Shown here one piece after another: positions 1 to 44,992 of a DNA stretch of 44,992 nt. Location: the IMG/VR virus record IMGVR_UViG_3300042545_001206, positions 1 through 44,992 of that record. One strand, written 5' to 3'. The notes under the pieces are model-generated. The model did no database searches, was not told the origin of the DNA, and saw only the letters and a program-made list of their open reading frames with translations. A program made the translations under genes and the position numbers. Positions within the stretch are counted from its first letter, which is position 1, and every line of letters starts with the position of its first letter. The DNA comes from a virus.

Positions 1-163
1 GGCTGCTGTCATCCTGGGAGCTGCCGGCTGCGGTGTGGGTGGGGCGTGCAGTTCCGCCGGTCCCGGTTCGATGGCGCTATGCCTCGGCGCCATCCTGGGA
101 CCTGCTGTCTGGGGATCTGTGGCAGGTGAGCGGGGTTCAACTGAGAGCGGTGTGAGCTGCTAG
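1..163 (+). CDS. Partial hydrophobic protein, C-terminal 53 residues
   Basis: An open frame enters from the left edge in the frame starting at base 2 and ends with TAG at 161-163. The visible 53 residues are rich in Gly, Ala, Cys and hydrophobic residues (for example ILGAAGCGVGGACSS and ALCLGAILGPAVWGSV), so a membrane segment is possible. It converges on the tail-fibre gene and the two stop codons interlock in CTAG, an arrangement typical of real convergent genes. The start is outside the window and I do not recognise a family. The opposite strand is also open here from an ATG at 93, so the coding strand is uncertain. Confidence 0.25.
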   Translation, partial: AAVILGAAGCGVGGACSSAGPGSMALCLGAILGPAVWGSVAGERGSTESGVSC

Positions 164-1857
164 AAAATCGGCAGCGGCCCACTCGGGACATCGTGAGGCC
201 GTGCAACTAGGGACACCTGGAAGTCGCTGATATATCCATTCCATCGGCGAGCTATAAAATTACCACTTTGCAAGCCAATTGCTAGAAGAGTTTGGGTAAT
301 GCTACTGCCGTAAGGACTGGTGTCAGGATTTGGATCTGCCGCGCCATTTATAGTTGTTGTCACAATTCCGTCTGCCCTGGTGTGCTGAAAGAATGCCCAT
401 TGATTTATTACCGGAACACCGGGCGGTCCATTGTGAACAAACCCGGAGCCCGTGACGGTAATCCAATTAACACCAGGCCGCAAACACTGCAAAGCATCGC
501 TGGGAACAAAGAAATTAGACTCATTAATGTTGTCGTAAAACTGGAACAATCCGTCTTGTGTGTCCCCGATCTGCATAAACCAAAACCGTATTGTGTAGTC
601 TGACGCACCTATAATATCTGCCAGCGCAGCAGACATCCAGGCACCAGTAGCGCCACTAAAGAATGCGCTAGAAGTGCCCCACTTTCCTACTGTTGTGCTT
701 ATTGACACGTTGCCAGGCGTCACTGACAGCGATCTACCGCTTACATCAGTGAAGCCTGTGTCGCTGGTTAGCGGTAAATGCAGGATGACCGAACTGTACC
801 CAGGATCTTTCCCTACAAGTTTAGGAGGTGTAGTCGTGGCGCTAAGATTAACCGGGATGCCTAGGCTATGGTATTTCATTATCGCCCTTTCGGCGACATT
901 CTTAGGCCTAGCTTCTTGGCCGGCACCAATAATCAAAGTCGAGCCTGTGCCTGTTGGGTTTAAGGCTATATCCCCCGTTCCTTCTTGGGGTGTGTCCTCT
1001 CTGTAAGGAATCACAATTTCCTTGTTTTGATCTGCCTGATAGCTGCCCTTTACCCGGCCTGGATCCAGCCCTCTGCCATTATCTAGGCCCCGCAGGACTA
1101 CTCCTCGCAGGTCTGGGCCGGCCACAAACGTTGTCGAGCCGTTGCCAGCTCCGTAGGATGTGCCATGCTTTAGGAACAATTCGGCAAACGCAACCCGACT
1201 CACGGTTGCGCCAATGGCTGGGCCCCAGCCCAGTGGGTCTGTAGGTGAAGTTGTATAAGCAATGTCGCCAACCTCACCAGCCCCGCTAGCGGCTAGCTTT
1301 ACGTCTGCAATGCTGCTATTAACCCCTGCCAGCTGAGCCGTAACTGCAGCATTAGCTGCATTTACCTGTGCCAGCAGTGCAGCATTTGCCGCATTAACTT
1401 GCGCCAGCAATGCAGCATTCTGCTGCGTCACTTCTTGGGTTACGGTATTAAGCTGCCCACCTAGCTGCTGACTTGTGCTTAGCGATATTGACACCGATAT
1501 ATTGGCCTTGTCCAGGTTCTCCTGAACCGCGTACAGATTCTGCTTGTCAGCTATCAGCAGATCAGTCGCATCAATGTTTGACCCATTGGTCCAACCCACC
1601 AGTGGCGCATTGATCGGCGTGCCACGAATCACGGTCAGGGTTTTGCCTGCCGTGCTGACAACCATGCTGATCTGGCCGTCATTGATCCAGTTGTAATCAG
1701 TGCCAGCGATATAGAGCTGATCAAATGTGCCTTCAGACAGGCTCAGGTTGGCGAATACCTGGACGTGAGACCTTGAGATAAAGGGGAACGGGACGGGCAC
1801 CGATAAGCCCGCAGCGCCCCCCTGCAGGGTGCGATAGCTGTAAGGGGTGCCGGTCAT
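160..1857 (-). CDS. T7 gp17-like tail fibre with collar and LamG-like C-terminal domain
   Basis: This 565-residue receptor-binding fibre attaches the virion to the host surface. Residues about 5-110 resemble the T7 gp17 N-terminal domain that docks on the tail, including VPVPFPFISRSHVQVF. Residues about 110-190 form an Ala/Gln/Asn-rich trimeric coiled coil with an internal repeat (LLAQVNAANA twice). Residues about 195-330 match the phage tail collar fold (GWGPAIGATVSRVAFAELF, DLRGVVLRGLDNGRGLDPG). Residues about 365-560 look like a concanavalin/LamG beta-sandwich that probably binds glycans. It starts at ATG 1857, 39 bases after the upstream gene ends. Base composition is clearly lower in GC than the neighbouring virion genes, suggesting exchange of the fibre tip. 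The last 275 bases are repeated at the right end of the window. Confidence 0.9.
   Translation of the reverse strand: MTGTPYSYRTLQGGAAGLSVPVPFPFISRSHVQVFANLSLSEGTFDQLYIAGTDYNWINDGQISMVVSTAGKTLTVIRGTPINAPLVGWTNGSNIDATDLLIADKQNLYAVQENLDKANISVSISLSTSQQLGGQLNTVTQEVTQQNAALLAQVNAANAALLAQVNAANAAVTAQLAGVNSSIADVKLAASGAGEVGDIAYTTSPTDPLGWGPAIGATVSRVAFAELFLKHGTSYGAGNGSTTFVAGPDLRGVVLRGLDNGRGLDPGRVKGSYQADQNKEIVIPYREDTPQEGTGDIALNPTGTGSTLIIGAGQEARPKNVAERAIMKYHSLGIPVNLSATTTPPKLVGKDPGYSSVILHLPLTSDTGFTDVSGRSLSVTPGNVSISTTVGKWGTSSAFFSGATGAWMSAALADIIGASDYTIRFWFMQIGDTQDGLFQFYDNINESNFFVPSDALQCLRPGVNWITVTGSGFVHNGPPGVPVINQWAFFQHTRADGIVTTTINGAADPNPDTSPYGSSITQTLLAIGLQSGNFIARRWNGYISDFQVSLVARPHDVPSGPLPIF
192..466. repeat. 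275-bp sequence repeated at the right end of the window (copy 1)
   Basis: Bases 192-466 match 44718-44992 with one mismatch (G at 379, A at 44905), which is silent in the fibre reading frame. Colinear but weaker similarity continues to the stop codon (160-162 versus 44686-44688); beyond it the sequences are unrelated. It encodes the distal part of the tail-fibre LamG-like domain. Confidence 0.95.
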
Positions 1858-1896
1858 AACGTCTGCATGGCTGCAGACATTCTGGCAGGCCCCGCC

Positions 1897-4800
1897 TTAG
1901 TCGCCCTGCGGTAAAGCCTGAAGCACCCCCGCCTTCTCGATTGCCCGCTGCAAGCTGCCCTCGTTGGCGGCGGTCATCAGCCGCTGGTATTCCTGCGCTG
2001 GCTCGGTGTCGCTGCCGTCCAGCTCCCAGATGGCCCTGGTCTCGTAGTAGCTCTTGACCGCCCGGATCATCCACGGGCCAGGCTGCTGCAGCCGTGCCGC
2101 CGGCGGCAGGTCGTTCACCTCGGGGTTGGAGCTGGTGAGCTTGTTGGCTTGGATCGCCTTGTACTCGGGGGACCGGAACAGGTGTTCCATGGCCTGGTAC
2201 ACGGTGCGGCCCTTGATCGCCCGGGCAACGGCATCACCCAGGGCCGTGGGGATCGGCACGTTGACGCCAAACCGGACTTTGGACCCGTTGGGCAGGTCGA
2301 TGATGGTTTCCTCCCGGCCCTGCACCGCATAGGTGAATGCCTGACCGGCCAGGTATCGGGTTGCCGGGAAGTCGTCCTCGCCGACGATGGTGCCGATGTA
2401 GCCGTTCAGCTCCTTCTGCACCTCGGGGCTCAATGGCACCCCCTTGTGGTGGGCGGACAGCAGCGGCGTGGGCGGATCCAGTAACTGCTGCTTCTCCAGC
2501 TCCCGATGCACCGGCGAGTTGTAGAAGCCGGGGAAGCCGCTGGGGAAGCCCTCCTGATCCATGCCTTCGGGCAGGTGGATGGCACGGCCCAGCCAGTCGG
2601 TTTCGCGGTAAGGGATGCCGGCGATCCGGCCAGCCAGCGGCTGCAGGTTCACCAGCAGGTTCTTGATGCCATCGCGGGTGAACTGCAGCTCGGGCGGCAG
2701 TTCCGCTTTCGCCATCAACTGCTCGTCTGCCGGGCTGATGCTGGGGTATTCGAACATGTCATTGCGGGTGGAGCCGCTGTAGCGCTCGATCATCCGGGTG
2801 GGCCCGCTGAAGGGGTTGAACTGGCCCGCTGCCACCCATCCGGCGAACTTGCCCCAGGCTTGCTCGTCACCCCGGCTGGATAGCTCCAGGAGGCGCTGCA
2901 TCATTGCCAGGGTGGTCTGGCGGACTATGGCGCCAGTGAGGATCTGCATCATTCCCATGCCGACCTTGCGCGCGTCCATCTGACTGGCACCCGCAGCTTC
3001 CATGGCATCCTTCACGTCCTTCCACAGGAAAAGGGTGTTCAGGATTGGGATGCCGCCCAACGGGATCGGGATGCCATAAACACTGTTTGGCACGCGGCCC
3101 TCAGCCTTCATCCTCGTCATCCACTGCTGCCGCGCCCTGGGGTCCACCGGGCCATTGCCGGTGAGCTTGCCGGTGTCGTTGTCGAGGGCGAAGAATGCCG
3201 CGGCGAGCAGGCCGCTTGTAACCCATGCCGCCTCCACCTGAGCGGTCTGGGCCGCCGTGGGCAATCGGCCATGCAGTTTCTCGTTGAGGTACTTGAGCGT
3301 CGGCACCGTTGGTCCCAGGCCCATTTCCATCATGTCGAAGATCAAGCCGTTAATCGGCATCTTGATCACTGGCGCCAGCACGGCATCGCCAATCCAGCTC
3401 GATTCCTGAGCGGCCTTTGCCCACTTGTACGCCGTGCCGCCAATCACCCCGTCTGGCGTGTTCTGGAATCGCATCTTGTCGGCATAGTCCCAGGCCCGCT
3501 GGGATAGGTCGTCAGCCAGCACGGGATAGCCGACCACCCGCTTGGACTTGATCATGTAAGCCCGCAGCTGCTCGTCATCCACCATCTCGGCAGTGAGGCT
3601 GTGCTTCCTGCGGAAGTCGAGCAGGTTCTGCTCGGTGGGGATCTCCTGGTAGACGGCATCCTCCATCTTCTTGTTCACCCAGTCATTGACCCGTTGGGTG
3701 TCAGGGATGCCTGCATCGTCAAGCAAGCCCAGCTGTAGGCCGTCCTTGCGAGCCTGCATCAGCAGATCGTTGCGCATCTTGAAGCGGAAGAGCCGCATCC
3801 CAGCAACGTTGTCCACTGCGGCAAGGCCCGCGAAGGCTTGGTTGATCGGGAAGTCGATGCCGGTTGCTTTCTTCAGCAGGGCATGAATTGTGAGCCTGGT
3901 GCCCACATGGATCTTGTCGCGCAGGTCCCGCAGCAGGCCCTCGTCGCCCAGCAAGCCTTTGCCGCCTGGGCTGAAGTCGGCGATGTTGGTCCATGGGTTG
4001 GCGATTGGCTTATGCCAAACCTCCCGCGCCACCCGCAGAGCCTCTTCGGGGTCCATGGCCCTGCCGTGGACCGTCACATCATTGGCGAATGGGGTGTCGC
4101 CTGTCAGGAACCCTTCTTTGTAGAGCTCCATGGCGCCAAGGTTCATCGTGGCCCCCATCTGCTTATTGGCCTCCCATGCGGTCTGGATGCCCTCCAGCCG
4201 GTCTTTCATCGAAGTCCGAAAAAGCTTGGTGCCAAACGGCGCCATCATCGGCCCGTTCTCGATCGCCGTCCGCAGTAGGCCGACCCGCTCCATGACCGCG
4301 TTGCTGCCCAGGTTGAGCACTGCTTGGGTGTTGAAATTCCAGAACCAGGAATCCTTGAAATAACCAAGATCCCGCCTGGCACCAGGGGAGCGCCACAGCC
4401 GGTCCAGTGCCGCCTCGGGATCAATGCTGTCGATCCTGATGTCAAGCTCGAGCTGCTTCAGGGCTTCAACGCCATCAGGGCCCTGGTCGATGGCCTGCAG
4501 CACTTTGCCGATCAAGGTGTCGTCTCCCAGGTCGTCCGGGGTCAGGTTCAGGGGGTCGCCACCGGGTACGTCAGGAGTGGCCTCCGGGGGCGCCCAAATG
4601 TCGCGGGTGGGGGCTGGCAGGTCCGACCCGTCGCCAATCGCCCGCTGCAGACTTTGGAGGTACTTGCCACCCTGTCGCCGGGCGAAGGCGTTGTGGCGCT
4701 CTGCGATTAGCGCCTTTTTGTAGTTCTCGACGAACCTGGCGCCAAGCTCCGTAGGCGGCGTGTCCCCCGCTTCCTGCATGAAGCCACGCAACGCGGCAAT

Positions 4801-5346
4801 GGACTCCACCAGGTTGTGCTTACTAAAATCAGCGACAGACCTAAGTCTTGTGCCATTCTCGACAAGATACATAAATGGTTGAACACTTTTGTTTGCTGCT
4901 GCCAGCATGGCGTCGTAATCCAGATTCATGTCGCGGTAGCCATTGGCCACCCAGCCGGCATATTGCTCTGGGGTTGTGGTCGCCGTGACAAATGCGTAGT
5001 CATCGGGGGCGTGAGTTTCCCAATTACCCAGCAGGGCCTCGGTGACCGCCCCCATCTCCTGGGCTTTCACGTCGTCGAGATTGTCGGCTAGCTGGGCATA
5101 GTTGGTGAACCTGCCATCCATCCCTACAGGCGTTTCACGCTCTCCCAGCGCTCGCCGCACTGCTGCATTGACCGCCTGAGAGTCGGCGACGCCAACGAAG
5201 TTCCGCCAGATCGTGGACACATCGTTGCCCGGGTTGTCGCTGATCTGCCTGCTGACCCGTTGGGTGTAGGCCATCTCCCCTTGGATCCTGGCCAGCTCGG
5301 CCTCCGCTGCAGCCAGTTGCCGCTGCAGGTCATCGCAGTTGGTCAC
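1897..5346 (-). CDS. Large internal virion / DNA ejection protein (T7 gp16-like position)
   Basis: The 1149-residue product is the last of four internal virion genes and sits just before the tail fibre, where T7 gene 16 lies. Such proteins form the inner core and are ejected to build the trans-envelope DNA channel. It begins with a short coiled coil (residues about 1-30, LQRQLAAAEAELARIQGEM) and is largely alpha-helical. Hydrophobic stretches lie near residues 655-675 and 700-715 (VTSGLLAAAFFALDN), and again in a Pro/Gly-rich stretch near 745-765. I see no transglycosylase motif. The start is GTG 5346, overlapping the previous stop as GTGA, so it is translationally coupled. The assignment rests on size, order and composition rather than residue-level identity to gp16. 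Confidence 0.75.
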   Translation of the reverse strand: MTNCDDLQRQLAAAEAELARIQGEMAYTQRVSRQISDNPGNDVSTIWRNFVGVADSQAVNAAVRRALGERETPVGMDGRFTNYAQLADNLDDVKAQEMGAVTEALLGNWETHAPDDYAFVTATTTPEQYAGWVANGYRDMNLDYDAMLAAANKSVQPFMYLVENGTRLRSVADFSKHNLVESIAALRGFMQEAGDTPPTELGARFVENYKKALIAERHNAFARRQGGKYLQSLQRAIGDGSDLPAPTRDIWAPPEATPDVPGGDPLNLTPDDLGDDTLIGKVLQAIDQGPDGVEALKQLELDIRIDSIDPEAALDRLWRSPGARRDLGYFKDSWFWNFNTQAVLNLGSNAVMERVGLLRTAIENGPMMAPFGTKLFRTSMKDRLEGIQTAWEANKQMGATMNLGAMELYKEGFLTGDTPFANDVTVHGRAMDPEEALRVAREVWHKPIANPWTNIADFSPGGKGLLGDEGLLRDLRDKIHVGTRLTIHALLKKATGIDFPINQAFAGLAAVDNVAGMRLFRFKMRNDLLMQARKDGLQLGLLDDAGIPDTQRVNDWVNKKMEDAVYQEIPTEQNLLDFRRKHSLTAEMVDDEQLRAYMIKSKRVVGYPVLADDLSQRAWDYADKMRFQNTPDGVIGGTAYKWAKAAQESSWIGDAVLAPVIKMPINGLIFDMMEMGLGPTVPTLKYLNEKLHGRLPTAAQTAQVEAAWVTSGLLAAAFFALDNDTGKLTGNGPVDPRARQQWMTRMKAEGRVPNSVYGIPIPLGGIPILNTLFLWKDVKDAMEAAGASQMDARKVGMGMMQILTGAIVRQTTLAMMQRLLELSSRGDEQAWGKFAGWVAAGQFNPFSGPTRMIERYSGSTRNDMFEYPSISPADEQLMAKAELPPELQFTRDGIKNLLVNLQPLAGRIAGIPYRETDWLGRAIHLPEGMDQEGFPSGFPGFYNSPVHRELEKQQLLDPPTPLLSAHHKGVPLSPEVQKELNGYIGTIVGEDDFPATRYLAGQAFTYAVQGREETIIDLPNGSKVRFGVNVPIPTALGDAVARAIKGRTVYQAMEHLFRSPEYKAIQANKLTSSNPEVNDLPPAARLQQPGPWMIRAVKSYYETRAIWELDGSDTEPAQEYQRLMTAANEGSLQRAIEKAGVLQALPQGD

Positions 5347-8300
5347 AGTCCGCAGCCTCCTTTGTTGATTTGGTCCTTGAGATCGGCAACCTTTTTGCTG
5401 GCCTTGCCGGCCTGGCGGCCCTGCTCGGGCAGGGGCAGGCGTGGGGTGTCACCACCAAATGGTTGCACCGGGATGCGGGCGTAACCGCCGTCAGTTGCGT
5501 TTACAACGCTAGGGGTATTCATGGGATCAATATCGCTTTCCTTGACACCCTTGCTGACGGCTTTCTTCACCAGGACACCATGGGCCAGAACCTGCTCTGC
5601 GTCAAAGCCTTGGGCCGCCAATGCCTCGCGGAATTGCGTTGCCGCCTTGGATCCAGGCTTGGCCTTGGCCAGCAGGTAGGCGATGCGGTCAAGGTCCGAT
5701 TCAAACAAAAGCTCTCGGTTGCCCTGTCGTTCTGGCCTTGCTTTTTCTAGGTCTCCAGGGAAAATAAATGGCGAGGCATTGCTGACCTCGGCGGCGACCA
5801 GGGCTTTCCTGGCTGGCGCCGGTAGCTCGCCCACGTCTCCCAGCTCAAGATCCATGGCCCGGCGCCGCAGATCGAATATCTGTTCGCCAATGTCATCTAG
5901 CCGCTCATCCGATGCCTTCATGGCGTCAATCACGCCCCGCAGTGTTTCGGACAGCTTTTTGGGCTTGCCGTCACTGCTGGCTGCCACCGGTAATGGTTGA
6001 GTGGCTTGAGCGTCTTGCATCCGCTGACCAAAATCCTGGATGAATGCAGCCTGCGCCTCTTCTTTTGTCATGCCTTTATATTTCTTGCCACGCTCCAAGA
6101 TCCAATCGGTCTCGAAAAGCTGGCTGGCCAATATTGAAAACGATTTTACGTCTGACTCTTTCATCTTTTGAATTACATCGCGCATCACACCGCTTATTGA
6201 CCCCTTGTCCGCAGGTTGCACCACTTCGGGGGTGATGGCATCGGGGGCAGGCGCAGGGGCCAACCAGGCATCCCCCACTCCGCTATCCCGCTGCCGCTCT
6301 TCCCACGGCTTGAAGTCATACCCCTCGGCTTCGCGCATGGCTTTCTCGACCTCCCAGCGCATCTGGGCATCGCTGGCCTGGTATTCAGTTCCCAGCACCA
6401 GGTCGTGTTGCGCATCGCCCCAGTCGCCACCCAGTCCCTCGGGCACCTCCACGGGCCCGGTTTCCGTGGGCCGCACTTCGCCGTTGGCGATCGCCCGCTG
6501 CAGGGCGTGGCGCTCCAGGTCGGCCCTGGGCACCGGAGGCAGGACCTCGGGGGTGATGGCAGCAGGGGAGGGAGGGGCAGCCGTCGGGGCCATGGGGGCC
6601 GGGGTGTCAGCGCCGCCTCTGGGCGTCAGGCCCGCTTCGCTCAGGTATGTCTCGATGTTGTCGGCGATCTCTCGCTGCACTTGCTTGGCGATGACGCCAG
6701 GCTTGCTGCCGCTGGCGATCTCCGCCGCTCCCCTGTTGAGCACGTCGGCCAGGGGGCCGGGGGCATTCTTCAGCCTGTCAAACAGATCCAGGGCGTAGGT
6801 CGCATCGGTGACCCGCTGGCCAGCGATGCCGGTATTGACATCAGCCACACCGGCTTCGCCCAGGGCCCCGGCGTTCTTGATGCTGTTGCCGAAGATCCTC
6901 TTCTCCCTGCTCAGCCCCTGGCGCACATCTGCGACCAGCTCGGCCCACTGCGCAATGGGGTTCAGGACGTCATCGCCAAACAGGCTGCCCTGGGGTGACG
7001 CGGTGATCACATTCCCCTGCTCCCCCGCCTTGCCGATCACCTCACGGAATGCGCCGGCCGACATCTTGGGCCGCTGTTGCAGCACTTGATAGGCGCCGCG
7101 CATCCCCGCTTCATCCAGTCCCGACGCCCCTAGGTCCAGGTAGCGGCCCGGCTCGTGGGTTTCGTTGATGGCATCTTGGAATATCTCGGCCGGCAGTTTG
7201 CTCAAGGCCAGGCCCTGGCGGCCATAGCCCTTGTCGGTCGGGATCCCGGCGGCATCCAGCTGCGCCGCGTCAGCCAGGCCTGTGGCCTTGATGAACTTGG
7301 CCGCATCGAATGGCGTGCCGGCCCCGGCGGCAATGTTGGACATGGCCCCCTCGGCCCTGGCGGCGGGAGGGGTTGTGGCGTCCACCTCGCGGGTGATCAA
7401 TGACGGCACCCCAAGCCGCTCGGCCAGGGCCCGCCGGTTGTGGCCGTTGACGACCACGGTTTCGCCGGTCTTGGGATCGGTGAAGGTGTCCACCACCCCT
7501 TCCAGGTTGGGGTTCCACTTGTCCACTCCCCCCAGGGAATGGCCCATCTGCTCGCCCTTGGCGTTGACGTTTTCCTTGTACTGAAACTCCTTGGGCCTGG
7601 CGACGACCTTGCCGATTGGCGTCAGGGTCACATCGTCCCGCAACCTATTCGGCAGGATCGTGGTGCCCTGGGCTGAGAACTCTTTAATCCCCGCAACTAT
7701 GTCTGGCCGGGTGAAGGCTTCCCAGTCGCGGCCGGTGGCGGCATGGATCAGCTCGAACAGCCGGGGGCTGGCCTCCGGGTGGGCCAACTCCTGCAATGTG
7801 ACGGTCGGGATCTTGTCGAACTGCTTGATCCATGGCTCCAGATCGCCAGCACCGTTCAGGTAGAGCTCGCTCAGGTTTGCGGTCGGCATCCCGGCCGCGT
7901 CCTCGCTGACCTCGGCCCTGATGCGTGGCGCCGGCCTGGTGGCCACCACGTCATTGAGCTGCTGCAGCACTGGGCCGCCATCAGCTCCAGCGGCGGCCAG
8001 GGCCGTCAGTTCGTCGTCATCGAGGAGGCCCAGGGTTTTCTGGACATCGGCGACTTCGGGAAGGTCCCCGTTGCTCCAGAACTCTTCGGCTGGGTCGATC
8101 TGTGCTGCCGGGGGTTCCTCGGCAACCTGTAAGGAGGGCTTACCAGTTGGGCCAGGCGCGGCATCAGCCGGCAGCACAGGGGGCGGGGGCGGAACGGGGG
8201 CAGCGGGGTCTGGCACTGGCGCCACCCCTCCATCGTCCGCCGGCTTGCTGGGCTTAAACCGATCCAGGATCTGCTGCGTCCTTTCGTCCACCGTCAGCTT

Positions 8301-9347
8301 CAGCGGCGCCGGCTTGGCCCTGCCGGCCTGGGTGAACTGCTGCCGGCCGTCCACGTCCTCCACCAGCCCCGTGGCCTTCACCGCCTCGTTAGCCGTGGTG
8401 TGTTCGGTGTTGGCCCGCAGCGCCCGCTTCTGCCTGGCGATGTTGGGGAACTGGTCGCCGGCTTTACTGATCACCCGCGCGCCGGCGGCAATCCCCAGCC
8501 CCAGGACTTCCCCGCCGACCAGATTGGGCAGCACCGACTTCATGCCGGCCGTCACCCGGTCATCCTTGAGGGGGTCCACTGCCCCGGGGATCTTCTGGCC
8601 GGTCAACGCCTCGGCCATGTTGGACATATTGCCCAGGGTGGAGTCCTGGGTGAAGCTGCTCAGCCCGTGGGCGAGTCCCAGCCGGGTGCCCAGGCGCAGG
8701 CCCTTGCTGACCACGCTGGGCCCTTGAAACAGCTTGACCGGGGGGACCAGTGCTGCGGTGCCGGCCTCCACCCCCAGCGATCGGGCTGTGGTATCGATGA
8801 TGCCCCGCTGCGGCTCGGTCAGGTCTTCGGGTTGCTTGGCGCGATTCAGCGCATAGCCATAGCTGGTAAAAGACCTGAGCGCTTGCCCTAAGCTCGTTGC
8901 CTTCGGGTCGGCAAACTTGGCGCCCTTGAACACCCTTTGACCGATGGCGATGGCGCCCTCGCCAGCCGTTTGCATGGCGCCATAGCTGAAGGCCGCCAGC
9001 CCTTGGCGCACGGTCGGGGAATGGCGGCCAATTTCACGAAGGAACCCTCCGCCAGGGTTGATCATGTTGGCGACGTACCTTTGCGCGTCCATTCGCAACG
9101 GGCCGCCCGTCTGCGTGGCCTCCAAGCCCTGGATCACCTTGCCGGCGTACTTCAGCTCATTGGTGACGGCATGGGTGAGGTTTTGCCACCACGGCTTTGC
9201 GAGAGCAGCCTTGCCCTTTAGCTTCGGCTTCGGCTTGGCCTTGGGGGCAGGGGTCGCCGGGGCGTCCGGCATCGGAGTGTGATCGTTGGCCGTGTCGTCG
9301 CCGGTGAGGACGAGCTTCCCGTTTACGAAATCAACTTGTTGTGGCAT
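5343..9347 (-). CDS. Giant internal virion protein with ParB-like nuclease-fold domain
   Basis: This 1334-residue protein lies in the core-protein block. It starts at ATG 9347, overlapping the upstream stop as TGATG; the open frame extends further upstream, but this coupled start fits the operon. The N-terminus is Lys/Pro-rich (residues 30-50). Residues about 385-440 are a Pro/Ala-rich linker. Around residue 630 the segment VVVNGHNRRALAERLG, preceded by NVNAKGEQMGHSLGG, resembles the ParB/Srx nucleotide-binding fold (a G-H-N-R type motif). A second Pro-rich linker is near residue 950. Similar ParB-like domains occur in other phage-ejected proteins. A role acting on host or phage DNA after ejection is only an inference. 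The stop overlaps the next gene's GTG start. Confidence 0.75.
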   Translation of the reverse strand: MPQQVDFVNGKLVLTGDDTANDHTPMPDAPATPAPKAKPKPKLKGKAALAKPWWQNLTHAVTNELKYAGKVIQGLEATQTGGPLRMDAQRYVANMINPGGGFLREIGRHSPTVRQGLAAFSYGAMQTAGEGAIAIGQRVFKGAKFADPKATSLGQALRSFTSYGYALNRAKQPEDLTEPQRGIIDTTARSLGVEAGTAALVPPVKLFQGPSVVSKGLRLGTRLGLAHGLSSFTQDSTLGNMSNMAEALTGQKIPGAVDPLKDDRVTAGMKSVLPNLVGGEVLGLGIAAGARVISKAGDQFPNIARQKRALRANTEHTTANEAVKATGLVEDVDGRQQFTQAGRAKPAPLKLTVDERTQQILDRFKPSKPADDGGVAPVPDPAAPVPPPPPVLPADAAPGPTGKPSLQVAEEPPAAQIDPAEEFWSNGDLPEVADVQKTLGLLDDDELTALAAAGADGGPVLQQLNDVVATRPAPRIRAEVSEDAAGMPTANLSELYLNGAGDLEPWIKQFDKIPTVTLQELAHPEASPRLFELIHAATGRDWEAFTRPDIVAGIKEFSAQGTTILPNRLRDDVTLTPIGKVVARPKEFQYKENVNAKGEQMGHSLGGVDKWNPNLEGVVDTFTDPKTGETVVVNGHNRRALAERLGVPSLITREVDATTPPAARAEGAMSNIAAGAGTPFDAAKFIKATGLADAAQLDAAGIPTDKGYGRQGLALSKLPAEIFQDAINETHEPGRYLDLGASGLDEAGMRGAYQVLQQRPKMSAGAFREVIGKAGEQGNVITASPQGSLFGDDVLNPIAQWAELVADVRQGLSREKRIFGNSIKNAGALGEAGVADVNTGIAGQRVTDATYALDLFDRLKNAPGPLADVLNRGAAEIASGSKPGVIAKQVQREIADNIETYLSEAGLTPRGGADTPAPMAPTAAPPSPAAITPEVLPPVPRADLERHALQRAIANGEVRPTETGPVEVPEGLGGDWGDAQHDLVLGTEYQASDAQMRWEVEKAMREAEGYDFKPWEERQRDSGVGDAWLAPAPAPDAITPEVVQPADKGSISGVMRDVIQKMKESDVKSFSILASQLFETDWILERGKKYKGMTKEEAQAAFIQDFGQRMQDAQATQPLPVAASSDGKPKKLSETLRGVIDAMKASDERLDDIGEQIFDLRRRAMDLELGDVGELPAPARKALVAAEVSNASPFIFPGDLEKARPERQGNRELLFESDLDRIAYLLAKAKPGSKAATQFREALAAQGFDAEQVLAHGVLVKKAVSKGVKESDIDPMNTPSVVNATDGGYARIPVQPFGGDTPRLPLPEQGRQAGKASKKVADLKDQINKGGCGL

Positions 9348-12300
9348 CAGCGGGCACCCCCAGGGACCAGGACGATTCGGAAAGTTGTGTCGCCGTAAAT
9401 GTTGGGACCATTCATTTTGCCGTTCCAAAGATTGCGGCCATTGTTCCTTGAAACAGCAACATCAAAACCACGGGAAGCCGGAGACGTGCTATTCCATGTG
9501 GGATGCCGAGTAGAGAAAACAAGCGCACCGCTTGGGATCTTGCCCGCCTTTAGCGCGGCCTGATATTGAGCCTCAGGAATAATGTTTGCATTCGCTTTCC
9601 CGTAGGGGCTGTTTAGCGCTTGCGTCTTGCCAAGTCCAGGCAGTGGCTTCCAGCCGTAAGAGTTCAGCAACTGCGAGGCCAGGCCACGCGGGTTGTTTCC
9701 GTTGTCCATCCCAGTTGCAGCCGGGTTCGGGAGCCCATTCCGCTCCAGGGTTTCCAGAACCGCAGTAACGCAGTAGCCGCTCGGGGCGGGGGCCAGATCA
9801 CCCTTGCTAAGGGTTGCCAGAACCGGGTGCTTTGGAGTCGTGGTGGGCACAGGCCAATCACCACCACCACCGCTTGGCGCCGTGGATCTTGCCGCCGGCC
9901 GCCGATACGGGTTGAAGGAAATCAGCCGTTGCGGTTGCGCCGGCATCCCCCCGGCCGGCATCCCCGCCGCGATTGATGGCTGGGTGCCGGTGATCGCATC
10001 GAGCGCCCACATCGAGGCCCTGGCCAGCACGGGATAGGCCGCGTTGGCCGCAGTGGCGACGTACCGCAGGGGAGTCGTTTCGGCGCTGCTGATCTCCTGC
10101 AGATGCTTCATCGCCTTGGGGGTGATCGTCATGCCGTAGCGCTTCATCTGCCCCTCCAGGAACTCGGCCGGCGTCCGGGCCCTGCCATCCATGGCGGCCC
10201 GCTTGAGCTGGGGGCTGAAGCCCTTGCCGGACTGCAGCCGCACCAGCTCGGACTGGATGCCCTCCCGGTTCAGGATCGTTTCGTTCTGCCAATTCAGCAA
10301 GCGCTGCTGGCGCATCGGGAAGTTGTCGAGCTGCTGGACGCCGAAGGTTGGGGGCGCCGCCTGTGCCGGCTTGCCGGTGGCAGCAGGGCCCGCAGGGGTC
10401 GCCATGGTGCCAGGGACCGATGGGGCGCCGCTGACCCGTCCGCCGGGGAACAGCGTTTTGTAGGCCGCCTTACTGGTGTCGCTCAGGGTGCCGTATTGCG
10501 CTACAGCATTGCGGGCCACGTCCTCGGTCTCGATCTCGCTTAGGGAAGCCCCCTTCTCCGCCGCTGCCTTGCCAATCGCAGCATTGACGTAGGGATAGAG
10601 AGCGCTGTTGAGATTGGCCCTTGCCCTGCTTTTGTTTGCCAAGAGGCTCGTCAGAGCATCGGGAGTTCGGGACAGCAACGCTTCCCGTTCGTTGCCCCCG
10701 TACTCACGGGTCAGCGCAGCAGCAATTTCATCTTGAACGATCCGATTGACTACGCTTCGGAACAGGGTGCCGCCCTTGCCGTCCTTGTCTTTAACGATCG
10801 CCTCAAACTGGCGATCCTTGGCGCCGCGATCCTTGGGATCGACGCTGTCTCGTACCTTCAGCCAACCCTGCCGGGCCTTCACCGGATCCCAGTCATCCCC
10901 GAACTGGCCCTGCAGCCCCAGGAGGTAGTCATCGCCAGCGCCAGGAGCGTAGCTGTAGCCAGGGATGTCCTTGACCACTCCCACCATGCCCCCCAGCGAC
11001 TTCAGGAACGGGGCCAGCGGGGCGCCAGGGTTCTCCTGCTGGTAGCGCTTGAGCTGGGCCTGGGCCCATGCCGCCTTCGCCTCTTCGTCCTGCGGGTCAA
11101 CCTGCAGGAGCCCTGGGAGGTCTGGTCGCCCGGTCAGCAGCATGTCTTCGGAGCTTTCGAGCAGTTGCCTCTCCCGTCGCTCCCGTTGCTTAAACGCATA
11201 TTCCCCATACTTCATTTCACTATCAATGCTTTCCTGGCTATACATGGCGCCAAGCGTCATGCGCTCTTTCTCGCCCGTCGCCGGGTTCGTCACAAGCGCT
11301 GGGCCAGTGCGGATCCCGCTGACAAACTTCTTAAACTGCGGATCGTCGAGCCCGTTTGCATCGGCATTGGAGAACAGGACCTCGGCCACTTTCTTGCCGA
11401 AGTACGTTGGCTCCCCTGTCAGGCCCATCTTTGCCGATTCGCCGTCAAGGATTATCTCTGCTTGGTTGTAAAGGGCCGCATCCATAGCCCTCTGGCTTTC
11501 GGGGCTGTCGTCGTTATTGATTGCCTGATTGCCAATGATGACTTGGCCTTCCTTGCGATACCGCTGGGCCTTAAAGTCCGCCCACAACGCCATAATCCGG
11601 GCTGCGGCAAGCGGCGGCACGGTGGCTTTTTGGTATTCAACCTTGTCCTTCAGCGACCGATTGGAGACCTTCTCCCAGGCTTGGTTAATCCTTGGCAACG
11701 TGTTAGCCAGGAAGCCAGGCGTGGTTTCGTCCAGTGCATATTTCTGGGCCAGATCCGAAGTCACCTTCGCCCGCAGCTGCTGGAGCATGGCGGGCCCCTT
11801 GTCGCCGGCCGCCAGGATCGCAGCGGCGTTCTGCTCGTAGGCCGACTCCATTGCGGGCCCGATCTCTGCGCCCGCCAGCGTGGCCAGCCCCCTCTGCACA
11901 CCCGTCTGCCGGTAGGGGTTGAGCAGGTCCATCAAGAACCCGCCCTCGGGGTCCTTGGCCGCCAGCCTCCGATTCGCCGCGGCGTAGTCGTAACTGGCAG
12001 CCTCGTTCGTTCGGTCGGCGGTGCTCAGCGCCTGCAGGCTGGCGTTCCGGGCCTCGTCATAAGCCTGCCGCTGGCCCCGCTGGGCCGCCGATGCAGCCGC
12101 AGATTCAGCGCTCTGCTGCAGGACTGCCGTCAGGCTCCTTGAGAACGGCGCCAAGGCCTCCGCCAGCTGCTGGCTGCGGTTGACGCCGCCGATGCTGGCC
12201 ATGCCGGGCCCCTGCAGCAGGGTGGCCCCGGGCAGCGCCGGCATCCCCGGAGGCGCGACCGGTGCGGCGAGCTGTATCTGCGCCGGCCGCACAAAGTCGG

Positions 12301-12355
12301 AAACCGGCCTGGCAGCCGGGTTGATTGAGCCCAGGGGGAGGTCGGACCGCGCCAT
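9347..12355 (-). CDS. T7 gp15-like internal virion protein with C-terminal cysteine-peptidase-like domain
   Basis: The 1002-residue protein follows the gp14-like gene, matching T7 gene order 14-15. The N-terminal 80 residues are Pro/Ala-rich, followed by long alpha-helical, Ala/Gln-rich segments as in T7 gp15. The last 180 residues differ. After a Gly/Pro linker comes APSGYCVTAVLETLERNGL, with a Cys at a helix start, then a SGALVFSTRHPTW segment and GFDVAVSRNNGRNLW. This pattern recalls CHAP or NlpC/P60 cysteine hydrolases that cut peptidoglycan. If active, the domain would help penetrate the cell wall during ejection. The catalytic His is not certain. The start ATG 12355 overlaps the upstream stop (TGATG). 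Confidence 0.75.
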   Translation of the reverse strand: MARSDLPLGSINPAARPVSDFVRPAQIQLAAPVAPPGMPALPGATLLQGPGMASIGGVNRSQQLAEALAPFSRSLTAVLQQSAESAAASAAQRGQRQAYDEARNASLQALSTADRTNEAASYDYAAANRRLAAKDPEGGFLMDLLNPYRQTGVQRGLATLAGAEIGPAMESAYEQNAAAILAAGDKGPAMLQQLRAKVTSDLAQKYALDETTPGFLANTLPRINQAWEKVSNRSLKDKVEYQKATVPPLAAARIMALWADFKAQRYRKEGQVIIGNQAINNDDSPESQRAMDAALYNQAEIILDGESAKMGLTGEPTYFGKKVAEVLFSNADANGLDDPQFKKFVSGIRTGPALVTNPATGEKERMTLGAMYSQESIDSEMKYGEYAFKQRERRERQLLESSEDMLLTGRPDLPGLLQVDPQDEEAKAAWAQAQLKRYQQENPGAPLAPFLKSLGGMVGVVKDIPGYSYAPGAGDDYLLGLQGQFGDDWDPVKARQGWLKVRDSVDPKDRGAKDRQFEAIVKDKDGKGGTLFRSVVNRIVQDEIAAALTREYGGNEREALLSRTPDALTSLLANKSRARANLNSALYPYVNAAIGKAAAEKGASLSEIETEDVARNAVAQYGTLSDTSKAAYKTLFPGGRVSGAPSVPGTMATPAGPAATGKPAQAAPPTFGVQQLDNFPMRQQRLLNWQNETILNREGIQSELVRLQSGKGFSPQLKRAAMDGRARTPAEFLEGQMKRYGMTITPKAMKHLQEISSAETTPLRYVATAANAAYPVLARASMWALDAITGTQPSIAAGMPAGGMPAQPQRLISFNPYRRPAARSTAPSGGGGDWPVPTTTPKHPVLATLSKGDLAPAPSGYCVTAVLETLERNGLPNPAATGMDNGNNPRGLASQLLNSYGWKPLPGLGKTQALNSPYGKANANIIPEAQYQAALKAGKIPSGALVFSTRHPTWNSTSPASRGFDVAVSRNNGRNLWNGKMNGPNIYGDTTFRIVLVPGGAR

Positions 12356-13191
12356 CAGTAGGCCCCCGCAGCTTCACCAAGGCCGGCCATGGCCGACCGC
12401 CTCATCCCCTGCTGGCTTTGCTGATAGGTACCGATACCACCCAGCAACGCGGTGCCAAGGCCCAGCGCGCCGATGCCACCGCTTGGAGCTACCCCTGTCA
12501 TCGATGGGGCGGACGGCATCATCAGCGCAGGCAGCGGCACAAACGGCGCCATGGGTTCGATGTAGCGGGTGGGCTCGTAGAAGCTCTGGCTGTTCCATTG
12601 GCTCAGATACCGGCCAACGGACGCGGCCTGCTGGCGGGTGTACTGCTTGTCCTGGAGCTTCCTGTTGATGGCAGCGATTGAGTCGTAATCCCCGGCCTGT
12701 TTGGCGTAGTTGTTGATCAGGCGGTCCACCGATTGGCCCTGTCGATCCATGGCCTGCACCGACGCCCTGCCCTGCAGCGCTCGCCAGTGATACTGCTGCT
12801 GGGCCACCAGTTCTTGCATGGCCGCCTCCTGGAACTGGGCCGCCATGGCCTCTGAGTTGCCGACGAACTCCGCGCCCGCCGCTGCACGGGTGTTTGCCAC
12901 CAGGTCCGCCTGGCTTGCCTGTTTGGCCAGCTCAAAATTCTGCAGTTGGTGGACATAGGCCAACTGCTGGTTGTGTTGCAGCGTTGCTTGCCAATACTGC
13001 TGCTGAGATGCAGCGTTCTGAAATCTGGCATTCAGATCAGATTGCCATTTTGCAAACTTATTCGTTGCCTCCTGAAAAGACCTTTGGGCCCTGTATTCCT
13101 GTTGCTGTGCCTTGGCCTGGGCATTTGCACCGAACAGCCCCAGGCCGGTGCTAACCGCTGAGATGCCAAGCGAAATAGGGTTCAGAATCAC
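12355..13191 (-). CDS. T7 gp14-like internal virion protein
   Basis: The 278-residue product starts at GTG 13191, which overlaps the upstream stop (GTGA) and has GGAGG five bases before it; the longer upstream extension of the frame is unlikely. The N-terminus contains a hydrophobic segment (LGISAVSTGLGLFGAN) followed by a long Gln/Ala-rich helix (residues about 25-190), as in T7 gp14, which forms the outer-membrane pore of the ejectosome. A Pro-rich segment and a glycine-rich hydrophobic patch (GGIGALGLGTALLGGIG) lie near the C-terminus. It is longer than T7 gp14 (196 residues). Confidence 0.75.
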   Translation of the reverse strand: MILNPISLGISAVSTGLGLFGANAQAKAQQQEYRAQRSFQEATNKFAKWQSDLNARFQNAASQQQYWQATLQHNQQLAYVHQLQNFELAKQASQADLVANTRAAAGAEFVGNSEAMAAQFQEAAMQELVAQQQYHWRALQGRASVQAMDRQGQSVDRLINNYAKQAGDYDSIAAINRKLQDKQYTRQQAASVGRYLSQWNSQSFYEPTRYIEPMAPFVPLPALMMPSAPSMTGVAPSGGIGALGLGTALLGGIGTYQQSQQGMRRSAMAGLGEAAGAY

Positions 13192-13652
13192 AGCGACCTC
13201 CAGACATTGCAGAACAGCTGCCCATAAGGGCCAAATGGCGCCGCGGCTTCGACTCGAAACTCCATCGCCTCCAGCCAGCACAGGGATTCTACGTTGGCCG
13301 CATGGACCCAGTTCTCCACCATTGAATAGTCGCCCGCTTCCTCCTTGTCGGCCAGCAACTTGTCGATCCATCGCCGCCCCTGCAGCGCCAAAGCCCGCCG
13401 CCGCTCGGGTGTGGCCGTCAGCGCATCGGTCGCCAGCAGCCAGATGATCGAGCCGTTCAGGCCGCAGACCCCCAGGGCCTCATCGTTTTCTGCACAGATG
13501 GAATGGACGATGCCCGACTCACGCACCGCCTCCCGCAGGGCCTCGGCGCCGCTGATGCCATAGGCGTACCGGCATTCGAGATCATCGCTATGGCGCAGGT
13601 TGGCCGCCACCGCTTCGACGTGTTTTGCTGTTGCCGGGCATAGCTTGATCAT
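13188..13652 (-). CDS. T7 gp13-like GNAT-fold virion assembly protein
   Basis: The 154-residue product lies between tail tubular protein B and the gp14-like gene, exactly where T7 gene 13 lies. It has the layout of an N-acetyltransferase-like fold: N-terminal IKLCPATAKHVEAVAANLR, a central CGLNGSIIWLLATDAL strand pair, and a late VHAANVESLCWLEAMEF segment typical of the GNAT family and of T7 gp13. T7 gp13 is needed for a normal internal core, so a chaperone or scaffold role is likely rather than catalysis. The start ATG 13652 overlaps the upstream stop as ATGA. Confidence 0.7.
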   Translation of the reverse strand: MIKLCPATAKHVEAVAANLRHSDDLECRYAYGISGAEALREAVRESGIVHSICAENDEALGVCGLNGSIIWLLATDALTATPERRRALALQGRRWIDKLLADKEEAGDYSMVENWVHAANVESLCWLEAMEFRVEAAAPFGPYGQLFCNVWRSL

Positions 13653-16141
13653 TGGATGGGTCGGGATCTGCTGGTGATGGTGGCGATCCAGTCCAGACCG
13701 CTGAACATGCACGGGTTAGGGGTGCTGTTGACCAGATCGACCTGGCAGGTTTCACCCTTGGAAGCAATCGGGATCTGGAACACCCCCTCAAAATAGCTGC
13801 GGTCCTCGATGTCCAGGCCCTGGCCCAGGGTGCTGCCAACCTGGCTGCTGCGAACCCCCAGGACCCAGCCGTCAAACTTGTAGACGGCGCTATCCCGTCT
13901 CTCGGGCGTCACTTCAACCTTGAAAAAGCTGGTGTCGTGATACCGCAGCATGGCGTGCCTAACCTGGGTGCGGGCCACGTTGGAAGCAACCTTCCCGGCA
14001 CCGGCGTCAGCCTTCAGCACAAACTTAGAGAATCGATACCGGAACTCAAACGGCTGCCCGAAGACGATGTCCTTGCCCCGCCAGTCCCCCTTGGCGGTGA
14101 TGGTGGTGGCCCCCGCCAGGGCCCGCCCGATCAGCTTGCCGCCGTTCTGCGTGGGCCCGTAGAGGGTCCATGCCTCCACCGGCACCTCAGCTGTATATCC
14201 CAGGGGCCAGACCGTGGCATCGGCCACCACGTTGTAGACGCCAGTGGGCACCCGCACCGCTGCCGGGGTTGCCGTGGTGGTGGTCACACTGCGATCAAGC
14301 AGCAGGGTGGTCAGCGCATCAGTGGACAACCGATCTGCCACCGGCATCTTCTCCAGCCAGACGGAGCCATCGGCGTACTCAACCAATAGGTACAGGGTCT
14401 CGGTGACGCACTGAATCGCCAGCACCTTGCCGGCCGTCAGATCCCAATAGGACCAGCTGCGCTGCACCCGTTCGACGCCGTTGGCGCTGCCACGGTCCGA
14501 ATACTTGTAGACGTAGATGCGGCTGCTGGTGCCGGTGATGGCAAACCAGATCCCGGCGGTGTCGTTGGCCGCCAGCTGCCGGACGCCGGCGGGGATGTAA
14601 GTGGGCACATGGTCGGTAATGCTCGGGGCTGCCCCGGTGAGCGCGGTTCCCACCCCCCTCAGGGCGAACTCTCGGAACTGGGTCCAGGTTCCATTGGTCT
14701 GGGCGAACACAATCCCGCCGGCCACTTGCAGCGGGGCCACCGCTGTGTCGCATTCGTAGGCCGTGAGCTGGGCAATGGCGGCGGTTGCGGGGGTCAGTGA
14801 TTGCCCGCTGGATGCAGACCTGAACTGCAGTTGATCGCTCCACAGGATCAATTCGTCCTGGCTGGAGACGGCATGGCGCAACACGCTGACTTTGTTGCTG
14901 CTGGCCGCTAGGTCGATCGGGTCGGTGTCGAGCACCGTTGTCACGGTCTCGGGGAAGAAGTCAAAGAACGACTTGGCCCTGCTGAGAATTTGGCTTTCGT
15001 CAGCCAGCAAGCCCAACCGGTTGCGATGGATGAAGACCGCCTGGACCGGGTAGCCGATGAAAGACGGGTCTGGAGCGGTGTCGTAGTCGCCAGCCGTCCG
15101 GTCCCCCCACTTTGGGGGCGTGAAGTCAAGGGCCGGCTGGTAGGTGCCGTTGGCAGGGCCAAAGTAGAAGTCGCCGCTGGCCAGCCGGATTAGCAGGTGG
15201 GGCATGGTGGCGGCACTGAGGCGATAGGGCATCCCCGGCCCGACGCATTCCTCCCAGGCCCCCTCGCCAAAGGCGGACGTGGCAACCCGGGGGACGAAGG
15301 AGACGTAGTAATTGTCAAACTTGTTACTCGGGTCGCCTTTGATCTCCACCTGGTAGCCGCGGGGGGCGATGGCCGGCAGGTCGGTAAAGGCCTGCACGCT
15401 GCTGGTGATGGCCGTGATGTCGTCGTTGGCCCTGGCATCGGTGGCGGCAATCGTGATGGCGCTGGCGGAGGTGAGATGCAGCACCGACCCTTCGCGGGTG
15501 ATCGTTACACCAGTGGCTCCGGCCAGGGCGGTCTTGATCTGCTCCGCAATATCGGCAGTGCTGATCCGGTTCTCGGTGATGTTGTTGCCGCTGGCGGTGA
15601 CGGGTTGAATCGGTGTCGCGATGGTGGCCAACTGCCCGTTGACGGACACCCGGTAGGACTGGCCGTAGTTGGCTGCCTTTACCCACACCAGAGCCTCGTG
15701 GGCAGCGGGCCTGGCCACGGCCGGCGCCAGCGCAGTGGTAAACGCTGGCACCCGTTTGGTGTTCGATATGAAGGTGAAATCCGCAATGCTGGCGGCGCGG
15801 ATCTCGGCGGCCGGGTTGCCGGCAGTGGACAGATAGGTGTAGCCAAATGGGGCTGACACCGTTTTTTCGTTGCCGTCCAGGTCAAACACCCGAACGGAAT
15901 TGGCTCCGATTGCAACCAGGTACTGCTCGGCTGAGTCCCGCAGAATTGAATGAAAAAACACGTTTCCCATGGATGCTGTTGCAACCCTCCGCAGCGCACT
16001 GGTGCCAGCCCGCTTGCGCAGGCCATCGGCCATTGAGCTGTACCCGTTGACCTGCAACCTCCCTTGCGTCGGGTCGCATTGGGCGTCCGATTGTTGGCTG
16101 ACGCCCTGTATCAGGTTTGGGATTGATTGGCTGGCGAGCAT
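13649..16141 (-). CDS. Tail tubular protein B (T7 gp12-like nozzle)
   Basis: This 830-residue protein forms the tail nozzle through which DNA leaves the particle. The N-terminus (MLASQSIPNLIQGVSQQSD, then VNGYSSMADGLRKR) matches the strongly conserved start of T7 gp12 (SQSIKNLKGGISQQPD, QVNGW). The rest is beta-rich and of the usual length (T7 gp12 is 794 residues). An in-frame GTG lies six bases upstream at 16147; neither start has a good Shine-Dalgarno, so the exact start is open. In T7 this gene directly follows gene 11; here two adhesin-like genes separate them. Confidence 0.92.
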   Translation of the reverse strand: MLASQSIPNLIQGVSQQSDAQCDPTQGRLQVNGYSSMADGLRKRAGTSALRRVATASMGNVFFHSILRDSAEQYLVAIGANSVRVFDLDGNEKTVSAPFGYTYLSTAGNPAAEIRAASIADFTFISNTKRVPAFTTALAPAVARPAAHEALVWVKAANYGQSYRVSVNGQLATIATPIQPVTASGNNITENRISTADIAEQIKTALAGATGVTITREGSVLHLTSASAITIAATDARANDDITAITSSVQAFTDLPAIAPRGYQVEIKGDPSNKFDNYYVSFVPRVATSAFGEGAWEECVGPGMPYRLSAATMPHLLIRLASGDFYFGPANGTYQPALDFTPPKWGDRTAGDYDTAPDPSFIGYPVQAVFIHRNRLGLLADESQILSRAKSFFDFFPETVTTVLDTDPIDLAASSNKVSVLRHAVSSQDELILWSDQLQFRSASSGQSLTPATAAIAQLTAYECDTAVAPLQVAGGIVFAQTNGTWTQFREFALRGVGTALTGAAPSITDHVPTYIPAGVRQLAANDTAGIWFAITGTSSRIYVYKYSDRGSANGVERVQRSWSYWDLTAGKVLAIQCVTETLYLLVEYADGSVWLEKMPVADRLSTDALTTLLLDRSVTTTTATPAAVRVPTGVYNVVADATVWPLGYTAEVPVEAWTLYGPTQNGGKLIGRALAGATTITAKGDWRGKDIVFGQPFEFRYRFSKFVLKADAGAGKVASNVARTQVRHAMLRYHDTSFFKVEVTPERRDSAVYKFDGWVLGVRSSQVGSTLGQGLDIEDRSYFEGVFQIPIASKGETCQVDLVNSTPNPCMFSGLDWIATITSRSRPIQ

Positions 16142-16190
16142 GATCACACAGCAGTGCCGACTGTTGTTTCAATAGCTGTTACCAGGGGCA

Positions 16191-17018
16191 TTAGATCGGG
16201 TAGCGGATAATTACTCCGCCATCCTGCCCATTCTGTGCGGCGCCCGTGGCGCTGCCTTTGCCGCCGCCGCCGGGGCCGTTGCTGCCCAGGCCCCCTACGC
16301 CACCACCACCCACGCCGCCGGCGCCACCACCACCGCAGCCAGGTACGGGTGCGCCAGTAATCGACGACGCTAGGCCGTCGCCGCCTCGACCATCTAGGCC
16401 CGACACTTGGCCGTTGCCGGGTTGAGCCGCGCCGCCACCACCGCCGCCACCATAAACGGAGCCTCGGTCGTAAATTGCGCCGCCGTTGCGGCCCTGGCCT
16501 GCCGTGCCGGTGCCAGGCGGGCCGACGCCCTGGGTAAGACTAGACGCATAATTTGTCCCGCCGCCAGACCCGAATACGCCCGCGACACCGCCGGGGCCGC
16601 CTCCCAGCGCCTGGATCCCAGCAAACGAGCTATTTCCGCCTGGCGTGCCAAAAAACGAGCCTGACGCCGGGGCACCGAGGCCCTTGGCTCCTACAACTAC
16701 GATGTACTGCTGCGGGGTCACGATCAGTCGCGGCTCGGCGGACGATCCGCCACCAGAGGGCTCACCGGGCACAGAGCTGCGGTGGCCACCAGCTCCGCCT
16801 CCGCCGCCGCCCCAATTTGATCGGGAGCCACCGCCACCGCCGGCACGAATTAAGTATTCAAGGTCGGCGCCGCCAACCGTTACGTCGAAGGAGTAGGAAC
16901 CTGGCACGTTAAAAACGTGTACCCGGTATCCAGCTATCTCAAATACAAGCGCTCCCCCAGTGGCGATGATTTTACCGCCGCCGCTGGGGGGCCTTCGTCT
17001 ATCTGCGACAACGGTCAT
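16191..17018 (-). CDS. Glycine-rich tail adhesin
   Basis: The 275-residue protein has a short N-terminal strand-rich part (residues about 15-60, GYRVHVFNVPGSYSFDVTVG, then EYLIRAGGGGG) followed by about 200 residues made mostly of Gly, Ser, Ala and Pro. It ends in GGVIIRYPI. This architecture is typical of glycine-rich phage tail-tip proteins that fold into polyglycine-II sandwiches and contact receptors. ATG 17018 is preceded by GGGAGG with good spacing, so the longer frame upstream is rejected. It sits between tail tube genes A and B, so it is probably a side fibre or fibre tip. Confidence 0.7.
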   Translation of the reverse strand: MTVVADRRRPPSGGGKIIATGGALVFEIAGYRVHVFNVPGSYSFDVTVGGADLEYLIRAGGGGGSRSNWGGGGGGAGGHRSSVPGEPSGGGSSAEPRLIVTPQQYIVVVGAKGLGAPASGSFFGTPGGNSSFAGIQALGGGPGGVAGVFGSGGGTNYASSLTQGVGPPGTGTAGQGRNGGAIYDRGSVYGGGGGGGAAQPGNGQVSGLDGRGGDGLASSITGAPVPGCGGGGAGGVGGGGVGGLGSNGPGGGGKGSATGAAQNGQDGGVIIRYPI

Positions 17019-17055
17019 CCGGTTACCTCCCACCCATGGCCCGCGCTTCCATTCC

Positions 17056-17670
17056 CTACGAGACCTCATTGACCCAGCCGGCGGACAGGTCAACCGGACG
17101 GCCGGCCTTGATTTCTTCAATCAGAAACGCTTGGCGCTCCCTGTTGACTAGGCCAGCATCCCTGATGCTTTGGCGCAGGGCCAATAACTCATGCATTACT
17201 GGCGTCGCCTGGTTTACCTTGTCCCTTTCTTCAGCTTCGTCCAGCAACTCGCGGAGCAGGGGATCACTGTTGAGAGGGTAGAGGCGGGAGTTTGCTTGAG
17301 AATAGGCAGCTTCGACTTGGCTTATCAACACTGCTTCTGGGTGCGGTTTTACCTCCAGTGTTTCCTCCCACGTTCCCAGTGGGCCGCCGGGTTTGGGGCT
17401 GGTATAGGGGACAGGACCCCAGATTGCGATCTCGTAATGGGTGCGGTCGTCATACTCGCGGACCTGGGGGGCGGTCTTCAGGTACCAAACCAGTTCGGGT
17501 CGGTCCTCGGGGAGGCCGTTCAGGTTTGGCCACGGCGCCCCGCTGGGGTTAGTGACTTCTCCGTTTCGGATCGGGACAAACAGGTCAACGCTATGGCCCT
17601 CTTGTGGCCCTGGGTCGGTGTAATAACGAACCCCTGTATCGGGATTGGTGACAATGTTGGGAGTAGGCAT
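17056..17670 (-). CDS. Tail-associated protein of unknown function
   Basis: The 204-residue product starts at ATG 17670, right after the upstream stop. I do not recognise it. Residues 1-95 are Pro/Thr-rich and beta-like (GVRYYTDPGPQEGHSVDLFV, VWYLKTAPQVREYDD). Residues about 110-190 are helical and charged (LLRELLDEAEERDKVNQ). Its place between a collagen-like tail protein and a glycine-rich adhesin suggests an adhesin, a fibre connector or a fibre-assembly chaperone. Confidence 0.6.
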   Translation of the reverse strand: MPTPNIVTNPDTGVRYYTDPGPQEGHSVDLFVPIRNGEVTNPSGAPWPNLNGLPEDRPELVWYLKTAPQVREYDDRTHYEIAIWGPVPYTSPKPGGPLGTWEETLEVKPHPEAVLISQVEAAYSQANSRLYPLNSDPLLRELLDEAEERDKVNQATPVMHELLALRQSIRDAGLVNRERQAFLIEEIKAGRPVDLSAGWVNEVS

Positions 17671-17672
17671 GA

Positions 17673-19394
17673 TCAGACCGAAGTGCGAGTGAATAGAAAG
17701 ACAACAAAAACACCTGTAGCGCCCCCGAATCCCAGGACATCAAAGCCAACACGAGTGCCGGCAGTGATCCCAGTAGCTCCGGTCAGCAGCGAGGTCGCGT
17801 CCACCAGGCTGGCGCCAGCGGGCAAAGTTGCATTGGCCGTCAGCAGCGACGTTTTAACGCCTGCCGCTGTTCGGCGGTAAGCGTTAAAAGTCGCCGTGCC
17901 AGTGCCAACAGAATCAATGTGACACCCAAAATATATACCCGTAATAGCAAAAGTTCCAGCGACAACAGCAACCGGCAGTTCGTCATAATTGGTGGCGGCG
18001 GTTCCCGCTTCCCCCTTGTTTGTTGCCTTGAATATCATCCCGTCAGCAATGGACGACAGACTAATAGCTTTGGTGGTGGGGTTATAGGAAAGAGGCGCAA
18101 CGGCTGATGCGACGCCATCGGTTCCGTTCGTTCCCGTTGGGCCCTGAGGTCCAGCCGCCCCGGCTTCACCGGTAGGACCTGCTGGCCCCTGGGGCCCGGT
18201 AGGCCCAGTTGGGCCAGGGATCGTTGATGCAGCCCCCGCCGGCCCCTGAGGCCCAGCGGGTCCAGCCGGCCCCTGCGGCCCGGTCGCGCCCTGGGGCCCT
18301 TGCGAACCAACAAGAGATGCCAGCCACTGCGCCTCGGTTCCTGAAAACCCGCTAGCTACGGCTGTCTGGTAGGCGCTACTGCCCGTTGCGCCCGCCGCGC
18401 CCGCTGGCCCTTGAGGCCCAGCGGGCCCAGTTGAGCCAGCAGGCCCGGTTGGGCCGGGGACCGTTGACGCAGCGCCCGCCGGCCCTTGAGGCCCAGCGGG
18501 CCCGGCAGGCCCGGCTGGACCCGGAACCGTCGATGCAGCCCCCGTCGCGCCCGTGGCCCCCGTTGCGCCCGCTGGCCCTTGAGACCCAGCTGGGCCCGGC
18601 GCGCCCTGGGGTCCTGTCGCTCCCGTGGCACCAGTGGCGCCTGGCGGCCCCTGAGGCCCCGGCGGCCCTGGTGGCCCAGCCTCCCCGGCCCCGCTTGTCC
18701 CTCCCGTGCCTCCCGACGACGCCCCCCTGCTCCCCCCGAAGCCACCAATCCCATCCCCCAGCCCGCTGCCGCGGCGTCCCCCCACCCCCAGGCGCGGGCG
18801 GAATGTGGCCCATGAATCGCCGCCGGTCAGAGCATTGGGTTGCGACTGCGCAGTGTCGATCCGCAGCAGGTTGGCCCATGCCTTGTCTTCATCGGCTTGG
18901 GTGAGCTGGTAGGTGGTGGTGTTCCCCACCTCCCTGTTGCCGAACACCCGCGCTGCACGGATGGTGGTCCAGCGGTTGTAGACCTCGGGGGATTCGTCCC
19001 ACGACAGCAGGGTGACGACGTTGGCGTAGATCGTCGCCTCACCGATCGCATAAGACCTGGCTTGCAGGTCGTAAACGCGAGTCCCGCGCAACTGGAAGCG
19101 CCCGTTCCATTCGACCCGGTTGGGCGCCCACTGCACGATGTTGGCCGGGACTGTCAGCTCCCCGGTATCCGGGTCTCGGTGGAAGGGCACATCGGCTTCT
19201 CGATTCCAGCTCCACCCCTCGGTTTGGCCTTCCTTGTGAAATTCGAACAGGGCACGCTCGGCGTTCGCCGCCTCGCCTACCTGCTGCGTCTCCAGTGAAT
19301 TAACCGGCGCCTCGCCGATCGTCGCCAGGCAGATATTGACCGCTTCCAGAAGCGTGGTCCGGCCGGGGCTCAGTTGCTGGGCCGCCTGCCCCAT
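17673..19394 (-). CDS. Tail tubular protein A (T7 gp11-like) fused to a collagen-like fibre
   Basis: Residues about 1-190 match T7 gp11 ([40 protein letters not shown]), the gatekeeper ring between portal and nozzle. T7 gp11 stops at 196 residues. Here the chain continues through a Gly/Ser linker into roughly 200 residues of Gly-X-Y collagen repeats ([11 protein letters not shown]-type, residues about 230-430), interrupted once by a non-collagen segment ([20 protein letters not shown]), then a beta-rich C-terminal domain of about 140 residues. The fusion would place collagen-like side fibres directly on the tail adaptor ring. I chose ATG 19394; the open frame extends to 19475, but that stretch contains the capsid-gene terminator. 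Confidence 0.88.
18120..18720 (-). repeat. Collagen-type Gly-X-Y repeat tract
   Basis: On the coding (minus) strand a nine-base periodicity of GGN-CCN-GCN/CAN codons encodes dozens of GPX/GAX triplets. Blocks such as GGCCCTTGAGGCCCAGCGGG (plus-strand reading) recur almost unchanged, so the tract can expand or contract by recombination. Confidence 0.9.
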
Positions 19395-19438
19395 CGCTGC
19401 CGCTGCAAGGTTGTAGAGCAATCCTAGCGGTAGCCATG

Positions 19439-19465
19439 AAAAAGCCCCCGGTTTGACGCGGGGGC
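19439..19465 (-). terminator. Rho-independent terminator after the major capsid gene
   Basis: On the minus strand a perfect 7-bp GC stem (GCCCCCG at 19465-19459, CGGGGGC at 19450-19444) with an 8-base loop is followed by five T (19443-19439). It lies 27 bases after the capsid stop. T7 has its main terminator at the same place, which lets capsid mRNA accumulate while part of transcription continues into the tail genes. Confidence 0.88.
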
Positions 19466-19491
19466 CTGCTCCCATGTTCTCCGGCTGCGGC

Positions 19492-20508
19492 TTAGGGGGT
19501 GACGATGCACCCCGCGCATTCGGGGCTTAATTTGCCCATGCCGATGGCCATGGATGCCACCAACAGTTGGGACTGGTAGACCACGTTGTAGTCACCATTC
19601 GGTGCGGTCATCTGGAGCTTCGGCGCCCGCAGCTCCAGTACACCCATTGCATCCCCGTGGTAAATCAGGGCTCGACATTTGGAGAGATCCTGGGCGTACT
19701 CGCTGTTGGCGTTGTCCTGGGCCTGCAGGGTGTAAGCCGGCTGCTCGATGAAGTTCGACCAGTAAACAGGCACCCCAGAGATCCGCCCAGCAAACACTTC
19801 CTGGACAGTGCCGTTGCTGCCGGTCCCGCCGTTGAAGTCGGCATTGATCAGCCGCTTCGAGTCCTGTAGCCAACCCAAGACATCGGGGGTAACGACGCAG
19901 CGCATGTTCCCGGTAGGTACGTGCTTCTTCTGCTTCAAGGTCACCATCTGTTTGATGGCGGCATAGAGCTCGTCACCCTTTGCCTCGTTGTTGGCAGCGG
20001 CAAAGCCAGCGGAAAGGGTGATCTTGTCGCCAGTGCGGCCGGCGTTGATCGATTTGGCGAACGGCTCAGCGGTGGTGTTGGCAGCCGCAAACAGGATGCG
20101 GGCAACACGCAGTTCCCGCTCGTCAGCCAGTGCCTCCCCCAGCTGGTGCATGGTTTCCGCCCTGGTGGCCGGGTCCTCCTGCAGCTCGTCCAGGTCGTAG
20201 ATCGCCTCATCGGCAATCATCAACCCATCGAGCCGGAGGATCCGGCTGTTGTTGTCGGACGGGGAGTTGCCGCCGCCGTCGATTGGGGTCCCAATGGTGT
20301 GGTAGCGGGCCTGACGGCGGGCGGTCATGTTGAACCGCTTGGTTCGACCACCCCTGATGGTCTTGGTCTTCACGGTGGAAGACAGGATTTTTTTCTTGTC
20401 GTAAGCGGTCAGCAGCTCGTCGCCGCCAAGATCCAGAAACAGGGCGGTGACATCGCCAGCGCCCCGGACCTGCCCAAGTCTGGACAGGCCGAGTAAATCG
20501 GCAGACAT
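19492..20508 (-). CDS. Major capsid protein (T7 gp10-like)
   Basis: The 338-residue protein builds the icosahedral shell (HK97 fold). It follows the scaffold gene and precedes a terminator, as in T7. The sequence fits the podoviral capsid family: early segment [39 protein letters not shown] in the spine-helix region, and a late [14 protein letters not shown] / [19 protein letters not shown] part typical of T7 gp10. The length is close to the T7 345-residue form. It starts at ATG 20508 without a clear Shine-Dalgarno. A hairpin lies in the 107-base leader. Confidence 0.92.
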
Positions 20509-20592
20509 TGTGATTGCGGAAATGAAGTTCTCTTGGAACCCATCGCCTTCCGCTAATCAAGTTGTCGGCCGCAGCCGGCTAGATAGCTACAA

Positions 20593-20610
20593 GGGTGGAG
20601 TAATCCACCC
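20593..20610 (-). other. Hairpin between scaffold and capsid genes
   Basis: A perfect 7-bp inverted repeat (GGGTGGA, loop, TCCACCC) lies just after the scaffold stop and about 85 bases before the capsid start. No run of T follows on the minus strand. It may be an RNA-processing or mRNA-stabilising hairpin rather than a terminator. The rest of the 20509-20615 spacer, where T7 has its strong capsid promoter, shows no motif I can name. Confidence 0.5.
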
Positions 20611-20615
20611 AAACG

Positions 20616-21557
20616 TTACCACTTCTTGGCTCTTTTCGTTCTGGCGAACTTGGCATCCAGGCGGCGCTGATAGCTTTCGTCCTTCAGGTATCGCTCGTTG
20701 CCGTTGTCATCCTTGGCGTAGCGGTCCTTTCTCCAGTCCGCCTGTGTCTCGTAAACATCGGCTGGCTCGCTGGTCTGTGCCCCGCCCCCCAGATACTCGG
20801 GCTCCCTGGGGGCAGTGCCGGCGCGGGCCTGGAATGCCTGCAGCGCAAACTGCACCGCCAGCAGATTGCCGGTATCGAGGGCCCGCTGGTAGGCGATCTT
20901 CTCCTCTGGCGCCAGGTTGGCGGCGGCCCATTGGCTCAGCTTGTCGAAGGCGGCATCACCGCCGACCGACTGGCGCAGGGCCGCCACCACCTCGGGCTGA
21001 TCGTTCAGGCTGCCGGTGGCCGGTGCCGCTGCATCGGCTGGCTTGACGCCGGCCAGATAGGTTTCGATCAATGCCCTGGGCAGTCCACCCTTTTCGGCCA
21101 GGGCATCCACGTAGGCGGTGACATCCTCGCCGGCCTCGAACTTGGCGGCCATCTCAAAAGGGTTGACCTCGGCTTCTTGGAACCTGGCGGCCAGGGCTTC
21201 GCCGTAAACCTCGGCGCCACGCTCGGGGGTGTACTCCTCGGTCTCGGCGGCGGCCGGGGGTGTCTCGGTCTTCTCGCTGCGCTGGCCCTGCTGGCCCTGT
21301 TTGCGCTGCAGCTTCAGGTAAGCCTTCTCCAGTTCGGCCGGGGTTTCAAATTTGCCGGCCAACTTTGCCGGCTTGGCCTCGGGGGCAGCGGGCGCTTCCT
21401 CACCCTCGACCTCCTCGCGGTCGGGGACGCCTGCATCGTCCAGGAACCTGTCCAGGATGCTGATTTGCTTGGAGGACGCGGGATCGACCAAGGCCTTCAG
21501 CTCAGCCGGCGCATTAATCTGGTCAAGGGTCTTGGGGGGCGTGGCTTCAGTGGTCAT
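20616..21557 (-). CDS. Capsid assembly scaffold protein (T7 gp9-like)
   Basis: The 313-residue, acidic, Ala/Glu/Lys-rich protein sits between portal and capsid genes, the invariable scaffold position. It has an N-terminal disordered region, a helical part (ELEKAYLKLQRKQGQQGQRS), and a basic C-terminus (LDAKFARTKRAKKW) of the kind that binds capsid protein. The scaffold guides procapsid assembly and leaves before packaging. ATG 21557 overlaps the portal stop (ATGA). A start-associated motif (TCACCCGA) lies 10 bases before it, within the portal coding end. Confidence 0.88.
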   Translation of the reverse strand: MTTEATPPKTLDQINAPAELKALVDPASSKQISILDRFLDDAGVPDREEVEGEEAPAAPEAKPAKLAGKFETPAELEKAYLKLQRKQGQQGQRSEKTETPPAAAETEEYTPERGAEVYGEALAARFQEAEVNPFEMAAKFEAGEDVTAYVDALAEKGGLPRALIETYLAGVKPADAAAPATGSLNDQPEVVAALRQSVGGDAAFDKLSQWAAANLAPEEKIAYQRALDTGNLLAVQFALQAFQARAGTAPREPEYLGGGAQTSEPADVYETQADWRKDRYAKDDNGNERYLKDESYQRRLDAKFARTKRAKKW

Positions 21558-23275
21558 GGCTGCATCTCGGGTGAAGTGGGTTGCACGGGCTGGCCGTCAG
21601 GAGGGGCCCCCTCGGCCATCTGCTGCACGGCCATGCCGGCATTGGCCAGCTTCTGGGGATCCCCCATGCCGGCCTGGATCAACTGCTGCTGCTGTGCCCG
21701 CTGCATAGCGGCAGCCTGCTCTTCCTGGATCCGCTTGTCGGACTTGACCAGCAGAGGATTCACGCCTACCCCGGTCGCCAGCTCCCTGAGGTATGAGGCG
21801 CCATCAACCAAGGCGCTGAACTCCTGCGGCATGGCCTGTAGGCCAAGCATGGCGAACTGGTTAAGGCGTTCAACATCGGACTGGCGACCAAGTGCGGCTA
21901 GGCCAACATTGATCAGCGGCTCAACGCCAGGCAGGTTTGGCAGCTCGTTGGTTTTGCGCATGACCGAAACGATCCTGCGGGCATGGGGGTACTGAAACTC
22001 GACGGTCAGGATACTGTAGATGGAGCCCAGCATCTGCTCGATCTGGTTGATGTCCTCCTTGATCTCCTCTCGCGTAGTGCGCTCCGAGTCTCGGGCGTTG
22101 AACAGCAGAAAGATCCTGGATAGCCGCTCTTCCAGCTGCTTCTCCTTCTGCCCTGCCACTGACAAGTCCCGAATGTTGCTGGTCTCAATCGGGAAGAAGT
22201 CCTGAGGCTGTGCATCAATCACCGATAGGTTGGGCGCCCTTTCGAAGACTTGCTTGCTCGTGATTGCCGATGGCTTGCGGCCAACGATCTGCCGCGCTGC
22301 AGCCGCGCTGCCTTCGAGCACCGCCTGGCTGATGCCGTCCAGGCAGGACAGGTCGGCAAGGGCGCACCACTCGACATAGCCGGGGCCGTAGCTGTCGCCG
22401 TCGATCTTGTACAGCCTCAGCGGCATCCACGGGCTAGCGTCGGCTGGCTCGCTCCCATCGGTTTGGGGGACGATATAGCCCCCAACCTCCTGGTGCCAGG
22501 CCACCCTGCCCGGGGACTCCTCAGATCCCGACTGCCATTTGATGTGGGTGAAGACCTTGATCCGCCGGTTGTCCCTGCGGGTGGCGTCGGTGTCGATTTG
22601 CCAAGCGCCGCGCAGCTTGTCGGCCTCATCCAGAACCGCCTTGAGCCTCGGGTTCAGGGAGGCATAGAGATAGGTTTCGCAAGCGACGGCCTCCACCGGC
22701 TGGCCCATTGGATCCCGCAACAGCACATACTTGTTGAGGTGAAAGCACTTCATCGCGGTGGCCGAGCGATACAACATTGCGTTGCCGCCGACAATTAAGT
22801 GCATCAGCCCTTCAAACAGCGAGACCCGATCGCTGCCGGTGGAGAGGGTGCGCTCAATGGCTCGATCCAGAAGGGCCAGTGTTTTCTCAATTTCGATCTT
22901 CTGGGCCGCAAGGTCCTCTTCCGTCGCGCCCTCTGCGACGGAAGTCGCGTCCTCTCTCGCCTGCGCCACTTCGTCCTTCGTCAAGCGGATCAATCCACTT
23001 AGCGGCAGCAGGGCCAGTAGTAGCCGGCTGCATAGGTTGTTGACCCCCAGCGCCCCAATGCCGTTGTACGGCAGTTGCTGCTCCTGGGCCGCCTCGGTCA
23101 GGATCTCGTCTGAGTCAGGAATCAGGGATGGAATCGTGAGCCGCGCCGCCCTGCGTGCCCGCTCCAGCCAAGTATCCCGATAGGTGCGCAGCTGGTTGTA
23201 CCTGACCTCCGCCCGCCCCTTTTCCAGCCCCTGGATTTCAGAGATCGAATCGACGCCGCTGTCTCCGCGTTCCAT
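21554..23275 (-). CDS. Portal / head-tail connector protein (T7 gp8-like)
   Basis: The 573-residue protein forms the dodecameric portal that nucleates the head, docks terminase and passes DNA. It begins at ATG 23275, overlapping the previous stop (TAATG), with GGGGG upstream. The family pattern of podoviral collar proteins is visible: RYNQLRTYRDTWLERARRAA at residues about 25-45, NLCSRLLLALLPL near 80-95, and the later AAARQIVGRKPSAITSKQVF and RLSRIFLLFNARDSERTTR segments. The C-terminus is Gln/Ala-rich. The length is near that of T7 gp8 (536 residues). Confidence 0.92.
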   Translation of the reverse strand: MERGDSGVDSISEIQGLEKGRAEVRYNQLRTYRDTWLERARRAARLTIPSLIPDSDEILTEAAQEQQLPYNGIGALGVNNLCSRLLLALLPLSGLIRLTKDEVAQAREDATSVAEGATEEDLAAQKIEIEKTLALLDRAIERTLSTGSDRVSLFEGLMHLIVGGNAMLYRSATAMKCFHLNKYVLLRDPMGQPVEAVACETYLYASLNPRLKAVLDEADKLRGAWQIDTDATRRDNRRIKVFTHIKWQSGSEESPGRVAWHQEVGGYIVPQTDGSEPADASPWMPLRLYKIDGDSYGPGYVEWCALADLSCLDGISQAVLEGSAAAARQIVGRKPSAITSKQVFERAPNLSVIDAQPQDFFPIETSNIRDLSVAGQKEKQLEERLSRIFLLFNARDSERTTREEIKEDINQIEQMLGSIYSILTVEFQYPHARRIVSVMRKTNELPNLPGVEPLINVGLAALGRQSDVERLNQFAMLGLQAMPQEFSALVDGASYLRELATGVGVNPLLVKSDKRIQEEQAAAMQRAQQQQLIQAGMGDPQKLANAGMAVQQMAEGAPPDGQPVQPTSPEMQP

Positions 23276-23652
23276 TAGACCCCCAGGTTCAGGCCGACGC
23301 CTGCAAGGTTGATGTCAGCGGTCAGGCTGAGCCTCTGGCCCGGCTTCTTCTTGGGCGCAGTAACCGCCGTGGTCTGCTCCTGCCCTGCCCCAGCGGTGCC
23401 TTGCCCCAGGGACACGGTGTAGGGGTTGGCATTGACGAGGGTTTGGCCGGGGGCCCTGGCCGCCTCCAGTTCGCGCTGTCGTGCTGCCGTGTCGTTGGCG
23501 ATCATTTCGGACTGGGCCCGCAGTTGATCGACCATTTCCCGGTTTTGTTTGTTGATGCTCTTCATCGCCTCTTCCTGTTGCTGCGCCATGGGATCGATCT
23601 TCTGCTTTGACTTGGCGCCCATCGCCTTTGCGAGATCGCGTGCTGCACACAT
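23275..23652 (-). CDS. T7 gp7.3-like tail assembly protein (tentative)
   Basis: This 125-residue basic, Gln-rich protein is coupled to the portal gene, whose ATG overlaps its TAA. It has a helical middle (AMKSINKQNREMVDQL) and a basic tail followed by a short hydrophobic/Gly end (KKKPGQRLSLTADINLAGVG). T7 gp7.3, also just before the portal gene, ends in a comparable Lys-rich then Gly/Ile pattern and is needed for tail assembly. The similarity is in layout only. Confidence 0.6.
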   Translation of the reverse strand: MCAARDLAKAMGAKSKQKIDPMAQQQEEAMKSINKQNREMVDQLRAQSEMIANDTAARQRELEAARAPGQTLVNANPYTVSLGQGTAGAGQEQTTAVTAPKKKPGQRLSLTADINLAGVGLNLGV

Positions 23653-23654
23653 GG

Positions 23655-24029
23655 CTACTGCCCCAGGGATAACGTTTGCTGCCGATCAATCCGCAGCCCG
23701 CGGCTGCCCGTTGGCCGGGTCATGCCGGTGCGGCTGTCGCCAAGGACCGGCGCCTTGGCGCTGCGCTCGGGGACCGGCGCCCCAATCAATGCCGCCAGCC
23801 GGCCAGCAGTTGCGGCAGTGTTCTGCGCCTGCTCCATGCGGGCATCGCGCAACTGCTGCATCACCGCCTGCTGCTGCAGGGTTGCAGTGTTGATCCCCTG
23901 CTGGGCCGCCATCACCTTGGACGACTGCTGCGCCTGCATCAACTGGAGCTGAGTGTCAGCCAGCCGGTTGTACTTGCCGTAGTCGGGTTGGGTGATGGTG
24001 GGAGCCTTGGGCTTGCGACCGCCGCACAT
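23655..24029 (-). CDS. Small Gln/Ala-rich virion-region protein
   Basis: The 124-residue product starts MCGGRKPKAPTITQPDYGKY at ATG 24029, overlapping the upstream stop (TGATG). The middle is a Gln/Ala helix (LQLMQAQQSSKVMAAQQ), and the end (RGLRIDRQQTLSLGQ) is basic. The longer frame from 24065 is rejected because of the coupled start. I do not recognise it. It lies directly before the gp7.3-like and portal genes, so a head or tail assembly role is likely. Confidence 0.6.
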   Translation of the reverse strand: MCGGRKPKAPTITQPDYGKYNRLADTQLQLMQAQQSSKVMAAQQGINTATLQQQAVMQQLRDARMEQAQNTAATAGRLAALIGAPVPERSAKAPVLGDSRTGMTRPTGSRGLRIDRQQTLSLGQ

Positions 24030-24205
24030 CAGAGATCCAGCAACGGGTCTTGCTCGGTGGCCCACTGGCGGATGGTCTCCACCACCCGCTGCTCCCCAAT
24101 GATCTGGGCCCGCTGGTCGGGAGACTTGTTGGCCATGCCAACGATGTCAGCAGGGAAGCTCTCCGCCAGACGGACCAGCAATCCTGGGGAGACAAGTGGC
24201 TGCAT
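24029..24205 (-). CDS. Small protein of unknown function, 58 residues
   Basis: The frame runs from ATG 24205 to TGA at 24029-24031, overlapping the next start by one base. It encodes a compact, mostly helical acidic protein (VRLAESFPADIVGMANKSPD, then IIGEQRVVETIRQWATEQD). The coupling to the next gene supports it. I see no good Shine-Dalgarno. Confidence 0.6.
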   Translation of the reverse strand: MQPLVSPGLLVRLAESFPADIVGMANKSPDQRAQIIGEQRVVETIRQWATEQDPLLDL

Positions 24206-24253
24206 TACAGGGGTGCAGTGTTCCCAGGGAGTCTAAGGGGGTGGGGTTGTTGT

Positions 24254-24448
24254 CTACGCCCGTCTCATCATCATCCTCACCATGGGGATTGCTCCAGCCC
24301 AGGCGCCCAAGTAGGTAACTGGAAATACCAAGACTTGGCCCCATTCCCATTTTTCAGGCCCTCCAGCCGCGATTGTCCCAGAGTTGCACCAAACAATGCG
24401 ACCGATGTACCCACCGCTGCTAGTGATCTGCATAAATTCGTGGTTCAT
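24254..24448 (-). CDS. Small hydrophobic protein, 64 residues
   Basis: ATG 24448 overlaps the exonuclease stop (ATGA) and is preceded by GGAA at short spacing. The product begins MNHEFMQITSSGGYIGRIVW and ends with a hydrophobic stretch (QVLVFPVTYLGAWAGAIPMV) followed by basic residues, so it may be membrane-attached with a basic C-terminal tail. Its GC content is lower than that of its neighbours. The 48 bases after it (24206-24253) hold nothing I can name. Confidence 0.6.
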   Translation of the reverse strand: MNHEFMQITSSGGYIGRIVWCNSGTIAAGGPEKWEWGQVLVFPVTYLGAWAGAIPMVRMMMRRA

Positions 24449-25179
24449 GGATTCCAAAGGCGAGGGGTCTGAGTTTCAAAGTCGTATTCACCGGGCCGCA
24501 GGATGCGGGCACACCGGGCCTGGGCTAGGGCCTGGTCCACCGTCTGCCCGGCCTTCATATAGGCCACGACCACAGCGCCCCACATCAAGTGTTCCTCGGC
24601 AAACCCGGCCAGCGAGGTCTCCGCCTTCTTCTCCCCGATACCAGGGCAGCCGGGGTAATGATCCGACCGGTCACCAACCAGCGCCTGAGTGAAGAAGGCC
24701 AGGTCCGCGTCAACCTTGGACTGGACGACCAGCTCACCATTCCGCAAGTGCTTGCCTGGCACCGTCAACAGATCCTTGTCCACGCTGGCCATGAAGTCGT
24801 CAGGGCCGGCCAGGATGCCCAGGGCATCGTCGGCCTCCACGTTCTCCAGGGTGACAACATCCCAGCCGCTGCTGATGGCCAGCCGCTTAACCGCTGCCAC
24901 CAGGTCGGGCCAGCCGGGGACCTTCTGTTCAGACTTCCGGTTGCTTTTGTACTCCGACCAGATGCCGTAGCGGAATGACCGGGCAGAGCTGAAGCACAGG
25001 GTTATCGGCAAGCTGGGATCAAAGGCTCGAATGTCGGCCAGCTTGTCCATGAAGTAGGCCATCGCCTCATCGTGGCGGCAGCCCATGCGCCAGTTGCCTG
25101 GCTCCCATTCGTAAGCGTATTCACCGGCTTTTGCTGCAGGCACCAAGAAGCCTTCGGTGTCAATCAGGATGCGGGACAT
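24445..25179 (-). CDS. 5'-3' exonuclease (T7 gp6 / FEN family)
   Basis: The 244-residue enzyme degrades DNA from 5' ends; in T7 it removes RNA primers and breaks down host DNA. Metal-binding and helical-arch motifs of the family are in order: ILIDTEG at residue 4, YKSNRKSEQKVPGWPDL near 78-95, VEADDALGIL near 112, ASVDKDLLTVPG near 130, and the helix-hairpin motif GDRSDHYPGCPGIGEKKA near 167-185. Start ATG 25179 lies inside the end of the upstream gene (20-base overlap). It is one of few DNA-replication-type enzymes in a genome with no DNA polymerase. Confidence 0.92.
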   Translation of the reverse strand: MSRILIDTEGFLVPAAKAGEYAYEWEPGNWRMGCRHDEAMAYFMDKLADIRAFDPSLPITLCFSSARSFRYGIWSEYKSNRKSEQKVPGWPDLVAAVKRLAISSGWDVVTLENVEADDALGILAGPDDFMASVDKDLLTVPGKHLRNGELVVQSKVDADLAFFTQALVGDRSDHYPGCPGIGEKKAETSLAGFAEEHLMWGAVVVAYMKAGQTVDQALAQARCARILRPGEYDFETQTPRLWNP

Positions 25180-25387
25180 TGGGTGTGCGGTCGGGAATTA
25201 GTTGTTCAATGGTTTCGTCAAGTTCATTGACGCCACCGTAATAAATTTCACCATCACTTAGCACTATCCTTGGATACATAACGCGGCCATCGCTAGGCGC
25301 TTCTGTGACAGTGAAGACCTGGCCAGTGCTTATCGTGGCTCGATCACCGACCCTTGCGTGCAAGAGCTGTTTGTATGTGACGCTCAT
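25160..25387 (-). CDS. Small beta-rich protein of unknown function
   Basis: The 75-residue product from ATG 25387 (overlapping the upstream stop as ATGA) has a small barrel-like pattern (RVGDRATISTGQVFTVTEAP, then YPRIVLSDGEIYYGG) and an acidic end. It overlaps the exonuclease start by 20 bases. No family is recognised. The pattern is compatible with a small RNA- or protein-binding barrel. Confidence 0.65.
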   Translation of the reverse strand: MSVTYKQLLHARVGDRATISTGQVFTVTEAPSDGRVMYPRIVLSDGEIYYGGVNELDETIEQLIPDRTPNVPHPD

Positions 25388-25563
25388 AGCAGTTGTGGGT
25401 TTTTGTTCAGCCATTGATACGGGCCACACCGGCGCCAGCGCTCCAGGTCGTACACCCGGATAGTGACGACTCCCCCCTTGGCCGTGATGACCTTCCACCC
25501 GTAGGCAGGGCCATTCACCAGGTCGATGGTTTCCCGGCGGCCAGGGGGGTCAGGTGTCTGCAT
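25384..25563 (-). CDS. Small protein of unknown function, 59 residues
   Basis: ATG 25563 lies within the end of the upstream gene (14-base overlap), and the stop overlaps the next start (ATGA). The product has a short strand-rich core (AYGWKVITAKGGVVTIRVYD) followed by LERWRRCGPYQWLNKN. Operon coupling on both sides supports it. Function is unknown. Confidence 0.6.
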   Translation of the reverse strand: MQTPDPPGRRETIDLVNGPAYGWKVITAKGGVVTIRVYDLERWRRCGPYQWLNKNPQLL

Positions 25564-25762
25564 TGCTGGGGGGCAGTAAGAGGATGCCAAGGTCAAGGGC
25601 CTCATCCCTCGTCAGCGGAGAAGAGCACGCCCCGCATGGCGGGTTTATGTGGCAAGAGCAACCCCCTCTCAGGCTGATTAGCTCCCGCATCAGCGAGGCG
25701 TCGTCGGCGATTTTCCCCTCTAGCTCATCAAGCTCTTCGTCGGTGATTCCGTATGCGTTCAC
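25550..25762 (-). CDS. Small acidic protein with a four-cysteine cluster
   Basis: The 70-residue product starts at GTG 25762, overlapping the upstream stop (GTGA). The N-terminus is acidic (ITDEELDELEGKIADDASL). The middle carries four closely spaced Cys plus a His (CSCHINPPCGACSSP), suggesting a small zinc-binding knuckle. A start-associated motif (TCACCCGA, minus strand) ends 10 bases upstream of the GTG. Function is unknown; a transcription or replication accessory role is possible. Confidence 0.65.
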   Translation of the reverse strand: MNAYGITDEELDELEGKIADDASLMRELISLRGGCSCHINPPCGACSSPLTRDEALDLGILLLPPSNADT

Positions 25763-26331
25763 AGCGTTTCCTCGGGTGAAGGTGAAGGTGGAAGCAATCG
25801 CTGCTCTTCGCCGGGGAATGGCAGCGGCTGCCGTGGGCCGGTGGACGCCAGCATCGGCAGACCGTCGGGCCCTGCGGCTATCACGGCCTGCGGGTCATGG
25901 GCGTGCCATTTGGCTGGCATCAGCGCCAGCTGTGCCGCTGTTGGCTGCAGTCCTGGGGGCAGCTCGGGGCGGAACCCCCAGGCCCTGACGGCCAGGCCCT
26001 TTTCGTCGCATCGATACAGCGGGGCCATCAGCTCTCGCCAACCGGGGAAGCGGATGAACTCCTGGCCGGCGGTGGACTGGATCCACTGGTTCGTGGCCCA
26101 GACCAACTGCTTGGTGCTGACCTCGGGGAACCCCTCAAGAAAGGAGTGGAGGAATATCACGCCAACCGCTGACGTCCAGCGATCGGAATCCTTTGACCGC
26201 AGATGGCTCCAGATCATCTCGGCGCAGACGAAGAACCACTTGGGGTCAACATTCCCCTTGGGCAGGGGGGCCGGGGCAGCGGCGGGGGCGTCGGGCCCGG
26301 CCATCTGGATCCCGTAGTCAATCCGCTCCAT
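25759..26331 (-). CDS. Conserved-looking protein of unknown function (replication region)
   Basis: The 190-residue product starts at ATG 26331 with GGGGG five bases upstream and overlaps the preceding gene by 14 bases. After a Pro/Ala-rich N-terminus it has a helical core (WFFVCAEMIWSHLRSKDSD, FLEGFPEVSTKQLVWATNQW, FIRFPGWRELMAPLY), then a Pro-rich tail. The core helix pattern recalls small phage replication or helicase-loader-like proteins, but no motif proves it. Its neighbour is a zinc-ribbon protein of similar helical type; both lie where T7 has primase and polymerase. Confidence 0.6.
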   Translation of the reverse strand: MERIDYGIQMAGPDAPAAAPAPLPKGNVDPKWFFVCAEMIWSHLRSKDSDRWTSAVGVIFLHSFLEGFPEVSTKQLVWATNQWIQSTAGQEFIRFPGWRELMAPLYRCDEKGLAVRAWGFRPELPPGLQPTAAQLALMPAKWHAHDPQAVIAAGPDGLPMLASTGPRQPLPFPGEEQRLLPPSPSPEETL

Positions 26332-26788
26332 AAAGGCCCCCTTCGATCAGGCTCAGCGCCGCTTGCAGCTGTGACGACTGGGGGCCATGCGACCGCTGCC
26401 GTTGCTGTTGCTCCCGCGTCAGTCGCTGAATTTCCTTCTCGACATAGGAGACGTCGAGCTTCATCCAGCCGGCAGCAACGGCTTCATCAATCAGTAGGCG
26501 CTGTTGCCAGTGAGGCAGCCTGCCCAAGTTGCGGCAGGACAGCTTGAATGCCTGCTGTGTCCACGCGGCGTTTCTGCCGTGGCGGTTGCGGCGAGCCACG
26601 TTCCACCACTCGAGAACCGACAGGCAGATGTCAGCAGGGATGGGCAGCAGGTCGGCGCCGTGGGCCCCCAGGTAGGGCACGGCATCGTCCATGGTGATTT
26701 CCCAGAAAGCAGCCGGCTTGCGTGACCGCCTGGACGGCAGGGTTACCTCGATCTCCCCGCCGCAATGCGGGCATGATGTTGTTTGCAT
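26318..26788 (-). CDS. Zinc-ribbon protein, possible replication accessory factor
   Basis: The 156-residue product starts at ATG 26788 (TGATG with the preceding microprotein). It opens with one CPHCGGEIEV knuckle, then a helical domain (DLLPIPADICLSVLEWWNVA, KLSCRNLGRLPHWQQR, LIDEAVAAGWMKLDVSYVEK) and a Gln/Arg-rich end. A single Cys pair is half a zinc ribbon, so metal binding would need a dimer or another ligand. The helical part could bind DNA as a small replisome-organiser-like domain. This is inference from position and composition. Confidence 0.6.
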   Translation of the reverse strand: MQTTSCPHCGGEIEVTLPSRRSRKPAAFWEITMDDAVPYLGAHGADLLPIPADICLSVLEWWNVARRNRHGRNAAWTQQAFKLSCRNLGRLPHWQQRLLIDEAVAAGWMKLDVSYVEKEIQRLTREQQQRQRSHGPQSSQLQAALSLIEGGLYGAD

Positions 26789-26859
26789 CAGGACACCACC
26801 AGCCAGCAGGCCCAGGCCAGGATGACCATGCTCCAGACGAGGAAAAGTAATTTCTTCAT
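26788..26859 (-). CDS. Membrane microprotein 4 of 4, 23 residues
   Basis: ATG 26859 is preceded by GGGAGGGG with good spacing and overlaps the stop of microprotein 3 (ATGA); its TGA overlaps the next gene's ATG. The whole protein is one hydrophobic helix with a basic start (MKKLLFLVWSMVILAWACWL). The strong ribosome site and exact coupling argue that it is translated. It is probably an inner-membrane peptide. Confidence 0.6.
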   Translation of the reverse strand: MKKLLFLVWSMVILAWACWLVVS

Positions 26860-26939
26860 CGGGTACCCCTCCCAGCCATAAAGCCAAGGGAAAACATAAA
26901 CAAGGAATAAAGCAAAACGAGTGTCTGTATTTCGTTCAT
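26856..26939 (-). CDS. Membrane microprotein 3 of 4, 27 residues
   Basis: ATG 26939 overlaps the previous stop by one base (TGATG); the stop overlaps the next start (ATGA). The product MNEIQTLVLLYSLFMFSLGF followed by a short MAGRGTR tail is a single transmembrane helix with a basic C-terminus, predicting an N-out or amphipathic topology. No family is recognised. Confidence 0.6.
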   Translation of the reverse strand: MNEIQTLVLLYSLFMFSLGFMAGRGTR

Positions 26940-27013
26940 CAGAGCCTCACCCGGTAGCCGCAGACAAAGCCGCAGACAAAAACGCCAAAGATGTAAGCAA
27001 AGAGATAAATCAT
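26939..27013 (-). CDS. Membrane microprotein 2 of 4, 24 residues
   Basis: ATG 27013 follows the previous TAA with no gap (TAAATG). The protein is one aromatic and glycine-rich helix with two cysteines four residues apart (YIFGVFVCGFVCGYRVRL) and a basic C-terminal end. The small-residue spacing (GxxxxGxxxG-like) would favour helix packing in a membrane. Confidence 0.55.
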   Translation of the reverse strand: MIYLFAYIFGVFVCGFVCGYRVRL

Positions 27014-27097
27014 TTACATGCTCCAAAGAATGTGGTGGACGATGGCGGCAGTAATGCCAATGAAGAAGAAGAAGGCCGCGATGTTGTCTTGTGTCAT
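27014..27097 (-). CDS. Membrane microprotein 1 of 4, 27 residues
   Basis: ATG 27097 overlaps the stop of the coiled-coil gene (ATGA). The product begins MTQDNIAAFFFFIGITAAIV and ends HHILWSM: a short polar start followed by one hydrophobic helix. It opens a run of four tiny coupled membrane-protein genes filling the 306 bases between two longer genes. Confidence 0.6.
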   Translation of the reverse strand: MTQDNIAAFFFFIGITAAIVHHILWSM

Positions 27098-28359
27098 CCC
27101 TGCCCCCCTGGCGCCATTGCGGCCCAGTCGACCTTGATGGCATGGTGCAGGGTGCCGTCGATCAAGGCATCGGCTACTTCGGCGCGGGTCCGACCGGACA
27201 GGGCCTGCACCAGTTCGAGCCGTAGGGCAATCTGGGCATCGACAAGCGCCGCAGCCTCGGCGTCGGTTGCGGGGGGGATGAAAACTTCGCCGGTGCTCAA
27301 CGACCGGGCCAACCCCTGCACCACGGCACGGACGCCAGCGATGGCCTGATCGCTGATCTCGACGGCCGGGGCTGGGGCGGGTTGCGGGGGCGCAGGGAAG
27401 CCGCCTAAACGGGCCATGCCAAAGTCCATGCGGGCAGAACCCTCGTCAAGCAATACCGTCCCATCCCCCAGCGTGCAGGGAACCTCCGCCGGCTTGATCG
27501 CCAGCAGCGCCTCACCCTGCAGCGCATCAGCAACGGCCTCAGCATCCAGTGCCCTTTGGGTTGCCGCTGCCGCTTCAGCCTGGGCTGCCGCCACCTTCCG
27601 CTCGGCTTCCTCAATCACTTGCAGCGCCGCTGCATCGGCTGCCTCCTGTGCTTTGCGTGCCACCTCGGCGGCGGCATCCTCGGCCTCCTTGGCCGCCTTG
27701 GCCGCGGCATCCTTCTCGGCTTGGAGCCTGGCCTCCTCGCGCAACCGGGCCAGCTCGGCTTCCTTCTCCTCGGTCTCCTGCGCCGTGGCGTGCGCTGCCG
27801 TCAGTACCTGCATGGTGTCAGCCCACGCCGCCTTGGCCTCGATCTCAAACTCCTCCAGGCCGGCCAGATCCAGGGCTTTGATGTGCTCCTGGATCCCTGC
27901 AATCTGTTGCGACGTGGAGCCGAAGGGCAACCGCGCCGCATCCTTGATCACGTTGATTGTCTCCTGGTGCTTTGCCACCCGCTCGGCTTCCTTCCTGGCG
28001 ATCTCATCCAGGGCGGCCTTGTGTGGCTGGATCAGTGCCGCCACCTGCCCCTTCAATGCGTTCTTTAGTGCGTCAAGTCGCCTTCCTTCCTCTAGGACAT
28101 CGGCCTTGGCTTCATCGTGGGCCCTGTCAATGTCTCCGTTGTACGAACGGAGAGTGGCCAGATAGGACCTGCATTCCTTGTTTTCCTTTTTGTCTGCATA
28201 ATTAAACTTTTTACTTGGGGCCTCTTGCTTGGCCTGCGCAATGGTGCCGGCCAGCACCTGAAACTTGGTGATGACCGTGGTCGGTGTCACAACGACCAGG
28301 GCGTCAGCCGCTGCTGGCGCTTCCAGTGCCTCTGTTGCTGGTGCTTCTGTTGCTGTCAT
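27094..28359 (-). CDS. Long coiled-coil protein (DUF1351-like layout)
   Basis: The 421-residue protein starts at ATG 28359, immediately after the motif TCACCCGACA, with no Shine-Dalgarno. Residues about 30-150 have a repeating charged helix pattern (YNGDIDRAHDEAKADVLEEG, LIQPHKAALDEIARKEAERV) like the DUF1351 proteins found beside phage recombination genes. Residues about 190-285 are an uninterrupted Ala/Glu/Lys coiled coil. After a Pro-rich linker comes a small C-terminal helical domain. It follows a RuvC-like resolvase (ATGA overlap), so a recombination or replication scaffold role is likely. Confidence 0.65.
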   Translation of the reverse strand: MTATEAPATEALEAPAAADALVVVTPTTVITKFQVLAGTIAQAKQEAPSKKFNYADKKENKECRSYLATLRSYNGDIDRAHDEAKADVLEEGRRLDALKNALKGQVAALIQPHKAALDEIARKEAERVAKHQETINVIKDAARLPFGSTSQQIAGIQEHIKALDLAGLEEFEIEAKAAWADTMQVLTAAHATAQETEEKEAELARLREEARLQAEKDAAAKAAKEAEDAAAEVARKAQEAADAAALQVIEEAERKVAAAQAEAAAATQRALDAEAVADALQGEALLAIKPAEVPCTLGDGTVLLDEGSARMDFGMARLGGFPAPPQPAPAPAVEISDQAIAGVRAVVQGLARSLSTGEVFIPPATDAEAAALVDAQIALRLELVQALSGRTRAEVADALIDGTLHHAIKVDWAAMAPGGQG

Positions 28360-28850
28360 GTCGGGTGATTGGCTTTGGTTAGTTGATCAGCGGCGTAGAC
28401 CGCTACGGCCAGAGCTGACCACACATGGCTCTTAATGCCATAGGTGGGGCCTGGGTTCTTCTTGGTGCCGGGTGGTCCCAGCCGGTCGATCAAAGCCTGG
28501 CGGACGTTGGGATCCTTGGCTTTAGTGGTGCCGCATAGATGCAGCTTGATGTCCTTGCGATAGCAAAGGAAGACGGACTGGGGGCGCATGTACCCCCTGA
28601 ACTCTCCAATCCATAGGCAAGTGTCGAACACCTCTTTGCCTACCGGCATCCCGTAGCAGGAAATCATTTCGATTGCCACTATGGGCAATGATTTAGGGTC
28701 AAGCCCTGGGACAGGGGTATGCCTAAAGCGTGCAAGCAGGGTCTTTACGTCCTTGCTATCAATAACGCCATGCTCGGTAATCATGCCGCGCCTCATCACG
28801 ACAAACCCTGACTGAGCCGGCCCTGGATCTATCGCAAGAATCCCTGTCAT
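28356..28850 (-). CDS. RuvC-like Holliday junction resolvase
   Basis: The 164-residue protein starts at ATG 28850 with a strong GGAGGAGG site. It has the RNase H-like layout of RuvC: first strand with catalytic Asp (GILAIDPGPAQSGFVV), second acidic residue in IVAIEMISCYG near residue 60, and a C-terminal helix with a further acidic residue (SHVWSALAVAVYAADQL). These fit the D, E, D metal-binding set. It would cut branched replication intermediates before packaging, replacing T7 endonuclease I (gp3), which lies in the same region in T7. The longer frame upstream is not used. Confidence 0.78.
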   Translation of the reverse strand: MTGILAIDPGPAQSGFVVMRRGMITEHGVIDSKDVKTLLARFRHTPVPGLDPKSLPIVAIEMISCYGMPVGKEVFDTCLWIGEFRGYMRPQSVFLCYRKDIKLHLCGTTKAKDPNVRQALIDRLGPPGTKKNPGPTYGIKSHVWSALAVAVYAADQLTKANHPT

Positions 28851-29281
28851 CAATCCTCCTCCGGTATCAGGGCCAGAGCGGCGCGGAGGGTTTCCGCTTG
28901 CTCGGATGTGCATCCGGCAGAAGGGAAAACGGCGTCCAAGATCTCTATCGCCTGCTGCTTCAGCGTGGGCTCGGGCTCCGGGCGCCACCTAGGGGTGTGA
29001 AGCCAGGCCGGTTGTTGGTTCTTGGCAACGTTATCCCAGGATTCGTAATTCCATCTCCCCGCAAAAAGATACTGAACGAATCCACATTCATCCGCATCCT
29101 CTTCAGTCGGCGGCCTATCCGTAATCGGCTCAGGCCACTGATGCCGCAGCGCCTCGACGGCCTGGGCGGCGCCCCAGCGGGCGGCAAGGGTGCAGTCTCT
29201 CCCAATGCTTCCTGGACTTGAAATACACTCTTCCAGTAACTCTTCCGATGGCGTGATGCTGTTTGGATCAAAGGTCGCCAT
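28850..29281 (-). CDS. Acidic protein of unknown function
   Basis: The 143-residue product starts at ATG 29281 with GGAGG five bases upstream, inside the end of the upstream gene (14-base overlap). It is acidic and Trp-rich (WGAAQAVEALRHQWPE, CGFVQYLFAGRWNYESW) and ends with a helix (LKQQAIEILDAVF, then AETLRAALALIPEED). No family is recognised. It is coupled by TGATG to the RuvC-like gene. Confidence 0.6.
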   Translation of the reverse strand: MATFDPNSITPSEELLEECISSPGSIGRDCTLAARWGAAQAVEALRHQWPEPITDRPPTEEDADECGFVQYLFAGRWNYESWDNVAKNQQPAWLHTPRWRPEPEPTLKQQAIEILDAVFPSAGCTSEQAETLRAALALIPEED

Positions 29282-29597
29282 CGTCCTCCTCCATCCGGTC
29301 GAACAGGTTGCCCTGTTGATGCTGCGCAAACAGCTCAAGGTCCTCCGTGTAGGCCCTGGCATACCTGACCTTGGCCTTGACCTCGGTGCGCCCGGCCTGC
29401 CGGCTGAAGGCGAAACCAAAGGCCATCTTGAACTCACCGCCCTCAGTGCATTTGCTGGCCCGCTCGAAGTGTTGATCGAGCAGGTAGGTAAACGCCTCCT
29501 TGGCTGTCTTTTTCTCGCGCTCAATTTCGGCCAGCTTATCCATGGCGTCGGTGGCATCAACGCCATTGATCTGGACGGTGGTTTTGCTGAGATTCAT
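29268..29597 (-). CDS. Small charged protein of unknown function
   Basis: The 109-residue product (ATG 29597, TGATG overlap) has an early helix (DAMDKLAEIEREKKTAKEAF), a central strand region (FKMAFGFAFSRQAGRTEV) and an acidic tail (RMEEDDGDL). The acidic tail next to an SSB operon could mediate contacts with DNA-bound proteins, but this is speculative. No family is recognised. Confidence 0.6.
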   Translation of the reverse strand: MNLSKTTVQINGVDATDAMDKLAEIEREKKTAKEAFTYLLDQHFERASKCTEGGEFKMAFGFAFSRQAGRTEVKAKVRYARAYTEDLELFAQHQQGNLFDRMEEDDGDL

Positions 29598-29815
29598 CAG
29601 CCCTTCCTCGCTGCTTGTTCTTTCGCCTGCCGCAGGTATTCATTGAGGTCAGTGAAAACCTGGGACCGGCACCAGCGGAACAGTTGCTCGCTGACTGCAT
29701 CGGCTTCTTCTGCCGTGCATTCCTGGCTACGGGAGCAGAAGAATTCCCTGCTTTCGTAGTTGCCTGCGTTGTGCTTGTAGCTGAAACTACGGGTGATCGT
29801 TGCGAGCTGCGCCAT
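29597..29815 (-). CDS. Small protein of unknown function, 72 residues
   Basis: ATG 29815 overlaps the upstream stop (TGATG). The protein is Gln/Glu/Arg-rich and helical (EEADAVSEQLFRWCRSQVF, DLNEYLRQAKEQAARKG) after a strand-like start (LATITRSFSYKHNAGNYES). No family is recognised. Coupling on both sides supports it. Confidence 0.6.
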   Translation of the reverse strand: MAQLATITRSFSYKHNAGNYESREFFCSRSQECTAEEADAVSEQLFRWCRSQVFTDLNEYLRQAKEQAARKG

Positions 29816-30189
29816 CAAGCCTCTCGGGTATCATTGATATAGTTAATAATGTCGTGGATTGTATCCATTTCTTTTTTTAGGCCTTGCAGCAAGTCGGCAA
29901 TAGCTGTCTCTATCGCTGCGCTTGGAGAGTGGAAGGTGCGGAATGTAGCCTTCTGCCTTCCGTATTCATTCCCGTTAAAAGAACGAACAAATATGGTGTT
30001 TTCTGTTTCGGCTACGCAGTCAACCGTAGCTAAGGTAATAGGAGTTTTAGATTTGTACGCTGCCCTGCATTCGGCCAGGCTAGGCGGACAGTACAAGGTG
30101 ATCGATGGATCGTGGTTGACACGATTGGAATAAGCAGCTCGGGCCATTGATGCGTCGAGGTAAGTGGTTATGTGGGCGCTGGGATTCAA
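29815..30189 (-). CDS. Small protein of unknown function, 124 residues
   Basis: The frame opens with TTG 30189, overlapping the SSB stop (TTGA); the first in-frame ATG is at 30147, so the start is uncertain. The product is mixed alpha/beta (SLAECRAAYKSKTPITLATV, NTIFVRSFNGNEYGRQKA) and ends in an amphipathic helix (LQGLKKEMDTIHDIINYIND). GC content is lower than in the neighbours, suggesting recent gain. No family is recognised. Confidence 0.5.
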   Translation of the reverse strand: MNPSAHITTYLDASMARAAYSNRVNHDPSITLYCPPSLAECRAAYKSKTPITLATVDCVAETENTIFVRSFNGNEYGRQKATFRTFHSPSAAIETAIADLLQGLKKEMDTIHDIINYINDTREA

Positions 30190-30869
30190 AACGGAATGTC
30201 GTCTTCGTAAATGCCGCCTTCACGCGCAGGCCCGTCGTCCCACGGGACATCAGAGGCGCCCGTGGTTGTCCTCCCGGCCAGGGCCAGCACCTCTGGGCTA
30301 TTGGCCCTGGCCCCCTCCTCCGGTGGGCCGAATGCACCGGGGGCCACGGAATCAACTACATAAGGGGCATGGCGCAGGATGCGCACGGCGAGCAGGTTGA
30401 GGCTGAGCCCCTTGCCTCCGTCCTGGTTGTCCCACAGGTAGGCAGAGAAACCTACCTTCACCAGCGATCCATTGCCGATGGCTACGTTCTTGGGCCATGG
30501 CTGATTGGCTGCGTCCTCAACCATTGGCGGGGGAAGTTCCGCGCCATTGCGGGTAGCAATGTCCCGGTTAAAAGTGATCCGGGTTAGCCCGGTCTCATGC
30601 GACAAACCGTTTTGGTCTGTCTCCGTCTCTTTCTTCCATGGCCTTCCGTTGGGGCCATAGGCTGCGCCTTTGCCGAATTTCTCAACAAAAATGGCGTGCA
30701 AGGAGCCAATGAAAGCGGCGACGCTTGGGTCGAGTTCGGGATTGTCCAGTTGCAGAACAATCCCGTACTGCATTTTCTTGGCGCCAGTCGTCTTATTTAC
30801 TTTCTCCTTTGGCTGAAGAATGTTCGCAAACAAGCAAAGCCCTGGTGGGCTGACAAGCATTTCCGGCAT
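30186..30869 (-). CDS. ssDNA-binding protein (T7 gp2.5 / DUF2815 type)
   Basis: The 227-residue protein coats single-stranded DNA and recruits replication partners. It has an OB-fold-like core (QYGIVLQLDNPELDPSVAAF near residue 33, WPKNVAIGNGSLVKVGFSAY near 125-145) and a disordered, acidic C-terminal tail ending in DDIPF, the acidic-aromatic tip typical of gp2.5 and bacterial SSB. The length equals T7 gp2.5 (232). I chose ATG 30869, one base after the motif TCACCCGACG; a second ATG three codons later is possible. It heads the middle operon directly after the RNA polymerase gene, as in T7. Confidence 0.82.
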   Translation of the reverse strand: MPEMLVSPPGLCLFANILQPKEKVNKTTGAKKMQYGIVLQLDNPELDPSVAAFIGSLHAIFVEKFGKGAAYGPNGRPWKKETETDQNGLSHETGLTRITFNRDIATRNGAELPPPMVEDAANQPWPKNVAIGNGSLVKVGFSAYLWDNQDGGKGLSLNLLAVRILRHAPYVVDSVAPGAFGPPEEGARANSPEVLALAGRTTTGASDVPWDDGPAREGGIYEDDIPF

Positions 30870-30879
30870 CGTCGGGTGA
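30870..30879 (-). promoter_or_regulatory. Start-associated motif before the gp2.5-like SSB gene
   Basis: TCACCCGACG on the minus strand, one base before the chosen ATG; one base differs from the consensus TCACCCGACA. No Shine-Dalgarno is visible. Confidence 0.6.
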
Positions 30880-30930
30880 CTTGGTGAAAGGGTGTTGTTG
30901 ATTTGTGCTCCATGGCTGGAGCGCAAAATG

Positions 30931-30959
30931 ATGATGGCACCCCAACGTCAACTTGTCAA
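30931..30959 (-). promoter_or_regulatory. Candidate sigma70-type promoter for the middle operon
   Basis: On the minus strand a perfect TTGACA (30959-30954, overlapping the RNA polymerase stop) is followed after 17 bases by CATCAT (four of six matches to TATAAT). It would let the host polymerase transcribe the SSB-exonuclease operon. A 6-bp hairpin (GCTCCA/TGGAGC) lies just downstream. Confidence 0.35.
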
Positions 30960-33328
30960 CAAAACGCATATGGGTTTTGCCCAATGGCATCCCGGTCCAA
31001 GGTCCCCACCATCGGCGGCCTGGGGATGCCAACACCGCTGCGGGCCTTGATCTCGCTGCGGATCTGGGCCAGCCAGTCAGGCCAGTACAGCTCGCTGCTC
31101 TGCCGCATCAACTCCTCGGCCAGCCACGAGGCATTGGCGGCAGTGGTGGCAAAGCAGTCGTGGTTCGTAATGATTCCGTATCGCTGCTCTCCAGCCTTGT
31201 TGATAATGGCCTGGCAAAAGCTGCCATCAAAGCTGTGGATCAGATTTGCCATGGATCCCCTGGCGGTCGCCACTCCCCCCAGGGCGATCTCCGACGCCTT
31301 GGCGTCCACCCATCGGCGCTTCCCTGATACCGCCGTCCTGCCGACCGCCACCCGGTCGGGCTCGCGGCCCAGGCGCAGCAACATCCCGCTCGGTGCATGC
31401 CACTCGACGTGTTGTTGATGCCTGGCCACGGTGGCGGTGGCCTTCCTCATCCAGGTGCGCAGGGCCAGCACGCTGCCCAGTTCCGCCTCGAATACCGCCA
31501 TCACATGACGGGCCAGGTATTGGCTGGGCCGGATCAGGCGCTTCTCCCATTGGGCCGGCGGCAGGTTGGGGCAGTGCTCCTCCAGGTCCAAGGCCAGCCG
31601 GTCGGCCAGGGACAAAAAGCCAGCGCCGTAGCAGGTGGTCATGGCCGGGGCCTTCAACAATGCCCGATCGATGCCCACCTGCAGCCACTGCAGGGCCTGC
31701 CGCTGGTGATGCTCGGGCCCGGTGTCCATGTCCTGCCGCAACCGCGCTGTCACCAGCTCGGCCAGGTGCCCGTACAGATCGACCGGGGAATCCCCCGTCA
31801 CCCGGCACCGTGCCGCCAGCGCTGCATCACGGGCCAGGCAGGCAGTGATGCCGAACCCTGAGGCGTGTTGATCCATGCGCACCGGGCACCCGATCGGCTG
31901 CCACGGATCCACCAGCCAGGATTGAACGGCAACGCACACCTGCAGGAACTGCCACGGGTCCTTGGCATCCCGCCATAGCCCCAGCTGGCCCAGTGGATCC
32001 TCGGCGGCTGCCTTTAGGCGCTCGATCTCCCGCTTCCCCCATCGGCGGCGCTCTTCGTGGCTCGCCCGGGTCATTCCCCAATGACCGGCCGCTGCCCACA
32101 ACAGCCACTCGAACCCCTCTTCGCCGCAACGGTCACCGCGCAGGCCGATGCACGCCTTGGAGTAGTCGGGGCCCTGGTGAGTGGCGGCCCGGTTGGCGGT
32201 GTAGATCCGCCCCCTGAAATCGAACTCGTAGCTGAACCAAGCGGGGCCCTGGCCCAGGGCCTCCAGCCCCCGGATGCCGACCTCGATGCGCCGGCGGCGG
32301 CCACCGTTCTCGGCCCGGTCCCGCTGGGCAGCCACCACCTGCTGCCGCCAGGCATTGATGCCGTCCTTGCCCACCTTCTCCTCGGGGCGGGGCGGGGCCA
32401 CCAGCGGATCCCGCCGCACCGGGAACAACGGCAAGCCTTGGTCCCAGGCGGTGCGCACCAGGCGAACCATGGGGGCGTCGATCTCCATGGGCTGGCCCTG
32501 GAGCTGGTTGGCCACCGCCATCTGAAGGGCCAATGGCTGGTGCTCCAGGTAGGGGGCCCGGACGACGAGGGGTTTGCGGTCACCACCCCAGAAGCCGGTC
32601 CACGGCTGCGGGGGCTCCAGCATCGGCAGCCTGCGAACACCGCCCCTGGGGGCCGGCGCTGCGGCGATGATTGCCCGGGCCTCGGGGCTGGCGGCCACCA
32701 GGTCGCCGGTGCGCACCAGCAGGCCGATGGCTTGGAGCAGGTCTACCAGTAGGCCGCCAACTTCGAAGCGATCGCTCCGGCTCCAGGGCTCGACCGGCTG
32801 CCCCAGGGCCCGCAGCTGCCGCGGCGTGGTGATTGCCGTTTTCTTCATGCGGCGGTTCATCAGCCGGAGGGTGCCGGGGCGATCGCGTGCCAGGCCAGCA
32901 CCACGCAGTTCCAGCTCCAAGGCCACACCCATGCTCGATGCCAGGGCGCTGTGCTTGTGGGTCTGGGAGATCCCATCGATGGCATGGGTCAGCGCCGTGG
33001 TGACGAGGGCCTTGATGCCCCCCTTGCCGCCGAAGTTGGCCAGGGCGAACAGTGCGCAACGGTGCGGGCCTGGCACCGATGGGTTCAAGAACAGCAATTC
33101 GACCGCCTCGCGCAGGCGTTCGCCATAGGCCTCGAACAGCAAACTGCCGTAGGTGGTGTCAGCTTCCCGGCCCTTCTCCCGGCTGCGACGCTGCCAGGCC
33201 ATGGCGGCCTGATCGGCCTGAATTTGCGCCGCAGACTTGCAGGCTTGCTGGCCGGTAGACAAACGGGATTTGGGGGAGGGCCCCGAAATACTGGCGCAGA
33301 CCGCAGAGTTTCCACTCCACGGATGCAA
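30956..33328 (-). CDS. Single-subunit phage RNA polymerase (T7 gp1-like)
   Basis: The enzyme transcribes the middle and late phage genes. Catalytic motifs of the T7 family are present. Motif A has its Asp in RMDQHASGFGITACLARD near residue 485. Motif B is RALLKAPAMTTCYGAG near 565, with R, K and Y at exactly the T7 627/631/639 spacing. Motif C is TNHDCFATT near 722, with HD. The chain ends in NPYAFC, like the FAFA end of T7. The open frame gives 790 residues from a TTG start at 33328, but no start has a good ribosome site and that TTG overlaps a hairpin. The true start may be TTG at AAACGGG-side codon 24 or the ATG of MAWQRRSREKG. Confidence 0.93.
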   Translation of the reverse strand: MHPWSGNSAVCASISGPSPKSRLSTGQQACKSAAQIQADQAAMAWQRRSREKGREADTTYGSLLFEAYGERLREAVELLFLNPSVPGPHRCALFALANFGGKGGIKALVTTALTHAIDGISQTHKHSALASSMGVALELELRGAGLARDRPGTLRLMNRRMKKTAITTPRQLRALGQPVEPWSRSDRFEVGGLLVDLLQAIGLLVRTGDLVAASPEARAIIAAAPAPRGGVRRLPMLEPPQPWTGFWGGDRKPLVVRAPYLEHQPLALQMAVANQLQGQPMEIDAPMVRLVRTAWDQGLPLFPVRRDPLVAPPRPEEKVGKDGINAWRQQVVAAQRDRAENGGRRRRIEVGIRGLEALGQGPAWFSYEFDFRGRIYTANRAATHQGPDYSKACIGLRGDRCGEEGFEWLLWAAAGHWGMTRASHEERRRWGKREIERLKAAAEDPLGQLGLWRDAKDPWQFLQVCVAVQSWLVDPWQPIGCPVRMDQHASGFGITACLARDAALAARCRVTGDSPVDLYGHLAELVTARLRQDMDTGPEHHQRQALQWLQVGIDRALLKAPAMTTCYGAGFLSLADRLALDLEEHCPNLPPAQWEKRLIRPSQYLARHVMAVFEAELGSVLALRTWMRKATATVARHQQHVEWHAPSGMLLRLGREPDRVAVGRTAVSGKRRWVDAKASEIALGGVATARGSMANLIHSFDGSFCQAIINKAGEQRYGIITNHDCFATTAANASWLAEELMRQSSELYWPDWLAQIRSEIKARSGVGIPRPPMVGTLDRDAIGQNPYAFC

Positions 33329-33352
33329 GAAAGCCCGGCATTGCTACCGGGC
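33327..33352 (-). terminator. Terminator-like hairpin upstream of the RNA polymerase gene
   Basis: On the minus strand GCCCGG, an 8-base loop and CCGGGC (33352-33333) are followed by TTTCTT. It lies between the tRNA-Leu-derived attP core and the RNA polymerase gene, where it could separate the integrase operon from the polymerase. Confidence 0.55.
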
Positions 33353-33392
33353 CTGTCGTGGTGGATGTTCTGCAGGGGTGCATCTATCGGTA

Positions 33393-33435
<43 letters not shown>

Positions 33436-33496
33436 GTGTGTTGCTGCAGCGGTTCTCCCGTTTTTAAGGTCTGCGTGGTCTGCGGGAAAACGCAGA

Positions 33497-33874
33497 CTAT
33501 CGGCAGACTTGCGGCAGACTTGCAGCACCTGTAGACGCGTCTACATTACAGGCTTTGCCCAGGCGCTCAATGTCGTTGCTCTCCGGCCTGATATCCCCCC
33601 ACGAGGCGAGAGCAGTCACCACCAGCCACATCAGGGCTTCGGGGCTGTTGACCTCCAGCCCGAAGGCCTTGGCCAAACCCATCACTTCATCCATGCTGGG
33701 TTGTAGGCCATCGGCACTGATCCGGGGCAGGGCGTTGCCCCATTGAGCCAGGACGGCGTAGGCAAAGCCGATCGCGTCCTGGCTTGATCCGTGGCCGGTG
33801 CTGACGGTGAACTTGTCATAGAGCAAGTTAGCCAGCTCTACGGCTGTCGGCCATTTGGTTTCAGTTGTGCTCAT
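33497..33874 (-). CDS. Small protein of unknown function beside attP
   Basis: The 125-residue product starts at ATG 33874, overlapping the upstream stop (ATGA); TCACCCATCA, a variant of the start-associated motif, ends 10 bases before it. The protein is helical (AVELANLLYDKFTVSTGHG, SMDEVMGLAKAFGLEV, LMWLVVTALASWGD). No family is recognised. Its 3' end contains the GCAGAC repeats and a 16-bp palindrome, so its coding end overlaps the putative attP arms. Confidence 0.55.
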   Translation of the reverse strand: MSTTETKWPTAVELANLLYDKFTVSTGHGSSQDAIGFAYAVLAQWGNALPRISADGLQPSMDEVMGLAKAFGLEVNSPEALMWLVVTALASWGDIRPESNDIERLGKACNVDASTGAASLPQVCR

Positions 33875-34128
33875 GGTTTTGGGTTGATGGGTGATTTTGA
33901 TGTGCAAGGGGTCGGCAAGCTGTAGTTGCCGTCGAGCCGAGGCCCTAGACAAATGTCGCCAGGGCGATGGCGGAATCCATGGCCCAGATCGACCACAACG
34001 TTGGGGCTACGGAGATCCACTCCGTACAGCCGTGCCAGCTTGGGGCTGCTGATGAAATGCTCTTGTCCGTCGTTGGCGCTGGTCACATAGCCAGGGCACA
34101 ACACGTAGCGCACTTGGGGGGCGGTCAT
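33871..34128 (-). CDS. Small protein of unknown function, 85 residues
   Basis: ATG 34128 has GGAGGG six bases upstream and overlaps the previous stop (ATGA). The beta-rich product (VRYVLCPGYVTSANDGQEHF, LYGVDLRSPNVVVDLGHG) contains a pattern seen in small phage proteins that bind nucleic acid, but I cannot assign a family. It lies in the integrase operon. Confidence 0.6.
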   Translation of the reverse strand: MTAPQVRYVLCPGYVTSANDGQEHFISSPKLARLYGVDLRSPNVVVDLGHGFRHRPGDICLGPRLDGNYSLPTPCTSKSPINPKP

Positions 34129-34391
34129 TTGCCCTCCAGCAGTGAAAGCTGGCCCGGCACTTCTGCCGGCGGCGGCGCTGGGCGCCTGCGATACGCGGTC
34201 TTCGGTGGTGGTGGGCTCAACTGGCGCCGGATCTCATCGCGCCAGATTTTGTACGGGTGCATGCTGCGCTGGCCGTAGGGGTAGGCCGCCAGCAGGGCGG
34301 CACGCAGGGCCTTGAGGTCCGTGGTGCCCACCCGCTGGATCACTTCGGCGATGATCGGACGGCAGTGGTCGCGCCAGGTGGTCCAGGCCAT
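34125..34391 (-). CDS. Small conserved phage protein of unknown function
   Basis: The 88-residue product starts at ATG 34391, overlapping the integrase stop (TGATG). Its core (WRDHCRPIIAEVIQRVG, LKALRAALLAAYPYGQR, HPYKIWRDEIRRQL) is a pattern I know from many small phage proteins of unknown function near replication genes. The tail is Pro/Arg-rich and ends PGQLSLLEGK, which resembles a sliding-clamp-binding peptide (QLSLL), an attractive link to the host replisome. This is an inference. Confidence 0.65.
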   Translation of the reverse strand: MAWTTWRDHCRPIIAEVIQRVGTTDLKALRAALLAAYPYGQRSMHPYKIWRDEIRRQLSPPPPKTAYRRRPAPPPAEVPGQLSLLEGK

Positions 34392-35380
34392 CACGCTGCC
34401 TCCAGCACCCGGGCACACTCGGCCAGGGCGTTCACGTCCACATGGGCGTAGCGCTGCACGGCTCCCAGACTTCTCCAGCCACCCCATTTCATCAGCTGAA
34501 ACATGCTGATGCCAGCCGATGCCAGCTTGGATGCGCAGGTGTGCCTGCAGCTGTGGATCACCAGGGCCGGATCGTTGATGCCGCAAGCTGCGGCGGCCTT
34601 GTCAAACAGGCGCTCGAACTGGTTGTAGGAGTAGGGCCAGACCCGGTGCCCTGGCCTGGCTGGCAGGTGCGGGCTGATGGCGTCCACGGCGCGCCGGGTA
34701 AGGGGCACGCTGCGAGCATCGCCGTTCTTGGTGTCGTGGAAGCTGACGGCCGGCTTGGTCAGGTTCACATCACCGCCCTTCAACTTTTCAGCCTCGCCCC
34801 AGCGGCACCCCGTCTCCAACAGCCAGACCAGTAAATCAGCCGCAGCGGGCTCCCCGTTGGCCTGGAACCACCGGGCCATGGCGTCCCGCTCCCAGTCGGC
34901 CACCACCCGGTCGCGGGTGTTGCTCTCCTTGAGCTGACGGGGCAGCCGTGGGGCGCTGCCGATCTTTCCGTGCAGCTGGGCATCGGCCACCATGGCCTTG
35001 ACGGCGCTCACTTTCTTGTTGATGGTGGCGGGCTGGTTACCTCCTGCCGCCAGCGCCTGCCGCCACCGGTCGATCTCCGGGGCATCGATGCTGGCCAAGG
35101 GAGTGGTGGGGCCGAAGAAATCGACCGCCGCCTTGGAATAGATGGCGGCCACCCGCTCGTAGCTGGTGTTGGCCCATCTGATCCGCAGGCTGAGGGTGCG
35201 GGCCTCGGCGATCGTGAATCCTGCGGGTGCTTCCTGCGCTGCCGCGCGGTGGGCGATGCGCTCCAGCAGCTGCGCCTCTGCTGCCATGGCCTCGGCCCTG
35301 GTCTGGCGTTGAGCCGTGAGTCGCTGGCCGCCAACGGAAACGTCAGCTATCCAGCCTTTTGCTGTCTTTCTAATCGTCAT
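34391..35380 (-). CDS. int: Tyrosine-family integrase
   Basis: The 329-residue enzyme catalyses site-specific recombination between attP and the host tRNA gene. It has an N-terminal arm-binding-like region, a SAM-like core-binding domain (residues about 60-150) and a catalytic domain with all expected residues: Arg in ETGCRWGEAEKLKG near 195, HSCRHTCASKLASAG near 275 (H-x-x-R), a following Trp/His region (WGGWRSLGAVQRYAHVD), and the nucleophilic Tyr in QRYAHVD. Start ATG 35380 directly follows TCACCCGACA and lies inside the end of the MarR-like gene. The attP core is about 1 kb downstream. Confidence 0.93.
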   Translation of the reverse strand: MTIRKTAKGWIADVSVGGQRLTAQRQTRAEAMAAEAQLLERIAHRAAAQEAPAGFTIAEARTLSLRIRWANTSYERVAAIYSKAAVDFFGPTTPLASIDAPEIDRWRQALAAGGNQPATINKKVSAVKAMVADAQLHGKIGSAPRLPRQLKESNTRDRVVADWERDAMARWFQANGEPAAADLLVWLLETGCRWGEAEKLKGGDVNLTKPAVSFHDTKNGDARSVPLTRRAVDAISPHLPARPGHRVWPYSYNQFERLFDKAAAACGINDPALVIHSCRHTCASKLASAGISMFQLMKWGGWRSLGAVQRYAHVDVNALAECARVLEAA

Positions 35381-35702
35381 GTCGGGTGAGTTGTTGGATT
35401 TGCTTGTATAAAAGCCGGCCTTTAGTGGTGAGACTAATAATGAACCGGCGCCCTTCCTCCTGATCTGGGGTAGTGGTTATCAGTCCTAGCCCTGGCTTGC
35501 CGTTGCGATGAACAGAAGCCAGGGCGTTAACGGTCCTGCTGACCGAGCTGTTGGCTAGGTCTAATTCTTCCTCCAGATCGCGGTAGCGGCACTGACCGCG
35601 ACGCCCCACCGCCAGGAACAAGCGGCAATGATGGAGCGGAACGTTTGCCGGATCGTCATACTGCCCCGAGAAAAGGGCCAGGACCATCTCCAACTGATCC
35701 AT
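35370..35702 (-). CDS. MarR-like winged-helix regulator
   Basis: The 110-residue protein has a winged-helix pattern: RYRDLEEELDLANSSVSRTV as the helix-turn-helix near residues 38-58, then a wing (LGLITTTPDQEEGRRFIISL) and a C-terminal helix (TKGRLLYKQIQQL). Its position just before the integrase suggests control of the integrase and early genes. Start ATG 35702 lies 142 bases inside the upstream frame. It overlaps the integrase start by 11 bases. Confidence 0.72.
   Translation of the reverse strand: MDQLEMVLALFSGQYDDPANVPLHHCRLFLAVGRRGQCRYRDLEEELDLANSSVSRTVNALASVHRNGKPGLGLITTTPDQEEGRRFIISLTTKGRLLYKQIQQLTRHDD
35380..35389 (-). promoter_or_regulatory. Start-associated motif before the integrase gene
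   Basis: A perfect TCACCCGACA on the minus strand whose last A is the first base of the integrase ATG. It also codes within the last codons of the upstream MarR-like gene. No Shine-Dalgarno precedes this start. Confidence 0.65.
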
Positions 35703-35989
35703 GGGTGGGATGCAACCGTAGTACCCAACACGCTAGGGCACTTAACCCCACCCGTCATAATCTCATCATTAACTCTGGCTTGGAGGCTGCGCTCCAGCGC
35801 AACCAGCTCGTCCGACAGGACCTGTGTGAAGGCCTCAGATGCGGTCAAACGGCGCTCGGTCCACAGGATTTTGACCAGCAGGAGGCGGTATGGCTCCAGC
35901 TCTGGGTACTCAGCAAGGGTGTATCCCACCCCGTGGCTAAACAGGGTGTCGAACACGGAACCGATGCACAAGGGTTTAGTGGTTGCCAT
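35561..35989 (-). CDS. Early protein of unknown function, possibly frameshifted at its 3' end
   Basis: The 142-residue frame starts at ATG 35989 inside the end of the upstream gene. Residues 1-95 look like a real helical protein (VFDTLFSHGVGYTLAEYPEL, YRLLLVKILWTERRLTASEA, LVALERSLQARVND). The last 47 residues are Trp/Arg-rich and coincide with the start of the MarR-like gene in another frame, so they look like non-native sequence. Either the overlap is genuine or a frameshift has displaced an earlier stop. Function is unknown. Confidence 0.5.
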   Translation of the reverse strand: MATTKPLCIGSVFDTLFSHGVGYTLAEYPELEPYRLLLVKILWTERRLTASEAFTQVLSDELVALERSLQARVNDEIMTGGVKCPSVLGTTVASHPWISWRWSWPFSRGSMTIRQTFRSIIAACSWRWGVAVSAATAIWRKN

Positions 35990-36314
35990 TTGGCGTTGTT
36001 TGGGTAAGGAAAATCTGCCGCTCGGGATACGGCAGGTGCGGGTGCGGCCTGGTGTCCACCAGCCGGAACGGGCTGCTTCTGGTTTTGCCGGGGCCCAGGT
36101 TGACGGGACGTCCCGACAACAGGAATACCGATCGCTGGACGGCATGTAGGCCCATGCCCGATGCGGCCGCCAGCTCCCGGTAGGTGTCCCGACCGGCTGC
36201 GACCCACAGCAAAACCTCGACGTCTCGAGACTTCAGGTTGAGCCCTGCCGCCTTGGCTGCCTCGCGCATGGCCCTGAACCTGGCGGCCAGGGCGGCACAC
36301 TCAGCGGCGTTCAT
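35976..36314 (-). CDS. Small winged-helix / HTH regulator
   Basis: The 112-residue product starts at ATG 36314 with GAGGAGG upstream and overlaps the preceding gene by 14 bases. Residues about 25-75 form a helix-turn-helix (SRDVEVLLWVAAGRDTYREL, AAASGMGLHAVQRSVFLLSG) followed by a wing-like strand. It is likely a DNA-binding regulator of the early region, one of three winged-helix proteins encoded in this phage. The exact family is uncertain. Confidence 0.6.
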   Translation of the reverse strand: MNAAECAALAARFRAMREAAKAAGLNLKSRDVEVLLWVAAGRDTYRELAAASGMGLHAVQRSVFLLSGRPVNLGPGKTRSSPFRLVDTRPHPHLPYPERQIFLTQTTPNGNH

Positions 36315-36489
36315 GGCGCTGAGCCTCCTCGTAGAGAAAGGCCCCCACGTAATCGCGCACGCGGGGCTTGCCCTTGGCCTTGGGGTACCGGGTCGGCCGT
36401 TGTGGTGGCCGTGGGTGCAGCCTGCCGGCCAGGGCGCAGGGCCCCAGCAGCAGGACCAGCAGCAGGAGGGCGACGATGGGGCCTGTCAT
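36301..36489 (-). CDS. Small membrane-anchored basic protein
   Basis: The 62-residue product starts at ATG 36489 with AGGAGAGG upstream. It begins with a hydrophobic helix (IVALLLLVLLLGPCALAG) that could be a signal anchor; the Cys is not in a good lipobox. The rest is Pro/Arg/Lys-rich (RLHPRPPQRPTRYPKAKGKP). The layout resembles small Rz1-like outer spanins, but its early-region position argues against a lysis role. It is probably an early inner-membrane peptide. Confidence 0.6.
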   Translation of the reverse strand: MTGPIVALLLLVLLLGPCALAGRLHPRPPQRPTRYPKAKGKPRVRDYVGAFLYEEAQRHERR

Positions 36490-36519
36490 TCTTCCTCTCC
36501 TAGTTCTTCTCTCTGGATA

Positions 36520-36897
36520 TCAGTCATCGCCCCAGGAGAGAATTCCCATGCCCATTATGGGTTGAGCCCAGTTTCCTGGGTCATGGCCCGCTGGCCATCC
36601 TGGGAAAGCACTTTCAAGTGCTTGGATCTGGACATAGAGCTTTTCCAACTGAGGAAAAGTTTTTTTGATGGTTCTGGGATTGTTCTTGTCCTCCCATGGA
36701 TAGAAAATTGTCCCCACCCCATAGGAGTAAACGGAAGAAGAGGGGCTATAGTCTTCTGCACCAGGGGCAAGATTCTCCAGGATATTTTCTTTTATTTGAT
36801 AGAGATCAGCTAAGGCTAATCTCCACCTACGGATTGCTGTCGATGGGGCTGAACCGGCGGCGCGAGTGAGCGAAGCGGCTGTTGTTGTGGCGGCCAT
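36520..36897 (-). CDS. Early protein of unknown function, 125 residues
   Basis: ATG 36897 has its own leader with a variant start motif (CCACCCGACA) 11 bases upstream and no Shine-Dalgarno. The N-terminus is Ala/Thr-rich (MAATTTAASLTRAAG), as in several leader-carrying genes here. The body has aromatic, low-GC-coded segments (VYSYGVGTIFYPWEDKNN, FPQLEKLYVQIQALESAF). No family is recognised. Confidence 0.6.
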   Translation of the reverse strand: MAATTTAASLTRAAGSAPSTAIRRWRLALADLYQIKENILENLAPGAEDYSPSSSVYSYGVGTIFYPWEDKNNPRTIKKTFPQLEKLYVQIQALESAFPGWPAGHDPGNWAQPIMGMGILSWGDD

Positions 36898-36907
36898 GGT
36901 GTCGTTC

Positions 36908-36917
36908 TGTCGGGTGG
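36908..36917 (-). promoter_or_regulatory. Start-associated motif (variant) before the 36520-36897 gene
   Basis: CCACCCGACA on the minus strand, differing from the consensus in the first base only, 11 bases before ATG 36897. Confidence 0.5.
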
Positions 36918-36927
36918 ATAGCAGCAG

Positions 36928-36977
36928 AGCGCTGCAGGGTGGCCGAGGGTAACCAGGGCCACCGGGCAGGGTTCAGG
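36928..36977 (-). repeat. Leader repeat, family 2, copy 1
   Basis: About 50 bases are repeated at 37334-37385 with one substitution and a two-base insertion. It contains an inverted repeat (GGTGGCC at 36938-36944, GGCCACC at 36957-36963) that can form a 7-bp hairpin in the mRNA leader, 40 bases upstream of the start. Confidence 0.8.
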
Positions 36978-36985
36978 TTGGGGCG

Positions 36986-37300
36986 TTAGCCGATAAGGCT
37001 GCCTTTTCTGATCAGCTTCCAGTCTCCAGGATCCTCCCCGGAATGATCAATCCACTCAGTGACGGCGGATTCAAGGTCTGGCTCGTGGCCGTGGTCCTCG
37101 CCCGCTGCCTCGCGTTTGGCGGCATCCATCACTTCTTTTGGGGGCACCGCTTTGTAGGTGGTGCCTGGCCTGCTCCCTTGCCAAAGAGAGTGAAAAGTGA
37201 GGATTGCGTAATCCGGGTAAATCTCTACATCGTAACCAGTTGAAGCGGCATCCGATGAGTAGGTTTTCGTGCTGGCGATCGGTTCGCGTGTGGCTGTCAT
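36986..37300 (-). CDS. Early protein of unknown function, 104 residues
   Basis: ATG 37300 is 12 bases after a variant start motif (TCACCTGACA). The protein starts MTATREPIASTKTYSSDAAS and continues with a beta-rich segment (YDVEIYPDYAILTFHSLWQG, GTTYKAVPPKEVMDAAKREA), then an acidic helix and WIDHSGEDPGDWKLIRKG. The strand-then-VPxxV pattern is faintly like the small KTSC domain, but I would not assign it. Confidence 0.6.
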   Translation of the reverse strand: MTATREPIASTKTYSSDAASTGYDVEIYPDYAILTFHSLWQGSRPGTTYKAVPPKEVMDAAKREAAGEDHGHEPDLESAVTEWIDHSGEDPGDWKLIRKGSLIG

Positions 37301-37311
37301 GGTTGGCTGTC

Positions 37312-37321
37312 TGTCAGGTGA
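37312..37321 (-). promoter_or_regulatory. Start-associated motif (variant) before the 36986-37300 gene
   Basis: TCACCTGACA on the minus strand, one base off consensus, 12 bases before ATG 37300. Confidence 0.5.
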
Positions 37322-37333
37322 AGGCAACGCGTG

Positions 37334-37385
37334 AGCGCTGCAGGGTGGCCGAGGGTTACCCCAGGGCCACCGGGCAGGGTTCAGG
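37334..37385 (-). repeat. Leader repeat, family 2, copy 2
   Basis: The second copy of the 50-bp leader repeat (see 36928-36977). The GGTGGCC/GGCCACC inverted repeat is conserved although the loop differs, which suggests that the structure is selected. Its left edge overlaps the ArdC stop codon. Confidence 0.8.
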
Positions 37386-38349
37386 CTTCAGCGGTTTCGA
37401 GTGGTGCCTCTGGTGCGATCAGGTCGGCAGCCCGCCTGGCATCGGTGAGCACCTTAAACAAGGTTTTTGGTCCCTCCTTCAGCAGTTCGGCCCAATGGTT
37501 GAGATAGGCCGCGTGGTTGGCGAACTCGCTGCCGATGGCCAAGCGACGGCAGACGATCACCGCCCCAAGCTCGGCCACCAGCTCTTCCCTGGCATAGCTG
37601 CGGGAGCCGGGCCCGCCATCAAGATCACGCTTGAGCCGTGAATCATGGCCGGTGCTGTGGATCATCTCGTGGGCCCAAGTAGCAGCGAAGGCCTCGCGGG
37701 AATCAAACGCCTCGTGCAATGGCATGCCGATCCTGTCGCGGGAGGGGCTGTAGAAGGCCTGAACGCCACCGAAGTCAGTTGGCACGCTCCAGCTATCGAG
37801 AACCGCTTCGGCAGCCTCCAGCCTGGCAACTGGCTCCTTCGGTGTTGGTGCCTGCCCCAGCGCTGCGGCGATCCGTTGCGCCAGGGTGGCGGCCGTCTCA
37901 TCGGTGGCACCCACCAGATCGCAGGCGTTGAACACCGGCACGATCTTGTAGGAGACCCAGGATTTGAGCACGGTTTCAGGGTTGCCCGTGTCTGGGTTGG
38001 TCCCCTCCTCCTCCCGCTTGTTCAGCTGGGGCCTAACGATCCTTGACGCACTGCAGCCCTTGCGAGGGAACCACCCCTCACCTTTGGCCTGGGCACCACC
38101 AAGCCATAGGGGAATCTGCGGGCCTGTTTTGGTCATGCTGCCCAGTTCAAGCAGAAGGGGATTCATGCCCCGGTACTCGTGGCCGGTGATCAGGTTGCGG
38201 TGTTCCCCTTGGTGCCCCTGCCATTTTTGGCGCCAGGGAGCAGTACCGGCTTCCATCAGCGCCACCAGATCGGCGCATAGTTTCTCCTCTGCCGTGGGTC
38301 CGTCGTAGGCCTTGCGGGCCTTGGTCTTGGGCTTCGTTGTTGCTGTCAT
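37381..38349 (-). CDS. ardC: ArdC-like antirestriction protein with zinc metallopeptidase domain
   Basis: The 322-residue protein has the two-domain ArdC layout. The N-terminal ssDNA-binding domain (residues about 20-145) contains LVALMEAGTAPWRQKW, NLITGHEYRGMNPLLL and KSWVSYKIVPVFNACDL. The C-terminal zincin domain (residues about 195-310) has AATWAHEMIHSTGHDSRLKR with the HExxH metal site and a following YAREELVAELGAVIV glutamate. Plasmid ArdC protects incoming single-stranded DNA from restriction; here it would act early after injection. ATG 38349 follows TCACCCGACA by nine bases. Confidence 0.85.
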   Translation of the reverse strand: MTATTKPKTKARKAYDGPTAEEKLCADLVALMEAGTAPWRQKWQGHQGEHRNLITGHEYRGMNPLLLELGSMTKTGPQIPLWLGGAQAKGEGWFPRKGCSASRIVRPQLNKREEEGTNPDTGNPETVLKSWVSYKIVPVFNACDLVGATDETAATLAQRIAAALGQAPTPKEPVARLEAAEAVLDSWSVPTDFGGVQAFYSPSRDRIGMPLHEAFDSREAFAATWAHEMIHSTGHDSRLKRDLDGGPGSRSYAREELVAELGAVIVCRRLAIGSEFANHAAYLNHWAELLKEGPKTLFKVLTDARRAADLIAPEAPLETAEA

Positions 38350-38357
38350 CGTCAAGG

Positions 38358-38406
38358 TGTCGGGTGAATAGCTGCCAGAGGGCAGCAGAGGGCCCGGTGT
38401 GGGCCC
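38358..38406 (-). promoter_or_regulatory. Family 1 leader: double GGGCCC, hairpin and start motif before ardC
   Basis: In minus-strand order: GGGCCC (38406-38401), GGGCCC (38395-38390), hairpin GCTGCC/GGCAGC (38386-38371), then a perfect TCACCCGACA (38367-38358). The same order recurs at 39066-39111. This fills the 67-base gap between the ssb and ardC genes. Confidence 0.75.
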
Positions 38407-38416
38407 AGTGCTGACT

Positions 38417-38728
38417 TCAGGTGGTAGCCGTGGACTGGCCCAATGGTTCCAGGCGATCAACCACGACCGCCAGATTCTCCGATTGCTTCAAGTTGGCAAA
38501 GGTGCCAATAATGCCAATTAGGTGGCCTTGCTTTACGTGATCAGCGGCAATCTGCGCTTGTTTGCCCCATAGTTCAAGATCAAACAACCTAGGGCCGTCA
38601 AATTCAGGGCCCCAATTGATGCCCATAGTCAATGTTGCGCGAATAGCGCCGGACTCGTAGTAGATGACAGCGGGGTCAGTGGTGGCGCGGCCAACAAGAG
38701 TGACCGATTGGAATGATTTAGCGGCCAT
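38417..38728 (-). CDS. ssb: Bacterial-type single-stranded DNA-binding protein
   Basis: The 103-residue OB-fold protein starts MAAKSFQSVTLVGRATTDPA, a standard SSB/PriB-type first strand. It continues with IRATLTMGINWG and LFDLELWGKQAQIAADHVKQ, then GHLIGIIGTFANLKQSENLA, all in SSB order. It lacks the acidic C-terminal tip, so it may not recruit host partners in the usual way. It is a second SSB in addition to the gp2.5-type protein and sits beside ardC, a pairing known from conjugative plasmids. ATG 38728 follows TCACCCGACA by 11 bases. Confidence 0.85.
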   Translation of the reverse strand: MAAKSFQSVTLVGRATTDPAVIYYESGAIRATLTMGINWGPEFDGPRLFDLELWGKQAQIAADHVKQGHLIGIIGTFANLKQSENLAVVVDRLEPLGQSTATT

Positions 38729-38732
38729 GATT

Positions 38733-38915
38733 TCAAGGTGTCGGGTGAGAGTTGAACAGTGGGCCAAGCACGCTGCCATCAAGGGCTAGGTGCCCCTGCG
38801 TGGGCTTGGCGTCGATCGTCTGCGGGCTCCACTCCTGCGAGGGGCCAGGGAGGCCAGGGAGTGGATCCATCCGGTATCTAGCGGGCTTGGGTGCCCTTGG
38901 GATGCGACGGGCCAT
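38733..38915 (-). CDS. Small basic, Pro-rich protein, 60 residues
   Basis: ATG 38915 lies four bases after the previous stop. The product (MARRIPRAPKPARYRMDPLP and on) is basic at the N-terminus and Pro/Gly-rich throughout, with no clear fold. Its last codons overlap the start motif of the ssb gene. Function is unknown. Confidence 0.45.
   Translation of the reverse strand: MARRIPRAPKPARYRMDPLPGLPGPSQEWSPQTIDAKPTQGHLALDGSVLGPLFNSHPTP
38739..38748 (-). promoter_or_regulatory. Start-associated motif before the bacterial-type ssb
   Basis: A perfect TCACCCGACA on the minus strand, 11 bases before ATG 38728, inside the last codons of the 38733-38915 gene. No hairpin precedes it here. Confidence 0.65.
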
Positions 38916-38919
38916 GGCG

Positions 38920-39054
38920 TCAGGCCTCCAACAGCTCGTGCAGCAGCTGGCGGTATGCGGCTTCGAGGGCTGGCCGTGGCATCCGGCAGGCCAGGCACAC
39001 AGGCAACCGGTTTGTCAGCCAGCCAGCCAGCCACAGAAAAGAGAAGTTCGTCAT
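38920..39054 (-). CDS. Small protein of unknown function, 44 residues
   Basis: The frame runs from ATG 39054 to TGA 38920-38922. It begins with a hydrophobic, Trp-rich segment (MTNFSFLWLAGWLTNRLPVC) followed by CRMPRPALEAAYRQLLHELL. It carries a complete family 1 leader and start motif 12 bases upstream, the main reason to accept so short a gene. It may be membrane-associated. Confidence 0.5.
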   Translation of the reverse strand: MTNFSFLWLAGWLTNRLPVCLACRMPRPALEAAYRQLLHELLEA

Positions 39055-39065
39055 CGGTCAGTCGG

Positions 39066-39111
39066 TGTCGGGTGAGTGCTGCCGAGGGCAGCAGGGGCCC
39101 AAGGCGGGCCC
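39066..39111 (-). promoter_or_regulatory. Family 1 leader: double GGGCCC, hairpin and start motif
   Basis: In minus-strand order: GGGCCC (39111-39106), GGGCCC (39100-39095), hairpin GCTGCC/GGCAGC (39092-39078), then a perfect TCACCCGACA (39075-39066), 12 bases before ATG 39054. It closely parallels the ardC leader. Confidence 0.75.
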
Positions 39112-39130
39112 GTGATGCCGTCTGGTGGTG

Positions 39131-39463
39131 TCAGGCGACCCGCTGGCGACGGCTGCGGCGTGCCACTGGTGCAGGAGCCGCTACGGCCGCCTCAAGCTCG
39201 TCTGCAGCGGCCGCCAGGTCCGCATCTGCAGCATCTGCAGCAACACGCAGATCAGCGATCGCTGCCAGTGCCAATGCATCCATGGATTCCATGGATGCAT
39301 TGGATGCCGGTGTCGCTGGCTCGCGGGGAATGAAGCGATCCAGGCGAACCAGCACCAAAACCAGCACCACCACCCACGCCAGCCCCTTGGCCAGGGTGAA
39401 CGCGGCAGCCCACCCCAGCAGGAGCCCGCGCTGGCCGGGTGTCGTTGTTGTCGTTGTTGTCAT
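39131..39463 (-). CDS. Single-span membrane protein with helical tail
   Basis: The 110-residue product from ATG 39463 starts with a Thr run (MTTTTTTTPG), has one strong transmembrane helix (GLAWVVVLVLVLVRLDRF, residues about 28-48), and an Ala/Asp/Glu-rich helical tail (LRVAADAADADLAAAADELE) ending in a basic RRSRRQRVA. The layout is that of an inner-membrane anchor with a coiled coil, as in i-spanins, but the early position makes a host-membrane takeover role as likely. A perfect 33-bp palindrome lies inside the gene. The start motif is eight bases upstream. Confidence 0.6.
   Translation of the reverse strand: MTTTTTTTPGQRGLLLGWAAAFTLAKGLAWVVVLVLVLVRLDRFIPREPATPASNASMESMDALALAAIADLRVAADAADADLAAAADELEAAVAAPAPVARRSRRQRVA
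39271..39303. repeat. Perfect 33-bp palindrome
   Basis: Two 16-bp arms (CCAATGCATCCATGGA and its exact reverse complement) flank a single central T at 39287. It lies within the membrane-protein gene and codes for a near-symmetrical NASMESMDA. It could form a cruciform or a long RNA hairpin, or bind a dimeric protein. Confidence 0.9.
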
Positions 39464-39470
39464 CGGTCGG

Positions 39471-39494
39471 TGTCGGGTGAACACTGCAGCAGTG
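39471..39494 (-). promoter_or_regulatory. Start motif with hairpin before the first minus-strand early gene
   Basis: A perfect TCACCCGACA (39480-39471) lies eight bases before ATG 39463. Directly upstream is a small hairpin, CACTG-CTG-CAGTG (39494-39482). No Shine-Dalgarno is present. Confidence 0.65.
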
Positions 39495-39520
39495 GAGTGC
39501 AGTGCAGTGCAGTGCAGTCA
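39491..39520 (+). repeat. AGTGC pentamer tandem repeat
   Basis: Six tandem 5-mers: AGTGG, four AGTGC, AGTCA. They could be iterons, or the product of slippage, just upstream of the first early gene. Confidence 0.8.
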
Positions 39521-39560
39521 CTATGGCCTCCCCCTGTGGGGAATCGTGGAGATGGGATGG

Positions 39561-39590
39561 ATTCGTAACAATTCGTAACAATAGGGAGGG
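39561..39590 (+). promoter_or_regulatory. Direct repeat ATTCGTAACA x2 followed by ATAGGGAG
   Basis: Two perfect tandem copies of ATTCGTAACA (39561-39580) run into ATAGGGAGGG. The last part resembles the initiation region of T7 promoters (TATAGGGAGA). It may be a phage polymerase promoter on the plus strand or part of an origin. I did not see a second copy elsewhere, so the promoter call is weak. Confidence 0.3.
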
Positions 39591-40260
39591 AATGAGAACC
39601 ATTATCAAGCCATTGGCCATGGCTGCAGCGCCGGCAGGCAGGCTCCCCAGGGCTGTAGCGGATGTCAAATCTACTGACAACCTAGGCCAGCGCTGGTGCC
39701 AGGCTGGCAGGTCTGCGGCAGACCGCGCCATCGGCCGCCAGGGCGATCAGCATGGGGGCATGGGGGGCGCCAGCAGGTGCGTTTTGCGGTGCAACCCATC
39801 ACGAAATGCGACCCAAAAATTCAGGGCCCTCGTGGCGCCAAGGGATGCAGGGGTGTTGAGCAGGTTCGGCCTGGTGGCATGGGATGAGAAAAGAGCAGCA
39901 GGTCATCCATGGATGGAACTGTTGTTCGGTTTTCATTCCAGGGGCGAATGGTTGTCTCCCCTTCTGCGAAATGGATTCGAAGGGCTGATGGGCAGGGAAC
40001 CCGGTGTGTGATGGGTAGACGGTGCCCTGAGACCGGTTGGGAGGCGAAGCCGAGCACACCGGCGGCAACCTCCCAACGCAGCAATGGCAGCTCCCCAGCC
40101 GCTGACGATGGGCCTGCTGCCGACCGGAGGCCATGGCGATGACCGGGGGTATGGGGCAGGCCAAGCGGCTGGGGCTGGGGAGGAACGGATCGGGCTTGCG
40201 CCCGTCTTGCCTCTGGGTTCCTATACAAGAAATAAGAGTGGCGGCAAAACGGCCCAGTGG

Positions 40261-40291
40261 TTGCAAGGGATGTTCTCCACCGTTGTATCTT
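40261..40291 (+). promoter_or_regulatory. Weak sigma70-type promoter candidate
   Basis: TTGCAA at 40261-40266 is followed after 17-19 bases by TGTATC/TATCTT (40284-40291). It lies about 105 bases before the winged-helix gene and would drive the plus-strand block toward terminase. Confidence 0.25.
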
Positions 40292-40395
40292 ATGACTGAC
40301 AAAACGGGTACGCAAACCCCTTCCCCCCACTGGGTCGCAACCAGCAGGGGGAATTGAACGGGGCCCGCCGACCACCCTCCAGGACGGATCGACCT

Positions 40396-40767
40396 ATGCA
40401 GGCTACAGAGGGGACAGAGGACTTCCGAATGGTCCACAAGGAAGGGCTGGAGAAGCTGGACGAGGCGTTGAAGGCCAGACGGCTGCGGCCTCGGGACGTA
40501 ACGGTTTTTTGGACGGCGGCCAAGTATCTGAACCTCAGGACCGGAAAGGCACACGTCAGCGCCGTCCAGATCGCAGGGGACCTGGGGGAGCACGCCACCC
40601 ACGTCTCGGCTTCGCTGCGGAAGCTCCAGGCCGAGCTGTGCCTGGTGCGCTGCAAGGACAGAACCACCGGCGGCTACTACTTCCTGCTCAACCCCTACAT
40701 CTGCTCAATCGGCGGCCCCCAGAAGCGGGGATTCCTGTGGCAGCAGTTTCAGGAAGCGCTGGAGTAG
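40396..40767 (+). CDS. Winged-helix protein, RepL-like
   Basis: The 123-residue product starts at ATG 40396 with AGGACGG eight bases upstream. It has a winged-helix fold: LDEALKARRLRPRDVTVFWT, HVSAVQIAGDLGEHATHVSA (helix-turn-helix near residues 58-77), LRKLQAELCLVRCKD, and a wing ending YYFLLNPYICSIGGPQKRGF. The aromatic-LNPY-IxxxG end is typical of RepL-type plasmid replication proteins and of some phage replication regulators. It heads the plus-strand block and lies beside the gene-free repeat region, so an origin-binding or regulatory role is plausible. MarR-type regulation is the alternative. Confidence 0.7.
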   Translation: MQATEGTEDFRMVHKEGLEKLDEALKARRLRPRDVTVFWTAAKYLNLRTGKAHVSAVQIAGDLGEHATHVSASLRKLQAELCLVRCKDRTTGGYYFLLNPYICSIGGPQKRGFLWQQFQEALE

Positions 40768-40783
40768 GTAGGCTCAAGCAGTA

Positions 40784-41233
40784 ATGCGCTCCAGGGTTGC
40801 AGTGGCCAGCTACGTGTCGATCAGTGTGGAGGAATTGGGCAGGCTGGGCCTGTCGAGCACTTTTGTCGAGGAGGGGGAGCTGACTGCCGCCAGGGCGCGG
40901 TATCAAGCCAAGGTCGGGGCCGATATGGCATCAATGGACGCCCAGGCCAAAGCCAGCCACGAAACCCCCGCAAAGGCCTCTTTTGCGGTTAGCGAGGAAG
41001 ACTTCGCCGCCTTTATGGCGTGGAAGGCCAAGGCCAGCCACGAAGGCGCGGTCGCCGCTGCTGTGTCTGACGCAGTGCTGTTTAACGAGCTGGACCCCCT
41101 GCTGGAGGCAGTCAGGGGCGACGAGGCCCCCCAGCCCACCCAGGATGCCCAGGCGCAGGCCCCAGAGGCTGAGGAGGCATCAGTGGACCCTGAGCCCGTT
41201 GCAGAGGCCAAGCAGGGGCGGGGGAGGCGGTGA
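40784..41233 (+). CDS. Acidic Ala/Glu-rich protein of unknown function
   Basis: The 149-residue product starts at ATG 40784, 16 bases after the previous stop. It has an N-terminal helix pattern (VSISVEELGRLGLSSTFVEE), a repeated WKAKASHEG/AQAKASHET element, and a disordered acidic tail (EAEEASVDPEPVAEAKQG). No family is recognised. It is coupled to the next gene (GTGA overlap) and lies two genes before terminase; a packaging accessory or DNA-mimic role is conceivable but unproven. Confidence 0.6.
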   Translation: MRSRVAVASYVSISVEELGRLGLSSTFVEEGELTAARARYQAKVGADMASMDAQAKASHETPAKASFAVSEEDFAAFMAWKAKASHEGAVAAAVSDAVLFNELDPLLEAVRGDEAPQPTQDAQAQAPEAEEASVDPEPVAEAKQGRGRR

Positions 41234-41475
41234 GCTACGACGAGCGCTTCGAGGAGGCCGGCGCCCGGTTCTGGAAGGCAGCAAAGGCGCTGATCGCCCT
41301 GAAGAACATCGGCCTGCTCGATGCCGCCACCAACGCCATGAGGCAACAGGCCAAGGAGTTTGCCGAAGGCATCAATGGCCCCTACGTTGGCTGCATGTGC
41401 GAGCGCTGCATTGAACTGCGGGAGCAGATCGCAGCCCAGCCTGCCGATGCGCCTGACCCAACGGATGCCTGGTAA
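41230..41475 (+). CDS. Small protein with CxCxxC motif
   Basis: The 81-residue product starts at GTG 41230, overlapping the previous stop (GTGA). It is helical (MSYDERFEEAGARFWKAAKA) with a Cys cluster (GCMCERCIELREQIA) that could bind zinc, and an acidic Pro-rich end. No family is recognised. Its position just before the terminase gene is conserved in spirit with small pre-terminase genes of podoviruses. Confidence 0.65.
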   Translation: MSYDERFEEAGARFWKAAKALIALKNIGLLDAATNAMRQQAKEFAEGINGPYVGCMCERCIELREQIAAQPADAPDPTDAW

Positions 41476-41495
41476 GGTGGCTGAGTCAATCATCT

Positions 41496-41505
41496 TGTCG
41501 GGTGA
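41496..41505 (-). promoter_or_regulatory. Start-associated motif in antisense orientation, upstream of terminase
   Basis: A perfect TCACCCGACA on the minus strand, followed two bases later by an ATG that opens a 190-codon frame antisense to 40903-41489. I judge that frame to be non-coding, so this copy may mark an antisense transcript start or be a chance match. Confidence 0.35.
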
Positions 41506-41513
41506 AAGGCAGG

Positions 41514-41547
41514 CAAAGCCCCACGGCCCTGAAAGCCGGGGGTTTTG
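41514..41547 (+). terminator. Long-stem hairpin before the terminase start
   Basis: CAAAGCCCC (41514-41522) pairs with GGGGTTTTG (41539-41547), a 9-bp stem with one G-U pair and a 16-base loop. The terminase GTG follows three bases later. It could attenuate transcription or hide the start; the T-run is within the stem, so a classic terminator is uncertain. Confidence 0.4.
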
Positions 41548-41549
41548 CT

Positions 41550-43376
41550 GTGTCTGAGCGCTACCCGAACTCCATCCTTCCAGAAGAACTGGAATCATTC
41601 CCATACTTCCTTGCCTGGGGGATGCGGGAAACCGGGCTGATCGGCCCGGAGGAAGAGCCCACCAGGATGCAGCTGCTGATCGCTGACTGGCTGAATCACG
41701 AAGCAGGCGGGGCCTCCATCACGGCCGCCTTTCGAGAGGCGTCAAAGTCTTACATCGCTGGCTGGGCCGCGCTGCACCGGCTAAGCCTGGATCCGTTCAA
41801 CGAGAAGGTGTTGCTGACCGGTGCCACGGCCAAGAAGCCGACTGAGGTCAGCAGTTGGATGCAGAAGACCGTTGCGGCGGTAGAGCTTTTCGAGCCTTTG
41901 CGGCCACGGCGTGATCAGCTGTCTTCGGTGATTGCGTGGGACGTGGGGCCCAGTTCGATCGACCAAGCCCCAAGCGTGCGGGTCTCGGGGATCCTTTCCC
42001 CTGGCCTGACCGGTTCCCGTGCCACCTTCATCCTGCCGGATGACGTGGAGAACGAAAGCAACAGCATCACGCTGCTCAAGCAGCAACGGCTGGCGTCGAT
42101 CTTCAACGAGCTGGTGGCCATCTTGAAGGTGCCGGCCCCGGGTCAGATGAAGCGCTCCATCCGGGTGCTGGGCACCCCGCACATCGAAACCAGTTTGTAC
42201 CTGGAGCTATCGCGCAACCGCGGCTATGGGATCCGCTATTTCCCGGCCCGATACCCAAACCCCAACGACGAGAACAGCTGGGGTTGTTACGACGGCAACC
42301 TATGCCCGCAGCTGGCGGGAGAGGTCCAACAGCACCCATGGCTGATTGGGATGCCGACCGACCCGGAGCGGTTCCCAGAGGAAGTGCTGCTTGAAAAGGA
42401 GCTGAGGGGCACCAGGGCATGGGTGCAGCTTCAGTACCAGCTCAACTGCCGGCTGAGCACCGCCGAGAAGTACCCCTGCCGCCTGGGCGACCTGCTGGTG
42501 TTGAGCCTGGACGGCAAGGCGCTGCCGGAGCTGCTGGCGTGGAGCGGCAGCCCAGAGCAGCGCATCAACCCGTTCGGCGTCAAGAGCGAGCTGCAGTGCG
42601 TGGGCATGGGCTCCGATCGCTTCTATCACCGCCCGGTGATGCAGGGCGGCTGGCTGCCACGGTCGGAGGTGTGGCGAACGGTAATGGCGATCGACCCATC
42701 GGCCCGGGGCCACGACGAATTGGCCTGGGCGGTGCTGGCGGAGCTGAACGGCAACATGTTTGCGCTGGACTGGGGGGGCGAGCGAGACGGTTTTGAAGTT
42801 AAAACGCTGAAGCTGTTGTGCAACAAGGCCAAGCAGTGGGGCGTTCAAGTAGTGGCGCCCGAACCCAACTTTGGCGGCGGCATGTTCAATCAGCTTTTGC
42901 TGCCACACATGCAAGAGATTTATCCGAACTGCTCAATCCTGGGGCCCGACGAGGTGCCATGGAGCACGGCGCAGAAGGAAGTCCGCATCGTGAACACCGT
43001 GGCTCCCCTGGTGCAGCAGCACCGGCTGGTGGTCAACGAGGCCCGAATCCAGTCGGAATGGGAGGAGGCCGAGCTGGACCCCGAGACCGGACACAAGCGG
43101 ACGCTGATGTTCCAGCTCAGTCGGATCACAACCGACCGCAACTGTTTGGAATGGATCGACCGGCTCGATGCCCTGGCGATCGGTTGCGCCTGGTTTGAGG
43201 AATCAGCGGCTCAGGACCAAGTGAAAGTGACGGAGCAGCGCAATCAAGAGAAGCTTCAGGCCGTTATGGACGCGATCGACGACGAATCAGGGCGTGGTAT
43301 CGAGGCCCTGGCCCTGGGGCTGCCACTCAACGGCTACCACGGCGGCCGAGCTGTCGGCGGCCTCAAGCGCCGCTAA
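41550..43376 (+). CDS. terL: Terminase large subunit (T7 gp19-like)
   Basis: The 608-residue motor cuts and packages DNA. The N-terminus (FPYFLAWGMRETGL, then PTRMQLLIADWLNH) matches T7 gp19. A Walker A-like loop with a deviant sequence (TAAFREASKSYIAGW) is near residue 60, a Walker B region (RATFILPDDVEN) near 165, and the coupling motif (VLGTPHIETSLY) near 210. The nuclease domain has Asp in MAIDPSARGHDE near 380 and LDALAIGCAWF near 540. I chose GTG 41550, directly after a hairpin; an alternative GTG lies at 41502. The gene runs opposite to the structural genes and overlaps the small terminase gene tail to tail by 90 bases. Confidence 0.92.
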   Translation: MSERYPNSILPEELESFPYFLAWGMRETGLIGPEEEPTRMQLLIADWLNHEAGGASITAAFREASKSYIAGWAALHRLSLDPFNEKVLLTGATAKKPTEVSSWMQKTVAAVELFEPLRPRRDQLSSVIAWDVGPSSIDQAPSVRVSGILSPGLTGSRATFILPDDVENESNSITLLKQQRLASIFNELVAILKVPAPGQMKRSIRVLGTPHIETSLYLELSRNRGYGIRYFPARYPNPNDENSWGCYDGNLCPQLAGEVQQHPWLIGMPTDPERFPEEVLLEKELRGTRAWVQLQYQLNCRLSTAEKYPCRLGDLLVLSLDGKALPELLAWSGSPEQRINPFGVKSELQCVGMGSDRFYHRPVMQGGWLPRSEVWRTVMAIDPSARGHDELAWAVLAELNGNMFALDWGGERDGFEVKTLKLLCNKAKQWGVQVVAPEPNFGGGMFNQLLLPHMQEIYPNCSILGPDEVPWSTAQKEVRIVNTVAPLVQQHRLVVNEARIQSEWEEAELDPETGHKRTLMFQLSRITTDRNCLEWIDRLDALAIGCAWFEESAAQDQVKVTEQRNQEKLQAVMDAIDDESGRGIEALALGLPLNGYHGGRAVGGLKRR

Positions 43377-43667
43377 GTGCGGGGATACCTTCAGTCTGGC
43401 CTCTAGGTGGCCCTTGGGGATCCGGCTGCCGACGAGGGCCTTGGCCAGGGCCCCCAGGGGGTCTTCCGGTGTGGCTGCCACTGAGATCCTGTTCTGCTTG
43501 AGCAACTGCAGCGCTGTCCTGAGGTCGTCATTGGACGCCGGAAGGGTTACAGGAACGCCATCGGCGTCGGGAGGGCCCGGCCTTCCGTTCTGCACCACGT
43601 CGAGAACCACGCCCGCGACCGCCTCGTGCAGCTCTTCCAGCTTCTTCTTAAGGCTTTCTTGATCCAT
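43287..43667 (-). CDS. Terminase small subunit / DNA maturase A (T7 gp18-like)
   Basis: The 126-residue product starts at ATG 43667 with GGAG upstream. It has an N-terminal helix (ESLKKKLEELHEAVAGVVLD), a Pro-rich linker, and a helix-turn of the DNA maturase type (SNDDLRTALQLLKQNRISV, then PLGALAKALVGSRIPKGH), like the LxxVxxFLKDNGI pattern in gp18 proteins. It would select the DNA to be packaged. Its last 90 bases lie antisense to the end of the large terminase gene. In T7 the two genes share a strand, so this arrangement points to an inversion. Confidence 0.68.
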   Translation of the reverse strand: MDQESLKKKLEELHEAVAGVVLDVVQNGRPGPPDADGVPVTLPASNDDLRTALQLLKQNRISVAATPEDPLGALAKALVGSRIPKGHLEARLKVSPHLAALEAADSSAAVVAVEWQPQGQGLDTTP

Positions 43668-43699
43668 GATGGTCTCCAGCCTTGCAGAATTACAGCATC

Positions 43700-44233
43700 A
43701 TGGCCGCCAAGTTCCCCAATCCGCTGGATGTCAAGTGGCAGAGCCAGAACGACAACGCCAGCGGCACTGGTTACCGGGAGTGCTTCAGTTCCAGCTGCGC
43801 AATGTTGGCCATGTTCTGGGGCAAGATTGCTAACGATGACGCCTACAACCGGGTCCGGGCCGTATTTGGCGATTCCACCAACGCCGAAGCCCAGCTGAGA
43901 GCGCTGCGGTCACTTGGCCTGGATGCCAACTTCAGGACCGATGCTGCCCCTGCTGACATTCAGGCAGAGATCAACGCCGGTCGGCCCGTTGCGGTGGGCT
44001 GGCTGCATCAGGGCAATGTGTCGAACCCTGGCGGCGGCGGCCATTGGACCGTGGTTGTTGGCTACACCCCAACCATTTGGATCCATAACGACCCAAACGG
44101 CGAGGCAAGGCTGGTGCAGGGAGGTTATACCGCCAATTACAACGGCTACCGCCAGTCCTACAGCCGGAAAAATTGGAATCCGCGCTGGATGCCGGGTGGT
44201 AGTGGCGGCTGGATGCTCACCTGTCGCCCGTAG
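43700..44233 (+). CDS. C39-like cysteine peptidase / amidase, endolysin candidate
   Basis: The 177-residue product starts at ATG 43700, divergent from the small terminase. It has a papain-like C39-type layout: catalytic Cys in YRECFSSSCAMLAMFWGKI near residue 32, and His in GGGHWTVVVGYTPTIWIHND near 113-132 with a following Asn/Asp. The intervening domain has DDAYNRVRAVFGDSTNAEAQ. Such proteins occur as phage cell-wall hydrolases. No other lysozyme is recognisable in the window, and the next genes look like spanins, so I infer it is the endolysin. No signal peptide is visible. Its end overlaps the following minus-strand gene by 17 bases. Confidence 0.68.
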   Translation: MAAKFPNPLDVKWQSQNDNASGTGYRECFSSSCAMLAMFWGKIANDDAYNRVRAVFGDSTNAEAQLRALRSLGLDANFRTDAAPADIQAEINAGRPVAVGWLHQGNVSNPGGGGHWTVVVGYTPTIWIHNDPNGEARLVQGGYTANYNGYRQSYSRKNWNPRWMPGGSGGWMLTCRP

Positions 44234-44432
44234 CCGGGGGATCGCTGGGGGGCGGGGCCTCTTCTTCCCGTTTGTGGGCCTGCAATTGCCTCTCCAGCCA
44301 GTCCAGGGGTGATTTCACCAGGATGCCGGCGGCAAAATTCCACCGTGGCTCGCAAAATTCCCACGGCTTGGGGGCTCGCAGCTCACACGCGGCAAGGTAG
44401 GAGGCAAGAAAAGCGCTGACCACCCACATCAT
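44217..44432 (-). CDS. Small lipoprotein, outer-spanin candidate
   Basis: The 71-residue product has an N-terminal hydrophobic segment ending in a lipobox (VVSAFLASYLAAC; LAAC), then a short linker and a Pro/Glu-rich end (EEEAPPPSDPPATGDR). Small Pro-rich lipoproteins encoded just after an inner spanin are typical o-spanins (Rz1). The start ATG 44432 overlaps the upstream gene (ATGA), as spanin pairs often do. A positively charged N-terminus is missing, so lipoprotein processing is not certain. Confidence 0.55.
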   Translation of the reverse strand: MMWVVSAFLASYLAACELRAPKPWEFCEPRWNFAAGILVKSPLDWLERQLQAHKREEEAPPPSDPPATGDR

Positions 44433-44632
44433 TTTGTGTGAGCCTCCACAATCCTGATCCGGTCTTCGTGATCGTTGATTTTTTCGTGATGATGAGCCAG
44501 TAGGGCGTCAATTCGGCCTTGAGACTTGCCCAGATGGTTGCCGATCGACCACAGCGCCTTAACCGCTGAGCCGCCAAGGGTCAAGACTGCAGCGACGGTG
44601 GCGACGACGCCAGCAATTTCAACGACTCCCAC
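44429..44632 (-). CDS. Single-span membrane protein with coiled coil, inner-spanin or holin candidate
   Basis: The 67-residue product from GTG 44632 has an N-terminal transmembrane helix (VEIAGVVATVAAVLTLGGSA) and a heptad-patterned tail (IDALLAHHHEKINDHEDRIR). It lies 53 bases after the tail-fibre gene, where T7 has gene 17.5 (holin). The layout fits an inner spanin or a T7-type holin. Together with the lipoprotein gene and the C39-like peptidase it forms a likely lysis cassette. Confidence 0.6.
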   Translation of the reverse strand: MGVVEIAGVVATVAAVLTLGGSAVKALWSIGNHLGKSQGRIDALLAHHHEKINDHEDRIRIVEAHTK

Positions 44633-44685
44633 TACAGGGCTGCAGAGTTCTGGTGGATTTTAGCTTGTTCCGCTGCTTACGGGCA

Positions 44686-44992
44686 TTAACTGCGAGGCAG
44701 CAGCCCGGTCGGGACGACGTGAGGCCGTGCAACTAGGGACACCTGGAAGTCGCTGATATATCCATTCCATCGGCGAGCTATAAAATTACCACTTTGCAAG
44801 CCAATTGCTAGAAGAGTTTGGGTAATGCTACTGCCGTAAGGACTGGTGTCAGGATTTGGATCTGCCGCGCCATTTATAGTTGTTGTCACAATTCCGTCTG
44901 CCCTAGTGTGCTGAAAGAATGCCCATTGATTTATTACCGGAACACCGGGCGGTCCATTGTGAACAAACCCGGAGCCCGTGACGGTAATCCAA
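44686..44992 (-). CDS. Partial tail fibre, C-terminal 101 residues (second copy or contig overlap)
   Basis: The frame enters from the right edge and stops with TAA at 44686-44688. It encodes the last part of the LamG-like domain, identical in protein to the left-end fibre up to its last 10 or so residues. There RPHVVPTGLLPRS replaces RPHDVPSGPLPIF, with the same stop position. It is either the same gene seen again in a circular genome with strain differences, or a second fibre gene cut by the window. Confidence 0.85.
   Translation of the reverse strand, partial: WITVTGSGFVHNGPPGVPVINQWAFFQHTRADGIVTTTINGAADPNPDTSPYGSSITQTLLAIGLQSGNFIARRWNGYISDFQVSLVARPHVVPTGLLPRS
44718..44992. repeat. 275-bp sequence repeated from the left end (copy 2)
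   Basis: It matches 192-466 with one silent mismatch (44905). Weaker similarity continues to the stop codon at 44686 and then ends. Confidence 0.95.

Follow-up and report, generated by a model that had tools for sequence, protein, structure and literature searches.

Introduction

The SAS/ESAS of cluster K mycobacteriophages were described by Pope et al. 2011 (PMC3203893). The SAS carries a Shine-Dalgarno (SD) core that pairs with the 16S rRNA 3' end; the SAS/ESAS have the consensus GGGATAGGAGCCC with 17-bp inverted repeats, and the ESAS arms, according to the authors, do not support RNA pairing (PMC3203893). The early transcript of T7 has five RNase III cleavage sites (PMC4858673). Translational coupling and ribosome-controlled attenuation have also been reviewed (PMC12548453).

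Here we describe structured leaders of early genes in the IMG/VR virus record IMGVR_UViG_3300042545_001206 (44,992 nt; the whole stretch analysed, hereafter "the window") and compare them with these systems. T7 early genes are located upstream of the RNA polymerase gene. The leader region of the window is found on the minus strand, upstream of an RNA polymerase gene, and comprises small ORFs without assigned function together with an ArdC-like and an SSB gene.

The locus and its relatives

The genes to which we refer are the following. Gene calls in the window are our own open frames and those in Synechococcus phage S-SRP02 are the depositors', and some starts may be wrong in either.

30956-33328, T7-like RNA polymerase gene
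34391-35380, minus strand, tyrosine integrase gene, matching ordinary phage integrase families
36520-36897, minus strand, ORF of 125 aa, ATG at 36897
36986-37300, minus strand, ORF of 104 aa, ATG at 37300
37381-38349, minus strand, ArdC-like antirestriction gene (phrog_7245, E 1e-67)
38417-38728, minus strand, SSB gene (PF00436, E 5e-8)
38920-39054, minus strand, ORF of 44 aa, ATG at 39054
ATG at 39463, minus strand, first early gene, an open frame of 110 aa with no family match
41502-43376, T7-type terminase gene

The phage lineage carrying the element is T7-like, integrase-bearing and related to S-SRP02. This freshwater lake phage is the nearest cultured one in our collection (integrase 56.5%, RNA polymerase 39.5% identity); a DNA search of that collection with the window as query gave no match, and the words motif, promoter and hairpin are absent from the text of the S-SRP02 paper. 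Among the relatives, clade A has RNA polymerases 95-98% identical to that of the window, and clade B 49-50%.

One family of structured leaders

All leader sequences quoted in an earlier note on this DNA are in place on the minus (coding) strand, and so is the hairpin CACTG-CTG-CAGTG before ATG 39463. The note had sorted the leaders into two families. The first reads GGGCCC-acacc-GGGCCC-GCTGCC-ctct-GGCAGC-TCACCCGACACC before ATG 38349 and GGGCCC-gcctt-GGGCCC-GCTGCC-ctc-GGCAGC-TCACCCGACACC before ATG 39054; the second is a repeat of about 50 nt, GGTGGCC-loop-GGCCACC, before ATGs 37300 and 36897, with the loops ctggggtaaccctc and ctggttaccctc. This division does not hold. A single covariance model (R1) trained on members of both fits both, and the leaders are copies of one structural RNA family. 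The features of the window, from the first early gene onwards, are:

39482..39494, minus strand, short hairpin CACTG-CTG-CAGTG upstream of the first motif, outside the covariance-model family
39469..39480, minus strand, start-associated motif TCACCCGACACC before ATG 39463
39074..39119, minus strand, stop-to-start element GGCATCAC-GGGCCC-gcctt-GGGCCC-TGCTGCC-ctc-GGCAGC before ATG 39054 (R1 match 26.1 bits, E 9e-4)
39064..39075, minus strand, start-associated motif before ATG 39054
38737..38748, minus strand, start-associated motif before ATG 38728 (SSB), with no hairpin element
38368..38415, minus strand, stop-to-start element from SSB (stop 38417-38419) to ArdC (ATG 38349) (R1 39.6 bits, E 1.5e-6)
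38356..38367, minus strand, start-associated motif before ATG 38349 (ArdC-like)
37323..37379, minus strand, stop-to-start element from ArdC (stop TGA 37381-37383) to ATG 37300 (R1 62.2 bits, E 2.9e-11)
37312..37321, minus strand, variant motif TCACCTGACA before ATG 37300
36917..36971, minus strand, stop-to-start element from ORF 36986-37300 to ATG 36897 (R1 51.1 bits, E 5.9e-9)
36908..36917, minus strand, variant motif CCACCCGACA before ATG 36897
35378..35389, minus strand, TCACCCGACATG running into the ATG of the integrase gene (34391-35380), kept in relatives
30870..30879, minus strand, TCACCCGACG immediately 5' of ATG 30869, within ORF 30186-30926 downstream of the RNA polymerase gene
28357..28368, minus strand, TCACCCGACATG running into the ATG of ORF 27094-28359
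21565..21574, minus strand, TCACCCGAGA (1 mismatch) upstream of a 313-aa gene (20616-21557)

The last-named gene adjoins a portal-like gene (21554-23275). That each early gene carries its own hairpin plus motif, as the earlier note had it, is true for some genes only: the SSB gene has the motif and lacks the hairpin, and both features are missing at ORFs 38915, 36489 and 36314, which have Shine-Dalgarno sites.

The element is composed of an outer stem (arm1/arm2), a middle stem and a third arm near the start site that repeats arm1. Arm1, middle stem and arm2 make up a long hairpin interrupted by internal loops; arm2 can pair instead with arm3, giving a short hairpin. In the element at 37323..37379, for example, arm3 CGTTGC pairs with arm2 GCAGCG via one G-U wobble.

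The stems are kept by compensatory changes, in agreement with the function suggested for them before. In a seed of 30 leaders (4 from the window) that have two stems in common, 96.8% of cells are paired in a plain MAFFT alignment compared to 74.7 +/- 1.5% in shuffles, 9 of the 12 pairs show double changes, and covariation is 0.529 (control 0.154; slid versions at most 0.10), with arm1-arm2 and middle-stem counts inflated by the choice of many seed members with a stem finder. The finder itself was positive for 61 of 275 motif leaders, 18 of 340 control starts and 42 of 825 shuffled sequences. A recount on a sequence-only model alignment of the same seed, which removes the alignment bias and only partly the sampling bias, gave 97.5% paired cells versus 78.7 +/- 0.8%. 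RNAalifold recovers the same outer and middle stems as the pair counts. Leaders are also more structured than other starts (structure z -2.06 vs -0.37).

A search of the window with the covariance model returned all four reported leaders (E 2.9e-11 to 9.4e-4) and one weak off-site match (E 0.27). In 83 searched sequences the model found 162 matches, all on the coding strand, many of them close to the seed, as members of these loci had served to train the model. In the controls, 756 kb made up of unrelated viral contigs, T7 early DNA and Syn5, it found zero matches. The elements are kept in the related phages, and the opposite outcome, genes kept without the hairpins, did not occur there. No Rfam family reaches its gathering score in the window; a hit to the lncRNA family KCNQ1OT1_1 at 36374-36526 lies far below the cut-off on the plus, non-coding strand and was dismissed as spurious. 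The element is a structured RNA family not hitherto catalogued and without an entry in Rfam. It has at least 132 distinct copies, in a phage lineage represented in culture by the freshwater Synechococcus phage S-SRP02.

Stop codon, third arm and start codon

Positional counts were made on 132 distinct copies. A TGA, usually the stop codon of the upstream gene, stands exactly one base 5' of arm1 in 111 of them, and in 103 copies the stop at this position closes an ORF of at least 30 codons. The triplet before arm1 is fully pairable in 88 copies with the three bases (mostly TCA) after the first post-arm2 base, so that the stop codon sits in the hairpin base. An ATG follows the element in 126 copies at a median distance of 21 nt (interquartile range 19-23). 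The unit thus bridges two successive genes, from the stop of the first to the start of the second, as the earlier note had supposed.

Arm3, taken as the arm just 5' of the motif, does not belong to the structural model. Of the 132 copies, 84 have an arm3 that is complementary over its full length to the arm2 of the same copy; after exchange of arm2 among copies the mean is 20 and the maximum 31. Folding of the free RNA predicts arm1-arm2 with a mean probability of 0.70 and arm2-arm3 with 0.21. When the first 14 nt are masked, which mimics a ribosome on the stop codon, the predicted arm2-arm3 probability rises from 0.21 to 0.91. The minimum free energy structures of the window elements take the two-hairpin form (middle stem plus arm2-arm3) in three of four cases, the long hairpin not being dominant there. 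Motif and ATG are exposed in both predicted states, which gives no sign of a simple on/off switch. We also considered wobble asymmetry as proof of pairing at the RNA rather than the DNA level and rejected it, since the outcome is mixed between stems: G-U outnumbers A-C in the model-fitted stems (62 vs 30), and A-C outnumbers G-U in arm2-arm3 (28 vs 20).

A start motif in place of the Shine-Dalgarno signal

Between hairpin and ATG lies a motif that reads TCACCCGACA in the clade of the window and consists of different C/A-rich words in other clades. In the window, TCACCCGACACC has exactly 4 copies, all on the minus strand, with none on the plus strand and none for the reversed control. With up to 2 mismatches there are 11 matches compared to 4.5 expected; chance alone does not account for the motif, since relatives retain TCACCCGAC, which has 63 sense sites and 1 antisense site, 51 of the 63 with an ATG-ORF within 17 nt. 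TCACCCGACA, common to clades A and B, gave 52 coding-strand, 1 opposite-strand and 0 control matches in 16 related or candidate records. Other relatives have CCACCTACC, CAACAACC, CAACCAACC, CACCACACC or CCAACCACC at the same place. On the sense strand, the words of all clades are poor in G and rich in C and A. When 8-mers preceding ATGs were screened without bias for strand-biased words, the relatives likewise gave mostly C/A-rich words and Syn5 gave no such words.

The scope of the motif was checked in two wider scans. Among the matches listed in a viral-contig scan for motif plus ATG alone there was one per contig, as expected by chance, and the listed contigs were reused as a negative control. 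A scan of GTDB genomes for motif leaders gave 18 scattered single matches, none titled cyanobacterium, and hence no sign of a host feature.

Genes with the motif are predicted to pair poorly with the 16S rRNA 3' tail. In the window the predicted pairing is -0.9 kcal/mol for 9 motif genes and -5.4 kcal/mol for 31 others (p 0.002); in S-SRP02, where CAACAACCACC precedes several early genes and GGAGG is found at many late genes, it is -0.8 vs -6.3 kcal/mol (p 0.017). The motif regions are also predicted to be open (0.79 unpaired vs 0.43). A ribosome-site role would fit the motif, which by these predictions takes the place of the absent Shine-Dalgarno signal. The phages would then offer a natural example of SD-less starts next to other genes that often use SD.

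Proposed role and alternatives

We propose, with a probability of roughly one half, that the leaders are one RNA-level intercistronic stop-to-start element of an early polycistronic message, which processes or couples the genes and provides an SD-independent start. The long hairpin would be the signal acting on the joint early message. It may be a T7-like processing site for RNase III or a cyanobacterial equivalent, or it may serve translational coupling, with the ribosome on the stop codon masking arm1; we hold the two to be about equally likely. In either case arm2 would move to arm3 and a small hairpin would be left as a 5' guard, preceding an open, SD-independent start site; in the processing version this re-pairing would take place at the new 5' end after the cut. 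The motif itself may be an unstructured ribosome landing site, or be recognised by a factor that is not the same in every clade. The element looks like a standard connector governing the processing or translation of early genes, and it joins stop codon to start codon in a simply testable form. A bolder version is doubtful in our view: a three-arm RNA switch peculiar to these phages, placed on the upstream stop codon and flipped by the ribosome that terminates there, with a clade-specific SD-independent start read by a phage-encoded factor, such that most early cassettes share the connector and are exchangeable yet coupled.

It is unlikely that the phage's T7-like RNA polymerase instead uses the motif as its promoter, in which case mRNAs would be almost leaderless and the hairpin would mark the 3' end of the transcript before. 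The motif does change in concert across the genome and differ between clades, and clades A and B share TCACCCGAC along with a near-identical specificity-loop core (RTAVSGxRRW) at only 50% RNA polymerase identity. However, this co-variation, promising by eye, failed at matched overall identity, where specificity-loop windows show no grouping by motif class (ranks 147-372 of 388), and CCAACCACC accompanies unrelated specificity loops. The motif holds only about 10 nt of information with no conserved flank or fixed initiating base, stands 0-17 nt from the ATG, which it overlaps in several genes, and is absent from most late genes. The experimentally known Syn5 promoter ATTGGGCACCCGTAA shares the string CACCCG with the motif, but it is 15 bp long with a fixed +1 and occurs in two copies per genome (PMC3950665), neither just before a start codon. 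It was rejected as a model for the motif; the Syn5 RNA polymerase is 23% identical to that of the window.

A DNA operator also appears improbable. Here the motif would resemble the one-directional L5 stoperators and be bound by a lysogeny repressor such as the MarR-like protein adjoining the integrase. Integrase and a MarR-like HTH protein are indeed conserved across the phage group, and the motif is asymmetric with a single orientation. Against this, G-poor, C/A-rich sense-strand words so close to the starts are what is expected of an unpaired mRNA site, and the paired arms beside the motif covary freely in sequence, unlike a protein site.

No better are the chances that the leaders are mainly recombination linkers, whose shared sequence lets early genes be exchanged. 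Such exchange is real but modest: of the 33 alignment ends in four close relatives, 14 lie within leaders, vs 21.7% expected (p 0.006), and the relatives G002, G004 and G012 share an upstream gene plus leader and then continue with different genes. Part of the leader conservation could come from recombination between copies because of this excess of alignment ends. A linker, though, leaves the compensatory pairing, the third arm, the fixed stop-codon distance and the loss of SD unexplained, and cassette exchange is probably a consequence of the element, which may account for the swapping of early cassettes with expression left intact. An integron-like attC reading of cassettes plus hairpins is at odds with the freely varying stem sequences and the ordinary phage-type integrase.

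Intrinsic transcription terminators, to which GC-rich hairpins directly after stop codons might point, are highly improbable, since the elements lack U-runs, with TTTT within 40 nt after arm2 in 0 of 132 copies. Among the terminator, promoter and ribosome-site roles put forward in the earlier note, it is accordingly the ribosome site that fits; intrinsic terminator and phage RNA polymerase promoter are unsupported.

Comparison with known systems

The stop-to-start element resembles the T7 RNase III signals in being a hairpin, with a long duplex and internal loops, that separates early genes in a T7-like phage. A hairpin of the T7 type (about 20 bp with an internal loop) is found here between early genes, although three of the four window elements prefer the two-hairpin form. 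Its duplex is made up of an outer stem of 6, a middle stem of 6 and often TGA/TCA pairs plus an inner stem, with internal loops. The third arm and the usual position of a stop codon at the hairpin base are found here only, and the covariance model has no match in the T7 early region.

With translational coupling and attenuation the element has in common mutually exclusive pairings, one of which could be blocked by a ribosome at the upstream stop codon. It differs in that neither predicted state covers the downstream start or makes a terminator, and the downstream gene is without an SD sequence.

In cluster K as in the present phages, a short asymmetric repeat in one orientation stands a few nucleotides before the starts of non-structural genes and is rare outside the phage group. 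An inverted-repeat feature lies upstream of some copies, and the inverted repeats differ between subclusters. The strand bias and the nearness to ATGs reported above match this position and orientation. In sharp contrast to SAS, the motif here has no SD core and replaces SD, and the stems covary strongly and come with a third arm, unlike the non-pairing ESAS repeats; host, phage type and sequence, including the consensus, are unrelated. On the SD core (-0.9 vs -5.4 kcal/mol, predicted), the consensus sequence and the pairing of the repeats the element is not a member of the SAS/ESAS, which are nevertheless the closest described arrangement.

Motif copies and repeats in the window

A further copy of TCACCCGACAAG is conserved in two related phage records, G002 and G012. 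A hairpin adjoins it, flanked on both sides by A- and T-tracts. The first early ORF contains a perfect inverted repeat.

41494-41505, minus strand: TCACCCGACAAG, directly adjoining an ATG; the terminase gene starts on the opposite side
39271-39303: inverted repeat CCAATGCATCCATGGA / TCCATGGATGCATTGG, 16 nt, loop of 1 nt

Motif variants and leaders in related phages

In some relatives (sequences L189, L192, L194, L196 and L197) the start motif has turned into long (ACC)n tracts ahead of many ATGs; in another, it occurs in tandem. The word TCACCCGACA, adjoined by GCCCCCCTGCTGCAGCAGAGAGGCCCCC, is conserved in L151 and L149 (records G007 and G008), where no ORF follows it. In several relatives the first early gene carries its own conserved leader, comprising GGAGAGAACGTGCTA and a long hairpin, followed by the motif.

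L145:3503-3530: tandem motif TCACCCGACACCTACTCACCCGACACC, immediately preceding an ATG
L151 (reversed), 5091; L149, 7262: TCACCCGACA
L257:10822-10902: first-early-gene leader with GGAGAGAACGTGCTA, also upstream of this gene in L193, L195 and L180

The GGAGAGAACGTGCTA leader is possibly the main early promoter region of these phages, and it differs from the stop-to-start element, the covarying hairpin between early genes.
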